From: Apostichopus japonicus
Lineage: Eukaryota; Echinodermata; Holothuroidea; Aspidochirotida; Stichopodidae
Assembly: GCF_037975245.1 (NCBI RefSeq)
Contig: NC_092571.1
Location: forward strand, 18,870,917-18,934,916
Direction: 5' to 3'
Length of the DNA stretch: 64,000 nt
Shown: in pieces, positions 1 through 64,000 of the stretch
Numbering within the stretch: position 1 is the stretch's first letter
How the letters are laid out: every line of letters begins with the position of its first letter
The notes under the pieces: model-generated
Database searches by the model: none
What the model was told of the DNA's origin: nothing
Seen by the model: only the letters and a program-made list of their open reading frames with translations
Program-made: the position numbers and the translations under genes

Positions 1-378
1 TTCCTTTCTTTTCCATACCCCAACTCAGGAATCAGTGGTTTACTTTGTTTAGGTATCATGGTTTGTTTAGGTATCATGGTTTGTTTAGGTATCATGGTTT
101 GTTTGTTTTTCGTTTGTTCAGGAATCAGTGGTTTAGTTTGTTTAGGTATCATGGTTTGTTTAGGTATCATGGTTTGTTTAGGTATCATGGTTTGTTTGTT
201 TTTCGTTTGTTCAGGAATCAGTGGTTTAGTTTGTTTAGGTATCATGGTTTGTTTAGGTATCATGGTTTGTTTAGGTATCATGGTTTGTTTAGGTATCATG
301 GTTTGTTTAGGTATCATGGTTTGTTTAGGTATCATGGTTTGTTTAGGTATCATGGTTTGTTTGTTTTTTGTTTTGTTC
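1..378 (+). repeat. 18-bp minisatellite with a 93-bp higher-order unit, in the last intron of the GT8 gene
   Basis: An 18-bp unit (GGTATCATGGTTTGTTTA) is repeated head to tail. Blocks are separated by a spacer containing TTGTTCAGGAATCAGTGG. That spacer copies the real splice acceptor and the first exon bases at 375-387. Decoy acceptor AGs end at 28, 121 and 214, spaced 93 bp. The long open frames here come from the repeat and are not genes. Confidence 0.9.
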
Positions 379-380
379 AG

Positions 381-559
381 GAATCAGTCCAGATACTCGA
401 TATTCAGATCCCTTTGTCAAGTCAGCTAAATTACTTCATTGGAATGGACCGTACAAGCCCTGGAGTCGAACAGCTCAGCACACTGATGACTGGGACAAGT
501 ACTACATATCAGATCCAACAGGAAACTTCAAGGTTGTCAGGAAGTATCAGACAATTTAA
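381..559 (+). CDS. Glycosyltransferase family 8 protein (GLT8D1/GLT8D2-like), terminal exon, partial
   Basis: This is the last coding exon of a gene that begins left of the window. The acceptor AG is at 379-380, and two bases finish the split codon before the open frame runs to TAA at 557-559. The peptide contains LLHWNGPYKPWSR, the C-terminal His-x-Asn-Gly-x-x-Lys-Pro-Trp motif of GT8 enzymes, whose histidine helps bind the metal and nucleotide sugar. It continues DKYYISDPTGNFKVV, which resembles the end of vertebrate GLT8D1 and GLT8D2. Those are predicted type II Golgi membrane proteins that transfer sugar from a nucleotide donor; the acceptor is not settled. The catalytic DxD region is outside the window. 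The intron just upstream is a tandem repeat containing copies of the acceptor (see the repeat entry). The GT8 assignment is firm; D1 versus D2 is not decided. Confidence 0.85.
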
Positions 560-1082
560 AATATTTATTTCTGAGCTGAAAGATACTTTCTCACAATTGA
601 TGACACACTGTGGATGAATGTCAAGTTAATATGGAATGGAGATGTTTGAGTGGTGCTTGTGTTTTTTTTATAATAATACGTACAGGGATGTGCTCATGCC
701 GGGCGGTGGCGGGCGGCTGCGCCCGGCAGTTCTGAATGCCGCTGAGCACAAGCAGTATTTTAAATATTTCAGCCCAGCACTTTTTCTTATGATTAATTTA
801 ACAAGTTTTCTCATTCGCAAATATGAGTGAATACTTGGAACAGACTTAAGCGCCAAAAAAACAAGAAGATAGCACCATTTGCAAAATTTTCCAAAGGGGA
901 GGGGGAAACCCCACACACTGAGAACCCTCCCCAAGGACGTGGATCATATTACTGCACAAATCTGCCAGGATATCAAATATCCCTGTACGTATCTTGCCAA
1001 AAGTAATTTCATTGGTTGGTTTAGTTTACCAGATGTGAATTCAGTAAAGTTATTACCTCATTTGAAAACAAAGATCCCACCA

Positions 1083-1217
1083 AATAAAAGTACAATAGGG
1101 AATTCTTCTTCTTTGTTGTTTGTTTGCTTAATTAAACAATGCTTCCAGTCTGTTTAAAGACCTTTGCTTCAAATATAATTTAAGCAAACTTTTTTTCTTG
1201 TTTGTTTTCTAAATAAA
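1083..1217 (+). terminator. Candidate polyadenylation signals for the GT8 gene
   Basis: AATAAA occurs at 1083-1088 and 1212-1217, about 525 and 655 bp after the stop codon. The second is followed by T-rich sequence. Which one is used, if either, cannot be told without transcript data. Confidence 0.3.
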
Positions 1218-1273
1218 AATAACATAAAACTGTAAGCAAACTGCTTATCTACTAGAGAACCTGTGTAAGAGTA

Positions 1274-1382
1274 TGTGTAAAATTAAGTGGTCCTGACGTT
1301 TCGATCCTAGCAGGATCTTCTTCAGAGCCTCTGAAGAAGATCCTGCTAGGATGGAAACATCAGGCCAACTTACTTTTACACA
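1274..1382. mobile_element. Foldback MITE-like inverted repeat
   Basis: Two arms of about 50 bp are nearly perfect reverse complements: TGTGTAAAATTAAGTGG at the left matches CCAACTTACTTTTACACA at the right with few changes. The hairpin tip is near GAGCCTCTG at about 1325-1333. Inside, GATCCTAGCAGGATCTTC is itself partly palindromic. The size and symmetry suggest a small non-autonomous DNA element. No clear target-site duplication was found. Confidence 0.6.
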
Positions 1383-2659
1383 TTGTTTGTTTTCTGTCAG
1401 ATCTATGCATAGTTTTGCTTATAATGGATCTTTACACCTTTTATGGTTTAGTCTATGCAAACTAACATTTTATTGCTGTCTTTAATGAGTGAGAAGTAAA
1501 GCTCTATATTTAGTTCACAGTAAAGTAGAATGCTGAACACAGTATGCTCCGTATACCAGATTATTCACCAGACAAGAATCTTGTGCAGTAACCTACATTT
1601 ATAAAATAAACATTTTAGGAAACTTTTGACCATTTCAAATAACATAGTTTGTGAGGTTGCCTATTGATATTGTAACAAGATTAATCCATTTTTTTTAAGT
1701 TTAGATGATTTTGACAATGTTTAATCATGGCATTTCTTACTGAACAATGTCACCAAAGCACTTTTCATTAAAGATTTTGTATTGCCTCTCTAGCACTTTG
1801 ATTGAAATAAATGAAAAGCTGTGAGGACACAAATGTTTAAAGAAGTAGACTTTAGTAAACAAATCAGTAAACAAATTAGGGGAAGAAAACAAAGACCTTG
1901 AATGCCTTCTTGCCAGTATATGTTTTGTTTTTAGTTGATTTCTATTCTGGAGGAGGGGATGGGTGGGGGGAAGGATTGGAGTGGGGGATGGGGGTGATTG
2001 TTGGGAAGGAGAGAGGCTGGTGGTATGATGTTTAGTTTAATATTGCAATAGTTACACTAATTTATACATTTTTTAGCAATTCTAAAGGGTATTTTTTCAC
2101 TGCCGGCATTCAGTAATTTTCAATCTCTTTATTGGACCAAAGTCGATTTTTGTAGAAATTGACTACTCAATTGATACTTTTACTTTCCTTGCTGTATTAG
2201 TTGTTACTTGTTGTGCTACATTTATGATTAATTTTGATGTTGGTTTTGTAATATTCAATTATTTTTGGTCATTTGCTTGCAATGAACAACTCTTCCAGCA
2301 GAATAATATGATATCTTTTTAATTTTTCTGTATTTGCTCCTACTTTTCAGGGTCGTGTGTGGGGCTTGTGTATTTTATTTACGTATTTCCTTTTGTTGTG
2401 GATTAAATCATTTTTAATGATATCAGCTTTACTTTACAATAAATGTTTGTTTTTGTAATGGTTTGTAGGCAAACTTTCTTTTGACATGTGAAAATATATT
2501 ATGAGGATCTTGGTGAAATTTGTATTCAATTTCTACCTGTTATTGTTGGGGTGCTAACATTTGAAATTTATCCTTTTTATACTGACATAAGCTGCAATTG
2601 ACAAGAGAAAATCTGTTGTATGTTTGCTATGTTTTTCATCCAATTTAAACGTATTTAAT

Positions 2660-3085
2660 AGTAGAATGAAGCATATTGTGAACACACTGGTCATTTACAT
2701 TGTAGGATGAAGCATATTGTGAACACACTATGGTCATTTACATTGTAGGATGAAGCATATTGTGAACACACTATGGTCATTTACATTGTAGAATGAAGCA
2801 TATTGTGAACACACTGGTCATTTACATTGTAGGATGAAGCATATTGTGAACACACTATGGTCATTTACATTGTAGGATGAAGCATATTGTGAACACACTA
2901 TGGTCATTTACATTGTAGAATGAAGCATATTGTGAACACACTATGGTTATTTACATTATAGAATGAAGCATATTGTGAACACACTAAGGTCATTTAAATT
3001 GTAGTATGAAGCATATTGTGAACACACTATGGTCATTTGCATTGTAGAATGAAGCATATTGTGAACACACTATGGTCATTACCAT
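2660..3085. repeat. 44-bp minisatellite, about 10 copies
   Basis: The unit contains ATGAAGCATATTGTGAACAC followed by ACTATGGTCATTTACATTGT. Some copies lack two bases (ACTGG instead of ACTATGG), giving 42-bp units. Short open frames on both strands at 2990-3240 are by-products of the repeat. Confidence 0.9.
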
Positions 3086-4229
3086 TATATAAACTGCTAA
3101 ACCATTGCAGAAGAAAAGGTGAACCTTGTTCCATCCAGGGTCAAAGTAAAAGAGTGAAGAATAAAAGAAAACCAACCCATTCTTGTGACTGTGCATCTAT
3201 GACATCACACCTGCTGATGGCAAATTTATGTTTCATATAATAGGTGACTATTTCCTGAATCATGTTGGTAGTGAATTATTTGTGATTCTGTAATACTTCT
3301 CGAGGGATAGCAATATTATATTATTGTGCTTAAAAGGCATCAATATTGACTGACATTCCAGCAGTGTGCTAAAATATTATGTGCTAAATTATTTTTTATG
3401 AGTTTGGGGTTTTTGTAGCAAGCTGAAGGATAATGTTACTGTATGTTTATGAGTTTTTCTGAAATTCTTATTTAACATGCCCAATTCAATACTACTTAAA
3501 CTTGAGATTTGCGAGCAACTCAATTAGACCTGTTGATGTTGCAAACTTGCTAAAGCATGTGAATATTAAGAAATAATATTGAGGTGAATATATGCATGAA
3601 TTGCCAAGAAAAATTAAATCTAACCTACAGTAATATTTACCAAATTTAAGGTTCAAAGACATCTAAAGATGGCTGATAGTAATCATGCATGTTGATTGTC
3701 CATATTTGTGTAATTGTACCTTGTATTTTGTTTTGATACTACTTGTAGTGATATTGTTCTACAAGTTTATTAGAATGAGAAATACAAGTTGTGCTATGAA
3801 TGAAAATATCCCTTGTGTTTTCCTTCTTCCAAGATTTATAAAGTACTGAACTAAAATGTGGCCATCAAATGAAAGTCACCAACAGATATGGTATGGAGAT
3901 GGTGGGGGAAGAACAAGGGTCACCCAAGAATTAGACTAAAATTTAGAAGGCTGATGTGACTTTAATCAATTCACCGTCCCCTTATTGATTTCTTGCCTTA
4001 GGCGGACATTGTTTCAAATGCAAACAAAGATTGTCAGGCCAAAATCTGCAGGAAGGGTGGGGTGGGGGAAGGGGGTTGCGGTCCCATGGCATTTGCATCT
4101 TGTCTTGTCTTGTGCAGACCATACATGAGCGAATGGATGAGATGAAAAAAAAAACTTGATAAATAGAGGGCAGCACAGAAGGTATTGCATCATGCTCAAA
4201 TCAACACGTAAACACATGTGCATCGCATA

Positions 4230-4404
4230 GAAAAATCGTAGATCCCTAGTCCTTATGGCTGTCATTGATCTACACAATGTAAATTTCGCACTATACACAA
4301 ACTTGAACGAAAGTACCGCTAACACAGTAACACACGCGAAGGTTCAACGCAATTCGACCGGAATTGTAGATTATCGTTTTTACTGCACTACAGCTTCGTG
4401 GAAG
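4230..4404 (+). promoter_or_regulatory. Probable FARSB 5' UTR / promoter-proximal region
   Basis: This stretch precedes the FARSB start and is richer in CpG than the surrounding AT-rich DNA. It also stays open in the FARSB reading frame back to an ATG at 4255. No core promoter motif is clear, so the call rests on position and base composition. Confidence 0.35.
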
Positions 4405-7400
4405 ATGCCTACTATAGGTGTAAAGCGTGACTTGCTTTTCGAAGCTCTCGGTAGAGTTTACAGTGAGTTAGATTTTCTCATTGGTAGTGTCTTCAGAAAA
4501 ACAAGACTAGCCCTAATCAAGGCCTACACTGTAGTGTTACTGATAGCCCTGGCCTAACGTTACAATTTACTAGGCCTAGTGCACTTTAGGATCGTACATG
4601 CAGCAAGGCTTATCAACATAATGCAACTGACCTTTCACAAAGTTAGACTTACAGTACTGTTCTTATAGTACTAAATAGCTTAACGCAATGGATACATGTG
4701 GAAATTCATAAGCTAGTCCACTACAATGTAAACATGTGATGGAGGCTTTTGTAACATTTTGTTATGTTTTGTTATGTGTGCTTCTGAGCTGGCCATATTT
4801 ACAAACACAGTGAAACACCATCTTTACACTGTGCTACAGCACAAATATGTATTTTACATATAGCATTGAAATTTGACTTTACTCCTTTACTTTTGAAAAT
4901 TGCCAAAGAGTGCTGTATCCCCCAATCTGATGCACAAATATTACAATAAAGGGTGTGAAGACTCGCGCACAAAGAAACGTCTCATGCTGGTAATCTGACC
5001 TAGTTACGAATGAGGTAACAGAAGTGTTAGACACCACCATCGATCCCAGAAAATACACACACAGCTTGCTACCGTCACTAGTGTAACTGGAAAGTCAATA
5101 CATACAGCCACAGTCAATACCCACAACACAGTCTACATAGCAGCGTGGACATCTCAGCTCTAGATAAAAGATAACAAGGTATCACATTTCATTACTGTCT
5201 GCATTTTGTAGCGACAAGAAGAAAACGTCATTTGCAAGCAACGGAAAGTTATCTTTTTCAGAGTGCGGCACGCGGTTTGGGGCGAGTCTTCAATGCCTTT
5301 AAGTATGATCAGAGTAGGCCTCTCTCTGATTTCTTCTTCATGTTTCCTTTCTTAGCTGAAGAAGAGTTTGAGGAACTTTGCTTTGACTATGGGCTAGAAC
5401 TTGATGAAGTGGTAAGTCTGAAGAACATTCTATACTTGAGAGGTGTTTTTGATATCTTTGACTTGGGATAGTTGTTACACGTTATGAAGATGTCTATATT
5501 TTTGTTTTGTTGTGCCATAGGTCCTTTAAGCCATCGTGCAAGTACTACACTGTATTACCTACTATTTTAAATCAAGAGAGTACTGCTCGTAATTTATGAT
5601 TTGTTTTTCTCTTTTTAGACTTCGGAAAAATTGATGCTGGAGAAGGAACAGGGAACAGACAAATCGGATGGAGCTTCAGATGTGGTCATTTTCAAGGTTG
5701 AAGTTCCTGCCAACCGGTAATGCTATATCACACGCCTACATTCCATTCGTGATCTAGATAGCCAATGATTAGATTGATACAAAAAATAATTCTTTTCCCA
5801 AATTTGAATTTTTATAAGAAATATCAAATCATAAATGAACATGGTCAAAATTTCTGTGACCTTTAGTAGTCTTAGAATATGAATACTAATACTTGGAGAG
5901 TAGTTTGTTTTAAGATTTATATGTTTCTTTTCATGGCTTCCTTGATCTATTTATAGTATTTTGATTTTCATCATAGAGTGATCTCAGCTTTGACTTCTCT
6001 TCATCTAGTGGTTATACAAATTGCTATGTTTTGATCTTTTCCAGGTATGACCTGCTTTGTCTGGAAGGCTTGGCTAGAGCACTTCTAGTTTTCTTACGGA
6101 AGTTAGAGGCTCCTCGTTACACTGCCATCCCACCACCAGGTGGACTCATGCAAAAACTGACCATTCAACCAGCGGTGAGCTCACATTTACCTGAAATGTG
6201 TTTTATGTATGTATGTATGTATTTTTGATCCTCCTGCAAGCAGGAACTCGCAAAGAAGCCTCATTGGCTTATCAAAGCCGCAAGCTGACCGAAGTCAGTC
6301 TCTTACATTCATGTTTAACGTCCATGATTATAAATTGTCAATTTTCAACAACTCTGTAACTGGACGACATACATTACTCTTGGAGTGACTGGAACCGGGG
6401 ACCTTATGAATTGAAGGTTCCCACGTTTAACCACTGAGCTAACACTCCTAGTGTTGTAGCACAAATATTGTATGCAGCTTATTCGCTGTTTCTTGTGAAA
6501 CCTCTTTTGGAGTTGTTTCCAATAAATTTGTTGATACCTTTTGATACCAAAATCCCACATGCAATTCAATGTAGCTTGACTAGTCAAGTTTCATATCAGA
6601 TGGGAAGTTGAAGGCAGAATTCTGGAATTTTCCACCTAACCTGAAGTGTTTTCAACTGGTATCAGCTGTATTGGTTTCATTATCTCTTAAGTTCACATCC
6701 CTTCAGCTCCACTTTTTTATCATGCAAGTCATTAAATATTGCACTGTTTCCTAGAAATGGAGTGATGTAATTCATCTTGCTTTAATTGTGCAATCATCTT
6801 GTTTTGAGCCTGACTATTTAAGTATAAAATCAACTGGTAGCTTTATGTACTTTGTGTGACACAGGACAAAATCCTCTTCCAGCTCCTACGTCTCAAGAAT
6901 AAAAATTAATGACACGACTACTATTATGGCTGATAGTACACATCAGAAGTATGATGCAATAACATAATGAAGAAAACTATTGTCCCCTAGCTCCCCAGGC
7001 TATCCATTTACTCCCATCGTTTTGTCATAAGTTACATAATCCTTTAATGTTAAGATGATTTGTTTCTGTACTGCATTCCCATATCATCAGACAGCAGAGG
7101 TGAGACCACACGCTGTGGCGGCCATTTTGAGGAATGTTTCGTTCACTCAGGAGAGATATAACAGTTTCATCGAGCTTCAAGATAAACTACATCAAAACAT
7201 ATGCAGGTGAAGCAACGTTATCTTACTTAGATAAGTTTGACCAAACTGAACAGAAATAAAAGAACTAATATGAGATATCATTCTAGATTATAAAACTCAA
7301 CAGTTTGTTTTGTTTCTTGCAAAGTAGTAAATTAGGTGTACTTTATAAACAGCTGTTTGACTTATAGTTGCTTTTTCAGTTGATCTTGTCGAAATTGTCA

Positions 7401-10400
7401 GTAGCATTCCATCAAGATCCCATGACAAGGTTATCCACTAGCTTCACTAGTCAAGTGATGGTTCATTTCAAGTAATAAAGCCAAACTCCAATTTTTAGAA
7501 ATCTTACAGTTTGCTTTTTCCGTGTGATTAGTAACGACATCATTTTTTTGCTCATTAAATTTTGTTTTTCAAAACAAATCTATGAAGGTTGTTTTATTTG
7601 ATAGGTGTGTGATAATTGCTGACTACATGCATTATAAGGCTTCTTTAAGTATCGTGTGCTAGTTGCATAATAATTTTGTTGACCTTTTGTAGATTCAAAT
7701 TTCTAATTACATGCTTTTATTAGGATTTGTAAGCCAGATAAGTGCACACTTTGTTGATGTGTTATTTTTTTTTTGTATTCAAATATTTTTAATCTGTGAT
7801 AAAATCAAAGTACTCTGAAGTAGTCTTTGTTTTTGACTTTCCTGTTTAAAAATTGTCGAAATGCTTCCATTTGAAATTGAAGTACCTGAATTTGTTATTC
7901 AGGTGAGTGTCGGCTTTTGTGTTGTGTCTCTTCGGGTGTGGTCAAACTTTCTTAACTACTTTTTAGTTGAAATTCTCAGAAAGTATTGTTTGTTTAGGGG
8001 ATTGATAATTTGTACTACTGAATTCACCATTTTAAAGTTTCAGTTGAAATGCTCCCAGCCTGAGAAATACCAGCCATTACAACATATGTTTGAAATTTGA
8101 TTAAAGTTTCAGTTGAAATGCTCCCAGCCAGAGATATACCAGCTGTTACAACATATGTTTGAAATTTGATTAAAGTTTCAGTTGAAATGCTCCCAGCCAG
8201 AGAGATACCAGCTGTTACAACATATGTTTGAAATTTGATACACAGGAAGAGGTCATTGGTTGCCATAGGAACTCACGACTTGGACACTCTTCAAGGGCCA
8301 TTCATATACGATGCTCAGCCTCCAGATGAAATCAAATTTAAACCTCTCAATCAGGTTTGTTAGCTAAACATTAATGTGTCTTTCTTGTTTTGAAAACATG
8401 TGAAATTCTGATGCATTGTAATAACAAAACATGCTGTATGCAACTTAAAATGTTGATGACTTTCAAGACAAAAGAGCATTGATCAAGGTTTCCTCCAGAA
8501 CATTTACAAAGTAGACATTGATAACAGTTCTGTATAAAGCAAATTCATTTTTGTGAGATGTGAAGGCTAATTTATATATTGAATTATGTAAAACAGTTGT
8601 GTTTTAAATAGCAGATTCATCATTTCAAAAGCAGGGGAAATATTTGAAAACAAAAGTATTAATTCAATACAAATTTCTCTCTGTATTTTGCAGACCAAAG
8701 AGTACACAGCTACAGAGCAGATGACACTTTTCTCAGGAGATAGCCACCTGAAGGCTTACCTTCCAATCATACGAGATAAACCAGTTTATCCAATCATCTA
8801 TGACAGTAATAACATTGTCCTCTCAATGCCTCCCATTATCAATGGTAAGTTCATTGGATTCTCTAGATAAAGGGACAAGGGAGGGGGAAGGGATAGACCA
8901 CTGGTGAGTACGTTTGAGGTGAAACCTAAAGAACAGCAGAAGGTTCTTAAAAGAGTAAGAACATCAGGGCCTACATTAAGAAATGTTGTTTTTAATTAAC
9001 ATAGCATGATCAAGCCACTTCATCGCAATTAAACATGATTTAGGACTTTGGATGAAACAAAGCAAAACCTGTTTGATATTCCTTCTTCAACACCACAGTT
9101 TACTGCAGAAGGTGATTTTGCACGAAGAATTTGAGCAATAATCAGATGAATGTGCAATATTTTAAATGTGTTTGTTTTACAGGTGATCATAGTAAAATCA
9201 AACTTACTACGAAGAATGTCTTTATCGAATGCACAGCCACAGATGTTAACAAAGCTAAGATTGTCTTAGATACACTTGTTACTATGTTCAGCCAGTACTG
9301 TGCAGAGCCTTATATGTAAGTACATCAATCTTATCTACTCAATACTAATATCAAATGAGTATGGTCCTTGATAACACGCTATGGATGTACTCTGGCTTCT
9401 TACTAGTACCCCCTCCACCAAACAAATGGTTCCTGGCATATGGTCATTAGGTGAAAATTAGCGGTTGAGCCCCCCAACCAAACAAATGGTTTTTAGGGAA
9501 TACCTCTCCTTGATGCTGGATTGCTCAGTTCATTAAACACAGCATTTATTCTGTAGTCACTAGTCACAATGAAAAATATCCAAAACATTCTTAATATATA
9601 TATTGTTGCAGGATTCAATGCTACTTTGTTACGTAGATTTAATTATTTTTATACTATCATTAGTCTATATATATATATTTTTTTTGGGGGGGGGGTTGTT
9701 TTTGTCTAGAGTGGAGTATGCAGAAGTTGTTTATTTCTTTCTCCTTGTGTTTTACTAGAGTGGAGCAGGTAGAAGTTGTTTATCCTGACGGTAAATCCTT
9801 GGTTTATCCAGAGTTGAAGTATTGGCATCAAGAGATTTCTGTAGATCTCATTACCAAACGCATCGGTATTAAGTGAGTAGTAATTACACAAATAAGACAT
9901 TACAAGACAATGTGAAATGATAGTACCTTTAAGACACGATCATCACAATCATTTTAAATCATTGAATTTGCCCCAAAAATGTGTTATTAAACTGCATTAT
10001 TTACGGAAAGATGACATGCCTGACAACCTAACGTTACCTTTATTTCACTAAAATTGCACCAGTAATTATGAAATGAGGCATAAATATCAAAGGCTTGCAA
10101 ATGACAAAATAAATCTTTACCAAATATTTGTGGCACACAAATTGTTCTTCATTGAACATAAATGGCTTTGTTACTCTAATTTAGGAGCAAGCGAAAAGGT
10201 TATAACCACATAGATCTCCCAGTTAGATACAGACATCTCCAGAACTTTATTTGTGAATACTGCATAGCTTGGTCAGAATGACAAAGCTTTATAGACCAAT
10301 GTGAAATTCAGTTTAAAATAAAGTGTAAGATTCTGTTTTGGCTGGATGTCTGTTGATTAAATTAACTTGTAAGTTTCAGGAGTAACCGACAGGCATGATG

Positions 10401-13400
10401 TGTGGTCGGATCAATAAAACACAATGGAAATGTGAATCACATAATGTCTGACAATCTATAAGTGTTTGACCAGTAAAATACATGTAACAATTTGTTGGAT
10501 TCTTAGCTATAGCTCTGCTCTTGAGTACAGGAACAGTCAATTAGGCTTTAGAAAGAACTTAATACCACTTCCAACCACCTGCAGATGTCTCATACGTGGT
10601 TTGTAAATATTGTACTGCTGCATTGCTGGAGTAAGAACCCAAGATTAAATGATATTGGATTTGGTTTCGTTAACAGAGAGAGTCCTGACTGTGTTGCTGA
10701 ACTGTTAACCAAGATGTGCCTGACCAGTGAATTAGTCGGAAAGAAGAAGGACCAGGTCAAGGTTGAAATTCCTCCAACTCGTCATGATATCCTTTGCTAA
10801 TTACTTTAAAATATCGTTCATTTTTAATTTTCATACTGTCTGGAAACTTTGTGAGAAGCTGGTCTTTCCAGTAATTTGCATAAATCGAATGATCGTAGAG
10901 CAGTACTCATAATCATAGAGCAATATTTAGAGCAATAGAATAATCATAGAGCAATACTATTTATTTACAAAGCAGACCAGTGTTTTTAATTAGGATGGTT
11001 ATCATGTTTGAAACAGTTTTCCTTATTGAACTTCCAATTAACTTTAATAGACTTTATTGAACATTATTATATTAACAAATACATTTTGTCTCTGATACTC
11101 TATTCCATTGTAATGAAAATAAGGAAATGTTTAAAGGTAAAATACATGTGATATAATTCAACATTCCAGGAAGCTTATTGGACCAGTTCAGGCTGGACTA
11201 GAGATAAAGTCCTTACATAGTCTAGTCCAACTGCATCTATGACATAATTTTAATCAGAGGGTGGGGTGGGGTGGGTTGGGGTGGAGTGGCTTGTATGCTT
11301 TTGATAAGTTGACTAGTAGCAGTTAAACAAGTAAGGCTTAGGTGGAACACGGTCTTGATATCACATATAAAATGAATATCAACACAATATCTCCATTGTT
11401 TCAATTTGCATTCTCTACCAATTATTCCTTTAACATGTTCTATGTTCACATGTCATCCATGCTTGTGATATCATTGAAGATGTAGCTGTTGCCCACGGTT
11501 TCAATAACATCACAGAACGCATTCCTCCAGTGACCACCATCGGCAATCAATTCCCTGTCAACAAACTGACTGACTTGCTCAGGTTAGATATAGCAGCAGC
11601 TGGGTTTACTGAGGTTCTCACTTTTGCCTTGGTGAGTACACTACTATGGATATACCTCTCACTGACATCTTGCAGGGAAGTGTTTTATATTTGTGTTAAA
11701 GGATATTCAAATGTCATACACAGTTTATATATACAGAGACTTAAAGCTGAACCCCTTTGTGTGTAATTTGCTACAATCTTATGGCATACTCCCCAACCAT
11801 CAAAGGAAAGACCGGAAGTACAAGCTAAGCATTGCAATCATATACATCAGATCATTATTACAAAACAAAAAGGTCATAGAAATTAGCCTTTTTAACAGAT
11901 TTAACAGCTCAACATCAACATCGTACAAAACAAGAGATAGAATAAAAACTAAAATGCAAATTCCTAGGTATTAGAACATAATCACAAAACAGTTTACAGG
12001 TTTGGTAGGTTGATTTCTTATTATTAGAAGTTCAGAGTTATACTTCTCGTTTTTGATTTGTTTATATTAGTAAATCAATAATATCATGCAGTGAAATCAA
12101 TACAGAAAGTCACTTCAATTGAAAGTCAAAATGTTGAAATGCAAAATGATACTTTTGCAGTTGTTCAATAAAGTTATAATATGGATTAATTTTAGCATGC
12201 ATGTTTTTGTTTTCTAAATAATTGCATGTTTGCATGTGGATTGTGAAATTAGTTTTGGTTGAATCTAAGTTTCCAATGCACATCTCTGATAAATAACATT
12301 GTTATTTTTTCCCCTCCCTCTCTTTGTTTTGCCAGTGTTCAAGAGAGGATGTTTCTGAAAAAGTAAGGCATAAGCTAGCAGATGTACCTGCTGTTCACAT
12401 TGCCAATCCCAAAACTGCTGAATTCCAGGTAAGCTTTATGAAGTCATTACCAAACGAAAACAACGTCTGAAACTCAGTAAAAATTTATCAATGAATCCTT
12501 TGGAAGAATTTAATGTGTGTTTGTGTGCATATCAATGTGTTTGTGCATATCTATGTGTTTGTGTGCATATCTATGTGTTTGTGTGGATATCTATGTGTTT
12601 GTGTGCATATCTATGTGTTTGTGTGCATATCTATGTGTTTGTGTGGATATCTATGTGTTTGTGTGGATATCTATGTGTTTGTGTGCATATCTATGTGTTT
12701 GTGTACATATCTATGTGTTTGTGTGGATATCTATGTGTTTGTGTGCATATCTATGTGTTTGTGTGGATATCTATGTGTTTGTGTGCATATCTATGTGTTT
12801 GTGTGCATATCTATGTGTTTGTGTGGATATCTATGTGTTTGTGTGCATATCTATGTGTTTGTGTGCATATCTATGTGTTTGTGTACATATCTATATGTTT
12901 GTGTGCATATCAATGTGTTTGTGCATATCTATGTGTTTGTGTGCATATCTATGTGTTTGTGTACATATCTATATGTTTGTGTGGATATCTATGTGTTTGT
13001 GTGCATATCTATGTGTTTGTGTGCATATCTATGTGTTTGTGTGCATATCTATGTGTTTGTGTGCATATCTATGTGTTTGTGTGCATATCTATGTGTTTGT
13101 GTGCATATCCATGTGTTTGTGTGGATATCTGAATGTCAATCAGCATGATGGGAGGGTGTTGGGGGAGAGTAGTGTTTTTGTAGCATCTGTTCTGATTAAT
13201 GAAAGTATTTGACACTCTTAATTATACAGAAATTGCCTTCTTTTCCCTGTTTTATAAAACATTATATTTGTACTACTTTGATTCCTTTGTAGATTGCAAG
13301 AACCTCCCTTTTGCCTGGAGTCTTAAAAACCATCAGCTGTAACCGTAAGATGCCTCTACCAATGAAACTATTTGAGATATCAGACATAGTGGTCAAATCA

Positions 13401-16400
13401 AAGGAAAAAGATGTGGGTGCCCAGAATCACAGACATTTATGTGCTGTACATTACAACAAATCTCCTGGCTTTGAGGTTAGTAGAGTATTTAACAATATTC
13501 AAATAGTTGATATGACTATGAATAATTAATATTAATATGAACAATTTATATGAATATATCATATGAATATAGCAGTGTAATAGTTATGGAGATCAAATGT
13601 GTATATAATGTAGGTATTTAGGAGCAGAAATTCTGCAGATGCTACGTGGGTTAGGGAAGCCTCGCAAATCTAACCGCCATGTCCGGGCCGGTGGATTTTT
13701 CCGCGGCTATAATGAGCACAGCCACAAGCAGATAATGAGTCACACTTGAGTGCACACTCTCTCCAAACCACCCTCCAAGCTATACAGTTACATTCACAGC
13801 CGCGGTCAAGTTTTTACTAAGCCGATTTGAACACAATAGTGAGTTGAACAAAACATCATAGCTAAGTCTCAAGGTATTCAAACGTTTCAAAAAGATAGTA
13901 TGTTTATACGCCGTATTTTATCCTACTGCAGAAGCAAAACTTCTGTGAAAAATAAGTAAGGAAATGTGAATTTACACTGCAGGAATCTAAAATGCTATCT
14001 TTCTTATTTTCCCAGTCGGCCAAGTAGGAACAAAAAGTTTCGTTGCCTTTTTGCAAGGACATTAAGTTTCCTGAATTTTTAAGATTTAAAAATCTAAAAA
14101 ACTGAAATCACAATCTCACTTCTTGTACACGTGCACATAAGCGTGAACCAGAGCCTAACATACGGGAGACTTTAGAATAATCCTACTAAGTTGTATAGAA
14201 CAGGACCTAAACTACCTACTGTAGCTAGGTGAAAAAAAATCGGTTGACTGTAGGAAATTTTTCGCACTCCAGCGAAGCTGTACTTTTTTTTAGCCAGCTA
14301 GATCGTAGACATCATGAGGATTGAACAAATGACGATAATTTCTTGTGAAAGAAATTTAAAATAAATGTGGAAAAAATGCGATTATCCTTTCTCCGTTTTA
14401 AGTGTAAATGTTATTCTAGCATTAAAGAAAGTTGAAAGAAATAAAGTTTATCAACTTCATTTACTGACTTTTGAACTTCGTAAAAAAAAACGTCCTTTAC
14501 TACTCTGAAAATCAGTAGAGAAATTAGCAATTGTGTACGAACAGTAAGTTGGTACACCTTTCAAATTTTACGAAAGATCAAGCAAAATACTTTCGAAAAA
14601 TTCACGCGAAACTGGCATATCGTGCTAAATGCAATTAATGTCATGTAGCCAAGGCTCTAGTACACCCATTTATGAATAAACCATATGACCACATCTGGCG
14701 GGGGGAAAAGAAAGTATTTTCTAGAATTTCCACCCCAAAAAAAAGGAAAAATTAATATCCTACCATAGTTAAGTGTATAGTAAATAGCCTAACCACTTCG
14801 CCGGTTATGGATCTCACGTAACAATAAAAAACACAACTAATTGTATTTTGCGAAGTTGACGTTTTCTACAAGGACATGGAAACAATATTTAGCATTCAGT
14901 AAATCATGCCAAGTGGCCTAAAACATGGGATTAAAAGGTTTACTTTCATAAAGATAGCCATACTGTAGCTATTGGGGCCTTGATATCGTGCTATGTCCGT
15001 ATGGTATAGACTCGTGTATCATGGGGAATAGAATGTTTTGTTCATGCGGAGGAGTCGGTTGGCTTGAGGTGTGTTTTACTTACCTTAATGTTACGGGGAT
15101 ATATACTTTTCTTGAACGTCTAAGATAATATTTCGCATAACTTTACCGATCCTTTACTGACTTACCTAATTAATTCTAGAGTGGAGCCAAAATAGTTTAC
15201 TCCATGAAAAGTTTTTTGGAAACGTGCCAAAAATGTTAACAAACAGGTGTTAAACAGGGGGGGGGTTATGTTTGGCAGTATGCCTACGATGATATTTAAG
15301 TAGGGGTAAACACTGCAGTTGTAAACTGATGTACGTATAGTAAAATTTTCACCGAATAGTAACTTATATCTCTAACCACATGGCAGCCTAACACACTAAG
15401 TCAATGGGAAAATCAAAACCATCTGTTTATTCGTTGAATTTGTGTCGCAGTTAGCTTCAGAGATCAACGTTATGGTCGATGTTCTCTCTTTAACATACAT
15501 ATGTGGCATAGCTTAACTATTGTTTTGTTTAAATTCTGGTTTGTCAATATGGGTTTTCTGAAGCTCTTGGGGGCATATATTTAATGCAATGGCTGATTCA
15601 GTTTTTAATTAATAGTTACGTACCACTCGTTGAACAAGGCTCATAATATATAGGCTGCTTTTATCGAACTTTCGAGTAGCGGAGTTTCACAATTGTTCAT
15701 AAGAGACCCAAGATATTTTATTTGTGAGGTTTGATAACATGGAAGATTTGCAAGAATTATATAAAGTACTGAATCTCGGACATTTGGTAGTGACGGATTT
15801 TAGTGTATAAGTCACTTTGCAACATAAACTACCACTCTATTGACTGTCAAAACCGCAAAAGTTAATCCGGTCACTTGGCCAAGTTTGCTCATTGTTTGTG
15901 AAGAATAACCAGCCTTGTGTTGTCAGGACGCTGTGCTCATTACTCCGGCTGGCAACCAGCGTGTGTGCATTCAACCATGGGACCAATATGTACATGCATA
16001 ATGAGCAAGGAGTGCGAGATTTCCGCCGGCCCGGAACCGGCGGTTAGATTTGCGAGGCTTCCCTTAGTAGTGGTTGTGGTTGGGGAGTGGATGTGAATAT
16101 GGTTCATTTTAATTTAATGCCTAGACGTAGTATTATATTTAATTTTTGAAATGCTTCATTTTTAAGGTCATACACGGCTTACTGGATAGGATCATGCAAC
16201 TTCTGGAAGTTCCTTTCTCTAAAGAAGATGGTTATTACCTGAAGGCTTCAGAGAGTGAGTACTGACATTAAAAGAATGTCACTAAATTATGAATATTGAA
16301 AAGTCATTAAACGAAAGCATTAACATTAAATCATGGTTATTGAAAGTCATTAAACGAAAGCATTGACATTAAATAATAAGTGGTGAAATGAAAAGATTGA

Positions 16401-16873
16401 ACCTAAATTGTTTAACTAACTGCTATCATCTGCAGTAGTCATTGATTCAGTTTGTATAAAGTTGCCCGATTTGGTTGTGAATCAGAAGCGGTGAATTAGT
16501 TGCTTGCCATTATTTCCTTGGGAGACCAAAAGTGGTCAGAAAGATATTGTTGCTGTGTTGAAGTTTCTAATGTTGTTGGGATGCTTTGAATATAGTTGCA
16601 GTGTATTTTGTGTTGTGATATTGTTCCTCCTTGGATTTTGAGTTACTCATTTTAAATGAAATAAAAATTCAGTCTGTTCATTGTTTTGTCACTGTTTTCC
16701 TTAAAACATTCTCTTTCCTAGATCCTACTTTCTTCTCCGGTCGATGTGCAGAGTTGATTGTTCGTGGCAAATCAATCGGATTCTTTGGAGTAATTCACCC
16801 AGAAGTCCTCTCAAAGTTTGAGCTTCCAAACCCATGTGCTGCCCTAGAGATAACCATTGAACCGTTTCTATGA
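4405..16873 (+). CDS. FARSB: Phenylalanine--tRNA ligase beta subunit, cytosolic (15 exons, complete)
   Basis: FARSB pairs with FARSA in the cytosolic alpha2-beta2 enzyme that charges tRNA-Phe. Exons: 4405-4462, 5356-5411, 5619-5716, 6045-6174, 7091-7206, 8246-8354, 8694-8844, 9183-9315, 9759-9872, 10677-10786, 11450-11631, 12336-12428, 13293-13475, 16167-16254, 16722-16873. Spliced, they give 590 aa in one frame; human FARSB is 589. Family landmarks are [17 protein letters not shown] at the start, [37 protein letters not shown] in the B3/B4 region, [13 protein letters not shown] and ANPKTAEFQ in the B5/B6 region, and EISDIVV and FFSGRCAEL near the end. The start at 4405 was chosen because it matches the family N-terminus and has A at -3, although the frame is open upstream to 4255. 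All introns are GT-AG except the tenth, which is AT-AC. Intron 13 carries a transposon of about 2.4 kb. Confidence 0.96.
6204..6448 (-). mobile_element. tRNA-derived SINE in FARSB intron 4, antisense
   Basis: Read on the minus strand, the element starts with a tRNA-like head of about 70 nt. It has GGAGTG pairing with CACTCC as an acceptor stem, an A box TAGCTCAGTGG (6431-6441), an anticodon-like stem ACCTT/AAGGT, and a B box GGTTCCAGTC (6387-6396). A tRNA-unrelated body follows, containing the inverted pair CCTGCTTGCAGG, and the element ends in a TACA-type microsatellite (6205-6225). That layout is typical of a Pol III SINE. The family name is not known to me. Confidence 0.75.
8032..8239. repeat. 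69-bp tandem repeat, three copies, abutting FARSB exon 6
   Basis: Three copies start at 8032, 8101 and 8170 (TTAAAGTTTCAGTTGAAATG). The array ends six bases before the exon 6 coding start at 8246. The periodic minus-strand open frame here is a repeat artefact. Confidence 0.9.
9702..9758 (+). repeat. FARSB: Duplicated splice acceptor and exon start ahead of FARSB exon 9
   Basis: CTAGAGTGGAG followed by CAGAAGTTGTTTAT occurs 49 bp upstream of the near-identical real acceptor and exon start (AG at 9757-9758). The upstream AG is at 9708-9709. Using it would keep the family-like peptide for a few residues and then reach an in-frame TAG at 9755-9757. Confidence 0.75.
10787..11449 (+). other. FARSB: AT-AC intron (U12-type) in FARSB, intron 10
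   Basis: The exon before ends CGTCATG and the intron begins ATATCCTTT, a full match to the U12 AT-AC donor consensus. It ends TTCAC before ATGTCATCC. A branch-site-like TTCCTTTAAC lies at 11425-11434, about 16 bases from the 3' end, which is the short spacing typical of U12 introns. Splicing there restores codon GAT and gives ...PPTRHDVIHACDI, matching the family (human ...PPTRADIIHACDI). No GT-AG pair nearby preserves that match. Confidence 0.9.
12513..13130. repeat. 20-bp minisatellite, about 31 copies, in FARSB intron 12
   Basis: The unit GTGTTTGTGTGCATATCTAT is repeated with C/G and G/A variants (GTGTGG, GTGTAC). The unit has no stop in any plus frame, so three overlapping frames of 211-231 codons run through it. 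None is a gene. Confidence 0.95.
13654..16063. mobile_element. Harbinger-like non-autonomous DNA transposon (2.4 kb) in FARSB intron 13
   Basis: The left end starts GGGAAGCCTCGCAAATCTAA and the right end is its exact reverse complement. Similarity continues imperfectly for about 50 bp (CCGGGCCGG in both arms). The element is flanked by TTA at 13651-13653 and 16064-16066. A 3-bp TTA duplication with GG-starting TIRs is typical of PIF/Harbinger. No transposase frame is visible, so it is probably mobilised in trans. The central part, about 14313-15341, is shared in inverted orientation with the hAT-like element at 62059-63727. Adenine- and thymine-rich sequence fills the rest. Confidence 0.75.
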
Positions 16874-17069
16874 AAAATGAAAACATAACTTAGTGTATGT
16901 TATCTTTACACAAGAATGGGAGTACATATTAACAGGTGTATTGATTCATAAAGTGCATGTCTGCAAAGAAACACCATGCCTCCTTTGGCAGTTGATAGCT
17001 AGCTGGGATTAAACTTCAGTCATACTATGTATGTAAATTTAGTACTGCAAAATGTTATTATTATTGCAA

Positions 17070-17075
17070 AATAAA
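17070..17075 (+). terminator. FARSB: Candidate FARSB polyadenylation signal
   Basis: AATAAA lies about 200 bp after the FARSB stop and is followed within about 60 bp by GT-rich sequence (TTGGTTGGTAGTGTTT). It is the first good signal after the gene. Confidence 0.5.
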
Positions 17076-17546
17076 ATCATGATATGATCTACTTACATGT
17101 CCAGAACTAGATTGAGCCCTGTATTGGTTGGTAGTGTTTACCAGGATGTTGCTATGAGCTATTGTAATTTGTTATGTACTAATCTTTAATCTGAGACAAT
17201 GGTTATTATTTATGATTAATTAGTCACCAATTTTGGCAGATGAATTCTTTCAGTTACTGGAGTCTTATAAGAGTACGGATGAAACTTTCATTGTAAAGGA
17301 AGTTGGTTTATATTTGGTCAATTTCAATTGGTGGAATCATAATTTTGCTGCAAAGCACTAGTTGATCCACATATATATTATGTATAACAAACTAGTAAAC
17401 TAGTCACAATAATGGACCATGGCCTATCTAGGATAAGGCTGTCCTTTCACCAGGCATACCTACATGTATTTTAAATTTATACAATTATGAGACTTTTTGA
17501 CCTTAGCAAGGTCCTTTCAATTGTCAGACTGAAAAAGCTTAAAGTT

Positions 17547-17834
17547 CTGACAATAAAGTAATGCTAGGATTTAACACCAGTAACCTCAGAAGGTCTGACA
17601 ATGAAGTAATGCCAGGATTCAACACCAGTAACCTCAGAAGGTCTGACAATGAAGTAATGCCACGATTCAACACCAGTAACCTCAGAAGGTATGACAATGA
17701 AGTAATGCTAGGATTCAACACCAGTAACCTCAGAAGGTCTGATAATGAAGTAATGCTAGGATTCAACACCAGTAACCTCAGAAGGTCTGACAATGAAGTA
17801 ATGCTTGGATCTCAACACCAGTAACCTCAGAAGA
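17547..17834. repeat. 48-bp minisatellite, six copies
   Basis: Each unit contains CAACACCAGTAACCTCAGAA and ends in GGTCTGACAATGAAGTAATG. The unit length is a multiple of three, so both strands show periodic open frames. These are not coding. Confidence 0.9.
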
Positions 17835-20042
17835 TTTTAACACTGTGTAAACTTGCATCTTCAATAATCGATAAGCAGTCTGTTAGTAGTGTGAGTGAAT
17901 TGTTTAATCCTTTCCAAAACAGGCATACCTAATATGTAAGAACTAGTAGTGTAAAATTATTTACACATAGCATCTTCAACTCTAATTTAAGGGTATACTC
18001 TTAGGAGTTTGTAAACCTGGTAAGTTCCGTATACTTCATTTTACATAAAGGAAAATCAATTAGAAGGCTTAAAGTCTTGCATACTTTGATGCCCATTCAG
18101 GGGTCAAGAATATTAGTTTCAAATATGGTTCAAAAATAAGAAGAAGAAAAAAGAGAAAAAGAAAGATAGGTAAACTCTACTTGCAAGTTTCTTGCTTCCT
18201 TTGTTCATTTTTATCAACATATGTCTTCTTGTTTGCTTGCTGTGGGCAGAGCAGTTTATGCCTCAGGAGACGTCTCAGTGTGATTCAAGGTGAGAACCTG
18301 AAGTCACAAAAAGACTGGTTAACAAATCTTGGTAGATGTGTAAGGGTCTGTTGCACACATGTGTCCAAATATTGATGGTGCTGGTAGTGTTGAGGGTTGC
18401 TAGAATGAAGAGAGGGTCACTGTCACTTCTTCCAAGCTAAACAGTTACTGCTAAAGCATCTGTTGACTGACTAAAGAAAAAGTTAATCACCTTCCAAAAA
18501 CCCGTTATTAAATTGTATGATATTTTGGTGTCATTTGAGTATGGTGGGAAAGTGTCAGGCTTGTGAACCACAAAGTGCTCATATATCCACTGATGAAAGG
18601 AAGTTAATGTTGATCATAGTGCCCATGATGTCTATGGGGTTTCAAAAATCTATGCCAAAGGTTATTGGAAATCAAACAGCAATAGTTTATTTTCAAAGCC
18701 TGTTGATAGGTTGTGAAAGTAATATATAAGGCAATTGTAAGATGAGAGGAGTTCAGTTTTGTCACAATGTCAACAAATGGCAGTAAGCTCTTTGGTATGT
18801 TGTACACCATTGCTGTGAGGCACTTGCTAACTACAAAACTCTGAAGCCCTGCCCTACCCCTCCTCTGCAAGAAAAATCGATGAAAGATATGAAACTACTC
18901 TGACAACTTGCACAAGACTGGGTTGGACAACCAACCGAGCCGAAAATAGAGGGAGGGCGGTAAACAATTATATACTGAAAACAGATACCCCCTGCTCCCC
19001 CCCCCTCCCCCGAATTTTTTCCCCCAAACAGGTTTGCAATTGTGTGTAAATAGTCACTCATGATTGTCAGAAAAGTTGCGTCATCACCATAAAAACATTA
19101 ACTTTGAGGTTACCAAAATGTCTTGCAAGATGTACCAGTTCAAAATTAGTTTTTCGTATCTTTTGAACTGGTTTGCCATATTTAGCACACTAGTTTGTTT
19201 TAATTGTATGATCTACTATTGTTGTTTGATTGAAGTTTTTTTGTGAAGGCATTAATCAAAAAACCTCGTACAGTGAAAGTTTTGTACAGGGTGCATCAAA
19301 CATGTGCTGTACGCCTATATGTATTATAACGCTGTACACAGTGCAGTGACGGAAATGTATCATACTGCAGACTTTACTGTGTTGCGTGTATTCATTCAAG
19401 ACTCGTGAACTCGCGAGGTGAAGTTGATTTTAGCGTACCCATTCCACGAAAGGAATTCCGATTTCAATAGAACGGATCACGGTCCTTGGATAACGTAAAC
19501 ACAATGGAATGTAGCTTATGTATCATAAGTAAGGTCATCCAAGCATTACAAGTAAAATTAGGGCGTTTGAAGGGAAATCCCGTAACTAGACTTAACTAAG
19601 TGTCAGTGTGTTATTCAGTGTATGTCTTCGAACTTCCAAGCGATGGTCATGATTGGTGCTGACGTAACGAGCAATCTGATTGGCAGAAAACTCTGCAATT
19701 GCAAACCTGTTTCGGAAAAAAATATTCGCCCCGTCCACAAATCTCTGTGCCCATGGTCTGGAACAAAACTAGTACGATTGGCGTTCCATATCTCGGTGCA
19801 TGGAACGCGACATATGTAATTTGCGTGCAATTCAAGCTTAACTACATATATACACGAGCTCGGCTATAGGCCTACTGAGTAAACCACAGTAGGACTAGGA
19901 GGACTGAATCTTCGGTAATTTGTCCAAGGACCACTGAACTATTTTAGTTCAGTGACAAGGCCTGTCGCGTTAAACTGGTTACATATTACCAGATTAGACG
20001 CCACTGCCTCCGCTGACAAGGTGGGGGCAAAGAGGAAGGAAA

Positions 20043-23000
20043 ATGTCTTCAAACTCGCGACATGGAAGTCAGGACATGGATGTACTTCCATCTGTCTTAG
20101 ATAAGCAAATAACGGTCAGTTTAACACACACTAAGCCTAGCCTATGCCTTTTAAGAATCAGTGGCGACTGTCGGTTTAAGCCGTACACTGTGTCAGTAAA
20201 ACTAACGTTGCCTAACTGAGCCTAGACTAACTTATAATTGTTAGGACTACATATTATTATATAATACTTGAAAGTCTAGCATATGCTACAACCTAGTAGC
20301 CTAGTACTAGGATGGTGACTTCGAAGTTCGCCCACTTAAGACTTAAAACACCCCAAAACTAAATCTTCTGGTGTAAATCATTTGAAAATATACTTCATAT
20401 GGTGGGAGAATTTTGTTATAGTACGATACACGGCCAAACTTTCTTTCCTGCAAACTGTTTTCACGTTGTTTTCCAAGAAGATTCTTCGTGATTGTGGAAC
20501 TGGTATTTCTTGCTAGAGTATTGCGAATTTCGGCCACGCAACCTACAGTGTGGCGCTGGTAAAAATTGGTGGCGCTGTTGCTCTTTCAGTAATTATAACA
20601 GACTTCATAGATCTTCGTCATTTTATTGACAAATATGTAAGTAATTTCTTGCACACGGGTCATTTTGGAGAGAAAATAACTGTAGCTTCGTACTTTTTGG
20701 TGAAATTTGGCTCTTCCTGTAGGTTTTCATGGTGAAAATCGTGTATTTCTTAGGGTGCCCGAACTTCGCAGTATGGCGAACTTCGCAATACTGACTATAC
20801 TACTATTACTAAGTTTCAAGTTTATGTGTGTAGGTCTAACTAAGTCAAGGAGCCACTTCATAATCATAGCCTAAGGTCAATTACAGTACACCGTTATGCA
20901 TTCATATTACTAGTCCTACTCAACAAGGTGCTAGATGTATGGCCCACAACTAGCCTATAGCCAAGTTACTGTGATATTTTAACAAGTTACCCTGAAGTTT
21001 TTTTTGGGACAGGAAATGCATTAAGTCCTGAAGGTAGCAATTCAAGGTCAAATGAAAATATTTGTGCCATGACAAAGAGGCAGTCAACAACATATATTAT
21101 TAGTATAGCTAGTAGCCTAATAATGATATTTAAAATATCAATAATACATTCATATCAATATATGCAAGTTCATGGTCAGTTCACCTCTGAAGCAAAGTGA
21201 AGAAATTAGGTTAGTTGCAACAGAAGAATAAGTGATTTGATTTTCATGTTTTCAAGAATGAAAATAAATGATACAAACTGTTTGACCTTTTGAGTTATGC
21301 CTTTTTGCTCACATGGACCTTTATCAGCCTGGATGCCACATTTTAGTTCTAACTGTCCTAAGAAATGGAGAAACCTTTACAACTGTGATTTGTTCATTTG
21401 AGCACAGAAAGGTTAATTGTTCATAGTGAATGTTCAGTAACTCAACCACTCTGATTTGGTGTATTAAACTTGAACTTCAAATCTGGTACCTTTCAAAATT
21501 ATTTTTCTTTGAAAAGGAGGGGGAACCCATCAACTTAGTCCTCTCCCCAGGCCACAACTTGTCCCTCCTTCCATCAGATAACATTAAGAAACCACATGTA
21601 GACAGCACAGGGATTTAGTGTTAATTTTAATCTTGTATATTGTGAAATAATTTTAGACAAACAAGGCTTGGTCTGTTCAGTATCAGAAAAGAATATCAGT
21701 GAATAACTGCTTTGTTAAATATAAAGTATTTATGTTTAAATATAGTCTTCAATGATGAAAATTACTAGTACACCTGCTGAAAAGTATGTGATGTGTACAG
21801 TACATAGTACAGAAGGGCCTAGTTTCTCTAGCCCTTACACATAGACAAGCTGTCACTGTAATGTACTAACAGTTCTACAATACTGGCAGCTCTGCCAGCT
21901 ATGTACTCTTTGTCCTATTTATTATCAACACGCAAACAACTCAAATTCTTTTTACTACACAAACCACTCAAATGGTACATTAAATGCATAGAGTGGCTTT
22001 ACAATGTGACACCCTTGATAACAGGTACACACAAGGAGTGTTAACTTCCGCCCAAATATTGTTGTTTAGGGAATACTTTGCAAACAGACAAAGATGCATA
22101 GATTTTAATAGTATCACAGAAACTGAGCAGGCAGAAAACCGACACGATTTGTTTGTGTGGAGAACGCAAGGCCCACTTTAAAGTCTAAGGTCTAGGAAAA
22201 CGGCTAAAAGGAAAACAAGGAAGTGGTTAACTTGTCTACAATGGAAGAAGGAAGCTTCAATTAGAATTCTCAGTTCTTTTACAGATTACTTCACCCATTT
22301 CCTGGATTTATACTGTTATCCAACATATATGCGCTTAGGGAAATGTTTCCTTGCTTGGACTTTGTACTGAAGACATAAAAGTGAAAGTATAAATCAATCT
22401 CATTCTGGCAGATTCTAATCAAATTATCGTTGAAAGCATCTAGTTGAATGATACAACTAAATCACACTGAAGAATCAGATAAATTATCATAACCTGTGAA
22501 CTTCAAAAGCACTTTTGATCTCTTAGAAGTACAAAGTACTGTATAGGCTACCATCTTAAATGAGTAATTGTGAATCCATGTTAGTTTCTACAACGAATGG
22601 TTCTTGCCATTACTTTCCACCCTAAAACCATGCGTTTCCTCCTTGACAGAAAGAAACATTTTTTGCATTTAGCAAAGTATTCAGTAAATCCAAATGCTGT
22701 TATTCATGCATATTAATGAGGTATAAGCCTATTTGTCTTTTAAGTTTATTGCGTTGATTAATTGTGTGGGATGTCTTTGCATCAGTGTCAGTCAGGGCCA
22801 CTTTATGTCTCAAATTGATTAAGTTGTGTATTACTGAATTGGAAAAAGAAGATTAAATAGTCTAAATAAATAATGCATCATTTTAAATTACAGTTGGTAT
22901 CCTTCCATCTATTTATTACAGTTTTGTTTTACAGGAATAACATTGTTTTGTCATTCTTAAATTGTGTTACCACCACGCTTAAATGTTTGGAATCTTGTAA

Positions 23001-26000
23001 TCGTAACGTGCACTTTTGCTAAAACTGACATCTTTCTCACAGGTCAACAATTCCTTAACTTTATTTTAAAGGACATCAATAGTGGTTTCAAAGATAAGAA
23101 ATAGCTCAAACTTATCCAATATATCTGGATATTATGACTATCCAAAGTTTAACAGTTCTTATGAGTTCTTTTTTCTCTCTCTCTTCCTTCAATTTGTATA
23201 AAATATATGATAGGTTCATAATCATACCATGTCTATTTTCAATATTATTTTAGGAAGAACTTGAAACTTTGAATAGAGCAGCAGAAGATATTAATACAAT
23301 GGAGCTGCTTTTGGGGGTGAGTTTCCAGGATGTGATTTCCTTTTACTTTCTTAATATGCTGCTAAGACTGAGCTTACAGTACTATCGACTGATTACATGA
23401 TAACAGTTTGAGTCATTGCAGTCATGTTTGAATGATATACTGTACGTCTCAGGATTCAGGGACATATATTGTACAGACATTTGTATTACATAGAATTTAG
23501 TCTGAATTTAACCTGGTGGATACTGTACTGTACAAAACAGTTTGCATCAGGAGACCTTACATACTTTGATAGCAGTTGAAGTTGTCAATATCTAATATAT
23601 GTTAAGGAGGAAGTTGACGTTGATTTATTGACTGGTAGAGCTATGTGCTTCCTCATTGTAAATAGGTTGTAGTTCCCCTTAGAAATGTGAGTGTTGGTTG
23701 CTCAGATTGTAAATATAGGACTAAGGGTTGTGGTTGATCCCCATGAGATCATATTGACTTAGACCTCTGGGAATCCCTTAAAAAGCAGTCCAGAGGAAGC
23801 TACCAGTAGTACATCAAGAATATTTTGTGGTGAATTTGTTGAAAAGAAGACTATAGACAAACAGACAGACAGACAGAAAGACCAGCTAACTTAATGCTTT
23901 GATTTAAACAAATATGCATTATGCAGAGGCCCAGTTGGGAAGTCAAAAACACACAATTGTTTTGACTGACTGAATATTTGCTGTTAGAGGTGGTACTGTG
24001 GTGATATCATACCCTCTCCTTCAACTCATAAATTGTCAACTGATCTGATTGAATACATTTGGCTTTGGTTTGTTTGCATAATATATATGTAAACACTTCC
24101 ATTTTTGAGGTAAACAGAATTAAACCATGAATTTGAAACCATCCTTTAGATGTGTTATATCCTGGTTATTTTTAAAACTGGTTTCTCTCAGCTCATATCT
24201 TAGGAAATGTTTTAAGCCAGTTGATGTTCAGTTTTCATTTCATATTTGGTTTTGCTTAAATTGTTAATTTTCCTCTTATACAGTCAAATACAGTCATTAG
24301 TGGTATTTTATCACATGACATTCTGAGCACCAAAGTTTGAGTATATAATACAGTATTTCGAAGCTCCAGCAAATCTTTTCGTATTAATAAGTTAATTTTG
24401 TTTCACTATACTGTAGTAAATAGCAAATTATGATAACCACAAACCGCCTACCAATTATGATAACCACAAACCGCCTACAAATTATAATAATCACAAATCG
24501 CCTACAAATTATGATAACCACAACCGCCTACAAATTATAATAACCACAAACTGCTTACAAACTATGTTAACCACAAACCGCCTACAAATGATAATAACCA
24601 CAAATCGCCTGCAAATTATGATAACCACAACCGCCTACAAATTATAATAACCATAAACCGCCTACAAATTATGATAACTACAAACTTCCTATAAATTCTA
24701 AATTGATTAAATACTATGCAGGAAAGGTTTAGTCTGGATATGTAGGAATACAAGTTCTTGTCTCTAATATCAGGTCGGCTTCCAAGCTGATCCAGTTTCC
24801 AATGATTACTGTATGTAACTTTAACATCCTCTACTGACCTTTGTGCAGCTTTGAGGCAGTAATTGGAATTGTGACTTTTTCCTTCTCTGTTTGATCAGGA
24901 AGCTAGAGTTAAGTTCAGAGCGGCCATGAAGGATGCAACTCGCAAGTTGAATGAACTTGGAGTCAAGTTGGGGAGCAGTGTAGAGAAGTCAAGAGTCTAC
25001 TATGATGTAAGAGAGAAAGCAAAAGAGGTTAGTTCACCAAACGATAAACAATCTTTAAAAACATATATTTGCTTTAATATTTCTTGTACAGTAGGAACAC
25101 CGCACATCTTGATAAGTATGGTTTGAGTTACAATCCATTTCTCAAAAATACAAAATACAAAATTCTATAAAACTATTGACTACTCATGAAATCTTTATTT
25201 TCTGCATAAATTAAATCACAAAAAAATTGTCAGTTTGTTTCACTTTTATGTAAATTCTACATCAAATTCCAAAGCTTCAACAAGAGACCCAAGCAGCAGC
25301 GGTAAAGTTTGAGCGAGCTAACAGTCATCTGGCTACGGCAAAAGAGATGGTGGAATTAGCTGAACAAGAAGCCTTGAAAGAAGGTCTAGTGTTTGATACC
25401 AACTGGCAGGAAATGTTGAATCAAGCCACCATGAAAGTAAGTTAAAAAGTTATATGCAGTTCCAAGCCATGATTGAATTCCAGTCTGCATATATGTTTAT
25501 TATATACATGTTTCTATATAAGTATGAGAAGTTGGAGGCCCTGATATTTTTCCAGGGTATCTTGAGCTGTTAAGTTGAATACCCCGATTGAATACCCCAT
25601 GGAATACCCCATTGAATACACCATTAAATACCCCATGGAATACACCATTGAATACCCCAATTGAATTCCCCATTGAATACCCCATTGAATACCCCATGGA
25701 ATACACCAATTGAATACCCCATTGAATACCCCATTGAATACCCCATGGAATACCCCATTGAATACACCAATTGAATACCCCATTGAATACACCAATTGAA
25801 TACACCATTGAATACCCCAATTGAATTCCCCATTGAATACCCCATTGAATACCCCATGGAATACCCCATGGAATACACCAATTGAATACCCCATTGAATA
25901 CCCCATTGAATACCCCATGGAATACCCCATGGAATACACCAATTGAATACCCCATTGAATACCCCATGGAATACACCATTGAATACCCTAATTGAATTCC

Positions 26001-29000
26001 CCATTGAATACCCCATTGAATACCCCATGGAATACCCCATGGAATACACCAATTGAATACCCCATTGAATACCCCATGGAATACCCCATGGAATATCCCA
26101 ATTGAATACCCCATTGAATACCCCATGGAATACCCCATGGAATACCCAATTGAATACCCCATTGAATACCCTATTGAATAATAAAGATGAATACCCCAAT
26201 TGCTATTGCTATCTATTTTTCAGATTCCATTTTTACATTGTGTGAGTGTTACAGATTTCTGCATGTTAACTTATATCCAGGACCTAGGCTGACAGCTGTG
26301 TGGACATTCTCGCAATACAAAGACTGAGTTTTTAAGTTCTCTACTCCTTCAATAAATAATCTAAAAGCTTCAAATACATTATCACACACCGTAGGTTCAC
26401 AAAGGCTTCATTTGAAGTACTTTTTAAATGAAGGCCAAACTTGATGATATCATTTCAGGTCAATGAGGCAGAAAAAGACCGACTCGAAAGCGAGGAGATG
26501 CACATGGCGACAGCGAGCAGATATGAAGCTGCGGAAAAAGAGGTCAAGAGGTTGCAACGTTCCCTCAAGAGAAATATTAATAAATCAAAACCTTACTTTG
26601 AAGCCAATAATGAATTTAAGTTGGTGCTGGAGGTAAGTTTGAAATAAAAGATATAAACATAAACATTAGCAACAGTTAGGATGTGATATGCTATGTTAAG
26701 AAATTTTGTAGATAACATCATGTGCATCATATAACATTGACAACCAAAAATTAATGTTGTGTGTGTAATTTCTAGTCAATAAAAAAATGTATGTTATTAC
26801 ATACGATAATATAGGTTTAACATAATAAATATAACTTTAATTACAACCAAACGAAAGATGGGCAGTTAGCAATCTACAGAGTCTTTTAGATAAAAGAACA
26901 AGACAGTAAATCTAGTAAATCATAATCAATGAACTGAGTGGGTGGTCTCATGTTTTATGGGATCCATTTAGTCAATTGAAACTGAAACGCAGTTTATATA
27001 CCAAAGCCATGCATAACAATGATCCCTTACCATGAAAGGAGATATTCAGGAAACGCACAGAAAGTGTAGTTGAACACATGCTTCTACCTGACCATAGATT
27101 TTGATATCTGGTGCATCCATGCATATTCAAGTCTGTTATCACTGGAGCCTTGTAATATGCAATCTAATTTACTCCAGTCATGTATGATGATTCTGACACA
27201 TATCATGCATTTAACGACATGCTAACCCTATTAATAGTTTGCCTAATTGCACCTGATTTTTCATGGATGCTTCTAATCTCTGATTGTCTTCATGACTGAT
27301 TAGTTTCTGGACAGCAGTTGTCTCACTCTTGGAGCTGATGCGTTATATCCTGTAACCTGCAATTCTAGAAGAAGTTGCTGTCATACCTGGTTCTCTCACC
27401 CTTATTGAAAACATTAATATGAAGGAACAGAAAATATTTGAACTTGTTGCCAAAGTACCTTTGAATACTGTAGTTTCCCAAAGTGTATTATACACTTTGT
27501 ATATAATTTGTAAGGTTCAGGTTAAAACACAACATTATTGTAATCATGTTTCTTGACAAACAAAATGTTCAAATGGTATTTTCTAGTAGGCCAGCATAGG
27601 TAGAAAGAGAGCATGCAATGTCTGGCATGTATGAATGTGTTTATCTGACCATTTTAGGCATGTACACTTAAACTGGAGTCTAAGTACACTGTGGTTTAAT
27701 TTTGTACTTGGTTTGTGCATCCCCCGTACAGAGTGTTTTGGTGCACAAACAACTGCTCAAGGTCAAAACATTGGAAATGGGATAATTTGAAAAGTAATTA
27801 GCTTGAACAAACATTAACAAGAGAATGCTATGCTAATTATTTCAATTTGAAAGCAAACAACTACAATATCAAAATTACTCATTGGATTTTGAAGCGTAAC
27901 TTTATATAGTGTTTCACAGATGGCCAGCTTGTTTAAAAAAGATATTACTATTGGTTTCCATGGAGATTTATTGATCAGCTACACTTGTCTGAGTTAGTGG
28001 TCCAGTGATTCTGTTTACTACTTTGGCACCCTCCAGGCACCCTCCAGACACTGGTATTTTGTCAGTTTACCCTGTGTTTGATCCTTATCAGGCAGGCTCG
28101 AAGGAATTTGCCTCATTCTGTGTGTGCTTAACACAGTTACAGTGTCACAACATTGATGGTATGGTTTATTTAATATGCGTGGTGTACTTTTGAGTTCAAG
28201 GTATTATTTCTCTAATTGTTCTGATGTTATCAGTGTTACCTCTTGTTCTAGTCATAAAAAGAAACTGAATTTCTCACTGGATTTAGTGACATTTATTTAG
28301 GCATACATAGAACCTACAGTAGCTGCTTGGCAAGCTGTTACAGTAAAGTACATTTGTACTATAAGGAGCCAAAAAAACATTTTCAGATTTTCTTATCTTC
28401 ACTTACTCTCCATTTCATGTTACACTGCTCAATTAAACTGTTGATAAAGTTCTGCAGACACTGTCCCAACTCTAAAAGTCTCCAGATATAACATCCATGA
28501 TACCATGCACTCTGCCAATGTAAGATTGAATAACCTACAATTCCATAATCTCCTAACTTTGCCCCAAATTCAGTTGTAAACATATTCTTGCAACCAATTG
28601 ATAGTGAAATCAGTAAGTTAACAATATTGTAAAATGATGAGATCCTATATGTTTTTGCTGTTAAACATAAATCAGAAAAAGAATCCTCCCTCTTTGTGAC
28701 ATTCACTGATGGTTTAAGTAAACCTGTCAGTGTGTAACATTTTGTTTGATGTGTTTTACAAGCATGGATTTATTCTCATTTATTTTTGTATCTTTACTAA
28801 CAGGCTTTGAAATCAAAAGTTGACGTGTTGACCGAGCAAGTAAGTTTAGCCAAGGGTAAATACAAAGCTGCGCTACAAAACCTGGAGATAATAAGCAGTA
28901 ACATTCACCATCAGAGGCATCAGAGTCCTCCAGAGCAGAGGGAGTCTGGAGTCGGTGCTGAGAGCACTTTTATCGAGAGTAAGGATGGTCCAGACAGCCC

Positions 29001-29508
29001 TCTCTCCTCACCTCATATTAGCCTCAAGGGTCTAGGCTTCCAGGAAGTTATGGAAGAATGTTGCCCTTTGGAGAAGGATTATGAAGGACAAAACTTACTA
29101 CTACGCGCCCGTCGCAACCCTTGTAGAAGCATATCGGTACCGTCTGAAGGGGATGAAACTAACAGTGAAATTGATCCCCTCTCAATCATGAGTCGGACTC
29201 TCTCAACAGATCACTTGGACAATCTCTCTGACACGTCAAGCTTTGTTTCTATAGAGGCCATCTTAGACCAGGACAGATTGGACACTGACAGCATCCTCTC
29301 AGAAGAAGGACTGGAATCACAAAATTTGAAAGGGGGCACAGATGGTAGTGTTCTGGCAAAGAATGGTGAGAAAGATGAATCAGCAACTGAAGTTGAAGAT
29401 GTGTTCTTAGTGGTTCCTGGAGCAGAATGCCTCACTCCCGTTGACCAACTCCATATAGATGAAACCCTCACCCCTTCGTTAACCCAGGATGAAAAAGTGC
29501 TCAACTAA
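20043..29508 (+). CDS. SH3BP5: SH3 domain-binding protein 5-like (SH3BP5/SAB family), six exons, complete
   Basis: SH3BP5-family proteins are long antiparallel coiled coils. Vertebrate members act as exchange factors for Rab11, and SH3BP5 (Sab) anchors JNK at the mitochondrial outer membrane. Exons: 20043-20114, 23254-23316, 24899-25027, 25275-25436, 26459-26632, 28804-29508. All junctions are phase 0 GT-AG, and the product is 434 aa (human SH3BP5 is 455). The coiled coil spans about residues 24-245, with family signatures ELETLNRAAEDIN, ARVKFRAAMKDATRKLNELG, FDTNWQEMLNQAT, RNINKSKPYFE and YKAALQNLEIIS. The tail is acidic and Ser-rich. A basic-hydrophobic patch (RRNPCRSISVP) could be a JNK docking site, but this is inference. 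The start has A at -3. The usual vertebrate C-terminal end is not seen. SH3BP5 versus SH3BP5L cannot be separated here. Confidence 0.93.
20115..23253 (+). other. SH3BP5: SH3BP5 intron 1
   Basis: An AT-rich intron of 3.1 kb. A weak inverted pair of GAAGTTCGCC-type ends lies at about 20322 and 20795 and may mark a degraded TIR element. No conserved exon is seen in it. Confidence 0.5.
24425..24695. repeat. About 26-27-bp minisatellite, ten copies, in SH3BP5 intron 2
   Basis: The units read ATTATGATAACCACAAACCG then CCTACAA, with point variants such as GATAAC/AATAAC. The array lies about 200 bp before exon 3. Confidence 0.9.
25575..26190. repeat. 12-13-bp minisatellite in SH3BP5 intron 4
   Basis: Units of GAATACCCCATT, GAATACCCCATG and GAATACACCAATT alternate for about 600 bp, roughly 50 copies. 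The unit lacks stops on the minus strand, giving three overlapping frames of 142-220 codons that are not genes. Confidence 0.95.
26633..28803 (+). other. SH3BP5: SH3BP5 intron 5
   Basis: 2.2 kb of AT-rich intron without a recognisable exon, tandem array or transposon terminus. Confidence 0.5.
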
Positions 29509-31368
29509 ACATCAGAAGGTTGTTAAAGAAGTCTAGTGTGTGCAATGTTATTTTCAGGCAGTAATAGCGATAGAGAAAGTTAGCATTATTTTATGATGAG
29601 CATTAAATCATTAATTGTAGTGACACCATAAGTGATGTTATCCACAGAGAGGTTGTTTGTGACATTTCACTTTGTTGTTAATTTCTAATCATCAATAGGG
29701 TAGGTTCAATTTCATGCTAGTAAAATGGCTGATTTTCCTTTAAAAGGCAACAAATTCAACAAGCTGCTTGAGTAGCTAATTCTGTTTTCCAAGATAACAG
29801 AGTGCCAGTCATGGATGATATTCAACATGCCTTTGATAAATTTGTAATGCATTGTAAAAGTGTTACTTAAGGCCATAATAGTCTTATGTGGCATAGCTTG
29901 AATTCAAGAAGGGAAAGACAACCATGTTTGTTAGGATGTTGATATTCCTCAGAAGTTAGAAAACCAAATGTGATTCAGAAAGACCAAATGTGATTCAGAA
30001 AGTGAGGTAAGAGAAAACATTTGGGTGGGTGGGGAAGGGGGTAGGGTGGGGGGGGGGCTAGGGAGAGAAGACAGTGGAAGTGGAATTTATCCCTCATATT
30101 AGTCTTTGTTTTAGGTGCTGAGTGTCCATCTTGTTAACTTATGTGAGTGGTAACATGGCAGTGTTTATTTTTATTTATTTATTTTGTATCTGGCACTGTC
30201 TGGCTATATGTCACAATACCTCATGTTTGTGTTTAATTATCATAGTATGTTAATGATTGGTGATTTAATTTGAGCTTTGTCTCTGTTTATCATTACAGCT
30301 ATAGTAGAACAATCGTTAATGTTTACTGTAGTGCATCCTCCCACCAATCCCAAATAAGGATATGTTTTCTCAATAGTCTTTGATATATCCAAATAAGGTG
30401 CTGCATGTTAGCTTCTACATTTTATCACGATTTATGGTTTTATCCATCCGTTTATTCATCACTATTTTTCAATAATATTGCACCTTGGAAATTTATTGTC
30501 AGTTGATTAGCACATTGCACCTTTAATTTATGCAGGTGATTGCATATTATCATCCTATTAGCTGATTAATTTATTAATTTATTTATTATTGAATTCCTTT
30601 ACTTGACAGTTTTCATATCATTTGGGTGAAGGAAAGAAAAAGTTATTAAATATTTTGTGCTTAGACAGCATATCCTGTTTACTACATAATGGTAGCTCGA
30701 GATGAATTGAAACAAACTAATTACCTTTAGATAATGATCAGCTGATGTTATTGTTAATTTATGCATAATGGAACAATATACTCAAGAACAAAATGACATT
30801 CGTGAGTTAATGAGACATTAGTATAATAACTGTACTTGTCATATAACTTATGATAACTAAAAATAGCAGTGTCCAGTTTAGGGTTTCTACTTTTCATGTT
30901 CGTTTTCTTTAGCTATTTACATCATAAATAAGATGTGATAATGTGACATGAAATGTATTGTTTGGACGGTCAATTTGATCTTAGCTTCATAAAAGAAATG
31001 ATCCAGTGGAAGAATCACTTCAATATGATAGTTTTATTAGCTGCATCAGAATGAACAAAACATAAAGTGCAACATATCATAGAAAGTGACTGGGACTTTA
31101 TTTCTTGGGAGGACCCCTCCCTCCTCCCTATTAAACAACGAGAAATCACAGAAAGCCAAATAGAATTGTACCATTTGTGTACTGTTATGTACACTACAGA
31201 ACACGCTACAATGCTACCTATGTTGGTAACTTCTAGTCTGGACTTTGGACTTTCTTCTCTCCCCAGCACTTCTCCACACACTCCCCTCCTTTGAATCTGT
31301 AACAGTTTCCAGATGAAATGTTTGTTTGTAAATAATAGATAGCACTAAAAGAACAGAGCTACAACAAA

Positions 31369-31374
31369 AATAAA
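31369..31374 (+). terminator. SH3BP5: Candidate SH3BP5 distal polyadenylation signal
   Basis: AATAAA lies 1.9 kb after the stop and is followed by TG-rich sequence. A long 3' UTR would be needed, so this is only one possibility. Confidence 0.25.
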
Positions 31375-31879
31375 GAATATTTTTCTAAAGTGTAAAATGA
31401 CATTATTCTGTATTAATTTTGTTGAAGTTGCACAATTTTGTAAAAAAAATGACTTTGTTATCGGCTATTAAGGGTAAACATGATTGTAAGTGATAATAAA
31501 ATTGTAGATTATTTTAAAGGTACTGAAGTGTGTCCAGTTAGCACTAGTGTAGAAATAAGTGAATAGATAGCTGGATACACCCAGAAAATTGAAAAGTTTA
31601 ATTATACTCATGACCTCATGACAAACATCGACAAGTTTTGAATACGAAAAGTCAATACTTGAATACAAAAAGTCAAAATTCCAAACTTTTCTCCTTCCTT
31701 TGAGTGCTAGGTTCTAGAATGGTAGTAGTATATAGTATATCTAAAGTTGTGCACAGTGAATGATAAGAGAATCATTGCATGTTTCATTGTGTGAGTATAT
31801 TATACCAGGTATAGTATTATTATTCTGTGAAAACTAAATATTGATCAACAAGTATCAATTCTGTTACTCAGGATTACTG

Positions 31880-32650
31880 TCTTTATTAGTACAAGGTACT
31901 TGTGTTGAGTCTGTTAGTAGTACCTGTTAGTCTCAATAGTCTTGTGTTCATTGAGTACAAGGTACTTGTGTTGAGCACTTCATTTGATTGGGTAGCTGTT
32001 AGGCTTCACTCTGAAGTGTTTAGATGTGTTTTAGTACCACTGTGACTACATGTCTGCATTAGCACATGGTCCATGTGTTGAGTCTGTTGGTAGTACCTGT
32101 TACACTCAATAGTCTTGTGTTCATTGAGTACAAGGTACTTGTGTTGAGTACTTCCTTTGAAGTGTTTAGTTGTGTTTTATTACCACTGCAACTACATGTA
32201 TGCATTAACACATGGTCCATGTGTTGAGTCTGTTGGTAGTACCTGTTAGACTCAATAATCTTGTGTTCATTGAGTACAAGGTACTTGTGTTGAGTACTTC
32301 CTTTGAAGTGTTTAGTTGTGTTTTATTACCACTGCGACTACATGTATGCATTAACACATGGTCCATGTGTTGAGTCTGTTGGTAGTACCTGTTAGACTCA
32401 ATAGTCTGGTGTTCATTGAGTACAAGGTACTTGTGTTGAGTACTTCCTTTGAAGTGTTTAGTTGTGTTTTATTACCACTGCGACTACATGTATGCATTAA
32501 CACATGGTCCATGTGTTGAGTCTGTTGGTAGTACCTGTTAGACTCAATAATCTTGTGTTCATTGAGTACAAGGTACTTGTGTTGAGTACATGACCTAGTT
32601 ATTACTGGCAGAATCAATATATGAGTACAAGGTCTGTGTGTTGAGTACTG
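31880..32650. repeat. 146-bp tandem repeat, about five copies
   Basis: The marker CACATGGTCC occurs at 32063, 32209, 32355 and 32501, a strict 146-bp period. The first and last copies are diverged or truncated. Each unit includes GAGTACAAGGTACTTGTGTT, which holds the palindrome AAGGTACTT. Confidence 0.9.
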
Positions 32651-33079
32651 CATCTTGTCAAGTAACTAACTGTTACATTCTTTAATCTTCTGTCTTCATT
32701 GGCACAAGGCTCCCAATGGGTAGTAGTTGGTTCATTGGTACATTTAAAATTGATTTTATGAGTGATGATTGGTCTGATTTTCTACTTACAGTTGATTTAA
32801 GGTTCAACAAGGTATACAGGAAAATGCATTGGGATCAGAACATGACTGTGTTCATTGTAGTGAAATATATATCATTAGGTTGTGTTTGTGTGTGTGTGTA
32901 CATTGATAACTACTTTGTTGAATATTACAAGTATATGTTAAGAGATATGTGTGCATGCAAACACTGTTCATTGTACATATCACATATATAGGGCCTATAT
33001 ATATATATATATTTATCAAGAGATTGCACAAATTACACATATACTGTATATCAAAAGATGTGCATGAGCTAGCATCTCA

Positions 33080-34045
33080 TTGTAAATTGTACATAACACA
33101 TATGATGAGATCCATGTGCATGAAGTGTTACTCTGTACATTGTATGTTAAACATATCATCAGGTCTGTGTGCATGAAGTGTTACTTTGTACATTGTATGT
33201 TAAACATATCACCAGGTCTGTGTGCATGAAGTGTTACTTTGTACATTGTATGTTACACATATCACCAGGTCTGTGTGCATGAAGTGTTACTTTGTACATT
33301 GTATGTTACACATATCATCAGGTCTGTGTGCATGAAGTGTTACTCTGTACATTGTATGTTACACATATCATCAGGTCTGTGTGCATCAAGTGTTACTTTG
33401 TACATTGTATGTTACACATATGATGAGGTCCATGTGCATGAAGTGTTACTTTGTACATTGTATGTTACACATATCATCAGGTCTGTGTGCATGAAGTGTT
33501 ACTCTGTACATTGTATGTTACACATATCATCAGGTCTGTGTGCATGAAGTGTTACTCTGTACATTGTATGTTACACATATCATCAGGTCTGTGTGCATGA
33601 AGTGTTACTTTGTACATTGTATGTTATACATATCATCAGGTCTGTGTGCATGAAGTGTTACTCTGTACATTGTATGTTACACATATCAGGTCTGTGTGCA
33701 TGAAGTGTTACTTTGTACATTGTATGTTACACATATCATCAGGTCTGTGTGCATGAAGTGTTACTTTGTACATTGTATGTTACACATATCATCAGGTCTG
33801 TGTGCATGAAGTGTTACTCTGTACATTGTATGTTACACATATCAGGTCTGTGTGCATGAAGTGTTACTTTGTACATTGTATGTTACACATATCATCAGGT
33901 CTGTGTGCATGAAGTGTTACTCTGTACATTGTATGTTACACATATCATCAGGTCTGTGTGCACGGAGAGTTACTTTGTACATTGTATGTTACACATATCA
34001 TCAGGTCTGTGTGCACGGAGAGTTACTTTGTACATAGATATGTTT
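33080..34045. repeat. 53-bp minisatellite, about 18 copies
   Basis: The unit contains CATCAGGTCTGTGTGCATGA and AGTGTTACTTTGTACATTGT. Some units lack three bases (ACATATCAGG near 33681 and 33837). Open frames across it are repeat artefacts. Confidence 0.93.
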
Positions 34046-34394
34046 CAATATCAGTGGTAAAAACACACAACTTGATGAATTCTAAAAATATACATATATT
34101 AAGAAGTTTGTGCGCATGATAAAAACAATTATTCGTTCAAGGACAGGTCTATCTTAATTCACGCATGTTATTCATGGTTCTAAACTAAGACATAGAATCT
34201 GAAAGATTTTTCTTGCTTGCTACTATTATTACATTATTCTGCTTCAGGGATTATTAATGATTTGCAATATTTTGTTACATGTTTATTTTATTTCATTTCG
34301 TAGGCATACATAGAGAAGCTTGATTGACTTTCTTTACTGAAATGACAAGTTATTTATGAAATGTTAAGATTTATGATATGAAATGTTTTCTTTT

Positions 34395-36295
34395 GAGAAT
34401 GTCTTATTGACCCATGTAGGTAAGCAGCTGTATCAGAGAGATTGTCTTATTGACCCTTGTAGGTAATTAACTGTACCAGAGAGAATGTCTTATTGACCCA
34501 TGTAGGTAAGCAGCTGTATCAGAGAGAATGTCTTATTGACCCATGTAGGTAAGCAGTTGTATCAGAGAGAATGTCTTATTGACCCATGTAGGTAATTAAC
34601 TGTACCAGAGAGAATGTCTTATTGACCCATGTAGGTAATTAATTGTATCAGAGAGAATGTCTTATTGACCCATGTAGGTAATTAACTGTACCAGAGAGAA
34701 TGTCTTATTGACCCATGTAGGTAAGCAGCTGTACCAGAGAGAATGTCTTATTGACCCATGTAGGTAATTAACTGTACCAGAGAGAATGTCTTATTGACCC
34801 ATGTAGGTAATTAACTGTACCAGAGAGAATGTCTTATTGACCCATGTAGGTAATTAACTGTATCAGAGAGAATGTCTTATTGACCCATGTAGGTAAGCAG
34901 CTGTATCAGAGAGAATGTCTTATTGACCCATGTAGGTAAGCAGTTGTATCAGAGAGAATGTCTTATTGACCCATGTAGGTAATTAACTGTACCAGAGAGA
35001 ATGTCTTATTGACCCATGTAGGTAATTAACTGTATCAGAGAGAATGTCTTATTGACCCATGTAGGTAATTAACTGTACCAGAGAGAATGTCTTATTGACC
35101 CATGTAGGTAAGCAGCTGTACCAGAGAGAATGTCTTATTGACCCATGTAGGTAATTAACTGTACCAGAGAGAATGTCTTATTGACCCATGTAGGTAATTA
35201 ACTGTACCAGAGAGAATGTCTTATTGACCCATGTAGGTAATTAACTGTATCAGAGAGAATGTCTTATTGACCCATGTAGGTAAGCAGCTGTATCAGAGAG
35301 AATGTCTTATTGACCCATGTAGGTAAGCAGCTGTATCAGAGAGACTGTCTTATTGACCCATGTAGGTAATTAACTGTACCAGAGAGAATGTCTTATTGAC
35401 CCATGTAGGTAATTAACTGTATCAGAGAGAATGTCTTATTGACCCATGTAGGTAATTAACTGTACCAGAGAGAATGTCTTATTGACCCATGTAGGTAAGC
35501 AGCTGTACCAGAGAGAATGTCTTATTGACCCATGTAGGTAATTAACTGTACCAGAGAGAATGTCTTATTGACCCATGTAGGTAAGCAGCTGTATCAGAGA
35601 GAATGTCTTATTGACCCATGTAGGTAAGCAGCTGTATCAGAGAGAATGTCTTATTGACCCATGTAGGTAAGCAGCTGTATCAGAGAGAATGTCTTATTGA
35701 CCCATTTAGGTAATTAGCTGTACCAGAGAGAATGTCTTATTGACCCATGTAGGTAATTAACTGTACCAGAGAGAATGTCTTATTGACCCATGTAGGTAAT
35801 TAACTGTACCAGAGAGAATGTCTTATTGACCCATGTAGGTAATTAACTGTACCAGAGAGAATGTCTCATTGACCCATGTAGGTAAGCAGCTGTATCAGAG
35901 AGAATGTCTTATTGACCCATGTAGGTAAGCAGCTGTATCAGAGAGAATGTCTTATTGACCCATGTAGGTAATTAACTGTACCAGAGAGATTGTCTTATTG
36001 ACCCATGTAGGTAAATTAACTGTACCAGAGAGAACGTCTTATTGGTCCATGTAGGTAATTAACTGTACCAGAGAGAATGTCTTATTGACCCATGTAGGTA
36101 ATTAACTGTACCAGAGAGAATGTCTCATTGACCCATATAGGTAAGCAGCTGTACCAGAGAGAATGTCTCATTGACCCATGTAGGTAATTAACTGTACCAG
36201 AGAGAATGTCTTATTGACCCATGTAGGTAATTAACTGTACCATGTCTCATTGACCCATGTAGGTAAGCAGCTGTACCAGAGAGAATGTCTTATTG
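34395..36295. repeat. 43-bp minisatellite, about 44 copies, with a nine-unit (387-bp) higher-order repeat
   Basis: The unit contains GAGAGAATGTCTTATTGACC and CATGTAGGTAATTAACTGTA. A second unit type has AAGCAGCTG in place of AATTAACTG. The ordered series of nine unit types starting at 34502 repeats at 34889 and, partly, at 35276. The rare variant AAGCAGTTG sits at 34545 and 34932, exactly 387 bp apart. Confidence 0.93.
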
Positions 36296-39200
36296 TTCAG
36301 TCTGTTTTTCAGACTTGTTACAAGTCCTTTTCTTATGTGATAGATGGTGAATTGTTTATTCAGTTCCATATCACATATATTGTTACTTTTGATCACATTT
36401 TAATGCACATGATGCATTCCAATTTTCTGGTTCAGTCAGACAATACTGATGCATATATATTTCTTTGGCATGTAATTATACTCTTTTGCATCTAATTAAT
36501 TTCATTTGCATATTTGAGGGATATTATATTAAGTGATGACAAGAGGTTGATTTGATTTTTCTTAGTTTCTTATTTTCCTTTTAAAGTTTCCAATTTGGTT
36601 TTATTGCAATATTGCCTTTTATAGCCAGCCAGGAATTTATTAGTTTCAGAACAATTTTGTTTATCTTTGTTTCATTGCTTTAAAGCTACAATTTTGTGTT
36701 TACCTTGCTACAGTTTGATGGTAAAATATGAAAGGTATGTTACCTGATAAAAACATTATCTGTTATTTACCATCACCAATATCACATCAGGAACAATTAA
36801 ATGTTAACATTGCATCCAAATTTTTCATTGTAGACTAAAGGGTAATCGTATACATATCTTTATTAGATTGAGCAATATCTAAATTTGTGTGAATTTTATA
36901 TGGCTTAGGCATGTGACACAATACAGCATGCAGTTGAAAACACAAAATAAGCTGTATACTCGAATATGAAAGTTACCTCTTAGTGTTATATTATCCTGAG
37001 ATCTCAAATCATTAGAACTGAATAAGCACCAGTTTTTCTTGTTTGAAGTCAATAGTTAAAGCTGAGATTAGAATGGAAAGTGAAGAAATTATTAGTTACA
37101 CAAACATCAAATTTAGTAATTTCTTTGACCTGACCTTCATATTTTGATGTTCCATTAAATTTATCGCAGTTTCATGAAGATGCTGATTTGCAGAACATTA
37201 TTGTGTGACTTACCAAAACCGTGGGTTATTTGCAAATTGCAGCTGTTGTGCTCAGCCATTATTTGAAACTGTGTGCATTATCTATCATAATATTATCATT
37301 GCATATTCTCCATTTTGAAAAATCATCAAATTTTTGCATTATTGAATCAGTGTTTCTCTGTGACTAATATAAATTATCTTGATAAACAGTCAGATTGAAT
37401 ACAGTGGTAAGCTATTAACTAATTAGTTAATTAATTAATTAGTGAAACAATTTAAGAATATTTAGTGTAAGGAGATTGTCAAGTTTTAATAAGGAATTAC
37501 AAACATAGAAGAACCAAACTCCTTAAATGTGAAATTGCTGATTAAACAAAGTCAGCTCTTCCTGAATGAAAGGAATTAAATTCTTTTAAAAACTGCTCTT
37601 ATTTGTGAAATTTGCTGTCAAAGCCAAATATTTTAAGTATGATGAATACAAAGAAAAAGGTTAAGTTTTAAGAGTTTCATGGTTGTTGTTAATCTAGCTA
37701 GATCTTATGAAAAAGTAGGAAAGAAAATAAGCAATTATTAAAAGAGAACTAAAAGTTTATGAAATGTTTGTATTTCACATTATTTTTGGAATGGCCTCAA
37801 ATATAAAACACAATATATTGAAACAGATCCATTTGATGTGAATCATTTTGTTTTTGTTTATAACAAGCAATTATGGAAGTTGGTTTTACCAAACCATAGA
37901 GATGTAATGTTTCCATTGCATCAACCAAGTAAAGGTATATACATCTACAATTCATGTTCATCTACAATACATCTACAATTCAAGTTATTCATGTCTGCAG
38001 GTAACAATATAGCAATCAAATAAACTCTTCCTTAGTTGAAGATAGGCTGCTATCCAATAAGACAGTCCTTATGCTACAACTTTTGAGATGTCTCAGTTTT
38101 TAGTCCCAAGTGTCATACATTAGAGAAAGTTATGTAAAGTCTGAGTTGTGATGATACCTGTATTAGTCAACACCTTCCAGTCACAAGTTAGCCCACCTCT
38201 TTCTTCTCACCATCACCCCTCCCCCCCCCCCCCCACCCACTCATACACTGTGCAATGAAATATACAGATGCAGTGGAAATCTGTTCCTATTTATTGAAAA
38301 GATTTTTCTCTGTAGTATATATCAATACTGTGGAGGGAGAGCACATTTGTAAACTTGCTGGGGATTCCTGGCACAGACCTAGCTGTTCCCTGTTTGTCCA
38401 CTATGTAAATGATAACCTGAACACATGGGCATTGTGTGCAGGCTAGTTCCTTATAGAAACAATAGTCTCAACTTATTGGAGTAACTGTTGGTTCCCATTT
38501 TGCAATGGCATTTACAATGTTTTCTCATAATATCTATAAATAACTCATGTTGCGGTAGTTTATCAATCATTTTACTTCCCAGATTTTAATTGCTTTTGAA
38601 AAATAGGATATACCACTACCAACAGCAAGTAACAGCACCCCAATAGAACGTAATGTCTGGTCTGAATTTTGTGTGCACTTTCGATATTCTTCTTGATACT
38701 GCGGTGCGGTGAATTAAGTAGGGTTTAAATTTTGGTTGTTAACAATAGTTTGCCTCTTGTAATGTTAATTGTATGTTTGGGTGCCATGACCTGCCATGAC
38801 CATGCCATGACCTGCCATGACCTGGACTCTATCCTAAAGTATGCTAGTATGATCTATAATATCAGATGACAATGTGTTTTCTATTAACGCTAGAGTCGGC
38901 ATATCATATCAATTGTTTATTCATGAAGAATGACTTTATGCATAATGTTAGTATCGATAATGTTAGTATCGATATGTCATAGTCCAAGAAAGCAAATGAG
39001 TGCTGCAAATGTTTGCATAGCTATTCTGTGGCTTTTCAAGGTAACAGAGTGCCACGCATGGATGATATTTAACAGAATTTGCCTTTGATAAAAGTTAATG
39101 TGTTTTTAAAGTGTTATTTAAGACCATTTAAGTCTTTTGTGTCACACTCAAGTTTTGTGTTGCATCTGAGGAACTGATCTGATGGTCTCAATATTAGTCG

Positions 39201-39875
39201 AAATGGTCCAGCCACGTTTATCGATGAGGCCCAGATGTTTAAAAAGTCATTTCTCACAATAAAAAAGTGCCATATATTGAAATACAACTTGTTTAGCGGT
39301 CTAAAACACATGTTACATTTTTGACTAAAGTCACCCTTTAACCACTACACTATGGTACTCAGCTCATTGAGTGCTGATGAAATTTACAACTGAAGGCATG
39401 CAACCATCAGGGCTTAGAATCAAGTATTTACAGAATAATGTGTATTTGTTCTCGAAGCAAAGGGAAAAATTTTCAATCTTCAGTTAAAAGTTATGTTTGT
39501 CTAGTTTGTTTTTTTCTAGGCAGTTCATATTTATTGTCATTAACAGTCTGCATTTACTTTTAGATCACAATTACTTCCATTGTGTTCTCAGATGTTCTGC
39601 TTGATTGAGTCTGTCTTATAATAGTCGTATCTATAGCATAGGTCATATAGCATATACCTGTATGATATTAGTTCACTGTAGCCTTCTGAAAACCACGTAC
39701 AAGATAATGGGGTTAGTAGCACACTTGATTCTGATTAGGTCCTATATCTGGTGATTACAACTGTTGTTCCTAGTCAGCAGTTTTTAGTAGTCCCTTGTTG
39801 TTCTTCTTCTTCTAGTGGTTGGTTTCTCTTAAGTTTCGTCCAATACAGGAATGGGAAGACCAAGCACAACTTAAA

Positions 39876-42800
39876 ATGGAGGAAGGCAAGGATGGTGCAG
39901 AAAGTCAAATCTTTCATGAAACCATTAAGGTAAGTATATACTCTGAACTCATACATTCACATCCACAATTTTAACTTCAACAAAGTCATTGCAATGGTGA
40001 CATGTTTTAGCTAACAGCCAATTGTTTTGTTTCTGGATCTGTTAATTATATTCTAATATGCTAGCTAGACCTCCACTTCATTGCTATTCTTGAAAACACA
40101 GATCAGGGATTAGCTGGTCCAAGTACTATGGATCAATTAACCAGGAGACGTCTGTGATTTTCCCATCTGAACTGATGGCAAGTATGAAGTTAAAAGAGAC
40201 AGGACTGTTTGGCTTACCTTCAATATCGCAGCTTTGTTGTTTTGCAAGTATCAGCCTAGCATCTTTGTGGATAAGTCTCTACTTATTTGCATATTAAATG
40301 GAGGACTGAGGGTGTTATTGTCATCAAGTGATTAAGCTAATTAAAGAGATTAAGTCCAGACTGATAATTCATCACTTTGAAAGGATTCAAAGATAGAAGA
40401 AAAAAGAAATATGAGTAATGTTCATGTGAAGCAGTGTTTTACAGGAACAGTTAATAGCTGATTGTAGACTGAGTAGTAACATGTTTTGGAAAGACAGCAT
40501 AGCAGGTCTATATATGACATGTTACTATCGTAATTTTTTTCTGACACTGTAGAAAGAATTGGAAAAGTTAAACAATGCATCAGAAGAGATCAATTCTTCA
40601 GCAGCTGTCCTAAAGGTAAGTATATCTATCTATAAGGTTACATCTCTATATTTCGACGTCTCTATGTTCCGACAAAAAGAAATAATTCGGGACAATTTTT
40701 TTTTATCCAAAAAATCGTTTGTACCAAGAAAACAAGTTTTCAGATCCCAATATTTTTGTGACCAAAATTTTTTTGGACTCAGAATTATTTTGGACCAACA
40801 TTTTTTTGCACCAAATTTTTGGAGACCAAAAAAAAAATGTGACCCAAAATTTGTTGTGACCCAAACAGTGCTTGTGATCAAAAATTGTTTGTGACTCGAA
40901 ATATGTTTGTACTCCAAATTTGTTGGACAAAAATTCTTTGGACCAAACTTTGTGACCAAAGAAGAATACTGCAAGCAACGCGACGCGATAGCTTTTTTTT
41001 TTGTCCACTCTGCAGGCGACTTTTTTTTTATTGCTCAAGCGATATCTGTAGTTGTCATGTTTACCCGCCCTATATTTCGCGTGAGTGTGGACGTTTTCAA
41101 ATGCCCCCAACTGAGCCCCGAGGTTGGCTATTGTCCCCTACACCATTTGCGAAGGCTACTGCCCACCCCCCCCCCCCACAAAAAGGTAGGCCTACAACAT
41201 ATTTTGTTCTAAATCTAAACATATTTTATTCGAAAATTGATTTGGCCCAAAACGATATTGGTCCCAAAAAAATTGAGTACAAACAAATTTCGGGTCACAA
41301 GCAATTTTCGGTAACAAGCACTTTTGGGTCATAACAAACTTTTGGGTCAAATTTTTTGGTCGTGAAAATATGTTGGTCTCAAAATATTTGGTCCGAAAAA
41401 TGTTGGGGTCACAAAATTAGTTTTGGGTGCAAACAAATTTTTGGATGAAATAAAATTGCTCCGAATTTTTTCTTTTTGTCGGAACATAGAGACGTTGGAG
41501 CATGGAGACGTCGGAACATAGGGATGTCACCATCTATAAAGTTAAAATGCAGTTGCTTTAAGCTTCACTTAGAGTGAAACCTGTATATATTCATTGTAAC
41601 AAATTGTACTCATTCTAAAGTATTGTATTTTACACCACCCTTTAGCAACCACAATATGTCCTTTTATCGTAACTAACCAACCAACCTACCCTAAGAAGCA
41701 TAGGGCTGTGGTCACTCTTTGGAATTTTTGTATATGACGCATGTTAGTAGAAGTAGTTAAGAACAATGAGTGTGTTATAGCATGAAGGTTTTACCTCCAT
41801 GGTTATAATGAGACACTCTGAATACAGAAGTCAAAGCAATAACAACTCCTCTTTGAATCATCTCTTGTATCATTATCATCAAGAATATTACACTTAATAT
41901 CATATTAATTTATATATAAATACTAAATAACAATTGTATTAAATATGAAATACTGAATGTTCTTCGTATTTTTGGCAGGAATTGAAGATGGCCTACCTGT
42001 TTTCTTTAAAAGATTTGTCAAGAATGATTGGCAAACGACAACAGGAATACGGAACAAGTGTAGAAGAGGCAAAACCCTACTTCAAAGCAAAGATGGCGAC
42101 CGAAGAGGTGAATATATAATTAATGTTATCAACTGTGGATAAGGTGTTTGTGTTCATGCACTTGTTTGTTAGACAGATGTGGCCATGGAGTGGGTGGGGG
42201 TGGGGGGGGGTGTGTGGGGAATCCAATGGGTTATATCTGCCAGTCTATTTCACCTGATCCTACTGTAAAGAACTGGTCTGTAAGGGGTGTCTGGTGGTCA
42301 AATCCCTGGGAGAGAGATTGGCACGATAAAATGACACAATTCAAGTTTACTTCCTTATCTTATCCAGGGGCGTATCCAGGATTTTCCAATAGGGGGGGCG
42401 CCAGGCATGAATGATCGCCGTCCTGGGGGATGGGTCTAAGGGGAGGGGTGTACAATTTTTGCTTTCAAAGAAGGGCTGAAATGCAAAATGGTGTCATATG
42501 CACGGGCGGCGATCCGTACTTCCGAGTGGGGGGGGGGATATGACCTTGTTGACTATCTAAGCGTAGCGCCACCATGGGTTGGCGCGAAGCGTAAAAAAAA
42601 TTTTTGGGATTAACAAACCCTCTAGATGGCCGGAAACGGCACTTCCCGAGGTTTCCAAGCGGCATATACCCAACTTTAAAATAGGGATGTCATGTCCGAA
42701 ATATCTCATAATCAGGATCCAAAATACTTTTTTTTTTAAATTTCGGGTGTTTTTTTGGGAAAATTGCCCCTGTCAATCTTGTTTCAGGCGCAACGTTAGA

Positions 42801-45800
42801 ATGTTCGAGAGCCCTGTTATATTATTCGATGAAGAAAATGGCCTCATGCAGGCTATTATAGGCCTATACACATGCAATACACAATTACACATAGTTACAT
42901 TCCTAGGTACCGATTGCTAGGGCATCCAGGTGAAACGTGTATTAAGCATTACCCTGGTTACATGAGATTCTCAGCTGTTCGAGGGAACATGTACGTGTGT
43001 AGACCTACTATAGGGCCTATATGAATACTATGAGGGTGCATATATATACTATATCAATACCGTGGGCGCAATAATACATTTTGTTGTTATAGGGCCAATG
43101 AAGCCTACAGTCAACTATTTTTGCTTTATAAAGACGCTTTATTTGAAAAGATCGCACTGCGTTTATGGTAGGCGAGAAATGAAGCTAAAAAAGAGCCGTA
43201 CATTAACGAAGATGCATAAATGTAGGCATGAAAATATTCTTATCCCTGGCATTTGGTGGGGGGGGGGATATGGTGCATTACATCCCCTCCACCCATTTTC
43301 ATGGGGGATATAACCCCCCTCCACCCAGGATCGCCGCCCATGGCCATATGTGATCCATTTTTCGACCTTAATAATAAGCAACATTTCCAGTAAATATGGA
43401 CACAAAATGCACAATTTAGTATGGCTGGCATGTCATTTAGTGTTTATAGTGATTATACAAACACAATTACCATCTATGTTTCTAAAACTATTATGCCGCC
43501 GAACTTCGCCAGAACCTTTTTTTGGCAAACAAAAAATAAAGCATACGGGAGGGGGGGGGGGGGGTTAAGCGATCACCGACATCTCACATAAAGGTCGTCA
43601 TCAATTTTTTTTTTTTTTTTTTGCTAAACTTTTTTTTTTTGGGTGACGGCCAATAGGGGGGGCGCGCGCCTGTTGCGCCCCCCCCTGGATACGCCCCTGT
43701 TATCCTCGTATCATTTGCTCCCAACAAGCATGTATGGCAAGCTAAATGCCCAATAAAAAAAAATAAAACCCTGGTTAAATCGGTTCATTTCTTCCTTTGT
43801 AAAGTGTTAAATACATACAACCGCTCATTTTGACAGTAACCACACCGTGTGTTCTTTTCTTTGTCAGCTCTATGACAAGAAGCATGCTGTGGCAGATGAA
43901 TTATTAAAAGCTATGCTTTGGCTGGAATCAGCTAGAGAAGTAGAGAAACAGACAGAAGAGGAAATTTACGAAGGAAAAGTATTCCATGAAGAAGCTCAAC
44001 GGAGGCTGAATAAAGTAACAATTGAGGTAAAACAATAAACTAAACATTGCCAAAAAGAACTTCAAATCAAACTGATGTTAGGCTATGAATAAGATTGAGT
44101 AGATAGGTAAACATCAACATAGGTGTAGGAGGCATGGGGGGGGGGCTGGTGGGGGGGGGGGGCTGGTAGGGGGGATGGTGGGGGGCTGCAGCCCCCAACC
44201 AAATATTTTTGTGAAAATTCGGGCAATTTGCTGAAAATTTTTTTTTTACTGAAAGAAAAATAAATTGATATGTATTTTTCAATGGTCAAACTTATATGAT
44301 TATTATCATTATTATTGTAACGACTTGCCCAAAAATAACCAATATGGAAGGGTAATAACACTTCAAATGATTGTATGTTATTGGCATGCAATGTAATAGC
44401 CAATGCATGCCTATATGATATGTACATGAACATGTTGAACGTGCGCGGAGCGAGCGAAAAATGTTGGTTACATTTTTCGGGCAAGTCGTTACAGCCCCAC
44501 CCCCCCCCCCCAAATCAAATTAGACTCCTAATCCTATGTACATCAACAGTATTAATTACCTAGACATTATCTATTTATTTTCAAAACTTAAAAATTTGAT
44601 GTCTATATATCCTGGAGCAAGCCATATATTAACTTTGGCTTCTAAACTTTGGCTTCGATATAAATATATAAATAAACATAAAAATATATAATATAATATT
44701 CTGGGTCTCAAGCTCTATCTAGATACCTAGAGAGTGGAGCAACTGCAATATTATCAATTTTAATAAGTTTTAATAATGAAAATATTATACAAGTTTGTCT
44801 AGTCTGTTTTCAGAATTTACCAATAAGATCTCATCTGCCAACAAATTCCTTTATGTATGAATTCATAATTACTCCAGCAATGGAGATTTTGAACTAAGTT
44901 GAATATTTTATAAAGGTTATTCAACTTCTATATTGAACTTCTTTCTTGGGTCAAAGGTCAACAAAGCTTGTGACTATAAAAGTTTGAAGGATGCTGAACA
45001 TCTCTCCTACGTGTACAGATGTAAAGAAGCAGAAGAGAAACTCAGTAAACTGAAAATGGCCCTCAGGAAGCCAGTGGAGATGGCCAGTCCCTACTACAAT
45101 GCACTGGACGAAGTGGACAGCATATTGGATGTAAGAACTGAATCATTTCTACACACTATATCATTTGATGTTTCTCTGCTGTAGTGATGAGAGAGACCTT
45201 CTGTACTTTAGCTTGGTGACTTGAGAATTGTTGTTATTTTACTATTTTAAACCTATAGTCACCTGTAATAATCAATGGGTATTTTGAGGTCATGAGTGGT
45301 CCACCTCTGAACACCTTGTAAACTCTAAAACTTTGGATGAACTGCAAACTCAGTATGTGACTCTACCTTAGAAAGTACAAAAAACCTATTGTTTCTCATA
45401 TAGGTCAAAGTTTATTTGAGGTAACAGAGGTCAAAGTCTGAAGACTTTGGAAAATCTTTATTACTTCATAAGCAAACCTTGGATGAACTCTTGACTCTCA
45501 TATAAGTCAAAGTTTATTTGAGGTCACCAGAGGTGAAAGTCTGTAAACTTGAGGACTTTAAAAGTAAAGCTTGGATGTACTTCATACTTGTTATGTCAAT
45601 CATACCTAATGAGTACAAGCAATCTGCTATTTTTCATAGAGTTCAAAGGTTATATGAGGTCACCACAGGTTAAAGTCTGAAAACCTTGCAAACTCAATAA
45701 CTTTCATAGAAAACTTTGGATGAACTTCATACTTGATATGTGGGTCCAACTTAGTAAGTAAAAGACCTGGTTGATTTCATTGAATTCAAAAGTCATTGGA

Positions 45801-47049
45801 GGTCACCGTTGGTCAAATTCTGAAAACCTTGTAATAGCAATAACTTCAAAGGTACAGCTCCAATGAACTACATACTTGGGAAGTGGATGCACGTTATCAG
45901 GTAAACGAACCTTGTGTGCATAATTTACTTTCAATATTTGCACATAGAATGTGGCAAGGAATCACTTATCTTTTTAGCTTTCTGGTTTTTATCAATACCC
46001 CTGTACGTGTAATGTAATTGGAATGAGATGATGTGTTTAAAGACAATTTGTACAGAAATGGTGCGTAAGCTGTTGCACAGCTTGGGATAAAAAAAAAATA
46101 TGTTTTGGTGTGTATGTGTGTTAACAAAAGTGTCATAAACTCCAAAATCATAAAGGTGATTTGCCAACTTAAAATTGATGGGTTTATATCTGGGTTTTGA
46201 ATGTAGTGACTTCATGACGTCATAGGTCAAAGGGCACAAATCAAAACCATCGAAATGAACAAAATGATAATATGTAGTGTAGCAAATGAGACTGATACTC
46301 AAGGAGGAGTGACGATTCTATTGTTTTAATGTAAAATGTCAAAGGTCATATGATCAATGAAAGTCAATTCAATGATGAAACTTGGCTAACTTTGTACCAA
46401 AAAGATTTACAAACTTCTCTTAAACCAATAGTATGATGAACTTCCAACTTCAGTGAGTGTATACCTAAACAAGGGCTATTTAGCCTCTGTGATGACTTCA
46501 GAGGTAATATTGTTCCAGAGGTTCAGAGGCTAATAGTATGTTACCATGGTGACAATATGGAAAGCTCCTCAGACCCCCTTATATGAGAGCAGGCTTTAGG
46601 GACCCAGGGTTACACCCTCCTATATGAGATTGTGGATCCACTTTGCAATGTCATGTCAAGGGAAGGCCTGGAAGGTCTGTAATGGTAGAGCTTTAAGCAT
46701 TTCCAACAGGACTTTGTCTCTGTGAGCATTAACAGAATGACTTCACACTTACTATGATATTATAACCTGCTGTTTTATTTTCATTTGATAGAATCTCAGA
46801 TCAGAAATAGAAGATACCGTGATAAAAGGCAAATGGGCCAAGCTCGTCTACGAAACATCCTTTAAAAAACTCGAACTCATCAGCGAAATGATACACAACC
46901 AGCGTTCCTTGGTCCAAAATTATCAAAAGCCACATACATTAATAAACTTTAACAGTGACATTCCCCTGTATGCAACAACTGATGACATCTCGTTCTACTG
47001 CAGAAAACCAAAACTTGCAGAAGCATCCATCAAATGGAACTCACTTTAA
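39876..47049 (+). CDS. Divergent SH3BP5-family paralogue (six exons, short C-terminus)
   Basis: Exons: 39876-39929, 40553-40615, 41979-42107, 43868-44026, 44957-45130, 46792-47049. They give 278 aa and all junctions are phase 0. Exons 2, 3 and 5 have exactly the lengths of the SH3BP5 gene upstream (63, 129 and 174 bp), and exon 4 is one codon shorter. Signatures are KELEKLNNASEEIN, GTSVEEAKPYFKAK, ASPYYNALDEV and KKLELISEMIHNQR. By eye, exon 5 is about 24% identical to its counterpart. The acidic Ser-rich tail is replaced by about 45 unrelated residues ending KLAEASIKWNSL. The start at 39876 has AAA before ATG, but exon 1 could instead begin at an acceptor (AG 39847-39848) with more exons upstream. 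A coiled-coil role like SH3BP5 is inferred; Rab11 or JNK activity is unproven. Introns 2 and 3 hold transposons. Confidence 0.85.
40636..41531. mobile_element. Foldback-like TIR element in paralogue intron 2
   Basis: The ends are GGTTACATCTCTAT and the reverse complement of GGTGACATCCCTAT. Both are followed by copies of GACGTCTCTATGTTCCGAC. ATCTATAA flanks both sides (40628-40635, 41532-41539), an 8-bp target duplication. Each arm is a run of degenerate subrepeats of about 20 bp built from GACCAAAATTTTTTT-like words. The right arm has them in the opposite orientation. A GC-richer centre (about 40960-41200) has no convincing frame. The superfamily is not assigned. Confidence 0.7.
42365..43699. 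mobile_element. hAT-like TIR element in paralogue intron 3 (outer of a nested pair)
   Basis: The ends are CAGGGGCGTATCCAGG and its exact reverse complement. Both termini also share CCAATAGGGGGGGCG further in. TTATC flanks both sides (42360-42364, 43700-43704). The CAG...CTG ends fit hAT, but only five of the expected eight flanking bases match. No transposase frame is visible. Confidence 0.7.
42501..43342. mobile_element. TIR element nested inside the outer hAT-like element
   Basis: The ends are CACGGGCGGCGATCC and the reverse complement of CATGGGCGGCGATCC. The flanks are GTCATATG (42493-42500) and GCCATATG (43343-43350), seven of eight matching, as expected for an 8-bp hAT-type duplication. 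It inserted after the outer element. Confidence 0.65.
44118..44538. mobile_element. Probable non-autonomous TIR element in paralogue intron 4
   Basis: The left end CATAGGTGTAGGAG and the right end (reverse complement CATAGGATTAGGAG) form imperfect TIRs next to a G-run and a C-run. The flanks read AACATCAA and TACATCAA. An inner inverted pair, ACGACTTGCCC at 44320-44330 and GGGCAAGTCGT at 44480-44490, also fits a TIR element. Confidence 0.5.
45260..45910. repeat. Degenerate 103-141-bp tandem repeat in paralogue intron 5
   Basis: About five diverged copies share GAGGTCACC, GGTCAAAGTCTGAAAACCTT and GGATGAACTTCATACTTG in the same order, at spacings of 103 to 141 bp. It is an old array of reduced similarity. 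Confidence 0.7.
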
Positions 47050-47230
47050 CCGTGCTAATGGATAAAAACTTACCTTCAAGCCAGAAACATTAATAAACTT
47101 TAACAGCAACATTCCCCTGTATGCAACAACTGATGACATCTCGTTCTACTGCAGAAAACCAAAACTTGCAGAAGCATCCATCAAATGGAACTCACTTTAA
47201 CCGTGCTAATGGATAAAGACTTACCTTCAA
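46936..47230 (+). repeat. 151-bp tandem duplication of the paralogue gene end
   Basis: The segment from ACATTAATAAACTTTAACAG through the last coding residues, the stop and CCGTGCTAATGGATAAA is present at 46936-47086. It is repeated with few changes at 47087-47230. The first copy encodes the last 37 residues; the second is downstream of the stop and in the presumed 3' UTR. Confidence 0.9.
47092..47097 (+). terminator. Candidate polyadenylation signal of the SH3BP5 paralogue
   Basis: AATAAA lies 43 bp after the stop codon inside the second copy of the 151-bp duplication. The same hexamer sits in the coding copy at 46941-46946. Use of either is unproven. Confidence 0.35.
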
Positions 47231-47570
47231 CACCGTCACATGGGGAGTCACCTTAAATTGCGCTTTGCTCACAATCAATTTCTACTGCAGTCACAATTGT
47301 TTTCATTACTAATTTATCAAATATTTCACAATTCAACAATTATTTGTAAATTGTTTTATTCTGTCAGATGTGAACTGCTTAAGTTTTGTTGTAAAGTGAC
47401 TAAATCATAAGATTTTTGAAAATTTCTTAATGGTAGACCAATCTCCGCAAGGAATGTGGCAACATTTGTATCATTGTATTTGTTATATCATCATATTTGC
47501 ATATCATCATATTTGCATATCATAATATTTGTACCAGTTAGAACAGGTGAGGGACAGTTGGATGGGTGGG

Positions 47571-47680
47571 GTTTGACAGGTGGGAAGGGAAGGCATTTGG
47601 GTGGAGTTTGACAGGTGGGTAGGGAAGGGCACGTGGGTGGAGTTTGACAGGTGGGTAGGGAAGGGTGGGTGAAGATGGGT
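47571..47680. repeat. 35-36-bp G-rich tandem repeat, three copies
   Basis: GTTTGACAGGTGGG recurs at 47571, 47606 and 47642, with intervening GGGAAGGG tracts. Confidence 0.8.
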
Positions 47681-48558
47681 GGTGACAAATAAGGAAATTT
47701 CAACGGAGGGCACTCAATGACATTATGGGGATGTTGAAAAATTGTACAAACTGAAAGAGTTGAGCGAGTGTTGCTAGCTAATAAGGATATTGACATTCAG
47801 ATATTTACTGGTTGAATTGTACATGTGATACAAAATGAGCATGGCATTATTTTGTAGGGCATTTTACTTTGTATGGGATACATGGAACTGTCAAGTTACG
47901 CATCCTATCTTAAAAAAAAAAAAAATTAGGGAACATTTTGTGGATGATGCAAGTAACTTTAATTGTTAAGAGAAGTATTTTATTGTGGTTGGTAGAGAAT
48001 TCATTGTGGGATGATAAATGAAAATGTAAATAAAGAAATGTGGATAGAGTAAAATGTGAATGCTTTGATGAATGGGGCATAAGTTGTAGGGATGGCATAT
48101 AGTTAGTTGCTTGTATCTACCAGTGGTACTAATATATAGTGTCAACATTTTATTTGGGAGCCATAAAACCAGGTCATTGTGACACACGAAGACCAGAAAT
48201 GAAACTGACGCTTGAGGGTATGTACAAATTGTCTCATCTTTGTTACAACAATTTCTTTGAAAAAGAGAGAAATAAAAGAAGAATATGACCACATTAAACA
48301 AAACCAATGGCCTGCCACTCTTTGGTATGAAGCTGAAGTGTTCAATTAAAACAACGTCCCATTAGACACAAGAACTTCAAGAAGCTTTTAGCAAAACTCA
48401 ATATTTTGACTTTGTCTGGTGATTCCATCTACATAAATACAGTTTCCATGCGACAACAGATCGGATTGTTTTTATTTACAAAGTACAGAAATGATATCTC
48501 TACATAGAAATTGGATTATACTAACATTATCTGAAAATACTACAATATGTTGCTGCTG

Positions 48559-48950
48559 CTATGAATATTCAGCAGAATGAATATTCAACAGAATGAATAT
48601 TCAGCAGATTGATGGAGGGGTTTGGGTGAGGAGACACACAGACTGAATACACAGACTGAATACACACTTTCATACAGAATACTAAACCTGACTTAAAGAG
48701 CTATGAATATTCAACAGAATGAATATTCAGCAGATTGTGGGAGGGGTTTGGGTGAGGAGACACAGACTGAATACAAAGACTGAATACACACTTTCATACA
48801 GAATACTAAACCTGACTTAAAGAGCTATGAATATTCAACAGAATGAATATTCAGCAGATTGTGGGAGGGGTTTGGGTGAGGAGACACAGACTGAATACAC
48901 AGACTGAATACACACTTTCATACAGAATACTAAACCTGACTCACAGAGAC
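48559..48950. repeat. 114-152-bp tandem repeat, three copies
   Basis: CTATGAATATTCA begins copies at 48559, 48711 and 48825. Each includes GGGAGGGGTTTGGGTGAGGA (the first copy reads ATGGAGGGGTTTGGG) and CAGAATACTAAACCTGACT. The first copy is longer because of internal extra repeats. Confidence 0.85.
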
Positions 48951-50043
48951 TTAAAATTAATAATGAAACTTAACTTTAAATTGTCACTTTCCTATAAATA
49001 AAATGCTAAATCTTTTAAGGAAATACTGACAGGCATTGAAAACATCACCATGATAGAATTTATTTTTTTCTAAATATCTCAAATGTCTTTTGAAAACAGA
49101 TTTTGCTGATCCTACTGCTACACTTAACATTACAATTTCTTAGGATTAATAACAAGTCGATAAAATTAGTTCACTTCATAGGAATCACAGAGAAATTCTG
49201 GATTATTAGGGGCTTACTTTCCCTCTGAACAAAATGTAAACAATTAATTTAGCCATGAAATTTTAAACAAGTCAAAATTGTGTTATCACATAATACAGCA
49301 AGAGCTCCCACAATAAATATTTTACTGTGATTCAAAATTCAAGGTTGTGTTTCAACTTTGATTGTGATTGTACTTATAATAGAATCAATTTGGTTAATTT
49401 TGGCAATCATGAATAATCAGCGCTGATGAATAAATATCTCTTCATTGTCAAAAGGAAAAAAAAACACCCCAGGGATGCACTTTGTTGCAGAACTGAGAGA
49501 ATGCTTCATATTCCATCACTGAATGGTTAAACAAATAATATCAATTAATCAGTACTAAACGATTACAATTTATCTTGTTAGAGTAGGACACTAAGTTTCC
49601 ACTTTATAAATTACGGTATACAAAAGTTAATTTTCAGAATGCAGAACCAGACTTTGAAATGCTGTAGGACAAAATAGCAGTTCACTTAAGTGAAATGCTA
49701 ACTGTCACCACTGTCATTACCCCCCCTCCTCAACACCCCCCTCCTCAACACCCCCTCCTCCACACCCCTCCCCTCTCAACTACCTACACCTAACATTGGA
49801 GAGGATCAATATTACTTGTGATAAAATAAAATGTGATAAGACTTCTTCAGACCCTACGTCATCATCACTGCTTTGTTCATTCTACATAATTAACTTCAAT
49901 ATACTGATTTAATGAATACTCAAGCTTAATATTGATTCTATGTTAATGTTGAATACACTTAGAGACACCAACACTGATTCTACTTTATACCTGTAGCTGC
50001 TGCACCACCAAATAAAACCACAGTGCAGACATCTTACTGGTTA

Positions 50044-50405
50044 GCTATACCAAACTATTCAATGAAACGCATCCACAATCCTGAAGTAATTAAATATCTA
50101 TTTACTTATACCAAACTATTCAATGAAACCAATCCACAGTCCTGAAGTACTTTAGTATCTATTTACTTATACCAAACTATTCAATGAAACCAATCCACAG
50201 TCCTGGAGTACTTTAGTATATATTTACTTATACCAAACTATTCAATGAAACCAATCCACAGTCCTGGAGTACTTTAGTATATATTTACTTATACCAAACT
50301 ATTCAATGAAACCAATCCACAGTCCTGAAGTACTTTAATGTCTACTTACTTATACCAAACTATTCAATGAAACCAATCCACATTCCTGAAGTACTTTAAT
50401 GTCTG
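50044..50405. repeat. 61-bp tandem repeat, six copies
   Basis: Units contain TATACCAAACTATTCAATGA and CAATCCACAGTCCTGAAGTA, in strict 61-bp phase through the array. Confidence 0.9.
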
Positions 50406-51402
50406 CATAGATAGACAAATAAACCTTAAACTTGCTTCAAGTCTCCACCAATGTTGTGACTCACCTGTTACAGTTTTTACTAGTAATGACATTACTCCTA
50501 AACTAATCCTGGACATATCACTTTGCTTAATGATAATTCAAGTATGAACCCAACTGATAACTCTACAAGGATAGCATTTGTTCATCTGAAGGCCTTTGTG
50601 CCAAGAGGTCCCAAAGTATGTGTATCGACACTGATGTTGCGTACATGTCTGAGACCAAAAAGAAACATTTCTGTTTTGAGAAATTTTGGCACTATATTTC
50701 CAAGATTCATGAATTACAAATAATGAACACAGCAGACTGTCGCACTCACACAGAGTGAAACACTTGACATGTCTCGATCTAAGACTTGCTATGGTTAGGT
50801 TCAAGTAGCAGACTTGTAAAATCAGAACAAATATAATTATATCAGATCTCAAAACTTGTTGTTTCTATCACTTATAAACTAACTGGGGGATTCCTGATGC
50901 TGTAATAACAAGACACAGGTGATAATCCTGTCTCATTGAATGAACATGGAATAGCTTGTGAAGTTATGACATGATATATGTCTGAAAACCTCAACACCTG
51001 ATTGGCTGTAGTATTGAATGGTACTTGGACCAGTGTTATATTTACTTCATCCTTTTAGGTCTCTTTCTCATGAAAAGCACTGAATAGTTGAAAACACATT
51101 TTTTTGAGTCCGTGGACATGAATACCACAATGCATTAGGCAGAAGAGTCAGCAGTGATAATAAACTCCCATCATGCAGCACTAGAGTGTACCAAAGATCA
51201 CCCATCCTTGGGCTTTACAATCTTCAGAGATTTCAGGCCATCCATAGCAGCATCACTCATCTGTTGTGGAGGAAAAATACAGTCTTGTTTATTATGCGAA
51301 ATGGTATATACGTATAGTTTGGACCCATCACTTCAATCAGAAGCAAAAACTGATATAAGCGTGAGGGAAAGGCTCCCAATGCTAGTAAGTGTTCAACAAT
51401 GC

Positions 51403-53660
51403 CCTCCTAATGGACTAGCAGCTCATGGTGGGCAATAATGAACCATCTTAGCTAACACCACCTCCTAATGGACTAGCAGCAAATGGTGGGCAGTAATGAA
51501 CCATCTTAGCTAACACCACCTCCTAAAGGACAAGCAGCTCATGGTGGGCAATAATGAACCATCTTAGCTAACACCACCTCCTAAAGGACTAGCAGCTCAT
51601 GGTGGGCAATAATGAACCATCTTAGCTAACACCACCTCCTAATGGACTAGCAGCTCATGGTTAGCAGTAATGAAACAGCTCAGCTAACACCACCTCCTAA
51701 TGGACTAGCAGCTCATGGTGGGCAGTAATAATCCATCTTAGCTAACACCACCTCCTAATGGACTAGCAGCAAATGGTGGGCAGTAATGAACCATCTTAGC
51801 TAACACCACCTCCTAAAGGACTAGCAGCTCATGGTGGGCAGTAATGAACCATCTTAGCTAACACCACCTCCTAATGGACTAGCAGCTCATGGTGGGCAGT
51901 AATGAACCATCTTAGCTAACACCACCTCCTAATGGACTAGCAGCTCATGGTTAGCAGTAATGAACCATCTCAGCTAACACCACCTACTAATGGACTAGCA
52001 GCTAATGGTGGGCAGTAATGAACCATCTTAGCTAACACCACCTCCTAAAGGACTAGCAGCTCATGGTGGGCAGTAATGAACCATCTCAGCTAACACCACC
52101 TCCTAATGGACTAGCAGCTCATGGTGGGCAGTAATGAACCATCTCAGCTAACACCACCTCCTAAAGGACTAGCAGCTCATGGTGGGCAGTAATGAACCAT
52201 CTCAGCTAACACCACCTCCTAATGGACTAGCAGCTAATGGTGGGCAGTAATGAACCATCTTAGCTAACACCACCTCCTAATGGACTAGCAGCTCATGGTT
52301 AGCAGTAATGAACCATCTCAGCTAACACCACCTCCTAATGGACTAGCAGCTCATGGTGGGCAGTAATAATCCATCTTAGCTAACACCACATCCTAATGGA
52401 CTAGCAGCTCATGGTGGGCAATAATGAACCATCTTAGCTAACACCACCTCCTAATGGACTAGCAGCTCATGGTTAGCAGTAATGAACCATCTTAGCTAAC
52501 ACCACCTCCTAAAGGACTAGCAGCTCATGGTTAGCAGTAATGAAACATCTCAGCTAACACCACCTCCTAATGGACTAGCAGCTCATGGTGGGCAGTAATA
52601 ATCCATCTTAGCTAACACCACCTCCTAATGGACTAGCAGCTCATGGTGGGCAGTAATGAACCATCTTAGCTAACACCACCTCCTAAAGGACTAGCAGCTC
52701 ATGGTGGGCAGTAATGAACCATCTCAGCTAACACCACCTCCTAATGGACTAGCAGCAAATGGTGGGCAGTAATGAACCCTCTTAGCTAACACCACCTCCT
52801 AATGGACTAGCAGCTAATGGTGGGCAGTAATGAACCATCTTAGCTAACACCACCTCCTAATGGACTAGCAGCTCATGGTTAGCAGTAATGAACCATCTCA
52901 GCTAACACCACCTCCTAATGGACTAGCAGCTCATGGTGGGCAGTAATAATCCATCTTAGCTAACACCACATCCTAATGGACTAGCAGCTCATGGTGGGCA
53001 ATAATGAACCATCTTAGCTAACACCACCTCCTAATGGACTAGCAGCTCATGGTTAGCAGTAATGAACCATCTTAGCTAACACCACCTCCTAAAGGACTAG
53101 CAGCTCATGGTTAGCAGTAATGAAACATCTCAGCTAACACCACCTCCTAATGGACTAGCAGCTCATGGTGGGCAGTAATAATCCATCTTAGCTAACACCA
53201 CCTCCTAATGGACTAGCAGCTCATGGTGGGCAGTAATGAACCATCTTAGCTAACACCACCTCCTAAAGGACTAGCAGCTCATGGTGGGCAGTAATGAACC
53301 ATCTCAGCTAACACCACCTCCTAATGGACTAGCAGCAAATGGTGGGCAGTAATAATCCATCTTAGCTAACACCACCTCCTAATGGACTAGCAGCTCATGG
53401 TGGGCAGTAATGAACCATCTTAGCTAACACCACCTCCTAATGGACTAGCAGCAAATGGTGGGCAGTAATGAACCATCTCAGCTAACACCACCTCCTAATG
53501 GACTAGCAGCAAATGGTGGGCAGTAATGAACCATCTTAGCTAACACCACCTCCTAAAGGACTAGCAGCTCATGGTGGGCAATAATGAACCATCTTAGCTA
53601 ACACCACCTCCTAATGGACTAGTAGCTAATGGTGGGCAATAATGAACCATCTTAGCTAAC
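51403..53660. repeat. 58-bp minisatellite, about 39 copies, with a ten-unit (580-bp) higher-order block
   Basis: The unit contains CACCTCCTAATGGACTAGCA and GCTCATGGTGGGCAGTAATG. Variants are AAAGG for AATGG, TTAGCAG for GGGCAG, and AATAATCC for AATGAACC. The rare ACACCACATCC variant occurs at 52384 and 52964, 580 bp apart. The order of variants from 52211 to 52760 is repeated at 52791-53340. Confidence 0.93.
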
Positions 53661-55132
53661 TTTGGATTTAATTTTCATTTAGAAAGTCTGTTTGACATGG
53701 CAAAACAGTAGATTTTTCAGGATGAAAGGCCCATCCTTTTGTTGCTGGACAAGGCTGGAATTAAAGAACATCTTCTGACACTACTTAAATCCACTGAACT
53801 TAACTATTGCTAATTGATCAACAACTAATTCTTCAAAATAAATTAAGTTGTTATTAATGAAACATCTGCATTTCTTATATAGTTCACAATCAATGTTAGG
53901 CTTTTGGCACCCATAATATTTTTGCCCTGCTTTGTTTAGAAGATATTTTTTCTGTGAAACCTTTTGTCAAAGATCTTTTTAAGATAAATTTCTTAGAAGA
54001 TCTCCTTATATTTCCTTTTATAAGACTCCTTGATTTGGTTGTTTCTAGTTGGTTCTCAGTCTCTTATGGTGTTTTGTTCACATACTTCCCACATGACTCT
54101 TCCTGTGTTTAGCTTGGTCTTGACAGTAGGTATTTCATTGCTACGAAACCTTACATTGTTTACCATGTACACTATCAACTATATCTTCTCCCAAAATATG
54201 AATAATCAGCCCAGACAGCTAATCATAAAAGCAACTCATACCTACTATGCACATCCAACCTAGGTACATACCATATCCCCCACCCCACCCCCAATATAAC
54301 ATATTTGATCAAATTTCCCCATGTAAAGAAACAATCATATTATCTTAAATGCTAACTTCTGTAAAGCAAAATTATCTTCTTTGATCTGTACTAGCATCAT
54401 CTTTGAGTAAGATGGATACCATACAATATATCAATTTTCTCTATATGAAATATTAAATCTTTCTTAGAGCTGTACATAACTACCTCCAGATATCTGCTCG
54501 ACCCTTCACAATGCCCATTACCACCTCCTCTTCCCATGCCCCCTTCCACTCACTTCTCATAGTGAGGCTATGGTTTGGGAAAAATTCATATTTGGTCATC
54601 TCCAATGGCCCTGATATCCTTCAACCTGCCTCTCAAATTCCTCCCCCTTTCCCTCCCCCCCCATTTCTCCCTGTCTCCCCCCCATCCCAACATTTAACCT
54701 GTAGCAATACAGTCACTGATACATACAAGTTGAAATAAAAGCACTGCTTGACTATAAAATTCATATAATTGCAACAAATTACATGCATTGGATACAAAAT
54801 AAGTGTTAATAATGAATTAAAGAAAAGCGGGAGACTGGAAGCTGAAAATTATTACATATTTGCAGAATCACATGCAAAAAGAAATGCAAAAGAAATAATA
54901 ATTGTGAGAAAACAAAAGTGTGAAAGTGATTAGCGATAATGGTTGCTTCTGGTTATTTTTTTACTATATTTGGCACAGTTTTACTTTTAAAGGCTGCTAA
55001 TGCTTCATTTCTCCTACATGAGTGTCTGAAGCAATGAGGTTGTTTTTAATTTATACCCTTTCATCTTCAAGCTTATTTTCTTGTAATGTTTGATGAAAGA
55101 AATTTCATATAGCACAAAGGGGTTGTTACCCA

Positions 55133-55511
55133 CTATGGAGGTTCTCACCTCATTTTGGAGGTAATCTTACCTCATTTTGGAGGTAATCTTACCTCATTTT
55201 GGAGGTAATCTTACCTCATATTGGAGGTAATCTTACCTCATATTGGAGGTAATCTTACCTCATATTGGAGGTAATCTTACCTCATATTGGAGGTAATCTT
55301 ACCTCATATTGGAGGTAATCTTACCTCATATTGGAGGTAATCTTACCTCATATTGGAGGTAATCTTACCTCATATTGGAGGTCGTTGCCTCATATTGGAG
55401 GTCGTTGCCTCATATTGGAGGTCGTTGCCTCATATTGGAGGTCGTTGCCTCATATTGGAGGTCGTTGCCTCATATTGGAGGTCGTTGCCTCATATTGGAG
55501 GTTGTTGCCTC
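55133..55511. repeat. 22-bp minisatellite changing to a 20-bp unit
   Basis: About ten 22-bp units (GGAGGTAATCTTACCTCAT plus ATT) are followed from 55381 by seven 20-bp units (GGAGGTCGTTGCCTCATATT). Each 22-bp unit holds the inverted repeat GAGGTAATCTTACCTC, which the 20-bp unit has largely lost. Confidence 0.93.
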
Positions 55512-56008
55512 GTTTATGAGATGTTCCCATCTAATACTTATATCAAACATGTCCCCATCTAATATTCTTATTGGATAAGTCTTCATTTAATATTCTCATT
55601 GTATAAATCCCCAATCTTATATGCTAATGAGACGTCCATCAAATACTCTTCTTAGAAAGACACATTTAGTTATGATATGAGCTTTTTACATGTTTAAAAA
55701 CACTTTTGCCAACGAGGAAACGAAACAATGTTAGTGGAGACAAACGAAATATGACAACGTGATGATGATGATGAGCATGGTTATGTGCAGTTTAGTGATT
55801 ATTGCATATGCAACAGCTGTGCATGCATACATTACATGGAATGCCAAATTAATGAAGGAGGCTTTAGGTCGCCAGAATTCCTTTGATACTGTATTTTGTG
55901 AGTTTCCAATATGTTTTTGAGAAATTTTGCTTTGGCTAATGAATCTCGAAAGAGCAGAATTGCCAATAATTGGAGTAAAGAGGATATAAATTGTAATGTG
56001 ACCTCAAT

Positions 56009-56014
56009 TTTATT
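56009..56014 (-). terminator. Candidate Dishevelled polyadenylation signal
   Basis: TTTATT on the plus strand is AATAAA on the minus strand, 412 bp after the Dishevelled stop. It is a reasonable but untested signal. Confidence 0.35.
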
Positions 56015-56425
56015 TGTTGTAACAATATTATGTGGTGCATTTTTACACCCCTAATTATCATGTGAGTGTGTTTCCATGGAGAATGACAGAACACATACAT
56101 TCTATATAAACAGACAAGAGTGGTTTCCACAGGAAACTCTCAGAATGGATATTATCACTACCATGAAAATGATGGGTTATAGTTTGAATTCAAACATCAC
56201 TTTCAAAGCATTCTTGGGAGATGCTCTCATTTTGTCAAACAATTCTAAAGAAGGAAGGATACTTCAATCTCGTCATGCCTCGACATAAAAAGGTGAAAAA
56301 CAAGATGAAATCAGAAGTGTTTCTGCTAGTCACCACCAAAAATTGTTTTGAAAGAAGTGATCTTGGCCAGTAAGATTTTGCTTTGGCAAACTCACAGAGG
56401 TTGTTAATGACTAGGAATATTATTG

Positions 56426-59400
56426 TCACATGACATCCACAAAGAATTCTGACGGATTGCCCATAGCCATTCGGAAGGACTGTCTACTCGCAGACAAGTC
56501 TTCAGTCATTAGGCCAAGCTGACGAGGATGAGGAGGAGGATGAGGAGGGGGTAACTCGCCTCTGGTGGATCCATCACCTAACTGACTGGGAGCTCGGCTG
56601 CCACTGATGATGGAGGCTTGGTCTGAGTCGTTACCGCTTCCTGAACTACCTTTACTCCTCGCTTTGGCTGCTTCTTTCCTCTCTTGGCTGTGAGTAGAGC
56701 CTGTACTCCCTGGAACGAAAGCAAAATATCAACTTTGTAATAATACTTTACTGGTAGAAGACAGTCCGCATCCGGTACAGAGAGGTCAGGCATTGGTTGT
56801 ACCTCATTAACAAAAACAGTTTGATTAATTTCCTTTACAACTGATGTAACACCCTCAACTCACACAGGTTTATTTCCTTTTTACATCACATCAGCAAGAA
56901 TTCAATCCCTGATTCACTTTTAACTCACAAAGATTAATATTTTACTTCCTTTTAATGTTAGTTCATCTAAGGAAGAGAGGCTGGACACAAAAACCAAACA
57001 CAACTTGATCCACTCTGAACCCCTGACCCCTTGCATCATCGAGACTGTTAGCATGTGATCTTGATGCTGTTGCTTCAAGTGAGACAACTTAAAACAGTGC
57101 TCTGCATTTCACAACACACCACCAAAGCGATATCAACCATGAAGGTCTAAAGTATTATTTTTTTACTTAAAGCACACTAATGTGAAGTACAATATGATAA
57201 AATCATGAGCAAGTATTATTCCCCTTCACAAAGATTGACAAATGAAAAGTCCAGATGTAAACAAAGCTCCTAGACTGTCTCCTGTTTGCAATAGCGCTGT
57301 GACATCAGTAAAATAAACTTACCCAAAACCTGATTATTAATGACTACAATCAACTACTAAGTATTTTCAATGCATTTAATTCTTCTCTGAATATTCATGA
57401 CTATCTCTCTTATTCTGAGTATTAACCATGTGTAACTTTCATCATCACACAGCATCTCCACTGAGCATATTCAGAGCACATCCAGTGGCATCAAACATCT
57501 ACACACAACTAGTTTACATAAATACTATTCATATTTCCAATGAATATTCATATCCAATATTTCAATAATCATATCAGCCTACCTCCACTGCCACTTCCAA
57601 TGCTGGTGCCTCCAAAACTGGTGTAACTCTGACTATCAAAGCTGGTATAACCAGTGGTGACGGGTGCCTGCTGGTAGGGTACGGTACCACCTGGAGGTAG
57701 CCAATGGGGAGGTTGGTGAGGGAGAGGTCCTAAGGTATCCTGGTCAGCTTCTGCATCATCTCCTAGCGACAGAGCTGCCATGTCTACAAGAGACAATACA
57801 ACAATTAATTGTCTGTTAATTATTAATCTGCCATAATGACACACTGAGCTGACCACCAACCATATCTGTACACTTGCCTTTAATCAGAGTGGTGCTACAA
57901 GAGACTTGTCTTGATGGTATTTTATGAGAAAAGATGATAAAAATACAAAACAGTTGAAGATGAAAGTACTCACTGGATCTTACCAATTCCTTGGAAAGAT
58001 GAAGCAAATCATACCAATGTATTAATCTAATATATAGAATGCAAGCGATGAAACACTCCCTAAAACAGCTACTTCATCATCCAAGGTTGTGTTTACTTCT
58101 CTCCTAATAACTAGAAAAGTATGTTTTGCCTTATGAGACCCCTACAAACACAATATCACCACCTCCCCCCACCCACCCCCAATGCCTCCCAACCAGCATA
58201 AAGAATGTAAAAGGGAAGGCTTGTCACTTACTGCCACATAGATCTCCGAATACGTAGTAGCACTGTTCAGAGAAGGTGATTTTATTGACAGTGTGCCTGA
58301 TAAAGTTTGCCTTGAGCAGGTTGCATGCATATTTACGAGCATCCCTTCTGTCTTGAAAGCCCTCAACGTGTTGGAATAGCCATTCAACTACGTCAGAACC
58401 TGCCGGAGAGTGAAAACAACATTTTATGTTTTTTACTCTTATTATGTTTGCTTGTGTATGTGTGTATCTATATTAAGGCAAGGAGGGTTGTACTCATAAA
58501 GGACATGGGGACTGTTGATTCTTGGAAAGGAAATAATATTAACATATTAACAACACTGGTTCTCTTTAAGAGATACAACTTCTGCAATCTGCAAAATATT
58601 AACTACTGAAACACAGAGGAGCTCCTTGAAGATTACAGGTTCTACACAACACAGCTTCATAAAGTTGTGTTAGATGTTGTCTAATGCTGTTTAACTGGTC
58701 TAACAAGAATCAGACTGTTGGGTAACTTCAAGACTGGAGATTTTTATTCCCAAATATTGATTTCTTCACGTCAACTTTAAGACAACATCAACAATTACAT
58801 AACCAAGCTGTGACACCACAGAACGATGCAATTTTTTAGTTAAAGCTTATATATTACATACATTTAATTCGTAAAAAAAAGTGACAATTGGATGAACATG
58901 TAAACAATGAATATCAATACTTGAAGAGCTCATTGAAAATCTCGTTAATAACATCAACTTACCTAGGAAAGCGTTTGGGATGGTAATTTTGAGCCACATT
59001 CTGTCCCTGATGTCGAGGCCAGAGTCGGGGACTGCCATTGCTCTGGCTATTGTGGCCATATCTGTGTTGATAGTTAATTTAGTATATTCTTCTAAACCCC
59101 CTACAGGTAAAGAAAAACAAAAATGAATATATCATATCTAACCGGCATTTATATTTCATGGCCAGAGAGAAGATCCATCATAACTAGAACAAACACTTAC
59201 ATCTGAAGATGGACCAACTATCTCTTAATTGATTAGCCTTAACTACAGTAGCTCTGAAAATGTAGGTTTGCAAAAGTCTGAACAAATAGAATACAATAAG
59301 GGTGTAAGTGGGTGTACCTTGACATCCTCTGATTATGTATACTTACAGCACCTCTGAGCATGTTTAACTACCGCACCTTCAATCATGTAAATACTAAAGG

Positions 59401-61836
59401 CAAAAATATTCTTCTGTGGGATCAAATATGCTAATCTCAGGGAACCAACATAGGTTTGAGATTAGATGGGTGGGGGAGAGGGCCATGCAGACCAGTGTTA
59501 ACTGGTGCAGAAATTGGCAGTACCACTTCTGGGCCATCCCCTTCCCTGGTCCCTCCTTGGAGTTTTCAGAACTGAATCACACAGAGCTTTAAATTCTATC
59601 AGCCAAGGCCTATATAGTGGGTATGTCCTCTCCTTGGATATAAATATTCATAGATTTAATACTCACTTTCTGATTCCGGTAATGAACTTGAGATCGATGA
59701 TGATGTCATGGAAGTCATGGAAGGACTGAGGGCACCACCTCTATTCTGATAGTCAACGACTGAAACAACAAACAAACAATACCTCCATTGCAATTTCATT
59801 TCCAAACCACAAACCATTTATTATTTAACTTTAATTTTGAATAACAATATTTATCAAGATTTTTTTTGTTTTATGAAACTTAAAGAATTTCAGTCAGTTT
59901 TGCAATCAAACACAAAATGGCAAAGTTGTTAAAAAACTTACCTTTCATGGCATTTGTATGTGCGACCCACGCACCAGGATCAATGGGTCTAACTGGCTCA
60001 CCTACCACAAGAAAAGTAAGATACCATTACGTGACTTATAGCGAGCATGATGCCATTGTGGTAAATATTCAATGAATATTCATTAAGATTACAAACACAG
60101 GGTATATGATAATGGAATGTTACTAGGACTCCCCGCGATGCAGATTTATCACTATCTGAACAATGGAACAAGACTCATAAACTATCGCTGACATCAAGTA
60201 TTGAGTTGAGAAGTATTTGACATCTTGTGGACACCAATCAGCATCAAGAGGTTGACAACAGAGTTAAATGGTCAGGACACAGAGGGATATGACACAGGAC
60301 ACAGAGGGAGACAACAAAAGAGTCTGTTAAATGGTCAGGACACAGAGGAAGACCTATGTTTATATGTTTTAATTTTTAAAATGCTGCAAGTGCATCATAA
60401 AACTCCATCAAAGAGGAGAGCTCCATCAAAGAGCATATCCAACATCAGAGAGCTTGTTCAATTCAGTTCTGATCACATTAACACAAGATACCTTCAATTT
60501 CTTCACCAAAGTGACAAAACTTGAAATACAATAAACATAAGAGGATGACATTTTTTCAGCAAGAATGCTACCAACAATTAAGGGGTCAATGAGCCCCATG
60601 GCTGAGGAAATCTGGTAAATCAAGACAGAACAATCTTGACAGAGTGGCGGAACACTCTCATAAATCCTACGAATGAAGATTAAAATGTGGGATCATGATC
60701 AATGACAAACAGCCTCTGTAAGCAGCCTCTTTAAATGAGGAGCACTTCAAAATCAACAGAAGAATTATGAGTGACATGTTGCTTCCAGTACTGCCATATT
60801 TAATATTTGATCTTAATACAAGCAAGTCTTGGTATGCAGGTCTCTCCATACCAATAAGACACCCTTGGCATTATTAGAACAGAAGCTGTCACCAGTGGGT
60901 TGCTCTGAGATCTTGAATGTAAACAAATGAAGGCAAACTGCCAGCATGTCATCAACTCTCAGGGTTGAGTAGTCCAATTTGATAGCAACAATAACCTCTC
61001 AAGTTCAAATCGTATTTTTTATCTTCTTTTAGCCCAAGCCTTAGTTACAATCCTGTTTGGATCACTAGCCAAAACATTTCGGTGACAAGCATGGCTAGGA
61101 AGGACATAGGAACAGCCCATATTTTCAAGGGAGTTACATTCCATCTCTTTAACATGAGCTCAAACAAGAGAACCCCTTATAAGAACTGCTGACATTTAAC
61201 AGAGCTACATAACCCCAGAATCATTGCAGAATAGCAAGTCATTTCAAATGAAGGTGAATTCCAACTCATCATTCCTACTCTTTAACATGAGATAATCTAT
61301 GTGACATCTCCTTATGATATAGTCTGGTTACTAAATTAAAATTATTACTACAGTCTTAAAGGCCCACTGCATAGTACCACCCACAGTACTAGTGCATTGT
61401 TACTACAATCCTGCATGGCATGTGCAATCAACCAGTAGTGTGCCTAGTAACTTGATCATAACATCAGCCCAGATTCTGTTATGTCAATTAGGCTAGATCT
61501 ACATATACACATATGCTAGATTGTGTTGCAAATATAGAATAAGTGTCAAAATATATTTTAAGAAATGTAACCAAGAATCAGGAACTTAACCATGTGTCTA
61601 TAACATAATCATTTATGAATGTTTGTGTGTATGTGTATGTATGTACTACAATGCATTAAGTATATATGCATTGCGTAGGTGCATTACAAGCAGAATCAGC
61701 TGCTGTAGGAAAGACGTAACAACATAACCAAAGAGCAAGCACAACAATGAGAGGAAGTTGAGACTCACTTCTAGGAATGGTGAAGTAACCCTTAGGTGTA
61801 GGATCCCAACATTTGGCAACAACTAATTTGATTGGA
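56426..61836 (-). CDS. DVL: Segment polarity protein dishevelled homologue (DVL), 3' seven exons, partial
   Basis: Dishevelled relays Wnt signals from Frizzled to beta-catenin and planar polarity pathways. Exons in transcript order: 61836-61769, 60001-59942, 59759-59667, 59100-58963, 58399-58232, 57783-57583, 56709-56426 (stop TGA). They give 336 residues. The first exon is the end of the PDZ domain ([19 protein letters not shown]). [11 protein letters not shown] follows, then a Ser-rich linker. The DEP domain starts at [19 protein letters not shown] and ends near [10 protein letters not shown]. The tail has [13 protein letters not shown], a Ser/Gly region, PPPHPPPHP and the conserved end [20 protein letters not shown]. 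In mouse Dvl1 that C-terminus can bind its own PDZ domain. The DEP lysine of MWLK (Dvl1 K434) and the Asp of SDVV (D445) are kept; D448 is Glu. The DIX domain and most of PDZ lie outside the window. Which vertebrate paralogue is closest is not determined. Confidence 0.95.
60002..61768 (-). other. DVL: Dishevelled intron between the PDZ-end exon and the next exon
   Basis: 1.8 kb without a recognised exon. It contains a short imperfect tandem of AAATGGTCAGGACACAGAGG near 60267-60350 and otherwise AT-rich DNA. Confidence 0.5.
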
Positions 61837-61899
61837 CTGTGGAAACAAACAAAGAAGAAACAAGTTGTCAAATATGAGTGTTGCATTAAATGCATAGCA

Positions 61900-62058
61900 A
61901 CGTACACCAACAGTAATATGTTAATGTAAAACAACAGTAATTTGTTAATGTAAACAAACATTAATGTGTTAATGTAAACCAACAGTAATATGTTAATGTA
62001 AACCAACAGTAATATGTTAATGTAAACCAAAAGTAATATGTTCATGTAAACTAACAGC
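61900..62058. repeat. About 20-bp minisatellite, left part (interrupted by the hAT-like element)
   Basis: Units read AACAGTAATATGTTAATGTAAAC with variants, about seven copies. The array resumes at 63728 after the element at 62059-63727. Confidence 0.85.
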
Positions 62059-63727
62059 TAGTGTTGGGCGATATTTGCTTTATAACATCACGATAAATAG
62101 TTCAAAAATTATCGCAATATTTCGATAATTACGATAATTTTTTCCTTGTTGTTTTTAGTGTGTTCGCGAACACACTAAAAACAGCTGCCGATTTCCATTG
62201 CTGTTTTCGCGCAGCGAACACACCAACCCCTGTTGCGTGCGAGCATAATGGCGTGGGATCAAGGGGCCCGCCTTAGGACCCCGGTGGGGTCAAGGGGTGG
62301 AACCCCTTGTGGGGGTCCAGGGGGCGAGGGCCCTCTGAAAATTTTAGTATTTTTGCGTGTCGCAGTTGAGGATTCAAAATACTGACAACTTTTTGAATTT
62401 AAATTGTCACGAAACTGATGAAAATTTTAAAATGACAAGTGAGAGAAGCTATATTATGTGATAAAATGAAAAGAGATTTAATCAGTTTACAATCTTCAAA
62501 AAGTTTAACTTACAAAACTGTCGATATTATGAAACTAACTACGTTCGGCTAAGCCCCGTTTCTAGACTGCCTAACAATGAACAGCGTGCACTATACGTAC
62601 ATCAGTTTACAACTGCAGTGTTTACCCCTACTTATATATCACGATAGGCTACATGTGCTTCGAATTTTCCCAGGTACCTTGCCAAACAACCCCCTGTCTA
62701 ACACCTGTTTGTTAACATTTTTGGCACGTTTCCAATAAAGTTTTCATGGAGTAAACTATTTTGGCTGCACTCTAGAATTAATTCGGTCAGTCAGTAAAGG
62801 ATCGGTAAAGTTATGCGAAATATAATCTTAGACGTTCAAGAAAAGTAGGTAAATATCCCTGTAACATTAAGGTAAGTAAAACACACCTCAAGCCAACCGG
62901 CTCTTCCGCATGAACAAACCGATCTATTCCCCATGATACACGAGGCACAGTCTATACCATACAGACTTAGCACGATATCAAGGCCCCAATAGCTACAGTA
63001 TGGCCATCTTTATGAAAGTAAACCTTGTAATACCATGTTTTAGGCCATTTGGCATGATTAACTAAATGCTAAATATTGTTTCCAGGTCCTTGTAGAAAAC
63101 GTCAACTTCGCAAAACACAATTAGTTGTTTTTATTGTTACGTGAGATCCGTAACCGACGAAGTGCATGGTTAGGCTAGTTACTGTACACTTATCAATGTT
63201 AGGATATTAATTTTTCCTTTTTTGGGGGGAAATTCTAGAAAATACTTTCTTTTTCCCCCACTTAACACTAGATGTGGTCTTTTGGTTTATTCATAAATGG
63301 GTGTACTAGAGCCATGTTTACATGACATTAGTTGCATTTAGCACGATATGCCAGTTTCGCGTGAATTTTTTGAAAGAATTTTGTTCGATCTTTCGTAAAA
63401 TTTGAAAGGTGTACCAACTTACTGTTCGTACACAATTGGTAATTGTTTTTTTTCTCTATACCGTCAATGTTGTAAAGAACGGGTTTTTTACGAAGTTCAA
63501 AAGGCAATAAATGAAGTTGATAAACTTTATTTCTTTTCAACTTTCTTAACCATAGAATGCTAGAATAACATTTACACAAAACGGAGAAAGGATAATCCCA
63601 TTTTTTCCACATTTATTTCAAATTTCTTTCACAAGAAATTATCGTCATTTGTTCAATCCTCAAAAAATATCGTCTTGAAAAAAAATTATCGCGATAATAA
63701 TAATTTTCGATATATCGCCCAACCCTA
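62059..63727. mobile_element. hAT-like non-autonomous DNA transposon (1.67 kb) inside a minisatellite
   Basis: The ends are TAGTGTTGGGCGATAT and the reverse complement of TAGGGTTGGGCGATAT. CTAACAGC flanks both sides (62051-62058 and 63728-63735), an exact 8-bp duplication. The TIR start fits the hAT consensus YARNG. ATCG-rich subterminal sequence is present in both ends. A perfect 34-bp palindrome lies at 62150-62183, and a GC-rich block at about 62200-62340. The segment 62594-63660 is the reverse complement, at roughly 90% identity by eye, of the Harbinger-like element core. The longest frame is 94 codons and shows no transposase motif. Confidence 0.8.
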
Positions 63728-63930
63728 CTAACAGCAATATGTTCATGTAAACTAATAGCAATATGTTAATGTAAACCAACAGTAATATTTCCATGTAAAC
63801 CAACAGTATTATGTCCATGTAAACCAACAGTAATTGTGTTGATGTAAACAAACAGTAATATGTTAACAAACAGTAACTTGTTAATGTAAACCAACATTAA
63901 TGTGTCAATGTAAACTAACAGTAATATGGT
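63728..63930. repeat. About 20-bp minisatellite, right part
   Basis: This continues the array at 61900-62058 (units of CCAACAGTAATATGTTAATG plus TAAA) after the hAT-like insertion, with more variants such as TGTCCATG. Confidence 0.85.
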
Positions 63931-64000
63931 AACGTTCATATCAGTAGAGTGGTTAACATACTCCATGTTATATATAAGCATGAAAACTGGTTACATCACA

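Follow-up and report, generated by a model that had tools for sequence, protein, structure and literature searches.

A probable old tandem duplicate of SH3BP5 in a sea cucumber, fast-evolving and without the long tail

Human SH3BP5 (SAB) is a Rab11 GEF that is represented in the PDB by 6DJL, 6IXE, 6IXF, 6IXG and 6IXV. Its activity is carried by alpha1/alpha4, and residues L49, L52, N53, N60, Y243, L247, S254 and H258 are reported to be completely conserved in representative metazoa and responsible for exchange; the hinge core of its V shape comprises 12 named positions, and the purpose of the V shape and of the alpha2/alpha3 arm was left open (PMC6419104). A tail-less form of the human protein (1-265) has unchanged GEF activity (PMC6138693), and the long tail is described as carrying a JNK-docking motif, KIM2 (PMC10978662). 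Human SH3BP5L is likewise described as a Rab11 GEF (PMC6138693). Here we consider a window of 64,000 nucleotides from Apostichopus japonicus, in which an ordinary SH3BP5 gene (gene A) is followed by a strongly diverged second gene of the same family (gene B, 39876-47049, + strand).

Exon plan and family membership

Gene B has six phase-0 exons and five introns, all with a GT donor and an AG acceptor, and its product has 278 amino acids in total. Its exons, and a tandem duplication at its 3' end, are as follows.

39876..39929, + strand: exon 1, 54 bp, MEEGKDGAESQIFHETIK; start codon uncertain
40553..40615, + strand: exon 2, 63 bp; start of alpha1, with equivalents of the human Rab11-contact residues L49, L52, N53 and N60
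41979..42107, + strand: exon 3, 129 bp; remainder of alpha1, hinge, start of alpha2
43868..44026, + strand: exon 4, 159 bp (gene A has one codon more); alpha2/alpha3 together with the connector
44957..45130, + strand: exon 5, 174 bp; alpha3, the hinge with PYY, and the first part of alpha4
46792..47049, + strand: exon 6, 258 bp including the TAA stop; end of alpha4, then an unrelated tail of 47 residues
46927..47077, + strand: tandem duplication, copy 1, 151 bp; spans the stop codon, with most of the tail before it and the beginning of the 3' flank after it
47078..47230, + strand: tandem duplication, copy 2, 3' of the gene B stop; 153 bp aligned, 5 mismatches

The corresponding exons of gene A are these.

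23254..23316, + strand: equivalent of gene B exon 2, 63 bp
24899..25027, + strand: equivalent of exon 3, 129 bp
25275..25436, + strand: equivalent of exon 4, 162 bp
26459..26632, + strand: equivalent of exon 5, 174 bp
28804..29508, + strand: last exon, 705 bp including TAA; end of alpha4 and tail

The reading frame is open 5' of the gene B ATG at 39876 as far as 39816, which takes it beyond a possible acceptor whose last base is 39848, and exon 1 may be longer, or internal. The PF05276 (SH3BP5) profile matches the gene B protein at E=1e-32 (114.2 bits, against a cut-off of 25) over residues 15-234, corresponding to positions 5-226 of the 231 in the profile, the next family being at E=0.13; only four PDB sequences match it at E up to 1, all of them human SH3BP5 (best E 4e-13). 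When the two pieces that form the Rab11-binding face were searched alone, PF05276 was returned at E 0.0029 for one and 0.00085 for the other, neither score reaching the curated cut-off. Judged from its sequence, gene B is a real, intact, protein-coding gene of the SH3BP5 family, with the whole four-helix domain. In viral and genome contig collections none of the pattern matches (0/374 and 0/160) was confirmed as a relative, as expected for an animal gene, and tRNA and Rfam scans within the window gave no matches.

The two genes share much of their exon plan. The four internal exon ends that could be compared all fall in the same alignment columns, and the original prediction proved accurate as to the six phase-0 exons of gene B, their coordinates and their GT-AG introns, the lengths common to both genes (63, 129 and 174 bp), the single-codon difference in exon 4 (159 against 162 bp), and a protein identity of about a quarter in exon 5 (14/58, or 24%). 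It was also right that an acidic, Ser-rich tail (in gene A, 196 residues after the helical domain, with 41 D/E, 14 K/R and 25 S) has given way to a short unrelated end (47 residues, with 4 D/E, 5 K/R and 5 S, and hence not acidic) in which no Pfam match was found. Its claim that all six exons match the upstream gene holds for exons 2-6 but was not confirmed for exon 1: the region from about 11.7 to 23.25 kb was scanned three times, either for exons that open with ATG and close at a phase-0 donor or for an end resembling the ...DPRIQ of the human protein, and no convincing first exon of gene A emerged, so partners have been located for five of the six gene B exons.

Divergence and origin

Identity of the gene B protein is 29.6% to gene A, 24.9% to human SH3BP5 and 27.7% to human SH3BP5L, while gene A is 48.6% identical to SH3BP5 and 50.0% to SH3BP5L; the SH3BP5L sequence used here, on which every comparison with that protein rests, is a provisional one. 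Relative-rate tests place the excess of change on gene B (61 unique changes, against 10 in gene A), and its branch is 2.12 substitutions per site long, that of gene A 0.22. Third codon positions of the two genes are only 34% identical and dN is 0.69; dS is saturated, so that no dN/dS ratio can be given. The introns of the two genes show no significant match. All this bears out the earlier description of a strongly diverged, old tandem duplicate whose exon plan has been preserved, and gene B is best read as an old, fast-evolving, tail-less tandem paralogue of gene A. The idea that the two genes have no non-coding DNA in common was ruled out by a stretch of 137 bp present in both gene regions (29765-29893 and 39010-39144).

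How old the duplication might be, and whether gene B has a counterpart in vertebrates, was approached through an unrooted tree of four proteins (gene A, gene B, human SH3BP5 and the provisional SH3BP5L). The best tree joins genes A and B, though with a RELL value of only 0.80; AU p-values for the three topologies were 0.805, 0.249 and 0.051, none of them excluded at 5% (IQ-TREE regarding the resampling as too small for AU), and the arrangement pairing gene A with SH3BP5L and gene B with SH3BP5 was marked as excluded by RELL and ELW. The distance of gene B from gene A is almost as great as that from the human proteins, which would suit a paralogue that predates the phylum, was kept in tandem here and has been lost or is unrecognised in vertebrates, its low identity reflecting both age and rate; an unrooted set of four proteins does not distinguish a duplicate of local origin from one of greater age. 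This reading, which concerns origin and is thus compatible with the function proposed below, seems to us rather unlikely, because a local duplication would account for the neighbouring positions and the identical exon ends (although shared ancestral introns would look alike), because the best tree, such as it is, joins the two genes, and because the rate test shows gene B to be fast, so that its low identity needs no great age. Orthology of gene B with vertebrate SH3BP5L is very improbable. Gene B is slightly nearer to the provisional SH3BP5L than to SH3BP5, and the tree pairing them, with gene A beside SH3BP5, is the one with AU p 0.249; but gene A too lies a little closer to SH3BP5L than to SH3BP5, its absolute identity to SH3BP5L being far higher than that of gene B, and there is no excess of sites joining gene B with the provisional SH3BP5L (six site patterns for that tree, six for genes A and B against the human pair, and three for the remaining arrangement). 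SH3BP5 and SH3BP5L are, moreover, likely to be a vertebrate-specific pair. The suggestion that gene B stands further off than the two vertebrate genes agrees with its identities, which show no special tie to the provisional SH3BP5L, though the four-protein tree with AU p 0.249 would join the two. Among the matches listed for literature on duplication or evolution of the SH3BP5 family, and on SH3BP5 in sea urchins and sea cucumbers, there was no description of such a copy; in the sea urchin match SH3BP5 occurs only among the cited references.

The Rab11-binding face, the arms and the tail

The part of gene B that has been best kept is the face that would meet Rab11. At positions where the other three proteins agree (the provisional SH3BP5L included), gene B retains 17 of 21 residues on the face and 21 of 53 elsewhere (Fisher p=0.0018), and leaving out SH3BP5L gives much the same result (17/24 against 26/80, p=0.0017). 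Its identity to human SH3BP5 is likewise higher on the face (19/43) than in the rest (34/170; p=0.0026), a difference that is not significant between gene A and human SH3BP5 (24/43 and 80/171, p=0.31) or between SH3BP5 and the provisional SH3BP5L (23/43 and 72/171, p=0.23). Seven of the eight residues reported as completely conserved in representative metazoa are present, and in exon 6 the equivalents of Y243, L250, E251, S254, I257 and H258 are all found, the exception being a hydrophobic replacement, L247F. Alanine mutants of N53, N60, S254, I257 and H258 of SH3BP5 lose all or most activity, and L247, which is part of a hydrophobic patch meeting Rab11 F48/W65, is needed for it; replacement of T64 by Ala raised activity in the human protein, and Ala is the residue found at the equivalent position in gene B.

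The rate test does not separate face from rest (unique changes in gene B and gene A 7:2 and 54:8, respectively; Fisher p=0.60), and the idea that this test itself would show the face to be spared was not borne out; changes unique to gene B, counted per site, were 7/43 on the face and 54/170 in the rest (p=0.058). The argument from the face therefore rests on retention and identity. Outside the face, positions agreed by the other proteins are kept worst in alpha1/alpha4 (4/18) and better in alpha2/alpha3 (17/35), and retention on the face could be due in part to the way the ends of alpha1 and alpha4 pack rather than to binding of Rab11. Of the hinge core, 10 of 12 positions are identical or hydrophobic/aromatic, as read from sequence only; the exceptions are L87 to Arg and V88 to Gln, where gene A has Leu and Gly, and the provisional SH3BP5L Gln and Gly. 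Non-face hydropathy of gene B follows that of gene A (r=0.50) and of human SH3BP5 (r=0.34), none of 5000 permutations being as high. With its short, non-acidic tail, gene B does not have the long C-terminal JNK-docking tail of a SAB-type JNK scaffold.

Probable function, and comparison with known systems

It seems probable on balance that gene B is an intact, old tandem duplicate whose product is still a Rab11 GEF with the V-shaped fold, differently regulated or placed, since change has been least on the Rab11-activating surface, which speaks against a protein either dead or wholly repurposed. Gene B would have arisen through an old tandem duplication beside gene A; its protein would still fold as a V-shaped coiled coil, bind Rab11 between the beginning of alpha1 and the last part of alpha4, and pull switch I out so that GDP is released, as does human SH3BP5. 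Rather less certainly, the changed arms and missing tail may have led to regulation or placement unlike those of gene A, such as use in different cells or at different membranes, and tail-borne kinase docking may be absent.

A decaying pseudogene or unexpressed relic might be suspected from the fast change in gene B and the tandem duplication at its 3' end, but is extremely improbable: functional residues have been kept, no stop codon interrupts the 278-codon frame, and all ten splice borders are intact. In neutral simulations, 0.25 substitutions per site gave a mean of 8.4 stops and no stop-free copy in 1000 runs, and drift of even 0.1 substitutions per site left only 11/1000 copies stop-free; taken with the simulations, the absence of stops and the ten intact borders make a relic unlikely. 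A new biochemical role, in which gene B would bind another Rab, or bind Rab11 without exchange (as a decoy), or serve as an unrelated coiled-coil scaffold, we consider unlikely, for although L247F lies in the patch that meets Rab11 F48/W65, and the very long branch, the unrelated tail and the poor retention in those parts of alpha1/alpha4 that lie off the face could all be accommodated by it, the other named exchange residues (including N53, N60, S254, I257 and H258) are present and it is on the Rab11 face that residues have preferentially been retained. The new role originally proposed for the duplicate gains little from this, as the residues that open Rab11 are its best-kept part and the tail is dispensable for exchange in human SH3BP5 (PMC6138693). 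More speculative, and quite unlikely as it stands, is the idea of a naturally arisen exchange factor for Rab11 with separation of function, its face constrained, its arms and tail released or re-selected for a new place or control, and L247F tuning the form of Rab11, or the Rab, that is accepted.

With its Rab11 face kept best and its other parts changed, gene B can be set beside gene A as a natural comparison between the parts of the protein concerned with exchange and those concerned with placement or regulation; apart from that, gene B is an ordinary fast-evolving duplicate. Gene A resembles it in all four compared internal exon ends and in three exon lengths, and differs in sequence (29.6% identity), in its slow evolution and in its tail of 196 residues. 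The whole helical domain of human SH3BP5 aligns to gene B with one short gap, and most named exchange residues are common to both, but the gene B domain is only 25% identical, has L247F and is without the long tail. Human SH3BP5L (in the provisional sequence) has the same domain, at 27.7% identity; gene A, at 50.0%, stands much closer to that protein. Among invertebrates, the family is represented, by description in PMC6138693, by Drosophila parcas and by REI-1/REI-2 of C. elegans, an animal that also has two homologues.

Structure and family of the second copy

The downstream of the two SH3BP5-family genes in the window (gene B) is, by the evidence of its sequence, a genuine, intact and old tandem paralogue of the ordinary SH3BP5 gene upstream (gene A), fast-evolving and best preserved on its Rab11 face, i.e. 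the positions equivalent to the human SH3BP5 residues that contact and activate Rab11. The relevant features are as follows.

5175-11766, plus strand, upstream: phenylalanyl-tRNA synthetase beta (FARSB-like) gene; PhetRS_B1 above cut-off, CLM and B5 below cut-off
23254-29508, plus strand: gene A; exons of 63, 129, 162, 174 and 705 bp
29765-29893 and 39010-39144, same orientation: shared non-coding stretch, 137 aligned bases, 77% identical
39876-47049, plus strand: gene B, six exons
46927-47230, 3' end of the last exon of gene B: 151-bp unit duplicated in tandem, the copies differing at 5 of 153 aligned bases
56426-59131, minus strand, downstream: dishevelled-like gene; Dsh_C twice, just above cut-off, and a weak DEP match

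The original prediction had the anatomy of gene B right: its six exons have the coordinates claimed, all are in phase 0 and their borders are GT-AG. The exon architecture shared with gene A was likewise borne out (internal exon ends fall in identical alignment columns in all four cases compared), although the exon-for-exon match extends to five of the six exons, the partner of exon 1 not having been located (scans of about 11.7-23.25 kb gave no convincing exon 1 for gene A). Joined, the exons encode 278 residues, of which 15-234 match PF05276 (Pfam SH3BP5) with E=1e-32, the second-best family having E=0.13; for gene A, the same profile gives E=6.7e-72. Among 177,635 distinct PDB sequences, the four matches of the gene B protein at E up to 1 are all human SH3BP5. 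These matches identify the product as a true member of the SH3BP5 family rather than a coiled coil of a general kind.

The reading frame is open 5' of the ATG (39816-39876), beyond a possible acceptor ending at 39848, and a seven-codon upstream ORF, read by eye, lies at 39851-39874, which makes it uncertain where the protein really begins. Intron 2 contains a MITE-like element (40640-41511) whose 91-nt inverted ends show 82% complementarity and whose interior carries degenerate 17-bp repeats. In intron 3, a 16-base motif, CAGGGGCGTATCCAGG, borders the stretch 42365-43699 on both sides as perfect inverted copies (shuffled sequence would give a mean of 0.00), and no inverted pairs of at least 20 bases were found within the stretch; it is possibly a DNA transposon. 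The window also has many long minisatellite arrays (34395-36295, 33080-34053, 32004-32589, 12516-13130, 51403-53660 and 25575-26180), whose repeat units range from 12 to 146 bp; one unit, of 58 bp, occurs 39 times and another, of 43 bp, 44 times. None of the open-access papers listed in our searches describes such an SH3BP5 copy, and quite possibly a database already carries an annotation of the gene.

Age, rate and selection

The duplication is old: genes A and B are 34% identical at third codon positions, have the base in common at 8 of the 21 fourfold sites where the amino acid is the same, and are saturated in synonymous distance. When the DNA of 22000-31000 was compared directly with that of 39000-48500, no significant match was found between introns and a single one elsewhere, outside the coding parts of both genes. 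This is the 137-bp stretch, 257 bp past the gene A stop and about 730 bp ahead of the gene B start, which has no third copy within the window and, for its first copy, no Rfam match. Being better preserved than the coding DNA, it is younger, constrained or a separate repeat; it may be a dispersed repeat, a local duplication or a shared element.

In the helical domain, A and B are identical at 63/213 positions (29.6%). Gene A shares 104/214 (48.6%) with human SH3BP5 and 107/214 (50.0%) with SH3BP5L (whose sequence is provisional in this and all other comparisons), gene B 53/213 (24.9%) and 59/213 (27.7%), respectively, and the human pair 95/214 (44.4%). In relative-rate tests, unique changes numbered 61 in B and 10 in A with human SH3BP5 as outgroup (p=1.4e-9), and 61 and 13 with the provisional SH3BP5L; tree branch lengths were 2.12 and 0.22. 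Gene A is thus an ordinary slow SH3BP5 gene and gene B the fast copy. Site patterns revealed no particular tie of gene B to SH3BP5L, although the AU test did not reject a tree pairing the two (p 0.249).

There are no stops in the 278 codons, and the ten splice borders are intact. When neutral drift of the gene B sequence was simulated with uniform substitutions, indels and splice-site loss being left out, 0.1 substitutions per site produced a mean of 4.3 stops (11 of 1000 runs stop-free) and 0.25 a mean of 8.4 (none of 1000). Set against such drift, the open frame and intact borders make long-term selection on the protein very likely.

Rab11 face, tail and likely role

The action of human SH3BP5 on Rab11 is defined by two structural papers, in which Rab11 rests on residues 39-67 and 240-262 (PMC6419104; PMC6138693). 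We took positions 47-67 and 240-261 as the face and set them against all others. Of the positions on which gene A, SH3BP5 and the provisional SH3BP5L agree, gene B retains 17/21 in the face vs 21/53 elsewhere (Fisher p=0.0018); without SH3BP5L the figures are 17/24 and 26/80 (p=0.0017). With any of the other three as focal sequence no significant difference emerged (p 0.14 to 0.44), in tests that require agreement with gene B and so have few positions. Plain identity gives the same picture for B with human SH3BP5 (19/43 vs 34/170, p=0.0026) and with A (20/43 vs 43/170, p=0.009), and little difference between A and human (p 0.31) or within the human pair (p 0.23). The relative-rate test alone did not separate face from rest (B:A unique changes 7:2 vs 54:8, p=0.60); unique changes of B per site were 7/43 and 54/170 (p=0.058). 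Of the agreed positions off the face, gene B keeps 4/18 in helices alpha1/alpha4 and 17/35 in alpha2/alpha3. The alpha1/alpha4 coiled coil is reported to retain exchange activity (PMC6419104), so protection here covers the contact face and not the entire catalytic coiled coil.

PMC6419104 names eight residues that are invariant across representative metazoa and account for activity. Gene B retains seven of them, L247 being replaced by Phe, and likewise has L250, E251 and I257. At the position of human T64 it has Ala, a change reported to raise the activity of human SH3BP5. In the core of the hinge, the bend of the V-shaped coiled coil, 10 of 12 positions carry the identical or a hydrophobic/aromatic residue. 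With L247F and two polar residues in the hinge, the activity may have changed. The original prediction of a diverged old tandem paralogue stands; the new role that it proposed is weaker than the better-supported reading, that gene B would still be a Rab11 activator under different control.

Past the helical domain, gene B has 47 residues, with no match in Pfam, and gene A 196 (41 acidic, 25 Ser). The 151-bp unit contains most of this short tail, the stop codon and part of the 3' flank; its second copy, sitting 3' of the stop codon, does not alter the protein. Since tail-less human SH3BP5 (1-265) is unchanged in activity (PMC6138693), loss of the tail is no argument against exchange. It does argue against JNK docking of the kind described for SAB (PMC10978662).
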